Shown: piece by piece, positions 1 through 64,000 of the stretch
Layout: the number at the start of each line of letters is the position of its first letter
How positions within the stretch are numbered: position 1 is the stretch's first letter
Source of the DNA: Streptomonospora alba
GTDB taxonomy: Bacteria > Actinomycetota > Actinomycetes > Streptosporangiales > Streptosporangiaceae
Length of the DNA: 64,000 bases
NCBI RefSeq assembly: GCF_000826685.1
Contig: NZ_JROO01000044.1
Location: forward strand, 1-64,000
Direction: 5' to 3'
Notes under the pieces: model-generated
The model's input: the letters and a program-made list of their open reading frames with translations, nothing else
Database searches by the model: none
What the model was told of the DNA's origin: nothing
Program-made: the position numbers and the translations under genes

Positions 1-561
1 GGCCAGCCGCCGGGCGTCGGCGTCGCCGCGGCGCACGACCTCGTGGACGGCGACCAGCATCGCGCCGCTGACCACCATGAGCAGTGCCTCGTCCACCGGC
101 TCCTCGGCCTTGCGGAACAGCGCCACGTTGCGGTCGGTCCACTCGCGCAGGCGGTCGCGCAGCTTCGACTCGAACCCGGGCGGGCCGTCACCGGAGAAGA
201 ACAGCACCGTGGTGTCGCGCTCGTCGATCGCGCCGTCCAGGTAGGCCCGCGCGGCGATGTACATCAGCCGCGTGGGGTCGGTCTCGCCCTGGGACCGGGC
301 CCGTGTCACCGCCCGGTGGGTGCGCTCCTGCTGGCGCTGCTGGAACTCCTCGTACAACGCCGTGTACAGGTCGGCCTTGCCGGTGAAGTGGTGGTAGAGG
401 CTGCCGACGCTGGCTCCCGCGTGCTCGACGACCTCGCTGACACCGGCCCGCGCGAACCCCACGGTGCGGAACACGTGCGCGGCGGCGTCGAGCAGGGCGC
501 TGCGCGTGGCCGCGCCGCGGTGCGAGATCCGGACGGGTTTGGGCGCTTTGTCCACAGTCAA
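1..561 (-). CDS. TetR/AcrR family transcriptional regulator, 3' end outside window
   Basis: A one-component repressor of the TetR family, expected to bind an operator through its N-terminal helix-turn-helix and release it when a small ligand enters the C-terminal domain. The visible 187 codons run off the left edge without a stop. The N-terminus reads TVDKAPKPVRISHRGAATR and then a typical HTH ending in GASVGSLYHHFTGKADLY at about residues 45-65. I chose the TTG at 561 because a GGAAAGGAA ribosome binding site lies 13 bases upstream; a GTG two codons later is possible. It is divergent from glpX with about 137 bases between them. The ligand and target cannot be told from sequence; autoregulation and control of an adjacent off-window gene are the usual arrangement. 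Confidence 0.85.
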   Translation of the reverse strand, partial: MTVDKAPKPVRISHRGAATRSALLDAAAHVFRTVGFARAGVSEVVEHAGASVGSLYHHFTGKADLYTALYEEFQQRQQERTHRAVTRARSQGETDPTRLMYIAARAYLDGAIDERDTTVLFFSGDGPPGFESKLRDRLREWTDRNVALFRKAEEPVDEALLMVVSGAMLVAVHEVVRRGDADARRLA

Positions 562-698
562 CGTCGGCTTACCGTTCCTTTCCGCAGCGGCGTGCCGTCG
601 GCCCGCCTAGGTCGAGATTACGACAGGTGATTACGCTTGTCCCAAACCACCGACCACGTCCCGCCTGGCACGCAGAGCCGGCTTCGAAGGGTTGAGCG

Positions 699-1730
699 AT
701 GAGCGTTCCCACCGCCCCGGCGGAGTCCCCGGGTGCACCCGACCGAAACCTGGCGCTGGAGTTGGCCCGGGTCACCGAATCCGCAGCCCTGGCGGCCGCT
801 CGCTGGGTAGGCCGCGGCGACAAGAACGGCGCCGACGGCGTCGCGGTGCGGGGCATGCGGCACATGATCAGCACCGTGTCGATGACCGGCACCGTGGTGA
901 TCGGCGAGGGCGAGAAGGACGACGCCCCGATGCTGTACAACGGCGAGTCCGTCGGGGACGGCTCGGGGCCCGAGTGCGACGTGGCGGTCGATCCCATCGA
1001 CGGCACCCGCCTGACGGCGATGGGTATGCCCAACGCGATCTCCGTGCTCGCCGTGGCGCCGCGCCACTCGATGTTCGACCCCTCGGCCGTGTTCTACATG
1101 GAGAAGCTGGCCACCGGCCCCGAGGCGGCCGCCGCCGTCGACATCGACGCCCCCATCGGCGACAACGTGCGGGCGGTGGCGCGGGCCAAGGGCGTCACGC
1201 CCCAGGACGTGACCGTCGTCATCCTCGATCGCCCCCGCCACCAGGACATCGTGCGCGAGGTGCGCGAGGCCGGTGCCCGGATCAGGTTCATCACCGACGG
1301 CGACGTGGCCGGCGCGATCATGGCGGCGCGCGCCGACACGGGCGTCGATCTGCTGCTGGGGATCGGCGGGACCCCCGAGGGGATCATCTCGGCCTGTGCC
1401 ATGAAGTGCCTCGGCGGCGTCATCCAAGGCCGGTTGTGGCCAACCGACGACGCCGAGCGTCGGCGTGCGCACGATGCCGGGCTCGATCCGCAGCAGGTGC
1501 TGACCACCGACGACCTGGTCGCGGCGGAGGACGTGTTCTTCGCGGCCACCGGGATCACCGACGGGGAGCTGGTCGGCGGTGTCCGCTACCAGGCCGGGGG
1601 CGCACACACGGACTCCCTGGTGATGCGGGGCCGTACGGGGACCGTGCGGCAGGTGCGCAGCGAGCACCGGCTGGCGAAGCTCGCCGCCTTCAGCGGAGTG
1701 GATTTCGCATCCCCCGCCTCCGAGCAGTGA
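699..1730 (+). CDS. glpX: Class II fructose-1,6-bisphosphatase GlpX
   Basis: Hydrolyses fructose 1,6-bisphosphate to fructose 6-phosphate in gluconeogenesis; cytoplasmic. The 343-residue length fits the family. The metal-binding and catalytic signature [10 protein letters not shown] lies at about residues 96-105, preceded by [15 protein letters not shown] near 69-83. The substrate-site segment [20 protein letters not shown] near 222-241 is also intact. The ATG at 699 has AAGGG seven bases upstream. Actinobacteria normally use this GlpX type as their main FBPase, so it is probably essential for growth on non-sugar carbon. It lies near fumC in this window, an arrangement I recall from other actinomycetes. 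Nothing looks unusual in it. Confidence 0.97.
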
Positions 1731-1808
1731 CCACACGCATCAGCTGCAACGGGACGTTTGCGCATTGGTACCTTCATAGCGGATTAAGTGCGTCGCTGCG
1801 GAGGTTCG

Positions 1809-3431
1809 ATGTCCTACCCTGATCCCCCCAACCAGCCGTCGTGGGGAGCGCCCCCGGGTCCGCCCGGCGGCCAGTACCCGCCGCCTCAGCCCGGCGCGGT
1901 ATACGCATCGCCGCCGAGTGCCCCGCGGCGGTCGAATCGAATGTGGATGGTCCCTGTGGCAGCGGGGCTGGGCGTGGTCATGATGGCCGGCACCGTGTGG
2001 GCGGCGACCAGCGTCGCCCAGAACGTCTTCGTCGGCGCCCAGCCCGAATCGGTGCTGCCCGCCTCGTCCATCGCCTTCGCCAAGCTCGACCTGCAGCCCA
2101 ACGGCGGCCAGCTCGCCGCCTACGCGCAGTTCGTGAACCGGCTGCCCGACTCCATGCGCGAGGACATCGACCCGGAGGCCGAACCCGGCAAGGAGCTCGT
2201 CGACTCCTACATCGAGGAGGCCGAGCTCGACGGCATCACCTACGAGGAGCACTTCGAGCCCTGGATGGGCCAGCGCTTCGGCGCCGCGACCTGGATAGCC
2301 GGCAGCGAGGACGCCGCCTCCAGCCACGCAGGCGAAGCCGTCGCCCTGGCCGTCGAGGCCGACGACGAGGGCGCCGCCGAGGAGTCCCTCAGCGAGATTC
2401 AGAGTCAGCTGGACACCGATCCCGCCTTCGACATGCGCGACGGCTTCGCCGTCATCACGGAGAACGCCGCCGCCCTCAGCGACCTGGAGTCCCAGATCTC
2501 CTCGGGCGGGACTCTGGACGAGAACGACACCTACACCCGGGACATGGAGGCGATCGGCACGGAGAACCTCGCCTCGGCGTGGATGGACCTGGAGCAGTTC
2601 GCCGCCCTGGGCGCGGAAAGCTCCGGCGGGACGGGCTCCGGCGGCCTCGACGGGTACGGCGGCGTGCAGCAGCCAGATCCGCTGGAGTCTCTGGGCGAGT
2701 ACGAGGACGTCAGCGGCCGCGCGGCGATCGCGTTGCGGATCGAGCCCGAGTACATGGAGCTGCGCGGCGACATGTTCGACGTCAGCGTCGACGGCGCCGG
2801 ATTCTCGGACTACGAGCTGCCCGATCCCGGCCTGCAGATGATGGGCGACCTTCCCGACGACACGATGATCGCCTTCAGCGGCACCGGCGTCTCCGATCTC
2901 CTCGGCCAAGCCTATGAGGACAACCCCGACGACTTCGGCGACCTCGACCAGATGATGTCCGAGCTCGGGCTGACGATGCCCGACGGACTCACCAGCCTGC
3001 TGGGCGAGAGCACCGCAGTGGGCATCACCGACCTCGGCGGCTCCCTCGACCAGTTCGCCAACGGGATGTCGGGCATGCCGTCCCTGCAGTACCGCGCCGA
3101 GGGCGCCGACTCGGCTGCCGTGGAGGACGCGGTCCAGCGGATGTGGGAAGGCTCCTACGACTCTCCTCCCGGCGTCAGCTCCGAGGGCCCGGTGACCATC
3201 GCGACGTCGGGCACCACCGGAACCGGCAAGCTGGGCGACGACCCCGTCTTCAAGCAGACGATGGCCGACACCGGCTCCGCCCACATGGGGATGTACATGG
3301 ATCTGCGGCCCATCGCCGAGAGCGCCGACGAGGACTCGCCCGAGCAATGGGGCGCGCTCGGGGCTTCGGTGGGGTTCGACGACAAGGCGATGTCGATGCA
3401 GGCCCGCTGGGCGCCCGACGGGAACGCCTAG
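1809..3431 (+). CDS. DUF3352-type membrane-anchored extracellular protein
   Basis: The 540-residue protein begins with a Pro/Gly/Tyr-rich cytoplasmic tail (about residues 1-40). A single transmembrane helix follows at about 45-67, then a long acidic extracellular part. The extracellular part resembles the DUF3352 family of actinobacterial surface proteins, whose function is unknown. The ATG at 1809 is favoured over one seven codons upstream because a clear GGAGG sits four bases before it. The soluble part is rich in Asp, Glu, Ser and Gly and has no Cys. It stands alone between glpX and a convergent ABC exporter and is followed by a strong hairpin. Family assignment rests on overall layout (Pro-rich tail, one helix, a first conserved block SSIAFAKLDL) rather than on catalytic residues, of which I see none. 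Confidence 0.75.
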   Translation: MSYPDPPNQPSWGAPPGPPGGQYPPPQPGAVYASPPSAPRRSNRMWMVPVAAGLGVVMMAGTVWAATSVAQNVFVGAQPESVLPASSIAFAKLDLQPNGGQLAAYAQFVNRLPDSMREDIDPEAEPGKELVDSYIEEAELDGITYEEHFEPWMGQRFGAATWIAGSEDAASSHAGEAVALAVEADDEGAAEESLSEIQSQLDTDPAFDMRDGFAVITENAAALSDLESQISSGGTLDENDTYTRDMEAIGTENLASAWMDLEQFAALGAESSGGTGSGGLDGYGGVQQPDPLESLGEYEDVSGRAAIALRIEPEYMELRGDMFDVSVDGAGFSDYELPDPGLQMMGDLPDDTMIAFSGTGVSDLLGQAYEDNPDDFGDLDQMMSELGLTMPDGLTSLLGESTAVGITDLGGSLDQFANGMSGMPSLQYRAEGADSAAVEDAVQRMWEGSYDSPPGVSSEGPVTIATSGTTGTGKLGDDPVFKQTMADTGSAHMGMYMDLRPIAESADEDSPEQWGALGASVGFDDKAMSMQARWAPDGNA

Positions 3432-3440
3432 CTGTGATGT

Positions 3441-3485
3441 CCCGGCCGGGCGCCTCCCGTGAAACCGAGGAGGTGCCCGGCCGGG
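3441..3485. terminator. Bidirectional hairpin between convergent genes
   Basis: A 17-bp stem (arms 3441-3457 and 3469-3485, one G-U pair) with an 11-base loop lies between the DUF3352 gene ending at 3431 and the ABC permease gene ending at 3502. It fits a terminator serving both strands; there is no U-tract, as is common in actinomycetes. Confidence 0.75.
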
Positions 3486-3501
3486 GGCCGCCCGGGCGCC
3501 G

Positions 3502-4335
3502 TCAGTCGATGAGCTTGCGGTGCATCTGGAAGACCGCCAGGCACCACGCCACGGCCACGAACGCGAAGAGGGCGGCGAAGTGGAGGGCGGCCTCGCCGAC
3601 GCCGATACCGAACGCGGTGCCGCGCACCAGCTCGACGCAGTGGTACAGCGGGTTGACCTTCGCGACGGCCTGCGCCCAGCCGGGCAGGGTGCCGATCGGG
3701 AAGAAAGTGCCCGCGATGAGGAACAGCGGCGTGATGACCCCGGAGATGATGTAGTCCATCGTCTTGATCGAGGGCACCGCCGCCGACATCCAGATGCCGG
3801 TCAGCGCGAACCCGAATCCGGTGACGAACGCGATGACGGGAACGAGCAGCATCGCCCACGACGCGGGCAGCCCGAAGGCGATCGCCACCAGCAGCGGGGC
3901 GCATCCGTACACGCCCGCCTTGCAGGCGATCCAGCTGGCCTCGCCGGTGACCAGCTCGCGCACGTCCACGGGGGCGGCCAGCATGCCGTCGTAGGTGTGC
4001 TGGAAGACCCGGCGCACGTAGGTGTCGATCAGTCCGGGGAACATGGACGTGAACAGCACCGACGTGGCCACGATCCCGGTGCCCAGGAAGTGGATGTAGT
4101 CGTACCCGCCGATCGCGCCGACCAGCGAGCCCAGTCCGACGCCGAAGGCCAGCAGCATGATGACCGGCTCGACGATCGAGGCGAAGGTCGTGGGCTTCCA
4201 GCTGCGCCGGTACAGCGCCCACTCGCGGGCCAGCACCCCCGCGATCGGTGCGAGTTCGAACCGACCCGGCGGCACCTGGACCGCGGGGGCCGCGTCGGCG
4301 CTCGATCCGCCTCTGGTCCGCGTATCCGGGCTCAT
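3502..4335 (-). CDS. ABC-2 type exporter permease
   Basis: A 277-residue membrane subunit of a drug- or lipid-type ABC exporter (DrrB/NodJ-like ABC-2 family). After about 50 cytoplasmic residues there are roughly six hydrophobic segments, beginning at IVEPVIMLLAFGVGLGSLVG. A conserved stretch PLYHCVELVRGTAFG, typical of ABC-2 permeases, lies before the last helices. The ATG at 4335 overlaps the stop of the ATPase gene by four bases (ATGA), so the two are translationally coupled. The substrate cannot be deduced; family members export antibiotics, glycolipids or lipo-oligosaccharides. Confidence 0.93.
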   Translation of the reverse strand: MSPDTRTRGGSSADAAPAVQVPPGRFELAPIAGVLAREWALYRRSWKPTTFASIVEPVIMLLAFGVGLGSLVGAIGGYDYIHFLGTGIVATSVLFTSMFPGLIDTYVRRVFQHTYDGMLAAPVDVRELVTGEASWIACKAGVYGCAPLLVAIAFGLPASWAMLLVPVIAFVTGFGFALTGIWMSAAVPSIKTMDYIISGVITPLFLIAGTFFPIGTLPGWAQAVAKVNPLYHCVELVRGTAFGIGVGEAALHFAALFAFVAVAWCLAVFQMHRKLID

Positions 4336-5402
4336 TCGACTCTCTCCCCCGTCAAGGTGACGAACACGTCCTCCAGATTGCCCGCGCGGGCGTTGCCGCG
4401 GCCCAGCGAGTCGCGCAGGGACTCGGGCATCGCGTCGGCGCGCAGCACCGACAGGGTGGCGCCGGTACGGCGGGTGGCCAGCCCCGCGGCGGCGACGCGC
4501 TCCTCGATCTCGTCGGCGCGCGCCCCCGGCTCCACGGGGAACTCCTCGACGGTCGAGCCCGCGTGGCGGGCGATGAGGTCGGCGGGGACACCCTGGGAGA
4601 CGACCCTGCCCTTGGCCATCAGCGCCACGACGTCGGCGAGGCGCTCGGCCTCCTCGATGTAGTGGGTGGACATCAGCACGGTGACGCCCTCGGCACGCAG
4701 CTCGGTGATCAGCCCCCACAGTTCCTGGCGCACCTGGGGATCGAGCCCGACGGTGGGCTCGTCCAGCAGCACCAGGCGCGGGCGGTGCACCAACCCGCGC
4801 ACGATCAGCAGGCGCCGGCGCATCCCGCCGGAGAGCTTGTCGGCGCGCAGGTCGGGGCGGTCCTCAAGATGGGCCAGGCGCAGCCCGCGATCGACGGACT
4901 CGGCGCGGCGTGCCCGCGGCACCCGGTACAGGTGGGTGAAGACCTCCAGGTTCTCGCGCACCGTCAACTCTTCGTCCAGGTTGTCGTGCTGGGGCACGAC
5001 GCCCATCTCGGCACGGGCGCGCTTGGAGGCGCGGGGAACCGGGTGGCCCAGCACGGTGATCTCGCCGGAGTCGGCGCGGCTCTGGGCGGTGAGCATCTTC
5101 ATGGTGGTGGACTTGCCGGCGCCGTTGGGGCCGAGCAGGCCGAAGACGGTACCGGTGGGAACCTCGAGGTCCAGGCCGTCGACAGCGGTGAAGGAGCCGA
5201 AACGCTTGACGACGTCGCGCAGCGCGACGGCGGGTGCCCCGCCGGCGTCGGCGCCGTGCGCGGGCGAGGCGCCGGCGTCCGTGCGCGGGCCGTCGCGCCC
5301 GGCGGGTTCGGCGGGCCCGGTGCGGTCGACTGGCGCGGCCGAACCGTCGGGGGCAGAGGATTCGGCGGAGCCCACAGAAGAGCTGCGTCCCGATAGCGAC
5401 AT
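4332..5402 (-). CDS. ABC transporter ATP-binding protein (DrrA/NodI-like)
   Basis: The nucleotide-binding subunit that powers the downstream permease. Walker A GPNGAGKST is at residues 91-99, the signature LSGGMRRR at 190-197 and Walker B VLLDEPTVGLD at 211-221. The remaining C-terminal ~130 residues match the extra domain of DrrA-like ATPases. A low-complexity Ala/Gly/Pro/Asp-rich N-terminal extension of about 58 residues precedes the ATPase core and may be an artefact of choosing the most upstream start at 5402. It forms an operon with the permease. Divergent from fumC. Confidence 0.94.
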   Translation of the reverse strand: MSLSGRSSSVGSAESSAPDGSAAPVDRTGPAEPAGRDGPRTDAGASPAHGADAGGAPAVALRDVVKRFGSFTAVDGLDLEVPTGTVFGLLGPNGAGKSTTMKMLTAQSRADSGEITVLGHPVPRASKRARAEMGVVPQHDNLDEELTVRENLEVFTHLYRVPRARRAESVDRGLRLAHLEDRPDLRADKLSGGMRRRLLIVRGLVHRPRLVLLDEPTVGLDPQVRQELWGLITELRAEGVTVLMSTHYIEEAERLADVVALMAKGRVVSQGVPADLIARHAGSTVEEFPVEPGARADEIEERVAAAGLATRRTGATLSVLRADAMPESLRDSLGRGNARAGNLEDVFVTLTGERVE

Positions 5403-5581
5403 AGGACAACCGTAGAAGCGGACAGTGACAATCGGCCACTGCTTTTCCGCGCCCGCGAGCGGCGGCGCATCCGGGCGGGCCCCCTCGTCCTGCTGCGCAT
5501 CGCTCCAGGCGGTGCGGGGTTGCCGACGGGTGGGGCGCGGCGATCTGGCAATCTTGGGTTCAGGTTTTCCCGCGAGGTGTC

Positions 5582-6988
5582 ATGAGGTGTGATCCAACGA
5601 TGGGCGATTTCCGCGTCGAGCACGACTCGATGGGCGAGGTCAAGGTCCCCGCCGAAGCCAAGTGGCGCGCGCAGACGCAGCGCGCCGTAGAGAACTTCCC
5701 GATCTCCGGACAGGGGATCGAGCACGCCAACATCCGCGCCCTCGGGCATATCAAGGCCGCCGCGGCCAAGGTGAACACGGAACTGGGGGTGATCCCCGAG
5801 GAGTTCGGCACGGCGATCCGCGAGGCCGCGCTGGAGGTCGCCGAAGGCACGTGGAACGACGAGTTCCCCATCGACGTGTTCCAGACCGGCTCGGGCACGT
5901 CGAGCAACATGAACACCAACGAGGTGGTCGCCACCATCGCCGCCGAGCGCTCGGGCGCGGCGATCCACCCCAACGACCACGTCAACGCTTCGCAGTCCTC
6001 CAACGACGTCTACCCGTCGTCGCTGCACATCGCCGCCGTCTCGGCGGTGGTCCACGAGCTCATCCCGGCGCTGCGGCACCTGGAGGGCGCGCTGCGGGCC
6101 AAGGCGGAGGAATTCGACACCGTCGTCAAGAGCGGGCGCACCCACCTGATGGACGCCACCCCGGTCACGCTGGGCCAGGAGTTCGCCGGCTACGCGGCGC
6201 AGGTGCGCAACGGGGTGGAGCGGCTGGAGGCGACCCTGCCGCGCGTGGCCGAGCTGCCGCTGGGCGGCACCGCGGTGGGCACCGGCATCAACACCCCCGA
6301 GGGCTTCGCGGCCAAGGTCATCGCCGAGATCGCCTCGGCCACCGGCCTGCCGCTGACCGAGGCCCGCGACCACTTCGAGGCCCAGGGCGCGCGCGACGGC
6401 CTGGTGGAGCTGTCGGGCCAGCTGCGCACCGTCGCGGTGGGCTACGTCAAGATCGCCAACGACATCCGGTGGATGGGCTCGGGCCCGAGCACCGGCCTGG
6501 CCGAAATCCGGCTGCCCGACCTGCAGCCCGGCTCCTCGATCATGCCCGGCAAGGTCAATCCGGTGCTGTGCGAGGCCATGCTCCAGGTCGCCTCGCAGGT
6601 CGTGGGCAACGACGCGGCGGTGTCCTTCGGAGGGGCGTCCGGCAACTTCGAGCTGAACGTGCAGCTGCCGGTGATCGGACGCAACGTGCTGGAGTCGATC
6701 CGCCTGCTGGCCAACGTCTCGCGGGTCTTCGCGGACCGGTGCGTCGCCGGCATCGAGGCCGACGAGGAGCGCTGCAGCGCCTACGCCGAGTCCTCCCCCT
6801 CGATCGTGACGCCGCTCAACCGCTACATCGGCTACGAGGAGGCCTCCAAGGTCGCCAAGCAGTCGCTGGCCGAGCGCAAGACCATCCGCGAGGTCGTGCT
6901 GGAGCGCGGCTACATCGGCGCGGGCGAACTCACCGAGGCCCAGCTCGACGAGGCGCTCGACGTGCTGCGGATGACCAACTCCCAGTAG
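5582..6988 (+). CDS. fumC: Class II fumarate hydratase
   Basis: Interconverts fumarate and L-malate in the TCA cycle; cytoplasmic homotetramer. All hallmarks are present: the [10 protein letters not shown] segment, the [14 protein letters not shown] block, [11 protein letters not shown], and the superfamily signature [11 protein letters not shown] at about residues 318-328. At 468 residues it matches the family. Two starts are plausible: the ATG at 5582 (GAGG four bases upstream) and the ATG at 5600 (GAGG twelve bases upstream). Class II enzymes lack iron-sulfur clusters, so it should tolerate oxidative stress. Three stacked hairpins follow the stop. Confidence 0.97.
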
Positions 6989-7005
6989 TCGGCCGCCCGG
7001 TGCCC

Positions 7006-7120
7006 GCCGCCGCCCGCCTCGGCGGGTGCGGCGGCGCCGGCACGGCGGCCTGTGCGGCCGCAGCCGCACAGGCCGCCGGAGACGGGTGCGGCCCCGGACG
7101 AGAGGGGTGCCCGGGGCCGC
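7006..7120. terminator. Three stacked hairpins between fumC and a convergent gene
   Basis: The intergenic region holds a perfect 15-bp stem (7044-7058 with 7063-7077, loop CGCA). It is flanked by an imperfect stem at 7006-7035 and a perfect 10-bp stem at 7088-7097 with 7111-7120. Their place between two convergent stops fits a bidirectional terminator. Confidence 0.75.
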
Positions 7121-7182
7121 GGGTCGAGCCGGCGGACCGGCTCCATGCTTGTCGGCGGCTTAGGGGAGCCGCGTTTCCCGCT

Positions 7183-7911
7183 CTAGTACCAGCCCTGGGA
7201 TTGGGAGGTCTCCCAGGCGCTGCACGGGGAGCCGTACCTGTCCTCGATGTAGCCCAGTCCCCACTCGATCTGGGTGGCGGGGTTGGTGCGCCAGTCCGAA
7301 CCGGCGTCGGCCATCTTGCTGCCCGGCAGGGCCTGCGGGATGCCGTACGCGCCCGAGCTCGGGTTCTGCGCGGTGTGGTCCCAGTTGCTCTCCTTCTCCC
7401 ACAGGGGCTCCAGGCAGGAGAACTGGTCGGATCCCCACCCGTAGTCGGACAGCATCGAGCGGGCGATGGACTTGGGGTCACCCGTGGCCGTCGACCCTCC
7501 GCCGGAGGAGCCGGAGTCGGATTCGGTCTCCTCGGGCTCGGGCTCGGGCTCCTCCTTCTTCTCCTGTTTCACCGTGGCCGACCCGTTCGCCGGGCCGGTG
7601 ACTTCGCCCAGGCGGTCGCGGACCTTGTCCCGCTGCTGTTCCAGCTGCTTGTCGGAGACCTGCTCCGTAGCCGCGAAGAACCGCTGCGGGCCGCTGGTCG
7701 CATCGGGGACCACCACGGAGGCGCTTTCGCCCGGGTCGCCCCCCTGGTCGGCGAATGCGGTGACGGCGAACGCCGCACCTGCGACCACCGCTGCCGAGCC
7801 GACCGCCGAGGCCACCCGCAGCGAGATCCGGTTGAGTAGCAACAATCGCCCTTTCGCCTGTCGCGCACCCGGCGATGCGTGCGCGAATGAGCCTGTCCCC
7901 TGGGTCTCCAC
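7183..7911 (-). CDS. Secreted lytic-transglycosylase-like protein
   Basis: A small exported protein likely to cleave or bind peptidoglycan. The C-terminal ~70 residues match the SLT-like/aggregation-promoting-factor fold common in actinomycetes: WEKESNWDHTAQNPSSGAYG, then GIPQALPGSKMA and WGLGYIEDRYGSP, with Glu of KESNW as the expected catalytic acid. An acidic linker of Lys/Glu/Pro and Ser/Gly repeats (about residues 100-145) separates it from the N-terminus. The GTG at 7911 gives a 33-residue n-region before the hydrophobic signal segment and has no clear RBS. A TTG at 7845, preceded by AAAGGG, would give a more normal signal peptide and may be the true start. I looked for a c-di-AMP riboswitch upstream and did not find its conserved blocks. 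Confidence 0.85.
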   Translation of the reverse strand: METQGTGSFAHASPGARQAKGRLLLLNRISLRVASAVGSAAVVAGAAFAVTAFADQGGDPGESASVVVPDATSGPQRFFAATEQVSDKQLEQQRDKVRDRLGEVTGPANGSATVKQEKKEEPEPEPEETESDSGSSGGGSTATGDPKSIARSMLSDYGWGSDQFSCLEPLWEKESNWDHTAQNPSSGAYGIPQALPGSKMADAGSDWRTNPATQIEWGLGYIEDRYGSPCSAWETSQSQGWY

Positions 7912-8279
7912 AGAACTGAGGAAAAGAGCGGGGGGAGGTGCGCATCGCGTCGACCGCCGGCCGGCCTCACCCCGAGGAGAAGACCGCGTGGAGGGTCGGG
8001 GGTCAAAGATCCGTCACACGCGCCCCAAGGGCTCCCTATACAACAGCAACCACCCTGCCGCATGATCACGACTGCGTAACACCGTTTGAACTATGACGTG
8101 GTTCACAGTGCGCAGAGTTATCAACGGAAATCCCGACATAGCGGGAGAGGACGAAGCTGACCTCGGAATCGTATCGGATCGCGGGGCGGCACCGGCAGGC
8201 AAAAAGCGGGTAATCACCATGCGTGACCGGGTGGCCATCCCCACCCTCGGCGCCGCCGGTTCGCACACGGCGGGCGGAA
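7912..8279. other. Intergenic region upstream of the transglycosylase gene
   Basis: No gene is supported here. The stretch around 8030-8130 is less G+C-rich than its surroundings and probably carries the promoter for the leftward secreted protein; a TATAGG-like hexamer on the minus strand near 8035 is a weak candidate. No riboswitch or tRNA is recognised. Confidence 0.4.
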
Positions 8280-8495
8280 TCAGTCCAGCGGCAGGTGCCG
8301 GTGCTCCTTGCCGGTCCCCGCGCACATGCGGCACGGTTCCTCGACCCACTCCCAGGTGATCATGCCGTTTCCATCGGCGACCGGGCGCTCGGGGGACCAC
8401 CGTCCCTCGCCGTCGCAGTAGTGGCACGCGATATCGGTACGACTGCACCACGGGCAGTCGGTGAGCGCGCAGCATTCCCGCGTCGGTGTGTCCAT
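8280..8495 (-). CDS. Small DnaJ-type zinc-finger-like protein
   Basis: A 71-residue protein dense in cysteine. It has three CxxC pairs (CPWC, CHYC and CRMC) plus a CC doublet near the N-terminus. Two of the pairs are in the form CxxCxGxG (CHYCDGEG and CRMCAGTG), the repeat unit of the DnaJ cysteine-rich domain, so zinc binding is expected. The ATG at 8495 follows a strong GGGAGGGGG. A longer upstream reading exists but lacks such a site. There is no J domain or membrane segment. Its role is unknown; a metal-dependent chaperone-like or RNA-binding adaptor is possible but unproven. Confidence 0.7.
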   Translation of the reverse strand: MDTPTRECCALTDCPWCSRTDIACHYCDGEGRWSPERPVADGNGMITWEWVEEPCRMCAGTGKEHRHLPLD

Positions 8496-8642
8496 GGATG
8501 CCCCCTCCCGAAACGGCTGTAGCGTCCCACAGGCCCGGAACAGCGTCCACCCCGGCCGAGTCGGCCCAGGCCGGCACCGGCTGAGCGCGGCGGCTCCCGG
8601 CACCGGGCTGCGTCCCGCGGAGCCTCGGCGCCGCGTGCCGGC

Positions 8643-8694
8643 GGGAACCCACCGGGACCAACACGCAAGCGCCCCGTGTTCCCGGTGGGTTCCC
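8643..8694 (-). terminator. Long hairpin terminator of phoD
   Basis: A perfect 15-bp stem (8643-8657 with 8680-8694) encloses a second short stem (ACACG with CGTGT). It lies just past the leftward phoD stop at 8700-8702. Confidence 0.8.
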
Positions 8695-8699
8695 GGGTT

Positions 8700-10304
8700 C
8701 TACGCGCTGCCCTCGGCGACGAGCGTCTTCTCCCAAAGGGCGTCGCCCTGGGAGTCGCGCAAGGCCACGGTCAGCTCCTTGCTCTCCGGGTCGATCTCGA
8801 CCTCGCCGAAGTGCTGGAAGCCCTCCATCGGTGAGGCGTTGGCCGCCGGCGGCGCGTGCACGAACGCGGCCTCGGGCCCGAACGTGGGGTCCAGCTCGTT
8901 GGGGCCGAATCCGCCCGCGTGCAGCGGGCCGGAGACGAACTCCCAGAACGGGGAGAACTCGCGCGCAGCGGCCCGCTCGGGCGAGTAGTGGTGCGCGGCC
9001 GTGTAGTGCACGTCGGCGGTCAGCCACACCACGTCGCGCACACCGCGCCGGTGCAGCCCGTGCAGTACGCGCTCCAGCTCCGATTCGCGCCCGCGCGGGC
9101 GGCCCGCGGAGCCGTCGGCCACGCCCTCGATCCTCTCGCCGTCGGGCACGACGAGCCCGATCGGCATGTCGGAGGCGACGACCTTCCAGGTGGCCCGTGA
9201 GCGTGCCAGTCCGTCCACCAGCCAGGCCGCCTGGCGCCGGCCCAGGATGCCGGCGAAACCGTCGGCGTCCGCGGTGTTGGGGTCCCGGTACGGGCGCATG
9301 TCGATCACGAAGACGTCCAGGTCGGGCCCGTAGTCGATGCGGCGGTAGATCCGGCCGTCGACCGCCTCGGAGGCCGCGATCGGCTGCCACTCGTGGAAGG
9401 CCCGGTGCGCACGGCGGGCCAGCACGTCCACCTGGCGTACGCGGTAGCGGTCGTCGTCGAGGACCTCGCCCGGGTACCAGTTGTTGACGACCTCGTGGTC
9501 GTCCCACTGCACGATCTGCGGGACGCGGGCGGCGAAACCGCGCAGCGCGTCGTCGAGCAGGTTGTAGGCGTACTGGCCGCGGAACTCGTCCAGGGTCTCG
9601 GCCACCTTGGACTTGGCCTCGGTGACCAGGTTCCGCCAGATCCGCCCGTCGGGCAGATCCACCCGCTCCTGCAGCGGCCCGTCGGCATAGCAGGCGTCGC
9701 CGCTGTGCACGAAGAAGTCGGGTTCGCGCTCGGCCATGGCGGCGAAGACCGGCATGCCGCCGATGTCGGGGTTGATGCCCCAGCCCTGTCCGGCGACGTC
9801 GCCCGACCACACGAAGCGGATCGGCCGGTCGCCGCCGGGCGTGCGGAAGGAGCCTTCGAGCACCTCGCTGGTGTGGCGGCCGGACTCGGCGTGCACCCGG
9901 ACATAGGCATCACCGCCCGGCGCCAACCCGCGGATGCGGACTCGGCCGGTGCCGTCTGCGCCGGGCGAGAGGTGAGGGCCGCGCAGCGTGCGCGCGTTCG
10001 CGAAGTCGGGGCGGTCGGAGACTTCGACGACCATGCGCGCGGGCCGGTCAGCGCGGGTCCACACCACAGCGCCGTCCTGCCGGGGGTCGCCGAACTGCAG
10101 GCCGTGGGTCAGCTGCGGCCGGTTGCGGCCCTGAGCGAGGGCGGGAGCGGCGGGCACGGCTCCCATCGCCGCGGCACCGAGCCCGGCCGCGCCGTAGCGC
10201 AGCACGGTCCGCCTGTCAGGGCTCTGCGATGCGGTGGGACGGGAGCGGGAGGGGTCGGCGGACGACGCTTCGGGGGAAGGGGACGGCTCGGGGAACCCGG
10301 GCAT
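8700..10304 (-). CDS. phoD: PhoD-type alkaline phosphatase/phosphodiesterase, Tat-exported
   Basis: A secreted, Fe/Ca-dependent phosphomonoesterase/phosphodiesterase that releases phosphate from organic esters and wall teichoic acids. A twin-arginine signal with RRTVLRYGAAGLGAAAMG begins at about residue 31 of the 534-residue product, consistent with folded export. Metal-site segments typical of PhoD are present: HSGDACYADGP, QWDDHEVVNNWYP and VWLTADVHYTAAHHYSP. The ATG at 10304 is preceded by TGGAGG; an upstream GTG-type extension lacks one. PhoD genes of actinomycetes are usually under PhoP control in phosphate starvation; I could not confidently place PHO boxes here. Given the wall-glycan genes later in the window, its own teichoic acid is a possible substrate. 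Confidence 0.94.
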   Translation of the reverse strand: MPGFPEPSPSPEASSADPSRSRPTASQSPDRRTVLRYGAAGLGAAAMGAVPAAPALAQGRNRPQLTHGLQFGDPRQDGAVVWTRADRPARMVVEVSDRPDFANARTLRGPHLSPGADGTGRVRIRGLAPGGDAYVRVHAESGRHTSEVLEGSFRTPGGDRPIRFVWSGDVAGQGWGINPDIGGMPVFAAMAEREPDFFVHSGDACYADGPLQERVDLPDGRIWRNLVTEAKSKVAETLDEFRGQYAYNLLDDALRGFAARVPQIVQWDDHEVVNNWYPGEVLDDDRYRVRQVDVLARRAHRAFHEWQPIAASEAVDGRIYRRIDYGPDLDVFVIDMRPYRDPNTADADGFAGILGRRQAAWLVDGLARSRATWKVVASDMPIGLVVPDGERIEGVADGSAGRPRGRESELERVLHGLHRRGVRDVVWLTADVHYTAAHHYSPERAAAREFSPFWEFVSGPLHAGGFGPNELDPTFGPEAAFVHAPPAANASPMEGFQHFGEVEIDPESKELTVALRDSQGDALWEKTLVAEGSA

Positions 10305-10498
10305 GGGGGCCTCCAGGGGGCGGGCTGGGACTCGCCGGACCGTTCTATCGGGGTTCCGCCGCGTCTCGCCCGCCGCCATGGGAACGGCGGATGAACGCCG
10401 GCGATCGATGTTCGCCGGCGCACCTGGCGGCGGTTGCGACTGTGCTTGCGGTGCCTCGCACGCCGCCGATCCGCGGCAGGCCGCCCCGTGGAACGCCG

Positions 10499-10598
10499 AA
10501 GGCCGGTGCCGGCTCCCTATAGCGGAGCGGCACCGGCCTTGACGGCCCGGCCGCCCGCGCCGCCCCGGCCCCGGCCGGGGCCGGGGCGGCGCGGGCGG
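10499..10598 (-). terminator. Double hairpin downstream of phoH
   Basis: Two large inverted repeats follow the leftward phoH stop: a perfect 48-base G+C palindrome (arms 10551-10574 and 10575-10598) and a second 17-18-base hairpin (10499-10516 with 10524-10540). They occupy most of the 301-base gap between phoH and phoD. The rest of that gap (10305-10498) should hold the phoD promoter, but I see no clear consensus hexamers. Confidence 0.8.
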
Positions 10599-10605
10599 CG
10601 GCGGG

Positions 10606-11952
10606 TCAGCCTTCCAGCATCTCGGTCACCAGGGCCGCGATCGGTGACCGCTCGGACCGGGTGAGGGTGATGTGGGAGAACAGCGGGTGCCCCTTGAGCT
10701 TCTCGACGACGGCGACGACGCCGTCGTAGCGGCCCACCCGCAGGTTGTCGCTCTGGGCGATGTCGTGGGTGAGCACCACCCGCGAGTTCTCGCCCAGCCG
10801 TGAGAGCACGGTCAGCAGCACACCGCGCTCCAGCGACTGCGCCTCGTCGACGATGACGAACGCGTCGTGCAGCGAGCGGCCGCGGATGTGCGTCAGCGGC
10901 AGGACCTCCAGCATCCCGCGGTCGACCACCTCGTCTATGACGTCTTGCGTGGTGACGGCGGAGAGGGTGTCGTGCACCGCCTGCGCCCAGGGCGACATCT
11001 TCTCGTTCTCGGTGCCGGGAAGGTAGCCCAGCTCCTGGCCGCCCACGGCGTACAGCGGCCGGAAGACCATGACCTTGCGGTGCTGGCCGCGCTCCAGAAC
11101 GGCCTCCAGGCCCGCGCACAGCGCCAGAGCGGACTTGCCCGTGCCGGCGCGGCCGCCCATGGAGACGATGCCGACCTCGGGGTCGGTGAGCAGGTCGAGG
11201 GCGACGCGCTGCTCGGCGCTTCGCCCGTGGAGACCGAAGACGTCGCGGTCGCCCTTGACGACCTTGACGGACTTGTCGGGGAGCACGCGTCCCAGGGCCT
11301 TGCCGCGCTCGGACACCAGTACGAGCCCGGTGTGGCAGGGCAGTTCGCGGGCCGCCTCGATGTCGGCGGTGCCGTCGCCTTCGAACAGTGCCGAGACTTC
11401 GTGGGCGGGGACCTCCAATTCGGCCATGCCGGTCCACCCGTGCTCGATCGGGAGCTCGGCGCGGTATTCGTCGGCCGCGAGCCCGATCGAGGACGCCTTT
11501 ATCCGCATCGGCAGATCCTTGCTGACGAGGACGACGTCGGCGCCCTCCGCCCGCAGGTTGGAGGCGACGGTGAGGATTCGGGCATCGTTGTCGCCGAGCC
11601 GGAAACCCGCCGGAAGGACGGACTGGTCGCTGTGGTTGAGCTCCACCCGCAGCGTTCCGCCCTCATCGTTCACCGGGACGTCGACGTCGAGGCCGCCGTT
11701 GTCGACCCGGAGGCCGTCCAGCCGGCGCAGTGCCTCTCGGGCGAAATATCCCAGCTCGGGGTGGTGCCGCTTGCTCTCCAGCTCGGTGATAACGACGATC
11801 GGCAGAACCACCGCGTGCTCGGCGAACCGGCCGATCGAGGCGGGATCGGCCAGCAGCACGCTCGTGTCCAGCACGTAGGTGCGGCGCTCGCCTCCTCGCT
11901 CGGCTAGGTCAGGAGTGTCGTCGGCACTGAGGTGGATCGAGGAACTAGCCAC
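10606..11952 (-). CDS. phoH2: PhoH family protein with N-terminal PIN domain
   Basis: A 448-residue two-domain protein. The N-terminal PIN-type nuclease domain starts at [19 protein letters not shown] with the first acidic residue in VLDTSVLL. The C-terminal PhoH ATPase domain has Walker [14 protein letters not shown] and Walker [13 protein letters not shown]-PhoH fusions (PhoH2) in mycobacteria act as RNA helicases/ribonucleases, so the expected role is RNA unwinding and cleavage. The GTG at 11952 is chosen because GGGGAG lies five bases upstream. The next gene upstream is the cis-prenyltransferase, about 297 bases away with no gene between. Confidence 0.92.
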
Positions 11953-12249
11953 TCGTTCTCCCCTTTGGGCGCGCCGCGGCGCCCTGGTCTCACGGGATAC
12001 CAAGGACCGGGACCAGCCCCGCAAGGGCCGGGACCGGCCCTCGTCTCCATGAGCTCCTTCACTGGCCAGGACCTCAAATGCTCGGGGCCTCCCGAGTAAG
12101 CGGATGGGCACCGCTCACTTGATTCGACGGTACCCGGCTCCCGGCAAAGAGCAAGACCCCCAGGTCGCACGGCATGTGAACACCCCGTTACGCGGCGATT
12201 CCTCCGATCCGGGAGCGGGGCGGTGCGACCGGTCCGGCGCGGGGGCGGC

Positions 12250-13011
12250 TCAGGAGCCGAAACGCCGGTTGCGCGCGCCGTAGGCGCGGAGCGCTCGGAG
12301 GAAGTCCACCTTCCGGAAGGCCGGCCAGAAGACCTCGCAGAAGTAGAACTCCGCCTGTGCGCTCTGCCAGAGCATGAACCCGGAAAGTCGCTGCTCCCCC
12401 GAAGTGCGGATGAGCAGATCCGGATCCGGCTGGCCGCGCGTGTAGAGATGCTCGGCGATGTGGTCCAGGTCGAGTCGCTCGGCGAGCTCCTCGAGACTGG
12501 TGCCTTTGGCCGCCTCGGCGACGAGGAGCGACCGCACCGCATCAGCGATCTCACGTCTTCCTCCATACCCGACCGCAACATTCACAATCAGGCCGGAGTT
12601 TCCGGATGTGGCGGCGTGGGCCTCTTTCATCACCCGCGCGGTGGAGTCGGGCAGCAGGTCGAGCGCGCCCATGGGGTTGACGTTCCAGCCCTCGCGGCGC
12701 AGGCGGGTGACGGTGCCTTCGATGATCTTGAGCAGCGGTTCGAGCTCCTCGCGCTTGCGCGTGAGGTTGTCGGTGGACAGCAGCCAGAGTGTGACCACTT
12801 GCACGCCGATCTCGTCGCACCAGCCGAGCAGGTCGAAGATCTTCTCGGCACCGGCCTGGTGGCCCGCCTCGGCGCTGGCGAGCCCGCTGATCCGGGCCCA
12901 TCTGCGGTTGCCGTCCAGGATGACGCCGACGTGGCGGGGGATCTCGAACGTGCCGAGCGAGCGCTCCAGCCGACGCTCGTACAGCCAGTACAAGGGGTCA
13001 CGAAGCCCCAT
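12250..13011 (-). CDS. uppS: Isoprenyl transferase (cis-prenyl diphosphate synthase)
   Basis: Condenses isopentenyl diphosphate onto an allylic primer to make Z-prenyl diphosphates used as carriers for wall polymers. The catalytic block GVILDGNRRWAR has its Asp at residue 33. The C-terminal signature with LLIRTSGEQRLSGFMLWQ, followed by FYFCEVFWPAFR, is complete. The N-terminus MGLRDPLYWLYERRLERSL resembles the shorter-chain actinobacterial type (Rv1086-like, Z-farnesyl diphosphate) more than the long-chain one, so chain length is uncertain. The ATG start at 13011 gives 253 residues. It lies between phoH and a sigma factor gene on the same strand. Confidence 0.94.
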   Translation of the reverse strand: MGLRDPLYWLYERRLERSLGTFEIPRHVGVILDGNRRWARISGLASAEAGHQAGAEKIFDLLGWCDEIGVQVVTLWLLSTDNLTRKREELEPLLKIIEGTVTRLRREGWNVNPMGALDLLPDSTARVMKEAHAATSGNSGLIVNVAVGYGGRREIADAVRSLLVAEAAKGTSLEELAERLDLDHIAEHLYTRGQPDPDLLIRTSGEQRLSGFMLWQSAQAEFYFCEVFWPAFRKVDFLRALRAYGARNRRFGS

Positions 13012-13144
13012 GGGACGCTACCTTTCGCCGCGTTCGGGGGGGGGACAGGCGCCAACGCACCCGTCCGGTTCACCGCGCTCCGGCGCAGCGACCGCGAGCG
13101 TGCGCGCCACCGTGTCCAGCGTAGGGCGATAAGTCGGGTTCACG

Positions 13145-13732
13145 TTACTGCAGCGAGGCGCGGACATGCTTGCGGCCTTCGTGGATACGGGACTTCACCG
13201 TGCCCAGAGCGAGGTCGAGCTCGGTGGCGATCTCCTTGTAATCCATCTGGCACAGGTCGCGCAGCACCAGCGGGGCGACCAGGTTGGGCCGGTCGCGCTC
13301 CAGCTGGTCGAGCGCCTCCAGCAGGTCGATCCGGGAACCCGCGATCACGCTCGTGGTGCGGGGATCGCGATGGTTCGGGATGCGATCGGACTCCGTCGGC
13401 ATCTCCGCGGAGCGCCGCTTCATCGACCTGTAGGTCTGCCGTGCCGAATTCGAAACCACCGTATACAGCCACGTGGTGAAGAGCGAATCGCCCTTGAAAC
13501 CGCCGATGTTGCGGGCGACGCGCAGCAGCGCGTCCTGGCAGGCCTCCTCGGCGTCCTGGCGGTAGGGCAGGAAGCGCGCGCACCTGCGCAGCACCTCCGG
13601 CTGGATCCTGCGGAGCAGATCGTCCAGCGCCGCGGAGTCGCCGTCGCGCGCCCGCCCGGCGAGCTCCTCAAGGGAGTCGTCGACCTTGGCGGCCGACCGC
13701 CGGGACCCGGGCCCTTTGTCACTGTTATCCAC
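13145..13732 (-). CDS. Sigma-70 family RNA polymerase sigma factor (ECF type)
   Basis: A 195-residue two-domain sigma factor. Region 2 includes CARFLPYRQDAEEACQDALL and region 4 is the HTH ending in LALGTVKSRIHEGRKHVRASL. There is no anti-sigma gene beside it. The GTG at 13732 (GTGGATAACAGT) has GGGAG ten bases upstream. Extending upstream gives low-quality sequence, so I reject it. It is divergent from a Ser/Thr kinase with 182 bases between, a pairing that invites regulation by phosphorylation, though that is inference. The segment between regions 2 and 4 is short and charged (KRRSAEMPTESDRIPNHRD). Confidence 0.9.
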   Translation of the reverse strand: MDNSDKGPGSRRSAAKVDDSLEELAGRARDGDSAALDDLLRRIQPEVLRRCARFLPYRQDAEEACQDALLRVARNIGGFKGDSLFTTWLYTVVSNSARQTYRSMKRRSAEMPTESDRIPNHRDPRTTSVIAGSRIDLLEALDQLERDRPNLVAPLVLRDLCQMDYKEIATELDLALGTVKSRIHEGRKHVRASLQ

Positions 13733-13914
13733 GACTGACAGCTCCCTGCACGAGCGGTTGCCCTCTACATGTCTTCCACGTCCATCCCCCACCATGAGGT
13801 TCACATCCCCGTTGGACGCGTAGGAGCCCGCGGCGGCTCCGCAGCCGCCGAGACCCCGCGCTGCGCACGCGATTTCCCACGTTTGGCCCCCGCGGCACTG
13901 GTAAGGCAGTTCCT

Positions 13915-15288
13915 GTGGCACAACCGGACACTTTCGGCCGATACCGCGTTATCCGGCATCTCGGCTCGGGCTCGTTCGCGACCGTATGGCTCGCGCACGA
14001 CGACCAGCTGGACACCCCCGTGGCCGTCAAAGTGCTGGCCGAGAACTGGGCTCACCAGCTGGATGTCCACGACCGCTTCGTGGCCGAGGCCCGCATCCTG
14101 CGCCAGGCCGACTCGGCATGGCTGGTCAGAGTGCACGATATCGGCACGCTCTCCGACGAGCGCCCCTATTTCGTCATGCCCTACGCAGACCAGGGCAGTG
14201 TCGCCGATCTCATCGCCAAGCGCCCGCTTCCCCTGGACGAGGCGCTGCGGCTGCTGACCGAAATCGGCCAAGGTGTCACCGTCCTCCACCGCCACGGCAC
14301 CATCCACCGCGACATCAAGCCCTCAAACGTACTCCTGCAATCCTCGCCCGTGGGCCAACGCGTTCTGGTGGCCGATCTCGGCTTCGCGAAGAGCATCGAC
14401 GGCGCCTCGGGGTTCACGGCGGCCGCGGGCACCCCCGGCTACATGTCGCCGGAGCAGCACGGCCCCGGCGGCGACCTGGACGTGCGCGCCGACGTCTACT
14501 CGCTGGGCGCCGTCGCCTACGAGCTGATCACCGGCCGCCGCCCGCCGGCGCCGCCTGTGCGGGTGCCGCCGCGGCGGCTGCGGCCGGGCGTGCCGCAGGC
14601 GCTGGACGAGTTGATCATGTCGGCTCTGGCCGAGGACCGCACCGCCCGACCGCCCGACGCCAAGGCCTTCACCGACCGCATCCGGGCCATCCGCATGGTG
14701 CCCGACCTGCGCTCGGAACTGCCGTGGTGGGTGCGCCACCGCTCGTTGTGGCGGCGGGCCGTGGCCGTGCTCGCAGCGCTGGCACTGGTGCTGGCCGGCA
14801 CCACCGGTGCCGCGGCCTCGTCGACCCGTGCGCTCACCGAGGTCCGCTACGCCGGCGACGAACTGCACCTTGCGGTACCCCAGGCCTGGGCCCGACAGTT
14901 CCACAACGGGCGCGCGGTACCCAGCGCTGTGGAGTCCGACCGCACTTCGGGGGTGCTGGTCGCCACCGACCTCGAGGCATGGGACGAACCCCGGGCCTCC
15001 GTGGCCGGGGTGTTCGCCGCGCTGCTGCCGGGAACCGGCCACGACCTCGATTCCCTGCTGGACGGCGCGCCCTGCCCGGGCCCGGTGGAGCGGCGCGGAT
15101 TCGCCGGTCCCGAGTGGTCGGGGGAGATCCGCCAGTGGCCCTCGTGCGCCGGGCGGCCGGGCGCAGTCGCCGTGGCGTCGCTGGCCAGCGCACACCGCGA
15201 GACGACGTTGTACCTGGAGGTCCGCCAGCCCGGCCGCCGCCCCGACGTGATCGACAGCATCATCGCCGCCACACGGCTCTCACGCTGA
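13915..15288 (+). CDS. Membrane Ser/Thr protein kinase
   Basis: A Hanks-type (PknB-like) kinase of 457 residues. The glycine loop LGSGSFATVWLAHD is at about 16-29 and the ATP-anchoring Lys at 39. The catalytic loop HRDIKPSNV is at 131-139. The metal motif is DLG (154-156) instead of the usual DFG, a common tolerated variant. The APE-equivalent SPEQH is present. One transmembrane helix at about 282-304 is followed by a 150-residue extracellular domain with no PASTA repeats; it has two Cys and may sense a ligand. GTG start with AAGG upstream. Divergent from the sigma factor gene. Confidence 0.93.
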   Translation: MAQPDTFGRYRVIRHLGSGSFATVWLAHDDQLDTPVAVKVLAENWAHQLDVHDRFVAEARILRQADSAWLVRVHDIGTLSDERPYFVMPYADQGSVADLIAKRPLPLDEALRLLTEIGQGVTVLHRHGTIHRDIKPSNVLLQSSPVGQRVLVADLGFAKSIDGASGFTAAAGTPGYMSPEQHGPGGDLDVRADVYSLGAVAYELITGRRPPAPPVRVPPRRLRPGVPQALDELIMSALAEDRTARPPDAKAFTDRIRAIRMVPDLRSELPWWVRHRSLWRRAVAVLAALALVLAGTTGAAASSTRALTEVRYAGDELHLAVPQAWARQFHNGRAVPSAVESDRTSGVLVATDLEAWDEPRASVAGVFAALLPGTGHDLDSLLDGAPCPGPVERRGFAGPEWSGEIRQWPSCAGRPGAVAVASLASAHRETTLYLEVRQPGRRPDVIDSIIAATRLSR

Positions 15289-15292
15289 CCCG

Positions 15293-15334
15293 CGCCGCTC
15301 CCGCGTGTCCGCCTACGGACGCGCGGGAGCGGCG
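15293..15334. terminator. Bidirectional hairpin between kinase and DUF255 genes
   Basis: An 18-bp stem with one mismatch (15293-15310 with 15317-15334) and a six-base loop sits between convergent stops at 15288 and 15345. Confidence 0.8.
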
Positions 15335-15344
15335 GGACGGACCT

Positions 15345-17345
<2,001 letters not shown>

Positions 17346-17626
17346 ACCCCCACTCTGCCCACGCACCCGCCGTGGATGCCACCGCGGGCACGGCGCGACC
17401 GTGCCGGTGCCGCCGCCCGGGTCCCGCTTGGACGGCGTCATGGCGGAGACCGGGCGCGACCGGCTGTGACACAGCACGCCGGCGCCGACCACGGCGGGCA
17501 GGGCGCGCCGCCTACTGCGACGGCCTCACCGGCAGGCTGGTCGCGACCCCGCGGTCGCCTCGCCCCACCGGCTGAGCGCCGCCCCGGCCCTCGCCGCGGA
17601 GCGGTCGGCGGAGGCGGCGCATCCAC

Positions 17627-17896
17627 CTACGACGGCGGGGAGGCGGTGCCCGTCGTGTCGGCGGCGGGGCCGGAGCCGTCGTCGGCGGTCTCCGCGGAGT
17701 CGGAGTCCGTCCGGGAGTCGCCGGTGTCGTCGCGCGCGACCTGGATGCCGTCCAGACGCTTGCGCATGGACTTCATCAGGAAGTACAGCGCGACGCCCAC
17801 GGAGGCGATGGCGACGAACCCGAGCACGCCGGGGGTGACGGTGTCGGCTGCAGGCCCCTCGGAGGCCAGCGTTACCAGGGCGTTCATGCCGTTCAT
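17627..17896 (-). CDS. Small single-pass membrane protein downstream of mca
   Basis: 89 residues: about 22 N-terminal residues, one transmembrane helix (PGVLGFVAIASVGVALYFLM), a basic stop-transfer KSMRKRL and an acidic Asp/Ser/Thr-rich tail. Its ATG overlaps the mca stop by four bases, so it is translationally coupled to mca. I recall a similar small protein next to mca in other actinomycetes; its function is unknown. Confidence 0.8.
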   Translation of the reverse strand: MNGMNALVTLASEGPAADTVTPGVLGFVAIASVGVALYFLMKSMRKRLDGIQVARDDTGDSRTDSDSAETADDGSGPAADTTGTASPPS

Positions 17897-18771
17897 ACTC
17901 TCACCGTGTCGCGCACGCCCGCGAAGAGGTCGTCCTCGGGGACGTCGGTGTCCACCAGCGAGCGTGCGAGGTGGTAGTCCTCATGCGGCCATGCTTCGCG
18001 CTGCACGTCCATCGGCACCGCGAACCAGAACCCGTTGGGGTCGATCTGGGTGGCGTGGGCGATCAGGGCCCTGTCGCGCGTCTCGAAGAACTCGTCGCAC
18101 TTGACCTGCGTGGTGATGTCCCACTCGGGGAACTCGCGCTTGCGCATGCGCTCCAGCCACTCGGCGAGGGGGTTCTCCAGTCCGCGCTCGTCGAGGAGTT
18201 CGGCCACGCGCTCGAACCGCGCCTGGGGGAAGGAGACGTGGTAGTAGAGCTTGAGGGGCTGCCAGGGATCGCCGGTGCCCGGATAGCGCTCGGGATCGCC
18301 CGCGGCGTCGAAGGCCTCGACCGACACCTTGTTGGTCATGATGTGGTCGGGGTGGGGGTAGCCGCCCTTCTCGTCGTAGGTGGTGACCACGTGCGGACGG
18401 AACGACCGCATCGAGCGCACCAGGGGCTCGGCGGCGGTCTCCAGCGGCTGCATCGCGAAGCAGCCTTCGGGCAGGGGCGGCAGAGGGTCGCCCTCGGGCA
18501 GGCCGGAGTCGACGAAGCCGGCGAACTCCTGGTGGACGCCGAGGATCTCGCGGGCCTCGGCCATCTCCTTGCGGCGCACCTCGGCGATGTTCTCGCGGAT
18601 CTCCGGGCGGTCCATCGCCGGATTCAGGATGGAGCCGGCTTCTCCGCCGGTCAGCGTGACGACGAGCACTTCGGCGCCCTCGTTCACATAGCGGGCCATG
18701 CTGGCCGCGCCCTTGCTGGACTCGTCATCGGGATGGGCATGAACGGCCATCAGCCGCAGACGCTCGGACAA
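17893..18771 (-). CDS. mca: Mycothiol S-conjugate amidase
   Basis: Cleaves mycothiol S-conjugates of electrophiles and antibiotics to a mercapturic acid for export plus GlcN-Ins, which is recycled. Zinc-dependent LmbE/PIG-L fold. Metal motif HAHPDDESSKG is at residues 11-21 and the second site GGYPHPDHIMTN at about 143. At 292 residues it is normal for Mca. The TTG at 18771 is chosen: AAGGGG lies nine bases upstream and the resulting start LSERLRLMAVHAHPDDE aligns with the usual Mca N-terminus. Its presence shows the host makes mycothiol and is therefore an actinobacterium. Confidence 0.95.
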   Translation of the reverse strand: MSERLRLMAVHAHPDDESSKGAASMARYVNEGAEVLVVTLTGGEAGSILNPAMDRPEIRENIAEVRRKEMAEAREILGVHQEFAGFVDSGLPEGDPLPPLPEGCFAMQPLETAAEPLVRSMRSFRPHVVTTYDEKGGYPHPDHIMTNKVSVEAFDAAGDPERYPGTGDPWQPLKLYYHVSFPQARFERVAELLDERGLENPLAEWLERMRKREFPEWDITTQVKCDEFFETRDRALIAHATQIDPNGFWFAVPMDVQREAWPHEDYHLARSLVDTDVPEDDLFAGVRDTVRV

Positions 18772-18946
18772 CGGAACGGTCCCCTTGGGTAGTCGCGTGA
18801 GACGAATGTACGGGCGGGAAAGGCGTCCGCCCGCGGGATCGGCCCGCGCCGCCGGCCTTGCGGACATGCGAGGCAGGGGTGGGACAGGGGCGACCCGGGA
18901 CGGGGCTATCTTAGACAACGTAGACCCCATGTTCGGAGATTCCCGT

Positions 18947-19381
18947 ATGCCCGACCGCCCCGCCGGCTCCACGTCCGGCGAACCCGAGCCCGCGTCCGGC
19001 ACCGCCGAGTCCGCCGCCTCGTGGACGCGGCGCCGCCTGGGCAACACGCCTGTCTTCTTCGTGGTGGGGCTGCTCGCCGCCGTGGTCTTCACGATCGGCT
19101 GGGGATACGCGCTGATGAGCTACAGCGGCTCCGGGGGCGCTTCGGTGCAGGTGGTGTCCTGGCAGACCGAATCGCAGGAGGCCAGCGTGAGCTTCCAGGT
19201 GAACAGCGACGCACCCGCCGAATGCGTGATCACCGCGCGCGACGACAAGCATGTCGTGGTCGGGCAGAAAAGCGTCGACGTCGAATCGGGAATCCGCGAC
19301 GTCACCGCGACTGTTGACACGATTCGTGAGGCTTCCGCGGTAGAAGTGGGCTCTTGCAGGGAACAGAGTCCCACAAGGTAG
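18947..19381 (+). CDS. DUF4307 membrane protein
   Basis: 144 residues with an N-terminal cytoplasmic tail, one transmembrane helix (NTPVFFVVGLLAAVVFTIGW) and a C-terminal extracytoplasmic beta-rich domain with two conserved Cys (AECVITA and GSCREQ). This is the layout of DUF4307, an actinobacterial family habitually found between mca and greA, exactly as here. The ATG at 18947 has GGAG eight bases upstream; an in-frame ATG at 18929 lacks one. Function unknown. Confidence 0.85.
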   Translation: MPDRPAGSTSGEPEPASGTAESAASWTRRRLGNTPVFFVVGLLAAVVFTIGWGYALMSYSGSGGASVQVVSWQTESQEASVSFQVNSDAPAECVITARDDKHVVVGQKSVDVESGIRDVTATVDTIREASAVEVGSCREQSPTR

Positions 19382-19552
19382 TCCGGCTCCGCCGCCCGTC
19401 CGGGCTCCCCGCCGCCCGACCACGCCCATCCTCCAGCCACGCCGCGCGGACCAGCGTTTATCGCCCCGCCGTCCGAATGGCGCGGTGATAATCTCGTAAG
19501 TTCATCTACGGCCGATACGGCCGCAGTCACTAGTAGCACCAAGGGAGTTCCC

Positions 19553-20059
19553 GTGACCGAGACCCGCGATGACAACGTCACCTGGCTGACTCAGGAGGCG
19601 TATGACCGGCTCAACGCGGAGCTGGAGCACCTTACGGGCACTGGTCGTATCGAGATCGCCGACAAGATCGAAGCCGCCCGCGAAGAGGGTGACCTCAAGG
19701 AGAACGGCGGCTACCACGCCGCCAAGGAGGAGCAGGGCAAGATCGAGGCCCGCATCGCCCAGCTCCAGAACATCCTGCGCAACGCGCGCGTGGGCGGCGC
19801 GCCCCCGAAGGCGGGCACCGTCGCTCCCGGTATGACGGTCACCATCAAGTTCGAAGGCGACGACGAAGAGGTCACCTTCCTCCTCGCCTCCCGGGAGGAA
19901 AGCGGCGCGCCGATCGACGTGTACTCGCCGAAATCGCCCCTGGGCAGCGCCATCAACGGCAAGAAGATCGGCGAGACCGTCTCCTACACGCTGCCCAACG
20001 GGCGCAGCGCATCGGTCGAGATCATCGACGCCGTCCCTTACGGCTCCGAGTCCTCCTGA
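19553..20059 (+). CDS. greA: Transcription elongation factor GreA
   Basis: Rescues backtracked RNA polymerase by stimulating intrinsic transcript cleavage. The N-terminal coiled coil carries the acidic tip in REEGDLKENGGYHAAKEEQG (about residues 38-57). The C-terminal FKBP-like domain ends in SPLGSAINGKKIGETVSYTL, the GreA signature. GTG start with AAGGGAG six bases upstream. A GATAAT hexamer at 19487-19492 may be the -10 element of its promoter, but no good -35 accompanies it. 168 residues, normal length. Confidence 0.97.
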   Translation: MTETRDDNVTWLTQEAYDRLNAELEHLTGTGRIEIADKIEAAREEGDLKENGGYHAAKEEQGKIEARIAQLQNILRNARVGGAPPKAGTVAPGMTVTIKFEGDDEEVTFLLASREESGAPIDVYSPKSPLGSAINGKKIGETVSYTLPNGRSASVEIIDAVPYGSESS

Positions 20060-20083
20060 CGGGCTCCCACAGCACGCAGTACG

Positions 20084-20123
20084 CATCGAGAGGGGGCGGC
20101 CGAGCGGCCGCCCCCTCTCGATG
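20084..20123 (+). terminator. greA terminator hairpin
   Basis: A perfect 19-bp inverted repeat (20084-20102 with 20105-20123) beginning 25 bases after the greA stop. Confidence 0.85.
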
Positions 20124-20242
20124 GCGGGAGCGGATTTCGGACCTGCGGTGATCGCACGTCCGTTCCCGGCCGGATCCGGCCCGCGGCCTCGCCCCGGCCC
20201 CGCCGCCGTCCGGTGGCTGCTCGCGGCCTGCGGTGACACCAT

Positions 20243-20818
20243 ATGTCGGTGGCCTATTCCCCGTACCCCTGGAACAGCACGCCCCCCGGCCCGCCGGGGT
20301 ATCCGAGCCCGCCCGCCGGACCGGCGCCGTACTACGGCTCTGGGCAGCACGGTGGGGGGCAGCGGCCCGCGGCCTCGTTCGGCCGGCGCCTCACCGCCCG
20401 CGTGATCGACTACGCGGTCATCGGCATGGTCGTCGTCGTGTCCTTCATCCTGATCTCGCTCCTCGCCGAGGTCTCGACCGGCCGGCAGGACATCGCCGAC
20501 CGCTACTTCGACGCGTGGGCCTACCTGTTCCTCTTCGGCACCGGCCCGGTCATGTTCCTGCACGACTGGCTGTGCAACGCCGCCCGCGGGCGCACGCTGG
20601 GCAAGGCCGCGATGGGCATCCGCGTCGTCCGCAGGGACGGCGGCCCTCTGCGCCAGGGCCAGTCGGCGGGCCGCGCCGCCGTCTTCGGCCTCCCCCAGAC
20701 CCTGCCGTGCCTGGGCACCCTGTTCACTCTGCTCGACTGCCTGTCCGCGCTCGCCGACGCCGACACCCTGCGGTCACTGCACGACCGCATCAGCGGAACG
20801 ATCGTGGTCCGCGGCTGA
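20243..20818 (+). CDS. RDD family membrane protein
   Basis: 191 residues. An N-terminal Pro/Gly/Tyr-rich tail (about residues 1-45) leads into the RDD domain, recognised by FGRRLTARVIDYAVIG at its start (the Arg-Asp pair in the first helix) and by RGRTLGKAAMGIRVVRRDGG in the central loop. About three to four membrane helices. RDD proteins are poorly understood; some act in ion or osmotic homeostasis. The ATG at 20243 has only a weak ribosome binding site. Convergent with the next gene. Confidence 0.88.
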   Translation: MSVAYSPYPWNSTPPGPPGYPSPPAGPAPYYGSGQHGGGQRPAASFGRRLTARVIDYAVIGMVVVVSFILISLLAEVSTGRQDIADRYFDAWAYLFLFGTGPVMFLHDWLCNAARGRTLGKAAMGIRVVRRDGGPLRQGQSAGRAAVFGLPQTLPCLGTLFTLLDCLSALADADTLRSLHDRISGTIVVRG

Positions 20819-20878
20819 CCGCCCCGGTGCGGACACCTTCACCAGGAATCCGCCACCGCCCGCCGGAGACGCAGCGCG

Positions 20879-22543
20879 TCACCCGCCTTCCTCCGGCTCG
20901 GAGTCCGGGCAGGCCGGTGCGCTGTCGCCGCCGCGTACGTGGGCCGCGGGAACGTGGTCGTGCGCTGAGATCCGGAACCACGTGTCGCTGACCCCCTGCG
21001 GTCCGGTGACCTTCGTGCCCGCCTCATGACAGAGGACGTCGACCGACGCCCCCGCGGAGGCGAGCCCGCGTTCGGGGTGGAACGTGCCCGGTCCCGACCG
21101 CACCGGCACGGTCTCCTCGGCGGCGGCGCCGGAGATCTCCCCGGGGTGGGCGTACCCGGCCGTCCACAGGTAGTCGACGTGCACCCAGGCGTTGGTGGCC
21201 AGCTTCAGCCCGTCGTCGAACGTACCGTCGGCGAGGTCGATCCCGGCGGGGTTGAGGACCCGGCGACCGAACCCGTCGAGGCCGCCGTTGTAGCCGTACT
21301 GCCGCGCCGCCTGCGCCTGCGGCAGACCGCGCGGCAGGTCCGCCCAGTCCTCGCGCTCGGCATTCCAGTAGTCGTCGGTGATGTTCCACGGGCCCACGTC
21401 CCAGACCGGCGCGTAGACGCAGCGGCCCCCGGGCTCCGTGCCCTCCCGCTGCCCGCCGCCCTCGCCGGCCTGCTCGGTGCACACCCGCACCGTGTAGTCC
21501 CCGGCACCGCGCTCGGACAGGCCGCGCCGCGACGGCAGCGCGACGAAGTGGGCGTTCTCGCCGATGCGGTACCCGTTGGCCGTCAGCCGGCCGACCTGGC
21601 CGATACGGGTCGCGAACACCCGCGCGGAGTAGGGCCGGGGCCGCTCGGGCAGGGCCTGGTCGGCGTCCTGGCCGTCACCGGCCCCGTCGTGGTCCGCGTC
21701 CGCGGAGCCGCCGACGCCTTCGGCATCGGCATCGGCATCGGCATCGGCATCGGCATCGGGCCCATCTTCACCCGGCCCGGCGTCGCCGCCGCCGTCCGCG
21801 GCGGATCCCGGCGCCTCCTCGGCGCCGTCCCCGGACTCCTCCCCGGACGGCTCGGCGCCGCCCGACTCATCCGTTTCCGGCTCCGTCGGCTCCGGCTCCG
21901 ACTCACCGGCGGGTCCGTCCGCCTCGCCGGTGTAGCCGACGGGACGCAGCCGCACGTCGGAGACCACGACCGCGCGCTCCCGGGGCTGCCCGCTCTCAGC
22001 CGAGCCGCCCTGCTCGGCGCCGCCGACCGAGATGCGCACCTGCAGCCGCGCCACGGGAGCGGGCAGTCCGAGGCGGGCAAGCACCTGCGACTCCGCGTGC
22101 GTAGGCGCCTGCCCGTCCCCCTCGTCCGGGGTGACCTCGGGGCGGTTCGTGCGCCACTCGGTCCACATGCCGTCGACGCGCACCCCGCGCGCCTCGACGA
22201 CCAGGCCGTTCGCGGTACCGGTGAGGTCCATCCACACCTCGACGGCGCGGGCGGGCTCCTCCAAGGGGTGGTCGGCGAAGGTGGCCGAGGCCCCCGAGGA
22301 CCCGGCGGTGCGCTGGGCGGCACCCGGATTCCGCGATGCGGGCAGCCGCAACTCACCGCCGCCTGTCAGCTCGGCGCCGACCCGGTCGGCGGCCGACGGT
22401 TCCTGCTCGATCCAGCCCGTGCCCGGCGGCCCGGCCGGTGCCTCCGCCGCCGCGGCGGTCGGATGCCCCAGCACCATCGGCGGAATCAGCAGCAGAACAC
22501 CCGACACCCCGGCACACGCGGCCTGTCCCCAGGAAACCGACAT
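20879..22543 (-). CDS. Large secreted protein with Asp-Ala repeat linker
   Basis: A 554-residue exported protein. A signal peptide (MSVSWGQAACAGVSGVLLL, cleavage near ATAAAAEA) is followed by an N-terminal beta-rich domain (about 40-205). A long acidic Glu/Pro/Asp/Gly linker (about 210-295) contains a run of Asp-Ala pairs. A C-terminal domain holds VYAPVWDVGPWNITDDYWN and LNPAGIDLADGTFDDGL, blocks I recall from actinomycete secreted proteins of unknown function, and then an SH3-like tail (VPVRSGPGTFHPERGL). It probably binds or modifies the cell wall, but I see no catalytic signature. GAGGGGG lies five bases before the ATG. Confidence 0.8.
   Translation of the reverse strand: MSVSWGQAACAGVSGVLLLIPPMVLGHPTAAAAEAPAGPPGTGWIEQEPSAADRVGAELTGGGELRLPASRNPGAAQRTAGSSGASATFADHPLEEPARAVEVWMDLTGTANGLVVEARGVRVDGMWTEWRTNRPEVTPDEGDGQAPTHAESQVLARLGLPAPVARLQVRISVGGAEQGGSAESGQPRERAVVVSDVRLRPVGYTGEADGPAGESEPEPTEPETDESGGAEPSGEESGDGAEEAPGSAADGGGDAGPGEDGPDADADADADADAEGVGGSADADHDGAGDGQDADQALPERPRPYSARVFATRIGQVGRLTANGYRIGENAHFVALPSRRGLSERGAGDYTVRVCTEQAGEGGGQREGTEPGGRCVYAPVWDVGPWNITDDYWNAEREDWADLPRGLPQAQAARQYGYNGGLDGFGRRVLNPAGIDLADGTFDDGLKLATNAWVHVDYLWTAGYAHPGEISGAAAEETVPVRSGPGTFHPERGLASAGASVDVLCHEAGTKVTGPQGVSDTWFRISAHDHVPAAHVRGGDSAPACPDSEPEEGG
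21721..21759. repeat. Hexanucleotide tandem repeat (CGGCAT)
   Basis: Six and a half perfect copies of CGGCAT lie inside the linker of the secreted protein. They encode alternating Asp and Ala on the minus strand. Because the unit is six bases, slippage changes linker length without a frameshift. Confidence 0.95.
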
Positions 22544-22678
22544 CTTGCCCCCTCACTGCGTCACTCTCAGTAAGAGGGAAACCACAAAAAGCGGCAATCG
22601 CGGCGCGCCGGGCACACCGGAACAGGGCAGGGTAAAGACGCCCGAGCGGGGATATGCCCGGGCGCCCTCGGCTCTGGA

Positions 22679-23839
22679 TCAGTTCTCGAAAGCCAGCACG
22701 CAGGCCGTAAGGCTGTGCACGTGGTTGCGCCCGGCGACAGGGCCGATCTCGCCTGCGGCGAAGAAGCCGCCCACACTCTGGATCCCCAGGTTCTGCTGCA
22801 CCAGCCGGACGTCGTGGTCGGAGGTGGCGAACATCGCCGTACCGCGGCTGTTGCAGGAGAACAGCAGCGCCGCCGCGCTGCGCCCGCCGGTCTCCTCGTT
22901 GAACACCTGCAGGCGGTCGACCAGATCGGCGGCCGCACTGTCGTAGTCGCGGACCTGGAAGCGCACCGTCTGGCCGACGTCGACCATGTCGCCGATGGTC
23001 AGCGAACCCGCCTCCGGGTCGGCACCCACCACCGAGCGCACGAGGAAGTCGCCGTGTTCGTGGTCGTCTGCGTACTCGTCCATGGCGATGCCGATGTGCA
23101 GGCCGTTGGCCGCCAACTCCTGCTCTTCCGGCGGAAGCGAGTTGACCAGGCTCTCCAACCGCTCGTAGGCGGAGTCGCCGGCCAACTCCAGGATGACGTT
23201 GCCCTCGGCCTTGGTGACGACCATGGCGCGGCCGATGGGCCGGCAGCCCTGGCTGACCATGGTGCCCACCACGCCGGAGCCGCCCAGCATCAGGCCGACC
23301 GCACCCGCGTCGACGACCTCGCCGCCGCAGAACAGCCGGACGGAGTCCTGGCCGCGCATGCCGTCGGCCAGCCCGCCCACGATGGGCAGTCCGTCCAGGG
23401 CGTCGGTCGAACGCTCCACGAACGACTGCGCCGGGAACTCGTAGGGGTTGACCAGCAGCAGGGCCGCGCGATCGTCGGAGTCGGGCTCGTGCATGCCCAC
23501 GACGGCCAAGTGGTCGCCCTCGGGGATGACGTCGAGCCGGAAGGGGGCCAGCGTCACGTCAGGCAGATGCGCCGCCCACACGCTCACCGCGCCCTGCTCC
23601 TCCATCCCGCGGCCGGCGCCGACCACACCCGTCGCGCTGCACCCGAGTGTGACCGCGTCGCCGGCCAGCGCCATCACGCGCTGACCCGCCAGAGTCACTT
23701 CGTCGGGGTCGGCGCCGCAGACGAAGAAGCAGATGAGGTCGGCGTAGGCGTCGAGCGAACGCGTCGCCTCCAGCACCGCCCGCTCGGCGGCGCTCACTAG
23801 GTCGGCGCCCGTCGCCAACGCGTCACCGAACCTGGCCAT
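22679..23839 (-). CDS. FIST domain sensor protein
   Basis: 386 residues containing a FIST N domain (TLGCSATGVVGAGRGMEEQGAVSVWAA, about 64-90) and a FIST C domain (ending in GIQSVGGFFAAGEIGPVAGRNHVHS). FIST domains bind small ligands, possibly amino acids, and are usually sensory modules attached or adjacent to histidine kinases or chemoreceptors. Here the protein stands alone, as in many actinomycetes, with no kinase beside it. Divergent from the MoxR ATPase gene. Which signal it reads is unknown. Confidence 0.88.
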   Translation of the reverse strand: MARFGDALATGADLVSAAERAVLEATRSLDAYADLICFFVCGADPDEVTLAGQRVMALAGDAVTLGCSATGVVGAGRGMEEQGAVSVWAAHLPDVTLAPFRLDVIPEGDHLAVVGMHEPDSDDRAALLLVNPYEFPAQSFVERSTDALDGLPIVGGLADGMRGQDSVRLFCGGEVVDAGAVGLMLGGSGVVGTMVSQGCRPIGRAMVVTKAEGNVILELAGDSAYERLESLVNSLPPEEQELAANGLHIGIAMDEYADDHEHGDFLVRSVVGADPEAGSLTIGDMVDVGQTVRFQVRDYDSAAADLVDRLQVFNEETGGRSAAALLFSCNSRGTAMFATSDHDVRLVQQNLGIQSVGGFFAAGEIGPVAGRNHVHSLTACVLAFEN

Positions 23840-24096
23840 CGACTGCCACCTCGCTCATCGGACCCGACGTCTTCAACCGGACCATACTCCCAGTCACACG
23901 CGGTCAAACCCGTGCGGCGCCTGACGTATTTCGCCACATCCCCACACCGAGGCGAGCGGCCGGCGCGATGTGGCCCAGGCCACTGGCGGAATCCGCGCGC
24001 GTGCATAGACTCGACCCCGTGTCTGCCTCGACTGACGGCCACACCGTCCCCGAGCCGCCCGCCCGCGAACCCGCCACCGCCCCGAGCGGAGACGCC

Positions 24097-25494
24097 ATGC
24101 GTCACCTGCCTTCGACACTCGGCGCCCTGCGGGCCTCCGGGCACGTGCACCGCCCGGTCAAGCACGAGGTGCGCGACAACCTCCTGGCTCGCATGCGGGC
24201 CGGCGAAGAGCGCTTTCCCGGCATCGTCGGTTTCGACGAGACGGTGCTGCCGCAGGTGGAGCGCGCCCTGCTGGCCGGTCACGACCTCGTTCTGCTGGGC
24301 GAGCGCGGCCAGGGCAAGACCCGGCTGATCCGTACGATATCCGTGCTGCTCGACGAATGGACGCCGGTCGTGCGGGACTGCCCCGTCAACGACCACCCCT
24401 ACGATCCGGTGTGCACGCGCTGCCGGACCCTGGCCGCCGAGGCCGGCGACGATCTGCCGGTGACGTGGTGGCACCGCGACGACCGCTACGGCGAGAAGCT
24501 GGCCACACCCGACACCGGTGTGGGCGACCTCATCGGCGACGTCGATCCGATCAAGCTCGCCGAGGGCCGCAGCCTCGGCGACCCCGAGACCGTGCACTAC
24601 GGGCTCGTGCCGCGCACCAACCGGGGCGTGTTCTGCCTCAACGAACTGCCCGACCTGGCCGCGCGCATCCAGGTGGCGCTGCTGAACGTGCTGGAGGAGC
24701 GCGACATCCAGATCCGCGGGTACGCGCTGCGCCTGCCGCTGGACGTGCTGCTGGTGGCCAGCGCCAACCCCGAGGACTACACCAACCGGGGCCGCATCAT
24801 CACCCCGCTCAAGGACCGGTTCGGCGCCGAGGTCCGCACCCACTACCCGCTTGAGCTGGAGGAGGAGGTCGACCTGGTGCACCAGGAGGCCGACCTCGTC
24901 TCCGACGTGGTCGTGCCCCGGCACCTGGTCGAGACCGTCGCCCGGTTCACCCGCCTGGTGCGCGAGTCCTCCTCGGTGGACGACCGCTCGGGCGTCTCGG
25001 CGCGCTTCGCGATCGCCGGCATCGAGACCGTCGCCGCCTCCGCGCAGCGCCGCGGCGCGCTCACCGGCGAGGACCACCCGGTCGCACGCGTCTGCGACCT
25101 CCCGCCGATCGTCGAGACACTGCGAGGCAAGGTCGAGTTCGAGGTCGGCGAGGAGGGCCGTGAGAGCGAGGTGCTGGCGCACCTGCTGCGCCGGGCCACC
25201 GCTGAGACGTTCCGCCGCACACTGGGCGGCGCCGACCTCACCGCGCTCACCGACCTGTTCGCCGACGGCGGCACGGTGGAGTCCGGAGAGCTGGTCAGCG
25301 GCACCGAACTGCTGCGCGGCTTGGGTCCGCTGCCCGGCCTGGCCGACCTGATCGCCCGCCTCTCCCCCGACGGGGACACCGGCGAGACCCCGGGCTTCGC
25401 GGCCGCGGCGGTGGAGTTCGCGCTGGAGGGGCTGTATCTGAACCGGCGGCTGTCCAAGGACACCGTGCGCGACCGCACCGTCTACCGGACCTGA
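24097..25494 (+). CDS. MoxR/Mg-chelatase-like AAA+ ATPase
   Basis: A 465-residue AAA+ ATPase of the Mg-chelatase ChlI/MoxR type. Walker A LLGERGQGKTRL is near residues 67-78. Walker B and sensor segments lie in GVFCLNELPDLAARIQ and LLVASANPEDYTNRGRII. An unusual Cys/His stretch DCPVNDHPYDPVCTRC could bind a metal. The ATG at 24097 has GGAGA five bases upstream; a GTG at 24019 would add 26 low-complexity residues. It is followed after 34 bases by a VWA protein, the classic partner: such pairs insert metal ions or remodel protein complexes. Confidence 0.92.
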   Translation: MRHLPSTLGALRASGHVHRPVKHEVRDNLLARMRAGEERFPGIVGFDETVLPQVERALLAGHDLVLLGERGQGKTRLIRTISVLLDEWTPVVRDCPVNDHPYDPVCTRCRTLAAEAGDDLPVTWWHRDDRYGEKLATPDTGVGDLIGDVDPIKLAEGRSLGDPETVHYGLVPRTNRGVFCLNELPDLAARIQVALLNVLEERDIQIRGYALRLPLDVLLVASANPEDYTNRGRIITPLKDRFGAEVRTHYPLELEEEVDLVHQEADLVSDVVVPRHLVETVARFTRLVRESSSVDDRSGVSARFAIAGIETVAASAQRRGALTGEDHPVARVCDLPPIVETLRGKVEFEVGEEGRESEVLAHLLRRATAETFRRTLGGADLTALTDLFADGGTVESGELVSGTELLRGLGPLPGLADLIARLSPDGDTGETPGFAAAAVEFALEGLYLNRRLSKDTVRDRTVYRT

Positions 25495-25528
25495 CACCGC
25501 CGCTCTGCCGCCGGAGGGGAGACCTCCC

Positions 25529-27487
25529 GTGAACCGCTTCCGCTACGGCGAATTCGACGACGGACCCGACCCACTGGCCCCGCCCTACGACGTGCGCACC
25601 GCGGTCGACGAGCTGGGCCGCGACATCATGGCCGGCAGCGACCCGAAGCGGGCGCTGCGCGACCTGCTGCGGCGCGGCACCCAGGGCGTGCGCGGGCTCG
25701 ACGACCTGCTGCGCGACGTGCAGCGGCGCCGCGAGCAGATCCGCTCACGCGGACGCCTGGACGGCACGCTGGAGGAGGCGCGCGCCCTGCTGGACCGTGC
25801 GCTGGGCCAGGAGCGCGCCGAGCTGTTCCCCGACCCCTCCGACGACGCGCGGATGCGCGAGGCCGAGCTGGATTCCCTGCCTGAGGACACCTCGGCGGCG
25901 GTGCGGCGGCTGTCGGACTACCGGTGGCGGTCGCAGGCGGCCGCGCAGAGCTTCGAGGAGCTGCGCGACCTGCTGCGCCGCGAGGTCCTCGACACCCGTT
26001 TCCAGGGGATGAAGGAGGCGCTGGCCGAGAGCACCCCCGAGGACATGGAGCGGGTGCGCGAGATGGTCGAGGCGCTCAACGCGATGCTGGAGGCCGACGA
26101 CCGCGGCGAGCACACCCAGGCCGACTTCGACCGCTTCATGGACGCCTACGGCGACATGTTCCCCGAGGAGCCCAAGCCGCGGAACCTGGAGGAGCTCGTC
26201 GACTCGCTGGCGCGGCGCGCCGCGGCGGCCCAGCGCATGATGGACTCGCTGACGCCTGAGCAGCGCTCCGAGCTGCAAGGGCTGATGGACGAGGCCAACG
26301 CGCAGTCGGGGATGAGCCAGGCCCTGGACCGGCTCTCCGGCGCGTTGCGCGCCCGCCGCCCCGACCTCGACTGGAGCGGCGGCGAGCGGATGGAAGGTGA
26401 GCAGGGCCTGGGCATGGGCGACGCCACGACCGCCCTGCAGGAGCTGGCCGACCTCGCCGATCTCGACGCCGCTCTGAACCAGCGCTATGCCGGGGCCGGG
26501 CTGGACGACATCGACGAGGAGGCGGTGCGGCGCGCCCTGGGCCGCGCGGCCGTCGACGACCTGGAGCGGCTGCGCGCGGTCGAGCGGGAGCTGCGCGAAC
26601 AGGGCTATGTCGAGGGGTCGCGCAACAGGCTGCAGCTGACGCCCAAGGCGGTGCGGCGCCTCGGTGAGACGGCGTTGCGCGAGGTATTCGCCGACCCCTC
26701 GAACACCCCGCGCCCCGGCGGGCACTCCGACGACGCCGCCGGGCACTCCGGCGAGGCCGTCGGGTCCACGCGCCCCTGGGCGTTCGGCGACGAGGAGCCG
26801 CTGGATGTGGTGCGCACCCTGCAGAACGCCGTCGCCCGGGGCGGAGCCGAGGCCGGGGGGCGGGTGCGGATGCGCCCGGAGGACTTCGAGGTCGCCGAGA
26901 CCGAGCGCCGCGACGCCGCCGCGGTGTGCCTGCTGGTCGACCTGTCCTACTCGATGGCGCTGCGCGACCTGTGGAGTACCGCCAAGCAGACCGCGATGGC
27001 GCTGCACTCGCTGGTGACCACCCGGTTCCCGCAGGACGCCGTGCAGGTCATCGGGTTCAGCGACTACGCGCGCGAGTTGCCCCCCAACGGGCTGGCCGAG
27101 CTGAGCTGGGAACCCGTGCAGGGCACCAACCTGCAGCACGCCCTGCTGCTGGCGGGGCGGCACCTGGACCGGCACGCCGACTTCGAGCCGATCGTGCTGG
27201 TGGTGACCGACGGCGAGCCCACGGCGCACCTGCAGCGCGACGGCTCGGCGGCCTTCGCCTGGCCGCCGTCACCCGAGACCACCGCGGCGACCTTGGCCGA
27301 GGTCGACCGCATGACCCGCCGCGGCGCCGACCTCAACGTGTTCCTGCTGGCCGACGACCCGCGCCTGGAGCAGTTCGTGGACGAGGTCGCCCGCCGCAAC
27401 GGCGGCCGTGTCGTCCGCCCCGACGCCGACCGCCTGGGCGGCTACGTCGTCCGCGACTTCCTCTCCCGCAGGCGCCGTACGGCCTAG
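25529..27487 (+). CDS. VWA domain protein partner of the AAA+ ATPase
   Basis: 652 residues. The N-terminal two thirds are highly charged and helical (many Arg/Glu/Asp/Leu repeats), probably coiled-coil. The C-terminal third is a von Willebrand A domain with the MIDAS motif DLSYS at about residues 471-475 and the later VTDGEPTAH. The metal site looks intact. GTG start with GGAGGGGAG upstream. In an operon with the AAA+ gene; together they would form a chelatase-like or chaperone machine whose client is not apparent here. Confidence 0.9.
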   Translation: MNRFRYGEFDDGPDPLAPPYDVRTAVDELGRDIMAGSDPKRALRDLLRRGTQGVRGLDDLLRDVQRRREQIRSRGRLDGTLEEARALLDRALGQERAELFPDPSDDARMREAELDSLPEDTSAAVRRLSDYRWRSQAAAQSFEELRDLLRREVLDTRFQGMKEALAESTPEDMERVREMVEALNAMLEADDRGEHTQADFDRFMDAYGDMFPEEPKPRNLEELVDSLARRAAAAQRMMDSLTPEQRSELQGLMDEANAQSGMSQALDRLSGALRARRPDLDWSGGERMEGEQGLGMGDATTALQELADLADLDAALNQRYAGAGLDDIDEEAVRRALGRAAVDDLERLRAVERELREQGYVEGSRNRLQLTPKAVRRLGETALREVFADPSNTPRPGGHSDDAAGHSGEAVGSTRPWAFGDEEPLDVVRTLQNAVARGGAEAGGRVRMRPEDFEVAETERRDAAAVCLLVDLSYSMALRDLWSTAKQTAMALHSLVTTRFPQDAVQVIGFSDYARELPPNGLAELSWEPVQGTNLQHALLLAGRHLDRHADFEPIVLVVTDGEPTAHLQRDGSAAFAWPPSPETTAATLAEVDRMTRRGADLNVFLLADDPRLEQFVDEVARRNGGRVVRPDADRLGGYVVRDFLSRRRRTA

Positions 27488-27520
27488 AACCGACGCCGTG
27501 CAGTCGAGCAGCACCCGCCC

Positions 27521-27603
27521 GCCCCCACGCCGTTGATCTTGTACTCACGGTGACTCTCGGCCGCCGCGAGTGACCTTAGGTACAAGATCAACGGCGTGGG
27601 GGC
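27521..27603. repeat. 83-bp palindromic element between convergent genes
   Basis: Perfect 24-base arms (27521-27544 and 27580-27603; core GTTGATCTTGTAC and its complement) flank a 35-base centre. The centre folds again with 9 of 11 pairs (GGTGACTCTCG against CGCGAGTGACC). It separates the convergent VWA and gntR genes, so it could act as a bidirectional terminator. Its elaborate, moderately A+T-containing structure is unlike the plain G+C hairpins elsewhere in the window and resembles a REP/MITE-like unit. Confidence 0.85.
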
Positions 27604-27630
27604 CGCGTCGGCGGGGGCGCCCGTCGGCGG

Positions 27631-28449
27631 TCAGTCGGGGTGGGAACTGGCCGCCATCGCTTCCTCCAGCGCGTCCTCGGTCGTCGCGCCCTCGGTGTAC
27701 ATGAGCTGATGGCGGTCCGCCGGCATCACGGTCTCGGTGTAGCGGACCGGCCGTTCCGGATGCTCGGAGTCGCCGCCGTAGGCGAGCCGCTCCTGCACGA
27801 GCAGCGGCACCCCCCGACCGATCCCGAAGGCCCGTTGCTGCTCGTGCGAGGGCATCTCGGCCCGGATGACGTCCCAGGACCAGGTCTGCGGAAATCCGAG
27901 GCTCGCCAGGACCTCCCGCGTCCCCTCCTCGATGTCCACCGGATCCCGCAGCCGGGTTCCGGCCGCGATGCCGCCCGGGTAGTAGGAGTCCTGGCGCTCC
28001 CACAGCTTCGCCCCGAAGATCCTGTCGCACCGCCGCCGCCACAGGTCCGACTTGTCACCGAAGCGATCGAGTTTCAGCAGCCGCGCTATCCGCTCAGCGT
28101 CCTCCAGCTTCACCGTCGTCACCGTGAGAGCGAGCCGGGGTTCGCCGAGCTGTCCTCCCAGCCGCTCCAGATAGCGCGTATACCGCTCGTCGTCCGGGAG
28201 GCCCCGGACGGCCGAGGCCAGGTGGACGGTCGGTCTGAGCCGCTCGGGAACTCTGCTGCCGCTGCCCTGCTGCTTGACGATGCGGCCGCGCTGCGCCAGA
28301 TCGTCCAGGGCACGGCGCACGGTGTTGAGGGAGACGCCGTAGCGCTTCATCAGCTCGTCCTCGGTCGGCAACCGCCGGCCCGGTTCGATCTCCCCCTGGT
28401 TGATCCTGCGCACCAGGTCGTCGGCGATCTCGTCGCTGAGAGCCGCCAT
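27631..28449 (-). CDS. GntR family regulator (UTRA-like), copy 1
   Basis: 272 residues. The N-terminal winged helix (RINQGEIEPGRRLPTEDEL, then VSLNTVRRALDDLAQRGRI) is typical of GntR. The C-terminal ~200 residues resemble the UTRA effector domain of HutC-type members. The ATG at 28449 follows GAGGGG five bases upstream; a GTG two codons earlier overlaps that site. The next upstream gene is a clear paralogue (shared blocks such as SWDV, GVPLLVxERxAY and PADRHQL). Both have a common motif about 80 bases before the start, suggesting shared or cross regulation. Ligand unknown. Confidence 0.9.
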   Translation of the reverse strand: MAALSDEIADDLVRRINQGEIEPGRRLPTEDELMKRYGVSLNTVRRALDDLAQRGRIVKQQGSGSRVPERLRPTVHLASAVRGLPDDERYTRYLERLGGQLGEPRLALTVTTVKLEDAERIARLLKLDRFGDKSDLWRRRCDRIFGAKLWERQDSYYPGGIAAGTRLRDPVDIEEGTREVLASLGFPQTWSWDVIRAEMPSHEQQRAFGIGRGVPLLVQERLAYGGDSEHPERPVRYTETVMPADRHQLMYTEGATTEDALEEAMAASSHPD

Positions 28450-28526
28450 GGTCACCCCTCACCCCGGCAGCAGGAGCCGCCGGCCGCTCATGGAGCACGC
28501 ACCCGAACGAACGGGTCTTCCCCTTG

Positions 28527-28548
28527 GTAAGACTTATGGGAATGAATC
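28527..28548 (-). promoter_or_regulatory. Conserved upstream element of gntR copy 1
   Basis: On the + strand it reads GTAAGACTTATGGGAATG followed by AATC. It matches 29550-29571 at all but three positions and lies at a nearly identical distance (78 versus 80 bases) from the start codon. Probably a shared promoter and/or autoregulatory operator. Confidence 0.6.
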
Positions 28549-28672
28549 ACCGGGAATGCATCGGACAGTAGACCGTCTGCGGCAGGCGTTCAAGACACGA
28601 TCCCGAACCGCCCGCCCTGACGGCCCGACCGGGCGTGTCCGGGAGGTCGGCAGGTGACGCGGCCGGGCCGGG

Positions 28673-29470
28673 TCACCGGTCGTAGACGTTCACATCCGAG
28701 GCCGTCTGCAGCAGGTCGTGGGAGATCTCGCCCTCGGCGTAGAGCAGTTGGTGGCGGTCGGCCGGCAGGAAGGTGCGGGTGAACCGAACCGGCGTGGTGT
28801 CGGAGTAGGCCACCCGCTCATGGACGAGCAATGGGACGCCGGGACCGAGCCCGAACCGGGAGGACTCCTTGAGAGAGGGCATCTTGGCGCCCACGACGTC
28901 CCACGAGCCCGTCTGCGGGTATCCGAGCTCGGCCAGCGTCTTCTTGGTGCCGTCGGGGATGCTGGCGGGGCGGTCCAGGTCGGTGCCCTCGGCGATGTAG
29001 TCGGGGTAGAAGGACTCCTGCCGCTGCCACAACCGCGAGCCGAGGAAGCGGTCGTAGCGCCGGATGACGACGAAGCCCCGCGCGTCGGAGGGGTCGAGCT
29101 GAAGGAGGTGGGCCAGCATGCCCGTGGCCGCCTCGCGCCCGACCGTCAGCTCCTCACGCGGCACCTGGCCCTGCTCGCGGCGTATGCGTTCGATGTACTC
29201 GTCGTAGCGCTCGTCCTCGGCCTGCCCTTCGATCGGCGAGGCGAGGTGGACCGTGGGGCGGTAGTCGCGGACCCGGCTGCCGCTGCCCTGCTTGGTGTCG
29301 ATGCGCCCGCGGCTGGCCAGCTCCTGGAGCGCCCGCCGTACCGTGTTGCGCGAGGTGCGGTAGGTCTGGATCAGCTGGTCCTCGGTGGGCAGAGTCTCGC
29401 CGGGGCGGTAGCGCCCGTCTTCGATCTCCTCCATGAGCTCCTGAGCGATCTCGATATGCCGAGGTTCCAC
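28673..29470 (-). CDS. GntR family regulator (UTRA-like), copy 2
   Basis: 265 residues, paralogue of the adjacent regulator. Winged helix: EDGRYRPGETLPTEDQL then TSRNTVRRALQELASRGRI; effector domain includes FGLGPGVPLLVHERVAY. The GTG at 29470 is preferred because GGGAG lies five bases upstream; a GTG at 29476 sits directly on that site. It is divergent from a small membrane protein gene. The recognition helix differs from copy 1 (TSRNTVRRALQ versus VSLNTVRRALD), so their DNA targets may overlap without being identical. Confidence 0.9.
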   Translation of the reverse strand: MEPRHIEIAQELMEEIEDGRYRPGETLPTEDQLIQTYRTSRNTVRRALQELASRGRIDTKQGSGSRVRDYRPTVHLASPIEGQAEDERYDEYIERIRREQGQVPREELTVGREAATGMLAHLLQLDPSDARGFVVIRRYDRFLGSRLWQRQESFYPDYIAEGTDLDRPASIPDGTKKTLAELGYPQTGSWDVVGAKMPSLKESSRFGLGPGVPLLVHERVAYSDTTPVRFTRTFLPADRHQLLYAEGEISHDLLQTASDVNVYDR

Positions 29471-29549
29471 TGCCACTCCCAGCGAGTTCTTCGATTCGTT
29501 CTAATGAGTCTACTCAAACGGCTTGACGGATGACTACATAGATCGCATC

Positions 29550-29571
29550 GTAAGAGTTGTAGGAATGAATC
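29550..29571 (-). promoter_or_regulatory. Conserved upstream element of gntR copy 2
   Basis: Counterpart of 28527-28548, in the same orientation and distance relative to its gene. It lies in a relatively A+T-rich divergent intergenic region that also has to drive the small membrane protein gene at 29712. Confidence 0.6.
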
Positions 29572-29711
29572 GCATAAGGCTGAACAGGAGACGAAGAAGT
29601 CTAAGCCGACCACCAGAGCGAACCCGAGCGGAAAGATTCATTCCTCTTCCGGCTCCCAGCCGGAACGTGCGGCCGTCGGACGGGTGGCCGCACGGAGCGA
29701 GAGGAGGGGCA

Positions 29712-30014
29712 ATGTCCCTGGCAATCGGAATGATCGCGGTAATCGTCCTCGTCGCGTTGTTCAGCGCGCTGCTGGGCATGCTCGTCGCCGCCTCGATCGG
29801 CATCCGGCGCAGCGACCACGGCCGCTACCGGGCCCTGCGGAACGGGCGCGACGACAGCAGGTTCTCCGGCGCGGCGCGCAGCTTCAGCGGCCTCCGCTTC
29901 GTCGAGAACAGCTCGATCCCCGAAGCCGACGACGACGCGGAAGACGACGAGGGGCAGGACGACGGCCGCGGTGACGGCTCAGCCCGCAACGGCCGCCCGC
30001 ACGCCGTCGCCTGA
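29712..30014 (+). CDS. Small single-pass membrane protein
   Basis: 100 residues with an N-terminal transmembrane helix (SLAIGMIAVIVLVALFSALL, about residues 2-27). A basic segment and a strongly acidic tail (EADDDAEDDEGQDDGRGDG) follow. The ATG at 29712 has a very strong GAGGAGGGG upstream. Divergent from the gntR pair and so possibly under their control. No family recognised. Confidence 0.75.
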   Translation: MSLAIGMIAVIVLVALFSALLGMLVAASIGIRRSDHGRYRALRNGRDDSRFSGAARSFSGLRFVENSSIPEADDDAEDDEGQDDGRGDGSARNGRPHAVA

Positions 30015-30058
30015 CTCCCGGCGGGGATCGAAACCCCGGTTCGCTCGGCAGGCGCGCC

Positions 30059-30083
30059 GCGTGCCCGGCCACCCCGGGCACGC
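30059..30083. terminator. Bidirectional hairpin
   Basis: A 10-bp stem (30059-30068 with 30074-30083), loop of five bases, between convergent stops at 30014 and 30140. Confidence 0.6.
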
Positions 30084-30139
30084 CCGCCTCGCCGGCGCCT
30101 ACCGGATGTCGACCCAGCGGCACACCTGCCGCGTGCGGC

Positions 30140-31285
30140 TCACTGCTCCAGAGCGCCGGTCAGGTCCGCGATCAGATCGTCGGCGGACTCGATGCCGACC
30201 GACAGGCGCACCAGATCGCCCGGAACCTCCAGCGGGGAGCCGGCGGCCGAGGCGTGGGTCATCCGACCCGGGTGCTCGATCAGCGATTCCACGCCGCCCA
30301 GCGACTCGCCCAGGGTGAACACCCGCGCTCGATCGCACACCTTCAGCGCCGCGTCCTCGCCTCCGCGCACGCGGAAGGACACCATCCCGCCGAAGGCGCG
30401 CATCTGCCGCTGGGCGACCGTGTGCCCGGCGTGCTCGGGCAGGCCCGGGTAATAGACCTCGGTCACGGCCGAGTGGCGCCCCAGCGCCTCGACGACGCGC
30501 TCGGCGTTGGCGCAGTGCCGGTCCATGCGCACGCCCAGCGTCTTGATGCCGCGCAGGGTCAGCCACGCGTCGAAGGGCCCGGCGACGGCACCCATCGTGT
30601 TCTGGTGGAAGGCCAGCCGGTGGCCCAGGTCCGGGTCGGAGACGACCAGGGCGCCGCCGACCACGTCGGAGTGCCCGCCCAGGTACTTGGTGGTGGAGTG
30701 CACCACCACATCGGCGCCCAGGGTGAGCGGGCGCTGCAGGTAGGGCGAGGCGAAGGTGTTGTCGACGACGAGCAGCGCGCCGCCGTCGTGGGCCACCCCG
30801 GCCAGCGCTTCGATGTCGCTGATGGTCAGCAGGGGGTTGGTCGGCGTCTCCGCCCAGATCGCCACGGTCTCGGGGCGCACGGCGCGGCGCACCGCCTCGG
30901 TGTCCGACTGGGGCACGGCCTCCCACTCCACTCCCCAGCGCTCAAGCACCGTGGAGAACAGCCGGAACGTGCCGCCGTAGGCGTCGGAGGGGATGATCAC
31001 GTGGTCGCCGGGCTTGGCCACCGTGCGCAGCAGGGTGTCCTCGGCGGCCATGCCCGAGGCGAAGGCCAGCCCGCGGATGCCCGATTCCAGCGCCGCCAGG
31101 CACTCTTCCAGCGCTCCGCGGGTGGGGTTGGAGGTGCGGGAGTACTCGTATCCGCTACGCAGCCCGCCGACGCCGTCTTGGGCGTAGGTGCTCGTCTGGT
31201 AGATGGGCACCACGACCGCGCCGGTCTCGGCGTCGGCCTCCTGCCCGGCGTGGATGGCCAGCGTCTCGAACCCGTCGAACGTCAT
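30140..31285 (-). CDS. metB: Cystathionine gamma-synthase (trans-sulfuration PLP enzyme)
   Basis: Condenses an O-acylhomoserine with cysteine to cystathionine in methionine synthesis; some relatives act as gamma-lyases, and sequence alone does not settle direction. 381 residues, fold-type I PLP enzyme. PLP-contact block YEYSRTSNPTRGALE is near 48-62 and the PLP lysine lies in VVHSTTKYLGGHSDVVGG at about residue 205. The ATG at 31285 lacks a ribosome binding site. Instead a TAGTGT hexamer ends seven bases before it, which suggests a leaderless mRNA. Confidence 0.92.
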   Translation of the reverse strand: MTFDGFETLAIHAGQEADAETGAVVVPIYQTSTYAQDGVGGLRSGYEYSRTSNPTRGALEECLAALESGIRGLAFASGMAAEDTLLRTVAKPGDHVIIPSDAYGGTFRLFSTVLERWGVEWEAVPQSDTEAVRRAVRPETVAIWAETPTNPLLTISDIEALAGVAHDGGALLVVDNTFASPYLQRPLTLGADVVVHSTTKYLGGHSDVVGGALVVSDPDLGHRLAFHQNTMGAVAGPFDAWLTLRGIKTLGVRMDRHCANAERVVEALGRHSAVTEVYYPGLPEHAGHTVAQRQMRAFGGMVSFRVRGGEDAALKVCDRARVFTLGESLGGVESLIEHPGRMTHASAAGSPLEVPGDLVRLSVGIESADDLIADLTGALEQ

Positions 31286-31292
31286 GGGCAAC

Positions 31293-31298
31293 ACACTA
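31293..31298 (-). promoter_or_regulatory. Possible -10 box giving a leaderless metB mRNA
   Basis: TAGTGT on the minus strand, seven bases upstream of the metB ATG, with no Shine-Dalgarno sequence between. No convincing -35. Confidence 0.35.
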
Positions 31299-31346
31299 GG
31301 TCAGTGCGAAGGGTGCGGGCGCGGCCTCCACAGGACTCCACCGGAA

Positions 31347-32441
31347 TCAGCCGAGAAGCTCGTCGATGTAAGCCTCCCACGGCGGCCCGGGATCGGCGGG
31401 GCGGACAGCGGCGCGCAGGCGCTCGGCCTCGCCCGGCGAGTAGAACCGGCGAAGCGCGTCGGCGAGGTCGTCGACATCGTCCGGGGCGCACAGCAGCCCG
31501 TCCTTCCCGTCCGCCACCTGGTCGGCCAGTGCGCCTGCGCGGGTGGCGATCACCGGAAGGCCGTGCTCGTGAGCCAGGTGCACGTTCTGGCTGGCCGTCG
31601 CCGAGCGGTAGGGCAGCACAAGCGCGTCGGCCTCGGCGAACAGGCCGGGCAGCTCGTCGGCGGGCACGTAGCCCTCGCGGAAGCCGACGCGATCGGCGAC
31701 TCCCAACTCGGCCGCGAGATCGCGCAGCTCCCGCGATCCGCCCCAGAACTCGCCGGCGACGGTGAGGCCGACGTCGGCGGGCGCGCTTCGGGCGAAGGCG
31801 CGCAGCAGCACGTCGACTCCCTTGTAGGGCCGGACGATGCCGAAGAACAGCAGCCTGCGGCGCGGTCCGCCGCCCGCCGCGGGGACCGGGCCGGCGTCTC
31901 GGGCGCGGGGCAGGTGGGGCGGCAGCGGGGCCCAGCGCACGGGGACGCGCTCGCCCACGAGCCCGCGGGCGGTGCGGGCCTGTTCGGGCGAGTGCGCCAG
32001 GACCGCGCCGACGCGCCGCACCAGGGTGCGCATCAGGGCGGCGTCGCCCCGTCTGCGCTCGTGCGGCAGCACGTTGTGGCACAGCGCCAGCGTGCGTGCC
32101 CGCCGCCCGACTCCGGCGAGGACGCCCAGGTAAGGCACGGCCTGGGCGGGAATCAGCACGGTGACCACGACCAGATCGGCGGCCGCGCCCATCCTGCGGC
32201 CGGCGCGCCACCACCCCAGCGGTCGGTTCCAGGACAGCTCGCGCCGAGTGGCGGAGAACGGCTCTCCCTCGGGAGCGGACACGGTCTGGCGGCCGGGATA
32301 CAGCAGCGCCGGATACTGGGCCCGCCACGACTCGACGGCCACCTCGTGTCCGCGCGCGGCCAGCCGGTGGGCCAGTTCGGTGGTGTGGAGCGCGCCGCCG
32401 CCCTTGTAGGGGTGGGCTGGGCCGACCAGGCAGATGCGCAT
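31347..32441 (-). CDS. Family 4 glycosyltransferase
   Basis: 364 residues, GT-B fold. The N-terminal loop GPAHPYKGGGALHTTELAHRL is typical of nucleotide-sugar GT4 enzymes. C-terminal nucleotide-site features include LLFFGIVRPYKGVDVLLRAF and the acidic segment LFAEADALVLPYRSATASQN. Retaining mechanism expected; sugar and acceptor unknown. It is the last gene of a three-gene leftward operon (membrane protein, GT2, GT4), seven bases downstream of the GT2 stop. Confidence 0.92.
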   Translation of the reverse strand: MRICLVGPAHPYKGGGALHTTELAHRLAARGHEVAVESWRAQYPALLYPGRQTVSAPEGEPFSATRRELSWNRPLGWWRAGRRMGAAADLVVVTVLIPAQAVPYLGVLAGVGRRARTLALCHNVLPHERRRGDAALMRTLVRRVGAVLAHSPEQARTARGLVGERVPVRWAPLPPHLPRARDAGPVPAAGGGPRRRLLFFGIVRPYKGVDVLLRAFARSAPADVGLTVAGEFWGGSRELRDLAAELGVADRVGFREGYVPADELPGLFAEADALVLPYRSATASQNVHLAHEHGLPVIATRAGALADQVADGKDGLLCAPDDVDDLADALRRFYSPGEAERLRAAVRPADPGPPWEAYIDELLG

Positions 32442-32448
32442 GGGCGGC

Positions 32449-33372
32449 TCAGGAACCGTCGCGCGAGCGCACGATCAGATCGGCCAGCAGGGCCATGGCC
32501 GCCACGATCAGGCCGCTGGTCACCAGCATGATCGTGTTGTTGGGGACGTAGAGCGGCTGACGCACCTGGTCGAAGACGAACTTGGCCGCGCCGATGCCCA
32601 GCAGCCACAGCGCGAGCGGCATCAGCACCTTGAGCGGGTTGAAGTACATGACCATCCGCAGCACCTGCAGCAGGTAGCGGTAGGCGTCGCGGACGAAGTG
32701 GAACTTGGAGGTGCCCGACCGCTTGGCGTAGTCGATCGGGATGTAGAGGACGGGGTGCTGGTTGGACAGGAACGCCAGCGTGAGCGTGGTGACGCAGGAG
32801 AACCCGGGCGGCAGCAGGCGCAGATAGGGCAGCGAGACCTCGCGGCGGAAGGCCCTCAGCCCCGAGTTGAGGTCGGGGATGCGCGTGTTGGTCAGCCGCT
32901 CGGCGAGCTTGCGGATCAGCCACTTCATTGGGACCCGCAGCACCCGGTGGCTGCCCGATTCCTGAGTGCGTGCGCCCACCACCTGGTCGAAGCCGGAGTC
33001 GGCGGCGAGCAGGTCCACGAACTCGGGGATGCGCTCGTTGGGGTAGGTCATGTCGGCGTCGGTCCACACGACGATGCGACCGCGGGCGCGCTGGGTACCG
33101 AGGCGGCGCACCGTGCCCGCGCCCCCGTTGTGCCCGAAGGCCACAACCCTCAGGTGCGGGAACAGCGGCTCGGCTTCGCGCAGCAGCGCCAGGGTGTCGT
33201 CGGTCGATGCGTCGTCGACCGCGAGCAGCTCATAGGTGTGGCCCGAGGCGTCCATCGCCGCGCAGACGCGCTCGACCTCCTTGATCACGTGCTCCTGCTC
33301 GTTGTAGCAGGGCAGCACGATGGTGACATCGGGCGCCTGCTCGGGCGCGCCGCCTTCTTGGTTCAGGGACAT
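32449..33372 (-). CDS. Family 2 glycosyltransferase, polyprenyl-phosphate sugar synthase-like
   Basis: 307 residues. GT-A domain with VTIVLPCYNEQEHV, VDDASTD and the metal motif in WTDADMTYP (DAD). Two C-terminal membrane helices are expected (about 245-300). This layout matches DPM1/GtrB-like enzymes that make polyprenyl-phosphate-sugars for use outside the membrane. The ATG at 33372 is chosen, giving MSLNQEGG; a GTG three codons earlier is possible. The upstream membrane protein could be the GT-C enzyme using its product. Confidence 0.92.
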   Translation of the reverse strand: MSLNQEGGAPEQAPDVTIVLPCYNEQEHVIKEVERVCAAMDASGHTYELLAVDDASTDDTLALLREAEPLFPHLRVVAFGHNGGAGTVRRLGTQRARGRIVVWTDADMTYPNERIPEFVDLLAADSGFDQVVGARTQESGSHRVLRVPMKWLIRKLAERLTNTRIPDLNSGLRAFRREVSLPYLRLLPPGFSCVTTLTLAFLSNQHPVLYIPIDYAKRSGTSKFHFVRDAYRYLLQVLRMVMYFNPLKVLMPLALWLLGIGAAKFVFDQVRQPLYVPNNTIMLVTSGLIVAAMALLADLIVRSRDGS

Positions 33373-33419
33373 CTCGCTCACGGTGGGGTTCAGGATAGCT
33401 CCGCGGCTCAGCGGTGCGG

Positions 33420-35462
33420 TCAGCGCACGACGGCGACCCACACGTCGCCGTCGAAGACCCACGCGCCTGCCGGCGGCTCCATCAGCGTGCTGGGATCCTG
33501 CTCGGTGTTGACGTCGAAGGGATGGCTTATCCGGGTGCCCGGCGGCACGTGCGGAAGGATGTGGCGCGGTTGCGAGGCGGCGAGCACGGGGGTGCGGCCG
33601 CGCTCCTCGATCTCGGCGACGACGCGCGCGACGTCGCGGCCCGGTTCGGAGGAGCTGAGGCCGGCCGCGGGCACGCCGCACATGCCCCGCACGAGCTGAA
33701 GATAGCCGCCGTAGAGCCCGTCGACCACGAGCACGCTGGCGTCGTCCGGTATGGCCCGGCACAGTTTCCGTGTCGCTTCGACGCTGCCGACGTCGGAGCG
33801 GTAGGTCATCACCCCCGCTGCGGTGATCGCGGTGGGCACCAGCATCGCGGCGATGCTCGCGGCCGCCGCGACGGCCGCCGTCGTCCGGCGCACCTCCGGG
33901 CGGCTCACCTCCGGCTCGCTGTTCAGCCGACGCGTCAGCCAGGCGGCGAACCACACCGCGAAGAGGATGAACGCCGGCAGCACCAGCACGATCAGCCGCC
34001 TGCTGGCCCAGGGGTGGTCGGGGGTGATGGCGGGGCGCAGCAGTGTGGTGACCACGGTCCACGACAGCACCATCGCCGGCAGCACCCACTGCGGCGCCCT
34101 GCGGCTCATGATCCGGCGCACGATCAGCGCCGCGCCGAAGCTCGCCAGCAGTACCGTGCTCAGCCCCACGTACCAGCCCACCCAGTGCAGGCTCATCTCG
34201 TAGTAGGTGCGGTCGGGGTGGACGGGCAGGCCCTCAAGCTCCTGCACCTGGCCGATGTAGGCGGCGGTGGCCTCGTCGCCGTGCCCGGTGTCGGTGTAGA
34301 GCAGCGGGCGCAGCGCGATCACGGCCATCACCGCGATCACGGCCCAAGCGGCGGCCGTGGGCAGCCACGAGGGCCGGTCGCCGCGCGGCAGGCCGCGCCG
34401 CCACAGCAGCGCCACCGCCGCCGCGACGCAGGCGACCACGGCCGCGCTGATCCACAGCAGCGGCACGAGCGAAGCCGAGAGGTGCTCCAGGTAGGGGCGC
34501 GAGAGTCCGTAGCCGGCCACGGCACCGTAGCCGACCCCTACCGCCAGACCGCCCAGCAGCGGCAGCGCCTGGCCGCGCCGGGCCACCAGCAGCAGCCCGG
34601 CGAAGGCCACCAGGGGAAGCAGGTCGCGCAACGCGGTGATGCGTACCATCAGGCCCAGCCCGAAGACCAGCCCGGAGGCGGCAGCCAGCGTGTGCCACCG
34701 GCTCCAGCCGCCGCCGAGCGCGGTCCTGCGCGTCAGCGCGTCGAAAGCCAGCACGAGGGCGCCCAGCAGCAGTACCTGGGCGACGGGTTCGCTGTAGGTG
34801 GAGCGGCTGATCCACTGCTGGGTCTGGCACACCGCCAGCACCGACGCGGCGGCCGGCGCCCAGCGCGGGCCGATGAGGCGGGCGGCCAGCCCGCCGAAGG
34901 TGAGCACGCCCAGCCCGCCCACGACCGGGGGCACCAGGACCATCCCGGTGAGCCCGCCCAGCCAGTGGCCGACGGTGTAGACCAGCGGTGCCCCGGCGAG
35001 GAACTGGGGCCAGATCACGTCGCCGACCTCGTAATAGGCCAGGCTGCCGTAGACCAGGGCGGGATCGTCGCCCGCGATGAGGCCGCGCTGCTGGGGGATC
35101 GGCAGCCGGCCGTGCTGGGCGATCCAGGCGGTGTACTGCGCGTAGGAGGCGGGGTCGCGGCGCACGACGAGGATCTCGGAGTGGTAGCCCAACTGCACGG
35201 CGACGAAGGCGACGGCGATCCCCGCGGTCAGCACGAGCGGCCACCACGGCAGCCGGGCGCCGTCGCCGTCCGACGGCCCGGGCACCGACCGCACGATCAG
35301 CACCACCCCCGCCGCCACGGCCGGGATCCCCAGCAACGCGCCGGTGAGTGGAGTGAGCACCCCGGCCACCAGCAGCGGAAACGCCACGAGGAGCCAGGCC
35401 GCCAGGACGACTGCCGGCGCCGCGGTGACGCGCGCGAACAGGCGTGCGGAGGTCCATCCCAT
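33420..35462 (-). CDS. Polytopic GT-C-like membrane protein
   Basis: 680 residues with roughly twelve hydrophobic helices and a large C-terminal soluble part. An early extracytoplasmic loop contains SEILVVRRDPASYAQYTAW, with the acidic residue placement seen in GT39/PMT-like lipid-carrier glycosyltransferases. This fits an enzyme that moves a sugar from polyprenyl phosphate to an exported acceptor, which would pair with the downstream GT2. Catalysis is inferred from layout only. Divergent from the TIGR03089/LCP operon. Confidence 0.8.
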   Translation of the reverse strand: MGWTSARLFARVTAAPAVVLAAWLLVAFPLLVAGVLTPLTGALLGIPAVAAGVVLIVRSVPGPSDGDGARLPWWPLVLTAGIAVAFVAVQLGYHSEILVVRRDPASYAQYTAWIAQHGRLPIPQQRGLIAGDDPALVYGSLAYYEVGDVIWPQFLAGAPLVYTVGHWLGGLTGMVLVPPVVGGLGVLTFGGLAARLIGPRWAPAAASVLAVCQTQQWISRSTYSEPVAQVLLLGALVLAFDALTRRTALGGGWSRWHTLAAASGLVFGLGLMVRITALRDLLPLVAFAGLLLVARRGQALPLLGGLAVGVGYGAVAGYGLSRPYLEHLSASLVPLLWISAAVVACVAAAVALLWRRGLPRGDRPSWLPTAAAWAVIAVMAVIALRPLLYTDTGHGDEATAAYIGQVQELEGLPVHPDRTYYEMSLHWVGWYVGLSTVLLASFGAALIVRRIMSRRAPQWVLPAMVLSWTVVTTLLRPAITPDHPWASRRLIVLVLPAFILFAVWFAAWLTRRLNSEPEVSRPEVRRTTAAVAAAASIAAMLVPTAITAAGVMTYRSDVGSVEATRKLCRAIPDDASVLVVDGLYGGYLQLVRGMCGVPAAGLSSSEPGRDVARVVAEIEERGRTPVLAASQPRHILPHVPPGTRISHPFDVNTEQDPSTLMEPPAGAWVFDGDVWVAVVR

Positions 35463-35683
35463 GAGGGCACCTTCTCAGCTTCGGCAGCCGGGCCGCGCCA
35501 CCCCGGGCGCCTGCGGCGCCTGTGGCGCGTGGGCCCCCGAGGGCGTGGGGGATCGGCGCCATGGGCGGTGCAGCCCCGGGTTCCCCGCGAGTAACATGTG
35601 CCCCGGCGCAGGGCCGCTCCCTCACTCGCCCCCAGGCGGTTCCGGGCGCCGAGCTCCCTGCCGGCGACGTGGAAAGGACCTCC

Positions 35684-36532
35684 GTGGGCGCGGAAACCCC
35701 TCTGGATCTGTGGCGCTCCGCCGTCGCGGCGGATCCCGCACGCCCGTTCGTGACCGTCTACGACGAAGCCACGGGCGGCCGGGTGGAACTGTCGTTCGCC
35801 ACCTTCGACAACTGGGTCTCCAAGACGGCGAACATGCTCGTCGACGGCCTCGGCGCCGAGCCGGGTGAGCGGGTCGGACTGGCGCTGCCGCTGCACTGGC
35901 AGAGCCTGGTGTGGCTGCTGGCCTGCTTCTCGACCGGCACGACCGCCGTGGCCGGCGCGCCGGGCCGGGTACCCGAGTGCGACATCGCCGTGGCCGACGC
36001 CGACCGCCTGTCGGCGGCGCTGGACACGCCCGCGCGCGAGGTCGTGGGGACGTCGCTGCACCCGCTGGGCGCTCCTCTGGACGAGTGCCCGCCGACGGCC
36101 ATGGACTACGGCGTCGAAGTGCGCGGCTACGGCGACCACTTCGCCGGCGCACCGGTGGATCCCGCAGCGCCGGCGTTCGAGGTCCCCGCGGACGCTGCCG
36201 GCGGCACCGACCTGCTGGGGACCGAGATCTCGGCGGGCACGCGCACCGGCGCCGAGCTGGCTGAGGCCGGCCGCCGGAAACTGGCCGAGTGGGGGCTGAC
36301 AGCCGACGATCGCGTGGCTATCATCACCTCCGCACCGGACTCCCCCGCCGCCTTGGGATCGCTCCTGGCACTGCTGCTGGCTCCCCTCGCCGGCGCGATT
36401 CCGCTCGTGCTGCTCCCCGGCGGCGCTTCGGCTAGCCTGCAACAGCGGCTGGACATGGAGCGCGCCACGGCGACAGCCGGTGCGCAGGCCGGCGCTCCCG
36501 CTCTCGCCGACCCCCGCAGGCTGCTGACCTGA
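35684..36532 (+). CDS. TIGR03089 family protein
   Basis: 282 residues resembling the N-terminal part of AMP-binding enzymes (SFATFDNWVSKTANMLVDGL, then GLALPLHWQSLVWLLACF), but too short and without the adenylation core motifs. This is the actinobacterial TIGR03089 family, typically encoded beside an LCP protein, as here. GTG start at 35684 with AAAGGA upstream; reading further upstream adds low-complexity sequence. Only 22 bases separate it from the LCP gene, so they form an operon. Function unknown, presumably linked to wall assembly. Confidence 0.88.
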   Translation: MGAETPLDLWRSAVAADPARPFVTVYDEATGGRVELSFATFDNWVSKTANMLVDGLGAEPGERVGLALPLHWQSLVWLLACFSTGTTAVAGAPGRVPECDIAVADADRLSAALDTPAREVVGTSLHPLGAPLDECPPTAMDYGVEVRGYGDHFAGAPVDPAAPAFEVPADAAGGTDLLGTEISAGTRTGAELAEAGRRKLAEWGLTADDRVAIITSAPDSPAALGSLLALLLAPLAGAIPLVLLPGGASASLQQRLDMERATATAGAQAGAPALADPRRLLT

Positions 36533-36554
36533 CCCCTCCCCTCATTGGTGCGAA

Positions 36555-37994
36555 ATGCCCGGAAAACGCTCGTCCCGAGGCTCCGCGAAGGGCCGCGCGG
36601 CGCGGAAGAGCCTGTCTGTGGGCGGCTGGATCGCGGTACTGACGACCGCGGTGGTGATCGGAACCAGCCTTACCGCCTATGCCGCCTACTACGACATCTA
36701 CGGCAACATCGAACAGCAGAACATCAACACGGACGCGTTCGGCGACCGGCCCAGCAGGGTCGAGGGCGCGATGAACATCATGGTGATCGGATCGGACATC
36801 CGCACCGGTGAGAACGGCGAATACGGCGAGGCCGAGGGGCAGCGCCCCGACACGCTCATCATCGCGCACATCTCCCCCAACAACGGCCGAGCGACGCTGG
36901 TCAACCTGCCCCGCGACCTGATGGTGGACCTGCCCGCGTGCGAGGGCCAGGGCGACACCGCAGGCATGCCCGCTCAGCGCGGCATGATCAACTCGCCGAT
37001 GTCCCTGGGCGGCGTGCAGTGCCAGTGGAAGGCCGTCGAGACCATCACCGGCGTCCACATCGACCACTTCGTGAGTGTCGACTTCACCGGGTTCAAGGGC
37101 ATCGTCAACTCCCTCGGCGGCGTGCGGATGTGCATCCCCGAGCCCATCGACGACCCCAAGGCCAAACTGCACCTGGAGGCCGGCGAGCAGAAGCTGAACG
37201 GCGAGGAGTCGCTGGGCTACATGCGCTCGCGCTACGGCCAGGGCGACGGCAGCGACGTCAGCCGCATCGAGCGCCAGCAGGAGTTCCTCGGCGCGATGCT
37301 CAACCAGGTCATGCAGGGCGAGATCCTCAGCAGGCCGAGCACCATCACGGGCTTCCTCAGCTCGGTCACCGAGACCATGACCACCGACGACGAGCTGACG
37401 CTGGAGGTCATGACCGACCTCGCCATCTCGATGCGCGAGGTCGACCTCGGCAACATCAACTTCGTCACCGCCCCCAACGGCGCCGACCCCACCGACTCCA
37501 ACCGCCTGGCACTCAGCCAGCCGCAGGCCTCGGAGCTGTTCGAGACCATCGCCAAGGACCAGAGCATCACCGGCGACGACGGCGGCAAGGGCGGCGGTGA
37601 CGGCGGCGGCAGCGGCGAGGAGAAGGCGCAGGTCGAGCCCGGGGACATCTCCGTGGAGGTGCTCAACGGCGAGGGCACTCCCGGCCTGGCCGACCAGGTG
37701 GGCCAGTGGCTGACCACCGAGGGCTTCCAGGTCGCCAACACCGGCAATCCGGTCCAGGTCCCCGCCCAGACCACGATCTACCACGGGCCCGGCAAGAAGG
37801 CGCACGCCCAGGCCCTCGCAGACGAGGCCGTCAACGCCACCGTCGAGGAGAACCCCAACCTCGGCGACACGGTACAGCTGGTGCTCGCCCAAGACTGGGA
37901 CGGTTTCACCAGCACGGCCGGCGAGTCCTCCGGCGGCGGGGCCGGCGGCGTGGACGGCACCACGGCGAAGGAAGCCAAGCAGCAGTGCGGTTAG
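36555..37994 (+). CDS. LytR-CpsA-Psr (LCP) family protein
   Basis: 479 residues: a basic cytoplasmic tail, one transmembrane helix (about 22-44), the LCP catalytic domain and a C-terminal LytR_C domain (SVEVLNGEGTPGLADQVGQW). LCP enzymes transfer undecaprenyl-phosphate-linked glycans such as teichoic acids or arabinogalactan onto peptidoglycan. Arg and Asp residues expected at the pyrophosphate site are present in IGSDIRTG, LVNLPRDLMV and MRSRYGQGDGSDVSRIERQQ. It contains a Gly-rich linker before LytR_C. Outward-facing active site. Followed by a strong terminator. Confidence 0.94.
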   Translation: MPGKRSSRGSAKGRAARKSLSVGGWIAVLTTAVVIGTSLTAYAAYYDIYGNIEQQNINTDAFGDRPSRVEGAMNIMVIGSDIRTGENGEYGEAEGQRPDTLIIAHISPNNGRATLVNLPRDLMVDLPACEGQGDTAGMPAQRGMINSPMSLGGVQCQWKAVETITGVHIDHFVSVDFTGFKGIVNSLGGVRMCIPEPIDDPKAKLHLEAGEQKLNGEESLGYMRSRYGQGDGSDVSRIERQQEFLGAMLNQVMQGEILSRPSTITGFLSSVTETMTTDDELTLEVMTDLAISMREVDLGNINFVTAPNGADPTDSNRLALSQPQASELFETIAKDQSITGDDGGKGGGDGGGSGEEKAQVEPGDISVEVLNGEGTPGLADQVGQWLTTEGFQVANTGNPVQVPAQTTIYHGPGKKAHAQALADEAVNATVEENPNLGDTVQLVLAQDWDGFTSTAGESSGGGAGGVDGTTAKEAKQQCG

Positions 37995-37999
37995 GGCGT

Positions 38000-38040
38000 G
38001 TGCTTCGCGGAGCGCCGGCCGCCGGCGCTCCGCGAAGCAC
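38000..38040 (+). terminator. Terminator of the LCP operon
   Basis: A perfect 20-bp inverted repeat (38000-38019 with 38021-38040) just after the stop at 37994. Confidence 0.85.
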
Positions 38041-38262
38041 CCTGCGGGAACCACCGGGGCCGGCCGCCCCAGCAGGTCGCGGCGACGGGGCCCGTGTAGC
38101 GCGAAGCGCTGTGACCCTGTCTGCAGCCGAGCGGCGAGGGCGCGCCCGGCGCGTTCCCGAGAGGCCCGTCGGCCTGTGGACGCGCCTCTTCACGAAGCGC
38201 CGCTCGCCGAAACCTCGTCGCCCGCTCAGCAGGACCCGGCGCCGCGGACCTGCCGCCGCGGA

Positions 38263-38291
38263 TCCGCCGCCCGCCGTCGGCGGGCGGCGGA
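38263..38291 (-). terminator. Terminator of the leftward glycosyltransferase operon
   Basis: A 13-bp stem with a 3-base spacer just beyond the stop at 38303 on the minus strand. The ~220 bases between it and the opposing hairpin hold no gene. Confidence 0.6.
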
Positions 38292-38302
38292 GCGGTCCGT
38301 CC

Positions 38303-40600
38303 TCAGGCGGTTGCGGCTCCCGCCGAATCCTCGGCGGCGGGGACCTTGCCGTGGACGATCAGGTCGGTCCACATCTCGCAGACGCGGTGCAGCGAGTAGT
38401 TCTGCGTGATCTCGGCCTTGGCGGCCATGCGCGCGGCGTCGAAGCGGCCCTCGGAGACGACGGCGTGGATCGCCTCGGCCATCTCGGCCGGGCTGTCGTG
38501 CAGCCAGCGCCCGGAGTAGATGGTGTCGGCGCCCGGCCAGGTCAGCACCGCCGGAACCCCGCCCGAGGCCGCGCATTCGGCCGGGGCCAGGTGGAAGCTC
38601 TCGTCGTCGCTGGTGGAGAGCATGAACCCGACCCGGCGCAACCACGTGGCCACGTCGGGGCCGAACGGGTCGAAGACCACGCCCTCGGCCAGCAGCGGGT
38701 CGCGCTGGATCGTGCGGTAGGTGCGCTCGTAGTACTCGCGCTCCTCCGGCCGGTTCCACACCCACCAGTAGTCCCAGGGCTGCTTGGTCTTGACCGCGAG
38801 CGTGTAGCGGGGGTCGCGCCGACGCAGCGCACCCAGCACCTCGATACCGCGGTCCAGCCGCTTGCGCGAGGGCGCGATGCCGACCATGCCGAGCGTGAAC
38901 TCGGCTCCGGACAGCTTGGGCCGGTCGAGCTGGTCGACGTCGACCCAGTTGGGCAGCACGACGACCTTGTCGGCGGGCCATCCGGCGAGTTCGCGGGTCA
39001 GCGACGCGTAGTAGGGGCTGACGCACACCACCGCGTCGACCTTGTCGATGTCGAGCTTGCGGGGCCACTCCGCGTAGAGCTCGAAGCGGTGCAGGCGCAC
39101 CACCAGCCGCTGGTCCGCCCTCTTGTGCTCGGCGTAGAACAGGGCGTTGGGGCCGCACCACTCGCAGATGACCACGTCGGCCCAGGCGGCCAGCTCCCTG
39201 CTGCGGTACTGGTCGTGGTTGCGCAGCGACTCCCACTGGTCCACACGCACGTCCAGGCCGGGCAGTGAGGTCAGGAACTCGGAGAGCCGGGTGAAGAACT
39301 TCAGGTCGTGCCCGGCGATGACCACCTTGATCGGCCGCTGCGGGTCGGTCCCCGCGGGCGCCTGCGGGCAGGCCAGCTCCAGGTAGCCGCGCAACCGCTC
39401 GGCGGCGCGCTCCAGACTGAAGTCGGCGGCCGCGGCGCGGCAGCGCTCGGCCGCCTCCCCGTACAGCTCGGGGTCGGCGGCCAGGGTCAGCGCGTCGGCG
39501 ACCGAGTCGGCGTCCTCGCCGGCGAAGAGCGGGTAGTCGGCGCCCAGCAGCCGCTCGTGCATCGGGGTGCGGTTGACCACAACGGGCAGCCCCAGCGCCC
39601 CCAGCTCCAGGACCTTGGTCGACAGTTCCAGGCTGGCGTCCATCTCGGGGGCGCGCCAGGACAACCCGACGTCGCACTGGGCCGAAAGCCGCAGCGCCTC
39701 GGCTCGCGGTTTGCCGCCGTGCCAGGTCAGGCCGTCGGTGCTCTCCAGCGCCCGGCTCATGGAGCGAGCCCACTCCGGCGAGTCGCGGTGCACCTTGTCG
39801 CCGATCATGTGCAGCTCGGCGGGCACGCCGCGGCGCGCCAGGGCGGCGGGCAGCTCCGTCATCTCCAGCGTGTTCCAGCGCGGGGCGAACTTGCCGGTGT
39901 AGACGAGCTTGAGCGGCTGGTGGGGTTCACCCGTGCCCTCGACGTCCTCCGGTGTGACCACCACGGGCGGGAACAGGACGCTCTTGCCGCAGGCGGCGGG
40001 CACGGAGGACTCCAGGAACCCGCGCAGCTCCTCGGTCTGGCACAGCAGCAACCGCGAAGCCACGGCGATGTCGGAGATCTCCGAGACCGCGGTCGCGGTC
40101 ATGCCGGCGACGCTCTGCGGCACGTCGGTGAGGTAGGTCCACAGCCGCCCGGTCAGCTGCTCGCTCTGGGCGGCGGCGACGGCCAGTCGGCTACCGCGGA
40201 CGACGACGAGGTCGTACCCGTGCTCGGCGTCCAACCGGGTGATCAGCTCGACCGCCTGGTCGGGGGTCAGGCCTCGCTCCCCCGCTTCGGGCACCAGGCC
40301 TTCCTCGTGCGGCCGGCGGACGGTCACGCCCGGCGCGTCCGCCAGCGGCGCGATCAGCCGGTCGGTGGTCACCGGTGCCTTGAGCAGCAGTGTGGCCTCG
40401 CACCCGGCGGCGGCCAGGCCCTGCGTCATCGACTGCGCCCAGATCGCCGAGCCGTCGATGATGTTCAGGTCGACGTCGCCGTAGACGAGGGCGCGCAGGC
40501 TGCGGGTACGCCCGCTCCCCGCGCCGGCGGCGCCGGTCCGTGAGCCCGGAACGTCGCCGCCTCCGCTCGCGGGATCGCGTTCGCGCGGATGGTTGGTCAC
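38303..40600 (-). CDS. Double-domain family 4-type glycosyltransferase
   Basis: A 765-residue protein made of two GT-B-like units in tandem. The first (about 35-390) includes LVYGDVDLNIIDGSAIWAQ, KLVYTGKFAPRWNTLEM and the C-terminal acidic block SLELSTKVLELGALGLPVV. The second (about 400-755) includes VVIAGHDLKFFTRLSEFL, VVCVSPYYASLTREL and LAPAECAASGGVPAVL. The GTG at 40600 follows GAAGGGAAG. Either both units add sugars or one is structural; I cannot tell which. It is in an operon with the degenerate glycosyltransferase and wecB upstream. Confidence 0.88.
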   Translation of the reverse strand: MTNHPRERDPASGGGDVPGSRTGAAGAGSGRTRSLRALVYGDVDLNIIDGSAIWAQSMTQGLAAAGCEATLLLKAPVTTDRLIAPLADAPGVTVRRPHEEGLVPEAGERGLTPDQAVELITRLDAEHGYDLVVVRGSRLAVAAAQSEQLTGRLWTYLTDVPQSVAGMTATAVSEISDIAVASRLLLCQTEELRGFLESSVPAACGKSVLFPPVVVTPEDVEGTGEPHQPLKLVYTGKFAPRWNTLEMTELPAALARRGVPAELHMIGDKVHRDSPEWARSMSRALESTDGLTWHGGKPRAEALRLSAQCDVGLSWRAPEMDASLELSTKVLELGALGLPVVVNRTPMHERLLGADYPLFAGEDADSVADALTLAADPELYGEAAERCRAAAADFSLERAAERLRGYLELACPQAPAGTDPQRPIKVVIAGHDLKFFTRLSEFLTSLPGLDVRVDQWESLRNHDQYRSRELAAWADVVICEWCGPNALFYAEHKRADQRLVVRLHRFELYAEWPRKLDIDKVDAVVCVSPYYASLTRELAGWPADKVVVLPNWVDVDQLDRPKLSGAEFTLGMVGIAPSRKRLDRGIEVLGALRRRDPRYTLAVKTKQPWDYWWVWNRPEEREYYERTYRTIQRDPLLAEGVVFDPFGPDVATWLRRVGFMLSTSDDESFHLAPAECAASGGVPAVLTWPGADTIYSGRWLHDSPAEMAEAIHAVVSEGRFDAARMAAKAEITQNYSLHRVCEMWTDLIVHGKVPAAEDSAGAATA

Positions 40601-40739
40601 GTACTTCCCTTCGTTCCGATCCTCCGGGCCGCGCCCGTGTGGACGCCGGTCCGGCCCGCTCGGCCGGCGCGGAGCGCGGTCGGCGGCCGGCCTGTTCGGA
40701 TCGTGCTGACAGCGGTGTGCTCGGGGGCGGTGCGGGGCA

Positions 40740-42509
40740 TCAGCCGGTGCCGGGTGTGGTCCGGGCCCGCTCGGAACGGGACTCGCCGGTTCCCAGCAGC
40801 GGCCCCAGCGCCAGCAGCCGCGCACCGTGCCTGTTCCACACGCCCGGCTGCAGCGCCCGGCAGAGGAGTTCGCGGCGGGCCAGCTCCGGCACGATGGAAC
40901 CGACGAAAACATACTCCTGCTCGGCCGCCGCGTGGCCGACCGCATCGGCCGAGTCCCCGATCGGCCGCCGCTGCGAGTGTCCGTCGGGCACGGCCGGCCC
41001 CACCGCGTCGGCACCGGAGCACTCCGCGGCGCACAGCAGGTCGGCGAGGAAGTGCTCGCCGCGAGGGCCGCTCCACAGCGCCGCCCACGGCGCGGCGGCG
41101 GCGCGGGCGAGGCGCGCCCAGTCCTCGGGCTGCGGAGCTCCCTCGGGCGCCGCGCCGGCGGCCGTACGCACGGGGACTCCGTGCGAGCGCAGCCGCTCGA
41201 TCCCGGCCAGGTGCACCGCGCTTTCGGGCACCACGACCTCGTCGGGGGCATAGGACTGCTGCAGCACGTCGCCGGCCAGGGCGAGGCTTTCGGCGTCGTC
41301 GCCGGGCAGGGCCAGCAACGCGGTCTGGCGGCTCTTCAGCGGCAGCGACGGGCTGCCCGAGCCGGGTGCGAACCCGAGTCGGCCGAAGATCTCGGCGAGG
41401 CGCACCGGGGTGGCGTCGGTGAGGAACACCGAGCGCAGCACCAGGCGCAGCTCTTCGGAGGTCAGCGGGCCCGCCTCGCGCAGCCGGGCCAGCTCCTCGA
41501 TCGCGGCGCTGGAGCGCAGGGCCCGCACGTCGGCGGCGACCGTGCGCACCGCCGCGTCGCGCTCGTCGGATTCGCCGCGCGACCCGCCGCCCAGCAGCAG
41601 GGCCCGGGCGCCGCAGGCCAGAGCCCTGTCGGCCAGCGCGGTATCGTCGACGACCACTCCGGAGGATGCGCGCAGCCGGGCAGGCAGCTCCTCCGGATCC
41701 TCGCGCACGCCGGCCAAGCGGCGCATGCCGTCCTCGGCCAGCCGCTCGACCAGCCGGTCGGCCACGACCCCGGCCGGGGCGGGCGAGGGAACGTAGGCGG
41801 GTTCGGGGTCGCGCTCGGGTTCGGCTGCCACGGGGTTGAAGCGGTGCAGCGGAACACCGGTGTCGCCGCGGTGGACGTGGTCGAACTCCAGGGCCGCCAG
41901 CCCGGGCGGGGCGGGGGCGTCGGCGATCAGGACGGTGGGCACGCCGCGCGCCGAGGCCGACTCGATCACCCAGTTGAGCACCCGAGTACGGTCGCTTACG
42001 GCGGGGTCGCCGGCATGGGCCCACAGCGAGCCGGGGGCCGCGGCCGAGGCGGACACGCACACGACGTCGACGTCGACGGACTCGAAGGCCGCCTGGGCGT
42101 CCTGGGGCCGCAGCGGCACGACGCGCACATACGGGGCCAGTGCCGCGTGGACCTCGGGGGCGAGGATCCCGGCGACCACAAGCCGGCTGTCGCGCACGCC
42201 CACGCCGCCGGAAAGCAGCCGGGCCTCTTCGCGCTCGGCGTCGAAGGAGCGCACCGGCTGGGTCTTGCGGCCCCTCCCGGTGGCGGGCTGGGTCCGGCCG
42301 GCCCTGCGCCAGAGCCGGAACAGGTCGCGCGGCAGCCGTACCAGGCCGCGCCCGGGCCGCTTGGCCGCCGCGGTCAGGGCGCGGCCCACCTGCAGCGAGG
42401 TCGAGCCTTCCACTGCCGCCAGCCGCGCCTTGGCCTCCTGGAGCTGGGCCTCCCGCTCGGACAGGGCTTGTCTCAGCTGTTCGGTGTGGCTCAGTTCACG
42501 CCGTTTCAC
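40740..42509 (-). CDS. Coiled-coil protein with degenerate GT-A domain
   Basis: 589 residues. The N-terminus holds a short coiled coil (RQALSEREAQLQEAKARLA) followed by STSLQVGRALTAAAKRPG, the linker seen in large glycan-cluster glycosyltransferases. The middle is a poorly conserved alpha/beta region. The C-terminal ~190 residues align by eye with family 2 glycosyltransferases (ESLALAGDVLQQSYAPDEVVV; HFLADLLCAAECSGADAVG). However, the catalytic DDD/DxD that should precede that block is replaced by WSGPRG. It may be an inactive, structural glycosyltransferase. GTG at 42509 with AGGAAG upstream. Confidence 0.75.
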   Translation of the reverse strand: MKRRELSHTEQLRQALSEREAQLQEAKARLAAVEGSTSLQVGRALTAAAKRPGRGLVRLPRDLFRLWRRAGRTQPATGRGRKTQPVRSFDAEREEARLLSGGVGVRDSRLVVAGILAPEVHAALAPYVRVVPLRPQDAQAAFESVDVDVVCVSASAAAPGSLWAHAGDPAVSDRTRVLNWVIESASARGVPTVLIADAPAPPGLAALEFDHVHRGDTGVPLHRFNPVAAEPERDPEPAYVPSPAPAGVVADRLVERLAEDGMRRLAGVREDPEELPARLRASSGVVVDDTALADRALACGARALLLGGGSRGESDERDAAVRTVAADVRALRSSAAIEELARLREAGPLTSEELRLVLRSVFLTDATPVRLAEIFGRLGFAPGSGSPSLPLKSRQTALLALPGDDAESLALAGDVLQQSYAPDEVVVPESAVHLAGIERLRSHGVPVRTAAGAAPEGAPQPEDWARLARAAAAPWAALWSGPRGEHFLADLLCAAECSGADAVGPAVPDGHSQRRPIGDSADAVGHAAAEQEYVFVGSIVPELARRELLCRALQPGVWNRHGARLLALGPLLGTGESRSERARTTPGTG

Positions 42510-42553
42510 GGGATACTTCCTGCCTTGGGGTGCGGATCCGGTGGGGCACGGGC

Positions 42554-43792
42554 TCAGGCACTGCGATTCCGGCCGGGCGCCGGCGCACCGGACGTCCAGT
42601 CGGCGAGGACTGTCGCGATGCGCTCGCCGGCGTTGCCGTCCCACAGCGGGGGGACGTCGGCGAGGGCCGCGGTGTCGATGCCCTCGCCGGCCAGGATCTT
42701 GGAGACCAGGCCGGGCAGTTCGGAGTCGGTGACGAGCCGGTTGCTGCCGTGGGTGATGGTGATGGGCCGTTCGGTGTTGGGGCGAAGGGTCAGGCAGGGC
42801 ACGCCCAGGATGGTGGTCTCCTCCTGGACTCCGCCGGAGTCGGTGACCACGGCGGTCGCGCCGCGCACCAGCGCCACGAAGTCAATGTAGCCCAGCGGCT
42901 CCAGCATGTGCATTCGCGGATGATCGGCCAGGCCGGCGGCCGTCAGCGACGCGCGGCCGCGCGGGTGGACGGGCATCACGACGTCGATCTGGTCGGCGAC
43001 CTCGTGCAGGCGCGCCACCAGGCGCGCGACGGTCTCGGGGTCGTCGACGTTGGCAGGGCGGTGCAGGGTGGCGGCGACGTAGGAGTCGGGCAGCTCCAGG
43101 CGCTCGCGCAGAGCGGCGGTGTCGAAGCGGTCGAGCCGTGCCAGCAGCGTGTCGATCATCGGGTTGCCGACCAGGTGCACCCGGTCGACCGCGACCCCCT
43201 CGGCGGCGAGGTGGCCGATCGCCTCGGGGCTGGTCGCGAAGCACAGGTCGGCGAGCTGGTCGGTGAGCCGGCGGTTGACCTCCTCGGGCATCGACCAGTC
43301 GAAGGAGCGCAGACCGGCCTCGACGTGGGCGACCGGGATGTGCAGCTTGGCCGCTACGATCCCGGCGGCCAGCGTGGAGTTGACGTCGCCGTAGACCACC
43401 ACGAGAGCCGGTGAACGCTCGATGAACTCCCGCTCCAGCCCGGTCATCAGCGCCGCGGTCTGCTCGGCGTGCGATCCCGACCCCACACCGAGGTCGACGT
43501 CGGGCCGGGGCAGCCCCAGCTCGCGGAAGAAGACCGCCGACATGCGGTCGTCGTAGTGCTGGCCGGTGTGCACGACCGACTGGCGCAGCCCGCGGGCCTC
43601 CAGCGCCGACACGACCGGCGCGGCCTTGACGAAGTTCGGCCGCGCGCCGACGATGTGCACGATCTCAGCGGAGCCCGGACCACCGCCGGAAGCGGAACGC
43701 ACCGCCTCGGCCGCGTGCCCAGGAGCCTCCGTGCCATCGGCGGGCCGGTCGGCTCTGTCACCGCCGGAACGGGCGGCCGGTGCTGACGACAT
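42554..43792 (-). CDS. wecB: UDP-N-acetylglucosamine 2-epimerase (non-hydrolysing)
   Basis: Converts UDP-GlcNAc to UDP-ManNAc for surface glycans. 412 residues with an Ala/Gly/Arg-rich N-terminal extension of about 40 residues. Core motifs: HIVGARPNFVKAAPV, VYGDVNSTLAAGI, HVEAGLRSFDWSMPEEVNRR, TLHRPANVDD and VTDSGGVQEETT. The ATG at 43792 has AAGGGAA upstream. The start of a leftward operon, divergent from a GT4 gene. A UDP-ManNAc dehydrogenase lies at 46047, so together they can produce UDP-ManNAcA. Confidence 0.95.
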   Translation of the reverse strand: MSSAPAARSGGDRADRPADGTEAPGHAAEAVRSASGGGPGSAEIVHIVGARPNFVKAAPVVSALEARGLRQSVVHTGQHYDDRMSAVFFRELGLPRPDVDLGVGSGSHAEQTAALMTGLEREFIERSPALVVVYGDVNSTLAAGIVAAKLHIPVAHVEAGLRSFDWSMPEEVNRRLTDQLADLCFATSPEAIGHLAAEGVAVDRVHLVGNPMIDTLLARLDRFDTAALRERLELPDSYVAATLHRPANVDDPETVARLVARLHEVADQIDVVMPVHPRGRASLTAAGLADHPRMHMLEPLGYIDFVALVRGATAVVTDSGGVQEETTILGVPCLTLRPNTERPITITHGSNRLVTDSELPGLVSKILAGEGIDTAALADVPPLWDGNAGERIATVLADWTSGAPAPGRNRSA

Positions 43793-43884
43793 CGTGTTCC
43801 CTTCGTTTCGGATCCCCGGGACCGCCTCTGTTGGACGCCCAGACGTCACCGGCGGATCACTTCGACGTGGTTGGATACTCCACC

Positions 43885-45573
43885 GTGCGCAATTTCCTCA
43901 AAGCGGCCACCTTCACCGCGAGCCTGACCTGGAGGCACCTCAGGCGCGAGCCCGCCCGGCTGCCGCTGCTGGGCCTGCGGCTGCTGCCGCGGCGCGCGCG
44001 CAACGGCGCTCGAACTGTACTCGGCCGTAGTGGTGCGTTCCCTCGGGCCTACGCCCTGTGGGACGCGGGCCACCGAGCGGAGTCGCTCGACGCCGTCCGC
44101 GGGGCCGCCCATGGAGCCTCCCCCCGTCGCCTCGCCCGTCTTGCCGCCTTCGCGTTGGCGGTCGAGCAGCCCGGCCTCGCCGAGGAGCTCATCGCCGCGC
44201 TTCCCCACGGCCGGCTGCGCAGCGCGCTGGCCCACCGGTCGGCGCTGACGACGGGCCGCGCGGTCCGCGAAGCGCCCTCGGGCCGGTGGCCCGACCTCAC
44301 GGTAGCTCCGAGGGGGAGAACGCCACACCACGACACGATGAACGATCGGGGATCACCCGGCGCCGTCCGCCGTGTGCTTCACCTGGTCACCAACGCCCTG
44401 CCGCACACCAACGCCGGCTACACCCAGCGGACCCACCGCATCGCCCAGGGCCAGCGGGCCGCCGGCCTCGACCCCCACGTGGTGACCCGAGCGGGCTATC
44501 CGCTGACCAAGGGAATCCCCGACACCCGCGCCAGGGTGGACGTGGACGGCGTCTGCTACCACCGGCTGCTGCCGTGGCTTGCACCGGCCGACGAGGCCGC
44601 GGAGCTGCGGGCGGGTCTGCGGCGGTCGCTGCCGCTGGCGCGGCGGCTGCGCCCCGACGTGCTGCACGCGGCCAGCAACCACGGCAACGCCCGCCTCGCG
44701 CTGGAGCTGGGGCGGCGGCTGTCGCTGCCGGTGGTCTACGAGGTACGCGGGTTCCTGGAGGAGTCCTGGCTCTCGCGCGACCCGTCGCGCAGCACCGACG
44801 ACGCCTTCTACGCCGCCGAGCGTGCCCGCGAGACCGCCTGCATGCACGCCGCCGACCTGGTCGTCACGCTGGGCGAGACCATGCGCGCCGAGATCGTTGG
44901 CCGGGGCGTCGATCCCGACCGCGTGATCACCGTGCCCAACGCGGTGGACGAGTCGTTCCTGGAGCCGCTGCCCGACGGCGCCGGCCTGCGTCGCGAGCTG
45001 GGCGCCGGGGAGGACGCCTTCGTGGTGGGCACCACGACCAGCTGCTACGGCTACGAGGGCCTGGACACGCTGATCGACGCCGTGGCCGAGCTGCGCCGCC
45101 GCGGGGTCGCGGCCCATGCGCTGATCGTGGGCGACGGCCCGGAACTGGAGGCTCTGCGCGAGCGCGCCGCTGCGGCAGGGCTGGGCCGGGCGGCCCACTT
45201 CCCCGGTCGGGTGGCGGCCGACGAGGTCCGCCGCCACCACGCAGCGCTGGACGTGTTCGCCGTTCCCCGGCGCGACGAGCGCGTCAGCCGCCTGGTGACG
45301 CCGCTGAAGCCGGTGGAGGCGATGGCCGGCGGACTGCCGGTGGTGGCCTCCGACCTGGAGGCGCTGCGCGAGATCGTCGAGCCGGGCGCCACCGGCGAGC
45401 TGGTCCGGCCCCAGAGCCCGGGCGAGCTGGCCGACTGCCTGGAGAAGCTGGCGGCCGCCCCGGAGACGCGCCGCGCCTACGGCCGGGCGGCGGGTGAGCG
45501 CGTGGGCCGCGACCGTACGTGGAAGGCGGCCGCGCACCGCTACATCGAGGCCTACACGTCGCTGCGGGCCTGA
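43885..45573 (+). CDS. Family 4 glycosyltransferase with N-terminal extension
   Basis: 562 residues. About 155 N-terminal residues, Ala/Arg/Leu-rich and helical, are of no recognised family. The GT-B fold then begins at RVLHLVTNALPHTNAGYTQR, with nucleotide-binding elements FVVGTTTSCYGYEGLDTLID and LKPVEAMAGGLPVVASDLEA. The start is uncertain: GTG at 43885 (GGA nine bases upstream) or GTG at 43867. Divergent from wecB with about 90 bases between. Retaining hexosyl transfer expected; acceptor unknown. Confidence 0.88.
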   Translation: MRNFLKAATFTASLTWRHLRREPARLPLLGLRLLPRRARNGARTVLGRSGAFPRAYALWDAGHRAESLDAVRGAAHGASPRRLARLAAFALAVEQPGLAEELIAALPHGRLRSALAHRSALTTGRAVREAPSGRWPDLTVAPRGRTPHHDTMNDRGSPGAVRRVLHLVTNALPHTNAGYTQRTHRIAQGQRAAGLDPHVVTRAGYPLTKGIPDTRARVDVDGVCYHRLLPWLAPADEAAELRAGLRRSLPLARRLRPDVLHAASNHGNARLALELGRRLSLPVVYEVRGFLEESWLSRDPSRSTDDAFYAAERARETACMHAADLVVTLGETMRAEIVGRGVDPDRVITVPNAVDESFLEPLPDGAGLRRELGAGEDAFVVGTTTSCYGYEGLDTLIDAVAELRRRGVAAHALIVGDGPELEALRERAAAAGLGRAAHFPGRVAADEVRRHHAALDVFAVPRRDERVSRLVTPLKPVEAMAGGLPVVASDLEALREIVEPGATGELVRPQSPGELADCLEKLAAAPETRRAYGRAAGERVGRDRTWKAAAHRYIEAYTSLRA

Positions 45574-46046
45574 CCGCGCCGCGCCGACCCATTCGGTCCC
45601 GCCGGCGCCCGCGACCGGCGGCGCTGCGAAACGTGATCATTCGCGTAGCACCCCCGGCTTCTCGTCCGTTTCATACAATTCAACGCCGTTTCTGTCCCAA
45701 GAAGGACAAACACGAAATCCCGGGTGGCGTACTCGTAAATTCCTCCCCACACGTGGGAGTTTCCGTGTGGCACGGCCGGTGCGCTGCCCTACAGTCGGAA
45801 ACCAGGGGAAACGGAGGCCTTTGCCCTGTGCAGAGGCCCGCGAACCTGGACTACACCCGGCATGCGCCGCACACCGGCTCGGAGAATCCGCTGGAGGGAT
45901 CCGCGGAGATGACCGATTTGGGCCGTCTTTCGAAAAGATGCCAACGGGCGGCCGCACCTACGCGTCCTCGTCTCGGTAAGGCAGCCATGGCGGTAAGCCG
46001 CACCCCGGTGCTCCAACCACGCAAACGAAGGCGAGGGTGACCCTCA
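45574..46046. other. 473-base intergenic region before the nucleotide-sugar dehydrogenase
   Basis: No gene is supported. Positions about 45640-45780 are distinctly A+T-richer than the window average and contain a small hairpin (CCACACG at 45747 with CGTGTGG at 45764). This is the likely promoter region for the rightward wecC gene, but I cannot assign -35/-10 boxes with confidence. Confidence 0.5.
46033..46045 (+). promoter_or_regulatory. Ribosome binding site within a small hairpin before wecC
   Basis: GAGGG (46033-46037) can pair with CCCTC (46041-46045) immediately before the GTG start at 46047. The Shine-Dalgarno sequence is thus partly self-complementary. Confidence 0.4.
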
Positions 46047-47372
46047 GTGGACGTCGCAACCCCAACATCGGATCTGGTCGTCGTCGGCCTGGGCTACGTC
46101 GGCCTGCCACTGGCGCACCAGGCCGCGTGCGCCGGACTCACCGTCACCGGGCTGGACGCCGGTCCCGCGGTGACCGCGGGTCTCAACGAGGGGCGCTCCC
46201 ACATCGACGACCTCGGCGACGCCGACATCGCCGCCATGCTCGAACGCGGCTTCACCGCCACCACCGATCCCTCGGTGGTGGCGGGCGCCCGCAACGTCGT
46301 CATCTGCGTCCCCACGCCCCTCTCCGCGGAGGGCGGCCCCGACCTCGGCGCCGTGACCGCCGCCGGCCGGTCCATCGCCGGATACCTGGCCCCCGGAACC
46401 CTGGTGGTCCTGGAGTCGACCACCTACCCGGGGACCACCCAGGAGGTGCTGCGACCGCTGCTGGAGGAGTCCGGGCTGGTCGCCGGCTCCGACTTCCACC
46501 TGGCCTTCTCGCCCGAGCGCATCGACCCCGGCAACCCCACCTTCGGGGTGGCCAACACGCCGAAGGTGGTCGGGGGCATGACCGAGCAGTGCGGCGAGAC
46601 CGCCGCCGCCTTCTACCGCCGCTTCATCGACACCGTCGTCCAGGCGCGCGGCACCCGCGAGGCCGAGATGGCCAAGCTGCTGGAGAACACCTACCGCCAC
46701 GTCAACATCGCCCTGGTCAACGAGATGGCGATCTTCTGCCAGGAGCTGGGCGTGGACCTGTGGGACGCGATCTCCTGCGCCGCCACCAAGCCGTTCGGCT
46801 TCCAGGCCTTCTACCCGGGCCCCGGCGTGGGCGGCCACTGCATCCCCATCGACCCGAACTACCTGTCGTACAAGGTCAAGACCCTGGGCTATCCGTTCCG
46901 GTTCGTGGAGCTGGCCCAGGAGATCAACGCCCGCATGCCCAGCTACGTCCTGCAGCGCTCCTTGGAGCTGCTCAACGACGCCGGCCTGGCGCTTTCGCGC
47001 TCGCGGGTCCTGCTGCTCGGGGTGACCTACAAGTCCGACATCGCCGACCAGCGCGAGTCGCCGGCCAGTCCCGTCGCCCGCAAGCTCGCCGAGAAGGGCG
47101 CGACCCTGACCTACCACGACCCCCACGTCGAGGAGTGGCGCCTCAACGGCGAGCCGCTCCCGCGCGCGACCGACCTGGAGCAGGCGATGGCCGAGGCCGA
47201 TCTCACCATCCTGCTCACCGACCACAGCGTCTACACGCCCAAGCTGCTGACCGAGCACGCCCGCCTGCTGCTGGACACCCGGGGCGTACTGCGGCGCCTG
47301 CCCGCGGGCGCGGTGCACGAGGACGGCCACACCACGGCTCCGATCGAACGCGAAGGGGCGGTGGTCCTTTGA
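46047..47372 (+). CDS. wecC: Nucleotide-sugar dehydrogenase, UDP-ManNAc (WecC) type
   Basis: Oxidises C6 of a UDP-N-acetylhexosamine to the uronic acid using NAD. 441 residues. N-terminal Rossmann motif VVVGLGYVGLPLA is near residues 10-22 and STTYPGTT near 127-134. The catalytic Cys is in PGVGGHCIPIDPNYLSYK, and the C-terminal UDP-binding domain starts at VLLLGVTYKSDIADQRESP. The HCIPIDP form matches UDP-ManNAc/GlcNAc dehydrogenases (WecC, WbpA, TviB) rather than UDP-glucose dehydrogenases. With wecB nearby the product is probably UDP-ManNAcA. GTG start. Confidence 0.9.
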   Translation: MDVATPTSDLVVVGLGYVGLPLAHQAACAGLTVTGLDAGPAVTAGLNEGRSHIDDLGDADIAAMLERGFTATTDPSVVAGARNVVICVPTPLSAEGGPDLGAVTAAGRSIAGYLAPGTLVVLESTTYPGTTQEVLRPLLEESGLVAGSDFHLAFSPERIDPGNPTFGVANTPKVVGGMTEQCGETAAAFYRRFIDTVVQARGTREAEMAKLLENTYRHVNIALVNEMAIFCQELGVDLWDAISCAATKPFGFQAFYPGPGVGGHCIPIDPNYLSYKVKTLGYPFRFVELAQEINARMPSYVLQRSLELLNDAGLALSRSRVLLLGVTYKSDIADQRESPASPVARKLAEKGATLTYHDPHVEEWRLNGEPLPRATDLEQAMAEADLTILLTDHSVYTPKLLTEHARLLLDTRGVLRRLPAGAVHEDGHTTAPIEREGAVVL

Positions 47373-47531
47373 GGCAGCCGCGGAGCCCACGGGGCCTTCA
47401 CCAGGTGAACCTCCCGGCGTAACCCCGGTTTTCACCTGCTGTTCCCCCGGCTCCCTAGCATGAGCGACAGAGCAGAACGGCTCCGACCGCAAAGCGCCGG
47501 GAATCGGCGTTCGGAAGTGGTGAACTCGCAC

Positions 47532-48746
47532 ATGCACGTTCTCGTGGCGACCGTGGTGCACCATCCCGAAGACGCGCGCATCCTGCACCGCCAGATCCGC
47601 GCGCTGCTCGACGCCGGCCACCGCGTCACCTACGTGGCGCCCTTCGCCGACTGCGGTGTCACACCGTGGCAGGAACTCGCCCCGGTGAACGTTCCGCGCG
47701 CGTCGGGCCGGCGCCGCACGGCCTCGCTTCGCGCGGCCCGCGCCGTCCTGGCGCGCCTGGCACCGCAGTCCGACGTCCTGCTCCTGCACGACCCCGAACT
47801 CCTGCTCGCCCTACCGCGCACCCGCCCGGCCACAGTGTGGGACGTCCACGAGGACGCGGCGGCGGCGCTGCTGACCAAGCCGTGGCTGCCCCGGCCCTTG
47901 CGGCGCCCGCTGGGTCCTGTCGTGCGCGGCATGGAGCGGCGCGCCGAGCAGCGGATGCACCTGCTGCTGGCCGAGGAGGGTTACCGCGAGCGCTTCGCCC
48001 TGGACCACCCCGTCGTACCCAACACCACCTATGTGCCGGAGCGGCCCGAGCGCAGCCCGGGCACGGACCGGGTGGTCTACCTGGGCCACCTCTCGGCCGC
48101 GCGCGGCGCCGGCGAGCTGGTGGAGATGGGCCGGCTGCTGCGCCCGCACGGCGTTCGGGTCGAGATCATCGGCGCGGCCGACCCCGGCATCCGGCCGATG
48201 CTGCGCGACGCCCACCGCGAGGAGGCCGTGGAGTGGTACGGCTTCGTGCCCAACGACCAGGCCCTGCGCATGATCTCCGGTGCGCTGGCGGGCGTCTGCC
48301 TCCTGCAGGACACCCCGAACTACCGCAGCTCGCTGCCGACCAAGGTGGTCGAGTACATGGCTCACGGCCTGCCCGTGGTCAGCACTCCCAATCCGGCGGC
48401 GGTCTCGCTGGTCAACGGTCGCCCCGAGGGCGACTGCGGCACCGTGGTGCCCTTCGGCGACGCATCGGCGGCCGCCGATGCGGTGCTGCAGCTGCGCTCG
48501 GACGCCATGCTGCGCGAGCGCTTCTCCGCCGCCGGGCACTCCATCGCCCGCTCCGCCTTCCATTGGCCGCTGCAGGCCGATCCGTTCGTGCGCCAACTGG
48601 AGGAGTGGGCCGGCGTCGAAAGGGGCCCCCGGCTGCCGCTGCAGTCCTCCACTCCGGTCGGCGACGCGCACGAGAGGGAGGTCGCGCCGGCGGCACTGCA
48701 CAACCACGGCGCCGGCGCCGAGCCCGCCAGGCGGATGCCGCTGTGA
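47532..48746 (+). CDS. Family 4-type glycosyltransferase
   Basis: 404 residues. GT-B-like protein with HVLVATVVHHPEDARILHRQ at the N-terminus, WDVHEDAAAAL mid-way, then VVYLGHLSAARGAGELVEM and SLPTKVVEYMAHGLPVVSTP. The last is the acidic nucleotide-sugar site. The ATG at 47532 matches the natural start of the fold; an in-frame ATG at 47460 would add 24 unconserved residues and has no clear ribosome binding site. About 160 bases downstream of wecC, same strand; convergent with the GT2 gene. Confidence 0.87.
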   Translation: MHVLVATVVHHPEDARILHRQIRALLDAGHRVTYVAPFADCGVTPWQELAPVNVPRASGRRRTASLRAARAVLARLAPQSDVLLLHDPELLLALPRTRPATVWDVHEDAAAALLTKPWLPRPLRRPLGPVVRGMERRAEQRMHLLLAEEGYRERFALDHPVVPNTTYVPERPERSPGTDRVVYLGHLSAARGAGELVEMGRLLRPHGVRVEIIGAADPGIRPMLRDAHREEAVEWYGFVPNDQALRMISGALAGVCLLQDTPNYRSSLPTKVVEYMAHGLPVVSTPNPAAVSLVNGRPEGDCGTVVPFGDASAAADAVLQLRSDAMLRERFSAAGHSIARSAFHWPLQADPFVRQLEEWAGVERGPRLPLQSSTPVGDAHEREVAPAALHNHGAGAEPARRMPL

Positions 48747-48773
48747 GTCGCGGGCACGGCCCAGACCGCGGAG

Positions 48774-49631
48774 TCAGACCACGGGCGGGCGCCCGTCCAC
48801 GGTCATGCGCCAGACCGTGGACCAGCGCATGGGCCTGCGCGGGCCGCAGTCGCTGCGCCAGCCCTCGCGGAACCCGCGGAACCACGCCCGCAGCTCGGGC
48901 AGCGAGCGCTCCCGCAGCACGGTGATGCCGACCCATACGGCCAGGTGGGCCAGTGCCAGCGTCCAGGGAAGGTTCCGCCGCGCCAGCCACACCCGGTTGC
49001 GCGCGTTGAGCCGGTAGAAGTCCTCGTGCCGGCTGGGGTGGGTCGAGGGGTGGTACATCACCGCCTCGGCGTCGTACTCGATGTGATAGCCGACGTCCAG
49101 CACGCGCCAGGCCAGGTCGCTTTCCTCGTGAGCGTAGAAGAACCCGCCCGGCAGCCCGCCGGCCGTGTCGAAGGCGGCGCGGCGCACCGCGGCGGCACCG
49201 CCCAGGAACGTGGTGACACGACTGGAGCGCAGCGGGTCCCCCACGCGCAGGCGCGGGACGTAGCGGCGCAGGTCGGGGCCGCCGTCGGGGTCGACGATGC
49301 GGAAGGTGAGGATGCCCAGTCGCGGGTCGGCGGCGAAGCGGCGGCTGACGTGGTGGACGAGGTCGCGCGAGCGGTACCAGCCGTCGTCGTCGAGGAACAG
49401 GATGATGTCGCCGCTGGCCGCTTTGACGCCCTCGTTGCGCCCCTCGGGGATACCGATGTTCTCGGGCAGGCGGACCGTGATGACGCCGTCGGGCAGCTCG
49501 GGCAGCTCGGCGCCGTTGCTGACCACGATCAGCTCCAGGTCCGCGCCCTCCTGCTCCAGAACGCTGGTGACCGCACGGCGCAGCTCGGCCGGCCGAGTCC
49601 CCATCGTCAGGATGACGCAGGAGGTCTTCAA
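48774..49631 (-). CDS. Family 2 glycosyltransferase
   Basis: 285 residues, GT-A fold: TSCVILTMGTRPAELRRAV, ENIGIPEGRNEGV, the metal motif ILFLDDDGWY and the acceptor-site block FFYAHEESDLAWRVLDVGY. This resembles rhamnosyl/galactosyl transferases of surface polysaccharides. The TTG at 49631 is chosen because a strong GGAGGTGAG lies six bases upstream; longer readings are low-complexity. Last gene of the leftward CDP-alcohol cluster, though 305 bases and a hairpin separate it from the next gene upstream, so it may be its own unit. Confidence 0.9.
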   Translation of the reverse strand: MKTSCVILTMGTRPAELRRAVTSVLEQEGADLELIVVSNGAELPELPDGVITVRLPENIGIPEGRNEGVKAASGDIILFLDDDGWYRSRDLVHHVSRRFAADPRLGILTFRIVDPDGGPDLRRYVPRLRVGDPLRSSRVTTFLGGAAAVRRAAFDTAGGLPGGFFYAHEESDLAWRVLDVGYHIEYDAEAVMYHPSTHPSRHEDFYRLNARNRVWLARRNLPWTLALAHLAVWVGITVLRERSLPELRAWFRGFREGWRSDCGPRRPMRWSTVWRMTVDGRPPVV

Positions 49632-49891
49632 GGCCAGCTCACCTCCGCACCCGACCGCTTTCCCGTCGTCAACCGTACGCGACGACGAGGCTCCACGGTC
49701 CGCGCTGCGCTGCGGTGCTGCGGCGGGCGGGTCGGACGCTGCAGGGTCGGTTTCGCTCGGCAGGCCTGGACTGGTCATGGGTACCGTTCGTAAACGTGGA
49801 CGCATGGTGGACGGATGATGAGCGTTGCACATCAGGTATAACGGAATGATAAATCACTACGGTCGCCGACCTGCTCACCAGCAGGGCCGCC
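49632..49891. other. Intergenic region upstream of the GT2 gene
   Basis: No gene supported. Positions 49820-49865 are A+T-rich and on the minus strand carry TTATAC-like sequence, a plausible promoter for the GT2 gene. Confidence 0.4.
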
Positions 49892-49921
49892 GGGTGCCCG
49901 GCGGTGCGGCACCGGGCACCC
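49892..49921 (-). terminator. Hairpin after the CDP-alcohol phosphotransferase gene
   Basis: A 10-bp perfect stem (49892-49901 with 49912-49921) 16 bases beyond the stop at 49937. Confidence 0.65.
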
Positions 49922-49936
49922 CCGCTCGCGGTCGGT

Positions 49937-50707
49937 CTACTCCAACCGCCGCGATGCCAGCACGCTGACCATGTGCAGGATCGTCTGCACCGCGGCGACC
50001 GCGACGCACACCACCACCAGCACCCGGGTCGCCATCAGGTCGCCGCGCGCCAGGTCGATCACCGCGGTACCCAGCGCCAGCAGCGAAAGCTCGACGGCCT
50101 GGATGATGCGGTGGAACCGCAGCGCCGAGGCGGCCTTGCGGGCCAGACCCAGCCGCGGCGAGCGGGGCTGGAGCTGGTCGTCGGCGATCTTCTCCGAGAG
50201 CCCGGCCTTGGCGCGGGCCACGACCACGTTGTCGGTCTCGGCCTTGATCAGGGCGGCGCCGAGCGCGGCGGCCATGCCGGCGATCACCCACCCGCCGGCG
50301 TCGAGCCCGCCCTGGGCTCGCACGCCGAGCCCGATGAGCAGGGCGACCTCGGCGAGGTAGTGGCCGATCCGGTCCAGGAAGATCCCGGCGACGCTGGTGC
50401 GCCCGGTGAAGCGGGCGACCTCGCCGTCGGAGCAGTCCAGCAGCAGGTAGAGCTGCACCAGGACGACCGCCGCCGCGGCCGACCAGAATCCTCCCAGCGC
50501 CAGGACGCCGCCGGCCAGCACTCCCGATCCCATCATCAGGTAGGTGATGGGGTTGGGCGGCACGCCCAACCGCACGAAGACCGTGCTGAGATAGGGCGAC
50601 AGGTCGCGCATGTAGAGCCGACCCGCCCAGTGCTCCTCGTTCAGCCGCTGCTTGATGCCCTCGGGCTGACCGCCCGAGCGGATCTCAGCGATCGATGGCT
50701 TGGACAT
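49937..50707 (-). CDS. CDP-alcohol phosphotransferase with Asp-to-His change
   Basis: 256-residue membrane enzyme that should transfer a phospho-alcohol from a CDP-alcohol to another alcohol, releasing CMP. The family motif D-x2-DG-x2-AR-x8-G-x3-D-x3-D is visible at 91-116 (DCSDGEVARFTG, then GIFLDRIGH). The fourth Asp, the presumed general base, is His116. About six membrane helices are spread over residues 35-250. The ATG start at 50707 lies 23 bases inside the upstream dehydrogenase gene, so translation is coupled. Substrate inferred from the neighbours: a CDP-polyol such as CDP-glycerol. Confidence 0.9.
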   Translation of the reverse strand: MSKPSIAEIRSGGQPEGIKQRLNEEHWAGRLYMRDLSPYLSTVFVRLGVPPNPITYLMMGSGVLAGGVLALGGFWSAAAAVVLVQLYLLLDCSDGEVARFTGRTSVAGIFLDRIGHYLAEVALLIGLGVRAQGGLDAGGWVIAGMAAALGAALIKAETDNVVVARAKAGLSEKIADDQLQPRSPRLGLARKAASALRFHRIIQAVELSLLALGTAVIDLARGDLMATRVLVVVCVAVAAVQTILHMVSVLASRRLE

Positions 50708-51752
50708 ATTCCGCCACGCTCCGCCTGATGTCGTCGTCCGAAAGGGCCAGGTGCTCCAGCACGGTGTAGCGTCCCGGCCGGGTGGCGGGGGCGTGGGCCA
50801 CCGCTCGCGCGAACTGCTCCTCGTCCAGGCCGACGTCGCCGGGCAGGGTGGGAAGGCCGTGGCGAAGGAGGCAGGCGCGGATCTCGTTCATGCGCGCCTC
50901 GCCGAACCCCTGGTACCGGCTCCGCAGGAAGTAGGCGTAGAGGGCGCCGATTCCGGCCAGCTCTCCGTGGTTGCTGGTGCCCGGGTAGAGCTGGTCGACG
51001 GCGTGCAGTACCTCGTGGCACGCGCCGCTGGCAGGGCGGCTGGAGCCTGCCACCGACATCGCCATGCCGGAGAGCACGAGCGCCTCGGCCAGCGCGGTCA
51101 GGAAGTCCTGGGAGTCGACGGTGTCGCCCCGGTTGACGATCGCCTCGGCCGCGGTGCGGGCGAAGGTGACCGCCATGCCGTCGACGGGCTCGCCCTGCTC
51201 GCGGCCGGCCAGTTCCCAGTCGGCGATGGCCGACAGGTTGCTGACCACGTCGCCCACACCCGAGCGCACCAGGCGCGGCGGGGCGGCGCGCACGTAGTCG
51301 ACGTCGACCACGACCGCGACCGGCATGGTGACGCCGTAGGAGCCCTTGCCGCTCTCGTGCTCCAGGGAGCTGACCGGCGAGGCGATGCCGTCGTGGGAGA
51401 GGTTGGTGGCCACGGCGACCATGGGGATTCCGGCCATGGAGGCGGCGAACTTGGTGACGTCGATGGTCTTGCCGCCGCCGATTCCGGCAACGGCCTCGTA
51501 GGCGCCCGAGCGCAGCTTCTTGCCCAGCTCGGTGCCCACGTCGACGCTGCCGCCCTCGACCTTGAAGACCTCGCAGTGCGGCAGGTCGAGCTCGGCGGCG
51601 ATCTGGGAACCCTGTCCGGGGCCGACGGCCACGGCGATGCGGCCCTCGTTGGCGATGCGGCGGTCGGCCAGCACGGATCCCAGCGAGGCGATGGCGCCCT
51701 GGCGGACGTCGATCGCCAGCGGCGCATTGATCATGCGGGCTAGTAGTGGCAT
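50685..51752 (-). CDS. Glycerol-1-phosphate dehydrogenase-like enzyme
   Basis: 355 residues of the iron/zinc alcohol dehydrogenase-DHQ synthase superfamily, closest by motif to glycerol-1-phosphate dehydrogenases (archaeal EgsA, bacterial AraM). NAD-site GGGKTID at 92-98. SHDGIASP at 119-126 has the metal-ligand Asp121. GVGDVVSNLSAIADWELAG is at about 166-183. Candidate metal ligands are His246/His250 (ACHEVLHAVD) and His262 (NHGELAGIG). Predicted reaction: dihydroxyacetone phosphate to sn-glycerol 1-phosphate, or a related keto-phosphate to a polyol phosphate. It overlaps the cytidylyltransferase gene by 13 bases and the phosphotransferase gene by 23. Confidence 0.88.
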   Translation of the reverse strand: MPLLARMINAPLAIDVRQGAIASLGSVLADRRIANEGRIAVAVGPGQGSQIAAELDLPHCEVFKVEGGSVDVGTELGKKLRSGAYEAVAGIGGGKTIDVTKFAASMAGIPMVAVATNLSHDGIASPVSSLEHESGKGSYGVTMPVAVVVDVDYVRAAPPRLVRSGVGDVVSNLSAIADWELAGREQGEPVDGMAVTFARTAAEAIVNRGDTVDSQDFLTALAEALVLSGMAMSVAGSSRPASGACHEVLHAVDQLYPGTSNHGELAGIGALYAYFLRSRYQGFGEARMNEIRACLLRHGLPTLPGDVGLDEEQFARAVAHAPATRPGRYTVLEHLALSDDDIRRSVAEYVQAIDR

Positions 51753-52471
51753 GCGATCTCCCTGGCGCGGTTCAGATCGTCGTGGTCGTCGACCTCGACC
51801 CAGTCGACCTCGCCGATCGGCGCGACGGCGACCTTGCCTCCGCGGTCGACCAGCTCCTGGAAACCGTCCTCGTAGTAGAGCTGGGGGTCGCGCTCCCACG
51901 TGGCCCTGAGCGCGTCGGCGATCCGGTCCGACAGCGAGCCCTCGATGAGGGTGGCGCCGATGTACTCGCCGGCGGCCTCGGCGGGGTCTATGAGCTTGGT
52001 GATGCGGCTGAGGTGACCGGAGCCGTCCAGGGTCACCTTCATCTCCTCGTCGGCCAGAGTTTTGGCGCTGTCCACCGCCAGGAGCAGTTCCGGTCCTCGC
52101 GCGGCGAGTAGCGTCTCTTCCACGCTGACCGGATGGACGGTGTCGCCGTTGACGAGGAGGACGCCTTCGGAGAAGTACTCGCGCGCGGTCCACAAGGAGT
52201 AGGCGTTGTTCCACTCCTCGGCCTTGTCGTTGTAGGCGAGGGTGAGTGAGACGCCGTGGCGGCGCTCCATCTCCTGCTTTCGCTGCTCGACGGCCTCAGC
52301 GCGGTAGCCGACGACCACGACCACGTCGGTCAGGCCCGCGGCGGCGAGGTTGCGCAGCGAGATGTCCATGATGGTGGTCTCACCATCGACCGGCACCAGT
52401 GCCTTGGGCAGGGTGTCGGTGTAGGGGCGCAGTCGGCGGCCCGCTCCTGCGGCAAGAACCATACCGAGCAT
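51740..52471 (-). CDS. LicC-like phospho-alcohol cytidylyltransferase
   Basis: 243 residues, nucleotidyltransferase fold: LAAGAGRRLRPYTDTLPKAL at 6-25 (nucleotide loop with Lys23) and the metal Asp in LLVNGDTVHP (Asp110). The acceptor-site motif WNNAYSLW at 87-94 is shared with phosphocholine and inositol-phosphate cytidylyltransferases. It should make a CDP-alcohol from CTP and a small phospho-alcohol. The ATG at 52471 has AAGGAGGAA nine bases upstream. The product of the next gene (a polyol-phosphate-forming dehydrogenase) is the likely substrate. Confidence 0.9.
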   Translation of the reverse strand: MLGMVLAAGAGRRLRPYTDTLPKALVPVDGETTIMDISLRNLAAAGLTDVVVVVGYRAEAVEQRKQEMERRHGVSLTLAYNDKAEEWNNAYSLWTAREYFSEGVLLVNGDTVHPVSVEETLLAARGPELLLAVDSAKTLADEEMKVTLDGSGHLSRITKLIDPAEAAGEYIGATLIEGSLSDRIADALRATWERDPQLYYEDGFQELVDRGGKVAVAPIGEVDWVEVDDHDDLNRAREIACHY

Positions 52472-52487
52472 GTAGGCGTGTTCCTCC

Positions 52488-53126
52488 TTACATCGTGGAG
52501 GCGTCCACGCCTCCCGACTCGTTGCGCGGAGCCCGTGCTTCCGCGATCGGGGCAGCGAGCCAGCTCGTCGTGGCCTCCCAGACGAGCAGCACCGCAAGGT
52601 AACCCGTCAGTACACCGTAGGTGAACGGCAGCCAGCCCAGTGCCCCGCCGGCGGCCAGGACCAGCATCCGCCCGTCCCATCCGAGCATCGCCCGCATGAC
52701 CCAGGCGGGCGGGCGCAGACCGGTGCGGGTGCGGTGCACCGCGTCGGCGTGGTGCAGCGCGACCGCAGCCAAGAGTACGAAGACCAGCGGGCCGCCGACG
52801 CCGGACCCGTAGCCGAGCGCCAGGACATAAAGGTACTCCGTCACGCGCAGGAGGGGCGGGACCAGCCGGTCGAACCGTCCGCTGTGAGGGTGCCCCGAGG
52901 CGACTCCGGAGAGCAGTAGCGCGGCCACCGGTGCGAACAGGGTAATGCCTGCGAGATGGTTGAGGCCCGTCGCCATCAGTGCTCCGGCCACCAGGGCCCC
53001 GGCCAGGGTGGGCAGCAGCGGCGGGAGCCCGCCGGCGGCGAGCCGGCCCATGGCCGTGCTCAGATGCCCGTCGTCACGGAGATAGCGCAGGTCCACGCCG
53101 ACATCGGGCGGTGGGGAAGCGCCCAT
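52488..53126 (-). CDS. Membrane protein, DUF5941-like
   Basis: 212 residues with about five membrane helices. Conserved-looking patches include ALHHADAVHRTRTGL and GWDGRMLVLAAGGALGW, which I associate with the DUF5941 region of actinobacterial proteins linked to CDP-alcohol phosphotransferases. No catalytic DxxDG motif. Three bases separate its start from the stop of the upstream membrane protein and 16 bases from the cytidylyltransferase start, so it is part of the operon. Probably a membrane partner of the pathway; assignment tentative. Confidence 0.65.
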   Translation of the reverse strand: MGASPPPDVGVDLRYLRDDGHLSTAMGRLAAGGLPPLLPTLAGALVAGALMATGLNHLAGITLFAPVAALLLSGVASGHPHSGRFDRLVPPLLRVTEYLYVLALGYGSGVGGPLVFVLLAAVALHHADAVHRTRTGLRPPAWVMRAMLGWDGRMLVLAAGGALGWLPFTYGVLTGYLAVLLVWEATTSWLAAPIAEARAPRNESGGVDASTM

Positions 53127-53129
53127 GGC

Positions 53130-54137
53130 TCACCTCGTGGTGTCGTCGGGGCGGCCGGTGAGTTCGGCGGTGACAGCGAGGACGCACCCCACGATCAGTG
53201 CGACGAACGTCACTCGGGCGTCCCAAATCGTTATCGTCAGGGCCACTACGCCGAAGCGCGCGGCTTGGGGGAAGGCGGCGAGCCACGTGCGGAAGCTCGG
53301 CCGCGGCCCGGGCACGGGAGGTCCCGTGCCGGTGTCGGCGGTGTCGGACGGGAGCGCGGGGCCGCCCGGGGTTTCGCGGTCGTCGGCGGAGGACGCCGCA
53401 CCCAGAGCGTCGGCGCGGCCCTCGGACCAGCCCGGCCAAGGTGCGCCCTTGGGAACCGTGCGGATCCCGAAGAGCAGGCCGTCGCCGGGAGCGGCGGATG
53501 CGGCGCCGCCGGAGGCGTCCCCGTCGGAGGCGTCGCCGTCGCCGTCGCCGTCCGCGACGGTGTCGGCAGTGGCGTCCGCGGACTGTTCCGGGGCCCCGAG
53601 GAGCTCGGCCGTCAGCGACGCGTCCCCGGGAGCGCTGTCGTCCGGGCGCCGACTGGGGTCGACCGCCTCGATGGGCCGGGGCAGCCCGGACTCGGGTGTC
53701 CACTCGGGCCGGCCGACGTCGGCCCTACGCGCGGCCGCCACGGAGTCCCGCAGCGCGAGGGCGATGAGCGCGCCCGCCGCCCAGGCCCACGCGTCGGGCA
53801 CGCCGGCGGCCGTGCCCCCGACCGCGAGCCCGACGTAGACGACGTACTCGCGCAGGCGCCCCAGCACCAGCGCCAGCCACACGTCCAGGCGGTCCCGGCG
53901 CCCGCCGCGCAGCCGGTCGGCCACCGGATCGGTGACGAGGACGGCTCCGAGCAGGAGCGAGCCGACGACGGCGCCGCGAAGTCCGCCCTCGGTGAACCAC
54001 ACGGCCGCCGCGACGGCCAGTACGAGCCCGATCCGCGACATGGCCGACGGGCTGACCCGTCCCCGGCGCGACCGACCGCCGAGGGGTCCGGTGCGCCTGC
54101 TGCCTCCGCGGCCGGAGTGAGCGTCGACGTCTGACAC
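53130..54137 (-). CDS. Membrane protein resembling an eroded CDP-alcohol phosphotransferase
   Basis: 335 residues. After a basic N-terminus come two helices, then DRLDVWLALVLGRLREYVVYVGLAVG, which aligns with the C-terminal half of the CDP-alcohol phosphotransferase motif (normally G-x3-D-x3-D followed by REY). The Asp residues are lost and no DxxDGxxAR precedes it. A disordered Asp/Gly/Ser/Ala linker (about 165-235) leads to a final helical part (SFRTWLAAFPQAARFGVVAL). First gene of the operon; GTG at 54137 with GGGAGGGGC upstream. Likely structural rather than catalytic. Confidence 0.6.
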   Translation of the reverse strand: MSDVDAHSGRGGSRRTGPLGGRSRRGRVSPSAMSRIGLVLAVAAAVWFTEGGLRGAVVGSLLLGAVLVTDPVADRLRGGRRDRLDVWLALVLGRLREYVVYVGLAVGGTAAGVPDAWAWAAGALIALALRDSVAAARRADVGRPEWTPESGLPRPIEAVDPSRRPDDSAPGDASLTAELLGAPEQSADATADTVADGDGDGDASDGDASGGAASAAPGDGLLFGIRTVPKGAPWPGWSEGRADALGAASSADDRETPGGPALPSDTADTGTGPPVPGPRPSFRTWLAAFPQAARFGVVALTITIWDARVTFVALIVGCVLAVTAELTGRPDDTTR

Positions 54138-54337
54138 GGCAGTGCCCCTCCCACGCGGCCTCGAACTCACCGTGTACCCGCGGGGGTACGCATGGCAACC
54201 ACCGGCACACCGGACGCGCGGTAAGAGCGGAAAGTCCAAAAAGCCGGGGAGGACGGGAAATCCGGGGAGCCGGCGAACCGCGTGATACGGGTCGCCGCGG
54301 ACGACGGGGCCCTGGCGGCCCTCTCGCCGGGGCGCGC

Positions 54338-55246
54338 TCAGGCCGCCCGGCCGCCGTCCCCCGGTTCCCGGCGCCCGCGGTCGCCGCCCCGCTCCGCGGC
54401 GGGAGCGTCGGCGCTCTCGGGACCCCCGAGCCGGCGGGCCCGCCGGTCGGCCCCGCCGGCGGCCGTCCCGCCCGGCTCCGACGGCTCGCCGCGCTCCTGC
54501 TCCTCGGCGGCGCGATCCTGCTCGTAGGCCCGCAGCGCTGTGTCGATGCCGGTGTCCAGAGCCAGGCCCCCGTCCCTCAGGTACAGCCCGCGGGTGCAGA
54601 AGCGCCGCAGGTCGGCCTCACTGTGCGAGACCAGGACCATCGTCCTGCCGTCGGCCAGCATCCGCTCGACGGTGCCGTAGCACTTCTCCCGGAACTCCTG
54701 GTCGCCGACTGCCAGCACCTCGTCGACGAGCAGCACGGGGTGCTCCAGCTGGGCGACGAGGGCGAAACCGAGCCGGACCTTCATGCCGCTGGAGTAGTGG
54801 CGTACCGGCATGTCGATGTAGCTCTCGCGCAGGTCGGCGAAGTCGACGATCTCGTCGAAGCGCTCGTCGATGTCCTGCCGGCTCATTCCGTGCAGGGAGC
54901 CGACGAGGTAGATGTTCTCCCGCCCGGTGAGCCGGCCGTTGAACCCGGCCCGCAGCTCCAGCAGCGGAGCGACCCTGCCGCGGACCGCCACCCTGCCCTC
55001 ATCGGGGATGAGGACCCCCGCGATCAGCTTGAGCAGGGTGGACTTGCCGGTTCCGTTCTTACCGACGATGCCCACGCACTCGCCCCGACGGATCCGGAAG
55101 GAGACATCGCGCACCGGCCAGAAGGCTCCCTCCGCACCCGGGCCGCGCCCGGCGCCCAGCAGCAGCTCGCGCAGGCCGCGCCTGCGCCTGCGGTTCGCGG
55201 AGAACCGGATACCGAGGCCCTCGGCCTCGATGACGGGCTCGGTCAT
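54338..55246 (-). CDS. tagH: Polysaccharide/teichoic acid ABC exporter ATPase (TagH-like)
   Basis: 302 residues. ABC ATPase with Walker A VGKNGTGKST near 61-70, signature YSSGMKVRLGFAL and Walker B VLLVDEVLAVGD, all in the form typical of the Wzt/TagH/RfbE branch that exports undecaprenyl-linked glycans. The ~50-residue Ser/Gly/Glu/Arg C-terminal tail is disordered and not a carbohydrate-binding domain. Its ATG shares one base with the permease stop (TGATG), so the pair is coupled. It would move the finished glycan across the membrane. Confidence 0.93.
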   Translation of the reverse strand: MTEPVIEAEGLGIRFSANRRRRRGLRELLLGAGRGPGAEGAFWPVRDVSFRIRRGECVGIVGKNGTGKSTLLKLIAGVLIPDEGRVAVRGRVAPLLELRAGFNGRLTGRENIYLVGSLHGMSRQDIDERFDEIVDFADLRESYIDMPVRHYSSGMKVRLGFALVAQLEHPVLLVDEVLAVGDQEFREKCYGTVERMLADGRTMVLVSHSEADLRRFCTRGLYLRDGGLALDTGIDTALRAYEQDRAAEEQERGEPSEPGGTAAGGADRRARRLGGPESADAPAAERGGDRGRREPGDGGRAA

Positions 55247-56073
55247 CACAGCTCCTTCAGCACCGAGGCCTCCAGACGCCGGAACGTCGCGTACCCGACC
55301 ACCAGGACGAGGATCGCTCCCCCGATGCTCGTCGACAGGACCAGGGCGCCGGGAGCGTCGGCCGGATACCAGACGGCGTGGTGCATCTTGAAGAGGCCCA
55401 GCAGCGGGTTGAACTGGAAAAGCGTCGTGAACCAGGTGGGGAAGCGGTCGGACTCCAGCACCAGGCCCGAGGGGATGATGATGGCCGACGCGTAGAACAG
55501 CACCCGGTTGAGGATGCGCACCATCCGTTCGACGTCGCGCACGAGCACGTTCACCGTCGCCAGCAGCAGTGTCATCCCCAGCGAGAACACCAGCTGCACG
55601 GTGATCGCCAGCGGCAGCCACACCAGAATCCCCTGAGCGCTGGTGCGCCCGCCCAGCGCGAAGACGAAGGCGAGCAGCACCGGCCACGTGAACAGGTAGT
55701 CGGCGAACTTGGCGGCGGCCGCCTGCACGGGGAAGATCTCCCGCGGCATGCGCATCGTGGTGATGAGCTTGCTGTGGCTGATGATCGCGTTGGGCGCCTG
55801 GTTCAGCGACTGGGCGAACCACAGCCACGGCAGCAGACCCGAGATCAGAAACAGCAGGTAACCGCCGGGCGCGTCGCCGCCTCCGGGAACACCGCGGTTC
55901 GTGTCGAATACGAGGCCGAAGACGAAGAAGTAGACCCCCGCCATCGCCAGCGGCTCCAGCATCGACCAGGCGTATCCCAGCAGCGAACCCTGGTACTTGA
56001 CCTTCAGGTCCCGCCGCACGAGGAGGCCGACGACCCGCCGGCTGTGCCAGACGGCCAACGCCCGTGACGCCAC
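55246..56073 (-). CDS. tagG: Polysaccharide/teichoic acid ABC exporter permease (TagG-like)
   Basis: 275 residues, ABC-2 permease with six helices and the family opening VVGLLVRRDLKVKYQGSLLGYAW. FNPLLGLFKMHHAVWYPA lies near the end. The GTG at 56073 is chosen over a start 32 codons upstream because GGGGAGGGGG lies directly before it. Works with TagH to flip lipid-linked polymer to the outer face, where LCP proteins would attach it. Divergent from the cytidylyltransferase gene at 56266. Confidence 0.92.
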   Translation of the reverse strand: MASRALAVWHSRRVVGLLVRRDLKVKYQGSLLGYAWSMLEPLAMAGVYFFVFGLVFDTNRGVPGGGDAPGGYLLFLISGLLPWLWFAQSLNQAPNAIISHSKLITTMRMPREIFPVQAAAAKFADYLFTWPVLLAFVFALGGRTSAQGILVWLPLAITVQLVFSLGMTLLLATVNVLVRDVERMVRILNRVLFYASAIIIPSGLVLESDRFPTWFTTLFQFNPLLGLFKMHHAVWYPADAPGALVLSTSIGGAILVLVVGYATFRRLEASVLKEL

Positions 56074-56265
56074 CGAACCCCCTCCCCGATGCCGCCGTCG
56101 CCGATCCGGCGGCGCGGCGGCGGCCCAGCCTACCGGCGGGGCGCCCGGCTCAGCGGCGCGCGACGGCACCGGCCGCCCCGCGCCGGTGGGCTAATCTCGG
56201 CTGCGATGCAGGGCTCGCCGGACGAGCCCGACACAGGCCCTCGGCCGCAGCGGGAAAGGACGACG

Positions 56266-57081
56266 ATGCAGGTGGACTCCGCCACGCCCGCGCATTCGCA
56301 GACGGGTGCGCGCCCCCACGTCACGGCGGCGGTGCTGGCGGGCGGCGTCGGCGCACGCATGGGCGGGCCCTCCCCCAAGCAGTTGCTGCCGCTTGCGGGC
56401 CGCCCGGTGCTGGAGCACGCCCTGGCCGCGTTCTGCGCCGCGCCCGAGGTCGACGACGTCATCGTGCTGATGGTGCCCGAGCATCTGGACGAGGCCGAGG
56501 AGATCGTCGCTCGTGCGTTCCCGGACCGCGTCTCGGCCGTCCTGCCGGGCGGGGAGAACCGCACCGAGACCTCGGCCGCGGCGCTGCGCGCGTTGGATCA
56601 CCGCGGCGACGAGGACCTGGTGCTCCTGCACGACGCCGCCCGTCCGCTGGTGACCCCGGAGATCATCAGCGCGTGCGTGGACGCCCTGGCCGAGGCCGGG
56701 GCCGCGGGCGTGGCCGTGCCCGCAGGCGACACGGTTGTGGAGATCGCCCCGACGTCCGGCGGCGCCGAGGTCCTGCGCGACGTCCCGCCCCGCTCCTCGC
56801 TGCGCCGGATGCAGACGCCGCAGGGGTTCCGGCTGGAGGTCGTGCGCCGCGCCTACCGCCTGGCGCTTGCCGATCCCGATCTGGTGGCCACCGACGACTG
56901 CGGCGTGGTGCTGCGCTACCTGCCCGGCGAGGAGGTGCGCATCGTCGCCGGCGACGAGTCCAACATCAAGGTCACCAATCCCGGCGACGTCGAGATCGCC
57001 GAGACCCTGATGCGCGTGCGCGGCGGCACTGCCGCCGCTCCGTCCGCGGCCCGGGCGCGGCGGCAGGAGGCCCGCGGGTGA
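56266..57081 (+). CDS. IspD/TarI-family cytidylyltransferase
   Basis: 271 residues. Nucleotidyltransferase with AAVLAGGVGARMG and PKQLLPLAGRP near 21-46, GGENRTET, LLHDAARPLV, MQTPQGF and NIKVTNPGDVEIAE. Two products are possible: CDP-methylerythritol (IspD, isoprenoid MEP pathway) or CDP-ribitol (TarI, teichoic acid). The LAGGxGxRMG..PKQ(F/L)LPL opening, DTVVEI, VPPR before the QTPQGF block, and the NIKVT ending look closer to TarI as I know it. The exporter, phosphodiesterase and LCP neighbours, with no ispF beside it, also favour a teichoic-acid role. Unresolved without alignment. Confidence 0.85.
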   Translation: MQVDSATPAHSQTGARPHVTAAVLAGGVGARMGGPSPKQLLPLAGRPVLEHALAAFCAAPEVDDVIVLMVPEHLDEAEEIVARAFPDRVSAVLPGGENRTETSAAALRALDHRGDEDLVLLHDAARPLVTPEIISACVDALAEAGAAGVAVPAGDTVVEIAPTSGGAEVLRDVPPRSSLRRMQTPQGFRLEVVRRAYRLALADPDLVATDDCGVVLRYLPGEEVRIVAGDESNIKVTNPGDVEIAETLMRVRGGTAAAPSAARARRQEARG

Positions 57082-57863
57082 CGGTGTTCAGCGCACCCGA
57101 GGTCATCGGGCACCGCGGGGCGGGGCGCGGCACGGCGTCGGGCTACCGGGAGAACTCCGCCGAGTCCTACCTGGCCGCGATCGGGGCCGGAGCGCACTGG
57201 GTCGAGATCGACGTGCGGCGCACCGCCGACGACGCGCTGGTGATCCACCACGACGAGGCCTTGCCGGACGGTCGGCCGATCGCCGACCTCCCGGTGGAGG
57301 CGTGCCGCGAAGCGGGACTGCTGCGTCTGGACGAGGCGTTCGCGGCCATCCCCCTCTGCGCGGGGGTGGACGTCGATGTGAAGTCGGTGATGGAGGACGC
57401 GGTCGATCCGCCCGAGCGGCGCACCACGGCGCTGCTGCTGCCCGCCCTGCGCCGCGAGGCCGAGCGCCGCCGCGCCGCCGCCGGCTGCGAGCGCGTGTTC
57501 GTCTGCTCGTTCGACCCCGCCGTGCTGCTGGCCGTACGCGAGGGGGCACCGGAGATTCCGCTGGCGTGGATGCCGTTCGTGCGCAATCCCCTGGACCAGG
57601 CGGTGGCGGGCGCGGCGGGGTTGGGCTGTGCGCTGGTGGCGATCGACGCCCGCTCCTTCGGCCTCGCGGGCGAACCCGCGCGACCGGGCCGCCGCGAGGT
57701 CGCCTATACGGTCGGCGTCGCCCACCGCGCGGGGCTGGAAATCGTCACCTGGTGCCCCGACCCCGTCGATGCGGCCCGGTTCGCCGACGCGGGGGTGGAC
57801 GCGGTCGTCGCCGACGACGTCCCCGGAGTGGTCGCCGCGTTGAAGGCCGACGCCAGGCGCTGA
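57078..57863 (+). CDS. Glycerophosphodiester phosphodiesterase
   Basis: 261 residues, TIM-barrel GDPD: first catalytic block VIGHRGAGRG and ENSAESYLAAIGAGAHWVEI at the N-terminus, then RRTADDALVIHHDEAL with the paired His. Metal-binding acidic residues are in VDVDVKSVMED. It hydrolyses glycerophosphodiesters, including lipid headgroups and glycerol-phosphate polymers. No signal peptide, so cytoplasmic. The GTG at 57078 overlaps the cytidylyltransferase stop by four bases (GTGA), so they are coupled. Could recycle CDP- or glycerophospho-intermediates of the pathway. Confidence 0.92.
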   Translation: MTVFSAPEVIGHRGAGRGTASGYRENSAESYLAAIGAGAHWVEIDVRRTADDALVIHHDEALPDGRPIADLPVEACREAGLLRLDEAFAAIPLCAGVDVDVKSVMEDAVDPPERRTTALLLPALRREAERRRAAAGCERVFVCSFDPAVLLAVREGAPEIPLAWMPFVRNPLDQAVAGAAGLGCALVAIDARSFGLAGEPARPGRREVAYTVGVAHRAGLEIVTWCPDPVDAARFADAGVDAVVADDVPGVVAALKADARR

Positions 57864-57934
57864 ATCCGCACCTGCTTCGAGGCGGTTCGTCCGGCTGCAG
57901 CTATGACGACACCGCCTTTCGCCCAAGCCCGGAA

Positions 57935-58039
57935 CCGACGGTCCGCGAACCGCTCGACGACGTAGAGAGAACACACGGAAGAGTCGTCCTCACACGGCAC
58001 GGGAGGGACACCGCCGTCCTCGTCTCGGCGTACCGCTGA
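57935..58039 (+). pseudogene. Fragment of a Phd/YefM-type antitoxin gene
   Basis: In one frame the translation reads VREPLDDVERTHGRVVLTRH then GRDTAVLVSAYR and stop. This matches the core of prevent-host-death antitoxins (the VERTHxRVxxTRHGRPAAVLVS block). There is no start codon in frame near it, and it stops before the remaining ~40 residues of a normal antitoxin. No toxin gene is adjacent. It is a remnant of a toxin-antitoxin locus squeezed between the phosphodiesterase and glycosyltransferase genes. Confidence 0.75.
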
Positions 58040-58046
58040 TCCGAGG

Positions 58047-59051
58047 TCAGGCGTGCTGTTCGCGGTTCGCGCGGGCGACACGGGAGTCGGCCCCGAGGCT
58101 GGGCGGGCTGGTGAGGAAGCCCACGCCCCAGGCCATGTGCATGGTGGCCAGGGCGGCCGGGATGCTCAGGCGGGCCTTGGCGGGCAGTCCGCGGCCGAGC
58201 GGGACCGAGGCGGCGATGATCGCCGCCGCGTACGTGCCGGGAACGAGCCAGGCGGGCCAGAACACGAAACCGCCCGCCAGTCCGAGCACGATCCCGCAGA
58301 CGGCCGTGGGAGCGGCGAGGTAGCGCAGGCTGATGGTGCCCTTGTGCTGGCGGGAGACCACATGGCGCCAGCGCCCGTAGTTGAAGTACTGCTTGGCCAG
58401 CGCGCGCACACTGGGCCGCGGGCGGTAGGAGACCCGCATCCTGGGTTCGAACCAGACCGTGCCGCCGCTGGTGCGGATGCGGTGGTTCATCTCCCAGTCC
58501 TGGGCGCGCAGGAACGCCACGTCGTAGCCGCCCACGCGCTCCAGCGCCGAACGGCGGAAGACCCCCAGGTAGACGGTGTCGGCCGGACCTCCGGAGCCGC
58601 CGGTGTGGAAGCGGGCGTTGCCCACGCCGATCCTGGAGGTCATGGCGGCCGCGACCGCCTTCTCCCAAGGGGTCTCGCCCTCTGCGGCCATGATGCCGCC
58701 GACGTTGTCCGCACCGGTCTCCTCGATGGTGCGCACGGCGACGGCGAGGTAGTCGGAGGGCATCATCGAGTGCCCGTCGATACGCGCGACGATTCCGTGC
58801 GAGGACGCGTCGATCGCGGCGTTGAGGCCCGCGGGGGTGCGGCCCGTCGGGTTGTCGACGACCTTGACCCGCGCGTCCGCGGCCGCGATCTCGGCGGCGA
58901 CCTCGCGGGTGCGGTCGGTGGAGGGGCCCACCGCCAGCACGATCTCCAGCTCGCCCGGGTAATCCTGGGCGAGGACGTGGCGAACTGCGGACGCCAGGTG
59001 GCGCTCTTCGTTGAGCACGGGCATGACGACGGATACGGCCGGCCAGGTCAC
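58047..59051 (-). CDS. Family 2 glycosyltransferase, ExoA-like membrane type
   Basis: 334 residues. GT-A domain with VSVVMPVLNEERHLASAV, VGPSTDRTREVAAEI, VARIDGHSMMP (metal site) and FLRAQDWEMNHRIRTSGG. Two to three membrane helices follow at the C-terminus (AVCGIVLGLAGGFVFWPAWL, then AAAIIAASVPLG). Such enzymes build succinoglycan-like or teichuronic chains at the membrane. The start is uncertain: the GTG at 59051 begins right at the fold; further upstream no good ribosome binding site is seen. Confidence 0.88.
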   Translation of the reverse strand: MTWPAVSVVMPVLNEERHLASAVRHVLAQDYPGELEIVLAVGPSTDRTREVAAEIAAADARVKVVDNPTGRTPAGLNAAIDASSHGIVARIDGHSMMPSDYLAVAVRTIEETGADNVGGIMAAEGETPWEKAVAAAMTSRIGVGNARFHTGGSGGPADTVYLGVFRRSALERVGGYDVAFLRAQDWEMNHRIRTSGGTVWFEPRMRVSYRPRPSVRALAKQYFNYGRWRHVVSRQHKGTISLRYLAAPTAVCGIVLGLAGGFVFWPAWLVPGTYAAAIIAASVPLGRGLPAKARLSIPAALATMHMAWGVGFLTSPPSLGADSRVARANREQHA

Positions 59052-59475
59052 GGGCGATTCCAACGGTCGGGCTACAGGGAGCGCGAGGCCGGGTCGCGGC
59101 TTCGCAGTCGATACGGTACTGCACTCTTCGACGACGCCCGGCCACGGCGCACACGCCCCCTCCGCAGTCCGCACCGGACTGAACCGCGCGCCCGCCGCGC
59201 GCGTCCCACCAAGGCGAGCGGCCGAACAGCCGATGCGCCCGCTCAGGAAGCGGGCAACACGCCGAGAGGTGATATCGGGCGACCGATGGGTGGATTCGGT
59301 GACAACCTAGAGGCGCGAACGTGAGGGCCGGTGGATTCGCGCGGAGCCGGGGGCACGCGATGCACGTGCTCCGTCGGGGCCGTGGGAGACGGGGCGCAGA
59401 GCTCGCTCTTCGCCGCGCCGCCGACCTCGTTCCGCCCGCGCAGGACCGCGGAGCGGCGAGCGGACGGAGGGTGCT
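59052..59475. other. Intergenic region between divergent GT2 and LCP genes
   Basis: 424 bases without a supported gene. It should contain two outward promoters; I see no clear consensus hexamers and no strong repeats. Confidence 0.4.
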
Positions 59476-61008
59476 GTGAGCGACCGCCCTGGCGAGGACC
59501 GGCGCAGCGGAGAGCGAGCCGGACGCGGCGAGTTCCGCCGCATGCGTTCGGCTCCCACGCCGCCCGATCCCCGGCGCGGCTTCACGCCGCCCAGCGGCCA
59601 TGTCCGGCGCAAGCGCGCGGCGCTGCTGATGGCCGGCACCATGTCGATTCTGATCCTGCTGGCCTCGGGCACCGCGTGGTCGCTCACCGGCTGGGTCTCC
59701 GGGCAGCTCAACCGCTTCGACGTCTTCGGCGAGATGGTCGACGGCGACCGCCCGCAAGCCGGCGCACACGGCGCCCTGAACTTCCTGATCATCGGGTCGG
59801 ACACGCGCGACGGCATGGAGCGGGAGAAGCAGAACGAGCTGGGCGTGGGCCGGGCCGAGGGCAAGCGCTCGGACACGATGATGCTCGTGCACCTCAACGA
59901 CGACCGCGATCACATCACCGTCGTGGGCATCCCCCGCGACTCGTGGGTCGACGTCCCCGGCCACGGCGAGAACAAGATCAACGCCGCCTATTCGCTGGGA
60001 GGGCCTTCGCTGGCGGTGGAGACGGTCGAGTCGGCCACCCACGTGCGCATCGACCACTACGTCGAGGTCGACTTCACCGGATTCGTGGACATGGTCGACG
60101 CCCTCGGCGGCATCGAGGTGTGCCTGCCCCAGCCCATCGACGACGAAAAGGCGCACCTGGACATGGCCGCGGGTACGCACCGGGTGGACGGCACCGAGGC
60201 GCTGGCGTTCGCACGCACACGCGCCACCGAGGGGGGCGACCTCGACCGCATCGACCGCCAGCAGCAGGTCCTCTCGGCCATGCTGGAGACCGCGCTGAGC
60301 ACCGACACCCTGTCGGACCCCCAGCGCTTCGGCGACTTCGTCGACACGGCACTCAACTCGGTCACCGTGGACGAAGGTCTGGACACCGGCGCCATCAACA
60401 CGCTGGCCGGCCAGCTGCGCGGCATCGGGCTGGGCGACGTCACCTTCACCACGGTGCCCGTCGAACAGACCGACTTCTGGACTCCGCACGGCGACGTCGC
60501 GGTGACCTGGGACCGCCGACGCGCCGCGGACATGTTCGCCCGGATCAACGCCGACAAGCCCCTCGACGGCGCGGAAGGCCAGAGCGGCGGCTCGGCGGCC
60601 GGGACGTCCGGTTCCTCTCCCGAACCCGCGGACATCCGCCTGCAGGTGTTCAACGGCACCGGCATCCCCGGGCTCGGCGCCGAGGCGGACCGCGCCTTCA
60701 GCGACGCCGGCTTCCGGGTGCCTTCCTCCGCGCGCAACTGGTCCAGCACCGAGGTGCCCGAGACCGTGCTGCGCCACGGCCCGGGCAACAAGGAGGAGGC
60801 CGCCGCGGTGGCCGAGACGGTTCCGGGCTCCTCGCTGGAGGAGGACGAGCAGCTCGGCGACAAGATCCAGGTGGTGATCGGGTTCAACTACCGCGAGGTC
60901 AAGGCGCCCGAGACGGAGCAGGCCGCCCCCGACCCGTCCCCGCGGCAGTCCGGCGGCCAGGAGCACGGAGACGCCTCCTCCGCCCGGGAAAAGGTCTGCG
61001 AGGGCTGA
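59476..61008 (+). CDS. LytR-CpsA-Psr (LCP) family protein, second copy
   Basis: 510 residues with a charged cytoplasmic tail of about 47 residues, one transmembrane helix (RAALLMAGTMSILILLASG) and the LCP domain. In it are FLIIGSDTRDGM, VVGIPRDSWVDVPGHGENKI, VDFTGFVDMVDALGGIEV and FARTRATEGGDLDRIDRQQQ. A Ser/Gly-rich linker leads to a LytR_C domain (LQVFNGTGIPGLGAEADRAF). It should attach a glycan to peptidoglycan from a polyprenyl carrier. GTG start with GGAGGG upstream. The tail after LytR_C ends in an acidic Glu/Pro/Ser stretch. Confidence 0.94.
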   Translation: MSDRPGEDRRSGERAGRGEFRRMRSAPTPPDPRRGFTPPSGHVRRKRAALLMAGTMSILILLASGTAWSLTGWVSGQLNRFDVFGEMVDGDRPQAGAHGALNFLIIGSDTRDGMEREKQNELGVGRAEGKRSDTMMLVHLNDDRDHITVVGIPRDSWVDVPGHGENKINAAYSLGGPSLAVETVESATHVRIDHYVEVDFTGFVDMVDALGGIEVCLPQPIDDEKAHLDMAAGTHRVDGTEALAFARTRATEGGDLDRIDRQQQVLSAMLETALSTDTLSDPQRFGDFVDTALNSVTVDEGLDTGAINTLAGQLRGIGLGDVTFTTVPVEQTDFWTPHGDVAVTWDRRRAADMFARINADKPLDGAEGQSGGSAAGTSGSSPEPADIRLQVFNGTGIPGLGAEADRAFSDAGFRVPSSARNWSSTEVPETVLRHGPGNKEEAAAVAETVPGSSLEEDEQLGDKIQVVIGFNYREVKAPETEQAAPDPSPRQSGGQEHGDASSAREKVCEG

Positions 61009-61167
61009 ACGGCCCCGGACCCTCGTCCCCCGAGAGGGAAGGGACCCCCCGGGAGCCCACGGGGCCCTGCTCCGCCCAAGCGTGCGGGGCCCCGGGCGGA
61101 AACGGGCGATAGCGTGGGTCCCCCGGCGCCGGACCGGGAAGGTACGGCCACCTGCTGAGGAGGCACG

Positions 61168-61824
61168 ATGCTGCGCCACCTGATCGGTCTGCTGACGGGT
61201 CTGGTCATCGCCCCCGCGATGTGGGCCGCCCTTGCCTGGTCCGCCCAGCGGGTCTCCACCACGGTGGACGGCGGCGAGGGCTTCGCACCGCTGGCGCTGA
61301 CCGCCGTGGGCGTGCTGATGGCCGTCGGCATCGCCTGCGGGTTCCTCGCCGGCGCCCGCATCTCGCCGCTGGCGGCGTTCGTCGGCGGCGGCCTGCTGCT
61401 GAGCTATGCGCTGTGGCCGGTCATGGCCCCGGGCACGGTGGACGCTGTACTGCCCGGCTGGGTCCCCGACGACTCGATCCTCCACCCGCTGGGCCCCGGG
61501 CTGCTACTGGCGCTGCCGCTGGGCACCCTGCTGTTCATCTCCGGGCTGGTGCCCTCGCGGTGGCGCTCCCGCTACGCGCCCCGTCCGGGCGACCCCGGGC
61601 CGCCGCCTCCGGCCAAGGGTGTACCCGGCCCCCGCGCCGAACACGGTCCCGAGCCGGTCGGCCCGGCCGACCCGGCGGCCGGCGGCTCCGGCGGGCCGCA
61701 GGAGGGCGATCCGGACAAGACCACCACGCCGATGCGCCGCCGGCGCATCGGCAGGCCGCGCTGGCACGCGAGCTCGCCCGAGCCCGAAAGCGACACGCTG
61801 GAGTTCCAGCGCGGACGGAGCTGA
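61168..61824 (+). CDS. Four-helix membrane protein, tandem copy A
   Basis: 218 residues. Starts MLRHLIGLLTGLVIAPAMW and has about four membrane helices up to residue 135, ending in LFISGLVPSRWRSRY. A disordered Pro/Gly/Asp-rich cytoplasmic tail with an Arg cluster (MRRRRIGRPRW) follows. It is clearly related to the next gene (shared RHxxGLLxG, GxRxSPLAA and LFIS(G/A)L(V/A)PSRWR). RBS GAGGAGG. Family unknown to me; likely a recent tandem duplication. Confidence 0.85.
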   Translation: MLRHLIGLLTGLVIAPAMWAALAWSAQRVSTTVDGGEGFAPLALTAVGVLMAVGIACGFLAGARISPLAAFVGGGLLLSYALWPVMAPGTVDAVLPGWVPDDSILHPLGPGLLLALPLGTLLFISGLVPSRWRSRYAPRPGDPGPPPPAKGVPGPRAEHGPEPVGPADPAAGGSGGPQEGDPDKTTTPMRRRRIGRPRWHASSPEPESDTLEFQRGRS

Positions 61825-61957
61825 CCGGCTCCGGGGACGTGGCCCCGTGTCCGGTGTGCACCGGAATGCGGCCGAGCGTGCGGCACCTCTGGCACCGGGT
61901 GGGGAGTCCCGGCTAGCGTGTGATGTCCAGCGCGTCCCCGGCTGAGGAGTCTGTGCC

Positions 61958-62650
61958 ATGTCCAACGGCCTGCGCCACTTCCTGGGCCTGCTCGTCGGAA
62001 TCCTGGCCACCCCGCTTCTCGCGGCCGGACTGGCCTGGGCTCCGCACTGGAGCGCCGAGGCCGGCCTCGGCCACGACCCGGCCGCCGTCGTTCCGGGGCC
62101 GTCATGGCTGGTGCCGGTGACCGTGCTGGCCTTGGTGGGACTGCTGCTGGGCCTGCTGACGGGATCGCGCCTGTCGCCGCTGGCGGCGCTGCTGCCCGGC
62201 CTGGTCATCGGCGCCGTAGGTTTCATCGAGACGGCGGAGCTGCCCCATCCGGTTCCGGCGGTGGCCGACCTGCTGACGGTGGAGTGGGCCGAGGAGCAGC
62301 CGTGGTTCTCCTGGGGGCCGGTGCTCGCCCTGGTCGGCGCGGCCCTGTTCATCTCCGCGCTGGCGCCCTCGCGCTGGCGGCGCCGCCTGCGCGAGGAGGA
62401 CTTCGACTACGACGACGACCCCTACGGCGGCTACGCCCCGCCCCCGGCGCGTCCCGGAACCGGTGGCACGCCGCCGGAGGCCGACGAATCCACTCGGACG
62501 ATGTCCTGGGACGCCGACGGCATGCCGCCGCGCTACCACGTCTCCGATCCGCAGGGCCGGCAGCCGCCCTCCGCGGGTTCGGCGGGCTGGAACGATCCGC
62601 ACGGCGACACGCCGCCGCCGCGGTGGCCGGACCGCGGCTCCGGCCCGTAG
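61958..62650 (+). CDS. Four-helix membrane protein, tandem copy B
   Basis: 230 residues, paralogue of the preceding gene. Starts MSNGLRHFLGLLVGILATPL, has four helices with LLTGSRLSPLAALLPGLVIG in the middle, and ends its membrane part in LFISALAPSRWRRRL. Its tail differs: acidic DFDYDDDPYGGYAPPP followed by Pro/Gly/Asp-rich sequence. GAGGAG upstream of the ATG. Same operon as copy A probably. Function unknown. Confidence 0.85.
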   Translation: MSNGLRHFLGLLVGILATPLLAAGLAWAPHWSAEAGLGHDPAAVVPGPSWLVPVTVLALVGLLLGLLTGSRLSPLAALLPGLVIGAVGFIETAELPHPVPAVADLLTVEWAEEQPWFSWGPVLALVGAALFISALAPSRWRRRLREEDFDYDDDPYGGYAPPPARPGTGGTPPEADESTRTMSWDADGMPPRYHVSDPQGRQPPSAGSAGWNDPHGDTPPPRWPDRGSGP

Positions 62651-63100
62651 GTTCGCCCGGCTTCGCCGCCCTGCAGGGCACCGCGCTGCGGGCCACGGCG
62701 CCCGCACTGTTTACACACGGGTAATCTTGCGGCCGAGCGGCCGCTCGAATCCCGCTACACCGTCGCCGCACCATCGCATTCGAGCCGTGCCACCCTCGGC
62801 GGCCGCTCCCGTCCGCGGCCGGACGACGGCTGCGGGTGGCCGGATCGACGTTGAACCGGACACGAATCCGGAAATACCTCTCCACAGGTGCGCGCGGACG
62901 CCCCCACGGCCGCGCGCGACAACGAATCCGGGGCCGCGCAGTCGCGGTGGGCCACACCGCACGGCGCGAGCGGCACCCGGACGCGCGTCATCACCGGCGC
63001 CGACCCCCTCCCGACCCGGCGGTAACATGCCAAGGCCGCGGGGCGAAGCAGCGTCGGCGCGGACGGTAGCGACGCCAGCTCAGCTTGGAAGGACGGACCA
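62651..63100. other. Intergenic region before the UDP-glucose dehydrogenase gene
   Basis: 450 bases with no supported gene or tRNA. Contains a 14-base perfect palindrome (62734-62747) and somewhat A+T-richer sequence around 62708-62726. It presumably holds the promoter of the next gene. Confidence 0.4.
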
Positions 63101-64000
63101 TTGGTCGCAGAATCGCGGAGCAGGATCTCCGTCATCGGCACCGGCTACCTGGGTGCCACGCATGCCGCCTGCATGGCCGAGCTCGGCTTCGAGGTGCTGG
63201 GCCTGGACCTCGACCAGTCCAAGATCGACAGCCTCGCCGCCGGACGGGTGCCGTTCTACGAGCCGGGCCTGGAGGAGGTCCTCCAGCGCAATCTCGCCAA
63301 CGGCCGCCTGCGCTTCACCGCGGACTACGACGAGGCCGTCGCCTTCGCCGACATCCACTTCCTGTGCGTGGGCACCCCGCAGCGCGCCGACTCCGACGCC
63401 GCCGACCTCGCATTCGTCGAGGCGGCCGTCGACGACCTCGCCTCCCGGCTGACCGCTTCCGCGATCATCATCGGCAAGTCGACGGTTCCGGTGGGCACCG
63501 CCGGGCGGCTGGCCCAGCGCATCGCGGCCCGCGCGCCCGCGGACATCGAGGTACACCTGGGATGGAGCCCGGAGTTCCTGCGCGAGGGCTTCGGCGTGGA
63601 GGACACGCTGCGCCCCAACCGCATCGTCATCGGCACCGACTCCCCCGCCGTCGAGTCCGCCATGCGCGACCTGTGCGCGCAGCAGATCGAGCAGGGCATC
63701 CCCTTCCTGGTCACCGACATTCCGACGGCCGAGCTGGTCAAGGTCTCGGCCAACGCGTTCCTCGCCACCAAGATCTCCTTCATCAACGCCATGGCCGAGG
63801 TCTCCGAGGCCGCCGGCGCCGACGTCATGAAGCTCGCCGAGGCGCTGTCCCACGACGACCGCATCGGGGGCAAGTTCCTCGGGCCCGGGCTCGGGTTCGG
63901 CGGCGGCTGCCTGCCCAAGGACATCCGCGCGTTCATGGCCCGCGCCGACGAGCTGGGCGTGGAGCCGGCGTTGTCCTTCCTGCGCGAGGTGGACGCCATC
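63101..64000 (+). CDS. UDP-glucose/GDP-mannose dehydrogenase family protein, cut by window end
   Basis: 300 codons visible, no stop. NAD-dependent oxidation of a nucleotide sugar to its uronic acid. Rossmann motif ISVIGTGYLGATHAACMAEL, then DLDQSKIDSLAAGRVPFYEP, GKSTVPVGTA, WSPEFLREG, and the catalytic Cys in GLGFGGGCLPKDIRAF. The GGGCLPKD form marks UDP-glucose-type enzymes, unlike the WecC-type gene at 46047. TTG start at 63101 with GGAAGGA seven bases upstream. Would supply UDP-glucuronate for the surface glycan. Confidence 0.93.
   Translation, partial: MVAESRSRISVIGTGYLGATHAACMAELGFEVLGLDLDQSKIDSLAAGRVPFYEPGLEEVLQRNLANGRLRFTADYDEAVAFADIHFLCVGTPQRADSDAADLAFVEAAVDDLASRLTASAIIIGKSTVPVGTAGRLAQRIAARAPADIEVHLGWSPEFLREGFGVEDTLRPNRIVIGTDSPAVESAMRDLCAQQIEQGIPFLVTDIPTAELVKVSANAFLATKISFINAMAEVSEAAGADVMKLAEALSHDDRIGGKFLGPGLGFGGGCLPKDIRAFMARADELGVEPALSFLREVDAI

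Follow-up and report, generated by a model that had tools for sequence, protein, structure and literature searches.

A G1PDH-LicC gene set in Streptomonospora alba as a candidate source of sn-1 CDP-glycerol for actinobacterial teichoic acids

For the cell-wall polymers of Bacillus subtilis, lipoteichoic acid (LTA) is reported to be built of sn-glycerol-1-phosphate (G1P) and wall teichoic acid (WTA) of sn-glycerol-3-phosphate (PMC7086022), which already contradicts the premise of the initial annotation of the locus described here, that bacterial teichoic acids use the 3-phosphate. Among actinobacteria, the polyglycerol-phosphate LTA of Streptomyces hygroscopicus is described as closely resembling the organism's own WTA (PMC3196553), LTA is cited for Thermobifida fusca, and clear LtaS orthologues are reported to be missing from sequenced actinobacteria (PMC3196553, PMC3089915). 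The enzyme that makes G1P, glycerol-1-phosphate dehydrogenase (G1PDH), has been treated elsewhere: G1P made by AraM is reported to end in heptaprenylglyceryl phosphate (PMC5059525), actinobacterial G1PDH genes have been published in a lipid context (PMC5059525, PMC6431249, PMC1586193), and a 2026 survey of Streptomyces places araM near tagG, tagH, a CDP-alcohol phosphotransferase (CDP-AP) and a sugar-phosphate nucleotidyltransferase (PMC13118837). Among CDP-APs, Archaeoglobus AF2299 is reported with CDP-glycerol as donor, the glycerol of which is held in a small hydrophilic pocket, and six-TM members of the family are reported to accept soluble acceptors (PMC4634129). The earlier statement that no characterised pathway has this gene set stands in part: no description of the pathway was found in the open-licence literature, whereas actinobacterial G1PDH and the araM-tagGH neighbourhood had already been published.

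The window analysed here is a stretch of 64,000 nucleotides from Streptomonospora alba (genome completeness 97.5%), within which a LicC-like nucleotidyltransferase, a G1PDH-like dehydrogenase and a CDP-AP-fold membrane protein are encoded in a compact group surrounded by teichoic-acid-type genes (Table 1). The overlaps of 13 and 23 bases between the three genes, all on the minus strand, were confirmed from their coordinates. A scripted gene-order count over 80 named loci found LicC-G1PDH-CDP-AP in 74 of them and, with this conserved order and their Pfam matches, the trio are genuine genes and no chance reading frames. The operon occurs in Thermobifida (T. fusca being locus L101), Actinomadura and Nocardiopsis; of the 16 distant loci L034-L049, whose flanks are short, 10 have LicC near G1PDH, and G1PDH was found at E 1e-40 in 32 of the 296 genomes of a phylum sample. 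The divergent IspD-type neighbour scores 173.7 with the ispD model (cut-off 181.3) and 153.8 with the ribitol model (cut-off 166), below the cut-off in both cases, and may have a ribitol-linked role. The only further PF01128 match in the genome lies inside a protein that by eye is GlmU-like, and CDP-ribitol from a second IspD/TarI was set aside.

Table 1. Features of the three-gene core and its neighbours in the window
Feature	Position	Strand	Remarks
Family 2 glycosyltransferase	48774..49832	-	homologue in 78/80 named loci
CDP-AP-fold membrane protein, 256 aa	49937..50707	-	signature D91xxD94GxxAR..G108xxxD112xxxH116
G1PDH-like dehydrogenase, 355 aa	50685..51752	-	Fe-ADH_2, fold match; proposed DHAP to sn-glycerol-1-phosphate
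LicC-like nucleotidyltransferase, 243 aa	51740..52471	-	NTP_transferase domain, LicC-type sequence; proposed CTP:sn-glycerol-1-phosphate cytidylyltransferase
DUF5941 membrane protein	52488..53126	-	elsewhere fused to or downstream of a canonical CDP-AP in some lineages
Protein without Pfam match	53130..54239	-	occupies the slot of other lineages' second, canonical CDP-AP; signature motif absent
TagH-like ABC ATPase	54338..55260	-	start approximate; open frame extends to 55828
TagG-like ABC-2 permease	55246..56169	-	ABC2_membrane 26.0 bits against a cut-off of 26.9
IspD-type cytidylyltransferase	56089..57081	+	divergent neighbour; PF01128 match
Glycerophosphodiester phosphodiesterase (GDPD) domain neighbour	57111..57821	+	

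The dehydrogenase belongs to Fe-ADH_2 (88.9 bits, E 4e-25; curated cut-off 28), and its top NCBIfam model is that of G1PDH (PRK00843), at 241.5 bits against an equivalog cut-off of 413 bits. Its best matches by E-value, in sequence and in fold, are the G1PDH structures of M. jannaschii (4rgq, 4rfl, 4rgv), which fill fold ranks 1-9 with query TM-scores of 0.80-0.81; ranks 10-11 fall to a Clostridium entry named glycerol dehydrogenase (3ce9), with slightly higher TM-scores (0.83-0.84) and a close sequence score (148.6 bits against 159.8 for archaeal G1PDH). The segment SHDGIASP (residues 119-126) corresponds to SNDGIASP in archaeal EgsA (4rgq), with which the GD...H...HGE positions also align; unlike EgsA, the protein falls below the NCBIfam equivalog cut-off and is encoded in a wall-type operon, in a genome where a search for PcrB was empty. 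AraM of Bacillus subtilis (9h4x), a bacterial G1PDH of the common superfamily, scores lower, at 75.7 bits, than the archaeal enzymes, at 159.8. Of the comparison with EgsA and AraM proposed at the outset, the kinship with archaeal G1PDH is thus borne out by E-value, whereas TM-score slightly favours 3ce9 and AraM is further off. Both SHDGIASP and H246, H250 and H262 are present as first noted, the three histidines being invariant in an alignment of 24 dehydrogenase sequences in which D168 is at least 90% conserved; by homology, we take the three histidines and D168 to be the metal-ligand positions. Identification of the protein as a G1PDH-type enzyme is supported by these comparisons, as is that of its neighbour as a LicC-type nucleotidyltransferase: the latter matches NTP_transferase (53.9 bits, E 2e-14), its nearest solved structure by sequence is CTP:phosphocholine cytidylyltransferase (1jyk), alignment to which places the LicC-type NNxYSL segment within it, and N89, S92, N108, D110, E226 and D228 are invariant among 23 sequences.

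The third member of the trio is more divergent. Its CDP-OH_P_transf score (20.9 bits, E 5e-4) is just short of the 22-bit gathering score, and seven of the eight residues of the class I signature DxxDGxxAR..GxxxDxxxD (as given in PMC4634129) are present, the fourth Asp being replaced by His116. The residue at this catalytic-base position, where a D-to-N change is reported to have nearly abolished a PIP synthase (PMC4634129), is generally His and is Ala in L024 and L027, presumably of the Streptomycetaceae. The predicted structure (pLDDT 89.1) has the CDP-AP fold, with AF2299 as the top match by E-value (E 6.6e-05, probability 1.00), though the query TM-scores of AF2299 (0.50-0.60) and of PIP synthases (0.45-0.58) overlap. 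The archaeal IPCT-DIPPS fusion is matched in one half by the LicC-like protein and in the other by the CDP-AP, far under cut-off; the pairing of a cytidylyltransferase-type domain with a CDP-AP is shared with AF2299 and IPCT-DIPPS, whereas here the two are encoded separately, on either side of a G1PDH gene, the fourth Asp is His, and the neighbours are wall-type.

The trio also comes apart. Three loci (L153, L154, L063) contain LicC-G1PDH and TagF and, over the 18-20 kb of each, no His-type CDP-AP; in L154 it is a canonical CDP-AP that adjoins LicC-G1PDH. In five genomes that carry this CDP-AP (one a MAG; completeness not given), no G1PDH orthologue was detected, and in the 20-kb stretches of L065-L067, G1PDH is present and LicC was not detected. 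The initial annotation had drawn the three genes as one chain, and as a single obligatory chain the trio had to be dropped, since LicC-G1PDH and the CDP-AP each occur apart. What survives of the function first proposed is the presence of G1PDH-type, LicC-type and CDP-AP-fold proteins in one operon and a plausible G1P-series CDP-glycerol destined for an envelope polymer; the inseparable chain does not, and the catalytic base deviates. The gene order of a single locus, L062 (G1PDH-CDP-AP-TagA/WecG), suggests that the CDP-AP might act as a TagB-like primase.

Elsewhere in the genome, at a site unlinked to the trio, a TagF-type protein (PF04464, 372 bits) is encoded. It is nearer to the glycerol-type model TarF (313 bits) than to the ribitol-type model TarL (113 bits), both scores being below the equivalog cut-offs. 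TagD, by comparison with the TagD/TagB/TagF pathway, is not over cut-off anywhere in the 97.5% complete genome, which holds two weak matches only. The better of these, on C18, lies in what by eye we take to be an HldE-like protein, and TagD elsewhere in the genome was set aside as a candidate. Across 197 genomes of the class, TagF is present in 45 of 47 genomes with G1PDH and in 29 of 150 without (Fisher 3.5e-22) or, counted by hand per genus, in 20 of 21 against 18 of 70 (8e-9); these statistics are per genome and per genus, uncorrected for kinship beyond the genus, and the E-value limits for G1PDH, TagF and TagD were chosen after earlier searches had shown the score distribution. None of the 47 G1PDH genomes has a TagD-like gene, so that the two coincide in none of the 197. 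This screen is imperfect, given that 7 of the 14 TagD-like genomes are without TagF and none of the 14 reaches the curated cut-off; moreover, 22 of the 74 TagF genomes have neither a TagD-like gene nor G1PDH, so TagF can obtain its donor by other means. Within 10 kb of G1PDH, a limit fixed after the match lists were known, TagF was found in at least 4 of 45 genomes against 0.39 expected, a lower bound obtained by hand-picking from the matches listed, with many assemblies in pieces. In L153 the order is LicC-G1PDH-TagG-TagH-TagF, and L063 has TagF in divergent orientation to LicC-G1PDH.

With moderate confidence, and from what gene content, folds, conservation, linkage and co-occurrence show, we favour a reading in which the operon makes and uses sn-1 CDP-glycerol for a teichoic-acid machine, with G1PDH-LicC replacing TagD. 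The trio would then probably start from a product of sugar breakdown and end in a glycerol phosphate of archaeal handedness, activated for use in a cell-wall polymer. The catalysis, substrates, stereochemistry and CDP-AP acceptor that we infer are as follows: G1PDH would reduce DHAP to G1P, which the LicC-like enzyme would convert with CTP to CDP-(1)-glycerol, taking the place of the CDP-(3)-glycerol made by TagD and feeding glycerol-phosphate polymerases of the TagF type (distant in the source genome, adjoining LicC-G1PDH in some lineages). The AF2299-like CDP-AP may place glycerol phosphate onto a polar acceptor, such as the lipid-linked sugar of a linkage or anchor unit; TagGH would export the polymer, LCP proteins may attach it, and the resulting WTA and/or LTA would carry sn-1 units. 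Such a route would share a CDP-glycerol donor and the TagF and TagGH homologues with the TagD/TagB/TagF pathway, and would differ in deriving that donor from G1P through a LicC-type fold. With the LtaS pathway it would share an sn-1 polymer, LTA too being reported as sn-1 (PMC7086022), whereas it would be cytosolic and CDP-dependent where LtaS uses phosphatidylglycerol. Among carriers of the operon, a glycerol-phosphate teichoic acid is reported for Nocardiopsis halotolerans (L081), with a counter-case in Nocardiopsis metallicus (L080), for which poly(ribitol phosphate) is given as the major teichoic acid (PMC6801904).

Other outcomes must be weighed against this route. The alternative that we consider least improbable, though still unlikely, is that the CDP-AP is PIP-synthase-like, joining CDP-diacylglycerol to an inositol- or polyol-phosphate acceptor, and that LicC and G1PDH merely share its operon: the NCBIfam models matched by the CDP-AP, short of their cut-offs, include those of PIP synthase and archaetidylinositol phosphate synthase, TM-scores fail to separate AF2299 from PIP synthases, and the five genomes with the CDP-AP and no detected G1PDH orthologue fit as well, but AF2299 outranks the PIP synthases by E-value and the CDP-AP is collinear with LicC-G1PDH in most of the named loci. 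Diglycerol phosphate and glycerophosphoinositol are osmolytes, and an AF2299/DIPPS-like enzyme could make such a soluble compatible solute from CDP-glycerol. The resemblance of LicC to one half of the archaeal solute enzyme IPCT-DIPPS and of the CDP-AP to the other, the place of AF2299 at the head of the fold matches and the soluble acceptors reported for six-TM CDP-APs (PMC4634129) would suit this; it is nonetheless improbable in view of the family 2 glycosyltransferase in 78 and TagG or TagH in 60 of the 80 named loci, of TagF elsewhere, and of carriers that include Thermobifida and Actinomadura besides Nocardiopsis.

A further departure concerns handedness only: LicC-G1PDH may supply CDP-glycerol whilst the dehydrogenase or the downstream enzymes yield the sn-3 series and an ordinary teichoic acid. 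The CDP-glycerol studied elsewhere as WTA precursor is indeed reported as sn-3 (PMC7086022), but the top E-value matches of the dehydrogenase are G1P dehydrogenases in sequence and fold, and we judge this outcome quite improbable. An archaeal-type ether lipid, with G1P prenylated as by AraM and PcrB in Bacillus subtilis and the neighbouring genes processing an ether phospholipid, would accord with the discussion of bacterial G1PDH in the context of the lipid divide and with the naming of Streptomyces among genera having species with all three archaeal lipid genes (Coleman et al., PMC6431249). In the source genome this use was set aside and appears very improbable: the search for PcrB/GGGPS came back empty, where a control on 14 known genomes detected it in 7, over cut-off in 5 of them, and the genes around the trio are those of transporters and glycosyltransferases of the teichoic-acid type.

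Taking the sn-1 CDP-glycerol route beyond the source genome, we suggest more tentatively, with rather less than even confidence, that Streptomyces, Thermobifida, Nocardiopsis and their relatives may draw on cytosolic CDP-(1)-glycerol for both their teichoic and their lipoteichoic acids, even their WTA thus having the archaeal handedness of LTA; G1PDH-LicC would take the place of TagD and also make LtaS unnecessary, and actinobacterial G1PDH would serve mainly the cell wall and not lipids. As polyglycerol-phosphate LTA is found in actinobacteria without a clear LtaS, the trio offers a testable candidate route, and this one gene set makes it possible to ask how such organisms build an LTA that resembles their WTA. 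Equally testable is the role of G1PDH in bacteria without the next lipid enzyme, the gene itself figuring in debates over the origin of the lipid divide between archaea and bacteria. If the polymers are indeed sn-1, enzymes and antibodies thought to separate LTA from WTA by handedness would act differently in these organisms.

As the initial annotation had described, three genes overlap one another by 13 and 23 bases; they lie on the minus strand and encode a LicC-like nucleotidyltransferase, a dehydrogenase resembling sn-glycerol-1-phosphate (G1P) dehydrogenase (G1PDH) and a protein of the CDP-alcohol phosphotransferase (CDP-AP) fold. Upstream and in the same direction lie genes for TagG-like and TagH-like transporter proteins, for a product that matches no Pfam family and for a DUF5941 protein; a family 2 glycosyltransferase lies downstream, and the window holds further wall-glycan genes (two LytR-CpsA-Psr proteins, a UDP-GlcNAc 2-epimerase, a UDP-sugar dehydrogenase and glycosyltransferases). 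Three long open frames of this wall-glycan region have no Pfam match at E 0.001, and a glycerophosphodiester phosphodiesterase (GDPD) domain is encoded near LicC-G1PDH in three lineages.

Coordinates of features in the window and in fetched loci of relatives (L-numbers)
Sequence	Feature	Position	Strand
Window	Three overlapping genes	49937-52471	-
Window	LicC-like nucleotidyltransferase	51740-52471	-
Window	G1PDH-like dehydrogenase	50685-51752	-
Window	CDP-AP	49937-50707	-
Window	DUF5941 protein and protein without Pfam match	52488-54239	
Window	Place for a second CDP-AP	53130-54239	
Window	GDPD domain	57111-57821	
Window	Long open frame	40740-42644	
Window	Long open frame	33420-35462	
Window	Long open frame	32434-33699	
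L063	GDPD domain	6647-7336	
L153	GDPD domain	16024-16836	
L144	Low-scoring PF04464 protein	11595-12932	

Of the NCBIfam models, PRK00843 (G1P dehydrogenase) fits the dehydrogenase best; its 241.5 bits stay under the 413-bit equivalog cut-off. Among solved relatives M. jannaschii G1PDH scores best by sequence (159.8 bits), followed by 3ce9, a Clostridium entry called glycerol dehydrogenase (148.6), the G1PDH entry 5fb3 (128.5) and, behind these, B. subtilis AraM (9h4x; 75.7). Against the predicted structure (pLDDT 90.7), M. jannaschii G1PDH fills ranks 1-9 by E-value; 3ce9, placed directly after it, scores slightly higher in query TM (0.83-0.84 vs 0.80-0.81). As the best matches in sequence and predicted structure are to M. 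jannaschii G1PDH, with 3ce9 close, the product would have the handedness of G1P, an assignment that appears very probable. The solved structure nearest in sequence to the LicC-like protein is CTP:phosphocholine cytidylyltransferase; the protein probably activates G1P. Both this protein and the CDP-AP align, far under the cut-off, to one half each of the archaeal IPCT-DIPPS protein, a single fusion, whereas here they are separate genes.

For the CDP-AP model (pLDDT 89.1), AF2299 ranks first among fold matches by E-value; the TM-scores to it and to PIP synthases overlap. A paper on PIP synthase (PMC4634129) describes a small hydrophilic pocket in AF2299 shown to accommodate the glycerol of a CDP-glycerol donor, and the use of soluble acceptors by six-TM CDP-APs. 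The fourth signature Asp of CDP-APs is likely the catalytic base, and His116 stands in its place here. Among 127 motif-scan matches (window 40001-64000 and loci from L053 on, some overlapping) this position is H in 90, D in 36 and A in 1; Ala also occurs there in the aligned rows of L024 and L027 (family f3, assumed Streptomycetaceae). In several other lineages DUF5941 is joined to, or preceded by, another CDP-AP of canonical type; in L142, L145, L154 and L155 this arrangement is the counterpart of the window's DUF5941 protein and its neighbour without a Pfam match. The motif scan found no signature at the window's corresponding place, nor a second one in the scanned part of the window or in loci L070, L091, L101 and L117. 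The chances that the CDP-AP uses CDP-glycerol seem evenly balanced, and its best-supported reading is as an auxiliary glycerol-phosphate transferase with an altered catalytic motif.

Among named relatives a Streptomonospora is closest (91% in the CDP-AP); Nocardiopsis, Thermobifida and others come after it. With E 0.001 as the limit, 57 of 61 genomes of the family (own included) gave matches, orthologue-like in 56 cases (E about 1e-133 or lower). Of 80 named CDP-AP loci retrieved, 74 keep the order LicC-G1PDH-CDP-AP on one strand, while L146 has all three genes in convergent arrangement; a glycosyltransferase homologue is present at 78, and TagG or TagH at 60, contig ends cutting some loci. 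Neither LicC nor G1PDH was seen at the CDP-AP loci L142-L145 and L148 (Sporichthyaceae MAG, Curtobacterium, Terrabacter), and searches of these five genomes, for which completeness is not given, returned no G1PDH orthologue (zero or weak matches, E no better than 3e-7), in Curtobacterium (L143, L144, L148) despite the presence of CDP-AP and TagGH. The Curtobacterium loci also encode a glycosyltransferase and a PF04464 protein whose score is low (24.1 bits in L144). Among 16 short-flanked loci of more distant actinobacteria, 10 keep the LicC-G1PDH pair, and a phylum sample gave G1PDH at E 1e-40 in 32 of 296 genomes.

The genome has no match to PcrB, the ether-lipid enzyme, and none over cut-off to TagD, which makes sn-3 CDP-glycerol; one IspD and one GlmU-like cross-match were found. 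Its one TagF-type protein (TagF being the glycerol-phosphate polymerase) scores 313 bits with the glycerol-type TarF model vs 113 with ribitol TarL, both under equivalog cut-offs. In a single class sample of 197 genomes, G1PDH (E 1e-40) occurs in 47, TagF (PF04464, E 1e-15) in 74 and TagD-like proteins (TIGR01518, E 1e-20) in 14, all of these last below the curated cut-off. Of the G1PDH genomes 45 also have TagF, and the two that lack it (G443, G494) belong to one genus; Fisher's test of the association gives 3.5e-22 when genomes are counted and 8e-9 when genera are (20/21 vs 18/70), kinship being corrected to genus only. TagD-like proteins and G1PDH never coincide; 7 of the TagD-like genomes carry TagF, and in another 22 genomes TagF occurs without either of the two.

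TagF lies under 10 kb from G1PDH, a limit set afterwards, in 4 of the 45 genomes (random expectation 0.39, P ~7e-4). The neighbours LicC-G1PDH-TagG-TagH-TagF stand together in L153, with GDPD and two more PF04464 proteins nearby (39.0 and 30.5 bits; cut-off 22.1); TagF and GDPD adjoin LicC-G1PDH in L063, from another class of the phylum; L155 unites the pair, TagGH, CDP-AP and TagF; and L062 has overlapping G1PDH-CDP-AP-TagA/WecG with LicC about 3 kb upstream. LicC-G1PDH thus tracks the polymerase and exporter, with the CDP-AP a frequent but separable partner. Against this counts that LicC was not detected in the 20-kb stretches of G1PDH loci L065-L067, whose G1PDH homologues may do something else. 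The L066 locus contains a CDP-AP-like stretch, and L156 (G467; family f3) has two G1PDH copies, one near TagF genes.

The premise that G1P is foreign to bacterial teichoic acids needs correcting, because B. subtilis is reported (PMC7086022) to have G3P units in wall teichoic acid and G1P units in lipoteichoic acid (LTA). According to PMC3196553 and PMC3089915, Streptomyces hygroscopicus has a polyglycerol-phosphate LTA whose chain is very similar to its own wall teichoic acid, LTA is cited for Thermobifida fusca, clear LtaS orthologues are missing from sequenced actinobacteria, and overlap with wall teichoic acid synthesis is proposed for LTA in their absence. The operon is carried by T. fusca (L101), Nocardiopsis halotolerans (L081) and N. 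metallicus (L080); published reports give a glycerol-phosphate teichoic acid for N. halotolerans (PMC6801904) and a ribitol-based major polymer for N. metallicus. The open-licence literature searched yielded no paper proposing sn-1 CDP-glycerol supply by G1PDH-LicC, the closest prior work being a 2026 Streptomyces synteny survey listing neighbouring genes (PMC13118837). The best-supported overall reading, which we hold to be somewhat favoured, is that G1PDH and LicC would feed sn-1-series CDP-glycerol to the teichoic-acid machine of TagD-less actinobacteria, with the CDP-AP in an auxiliary role.
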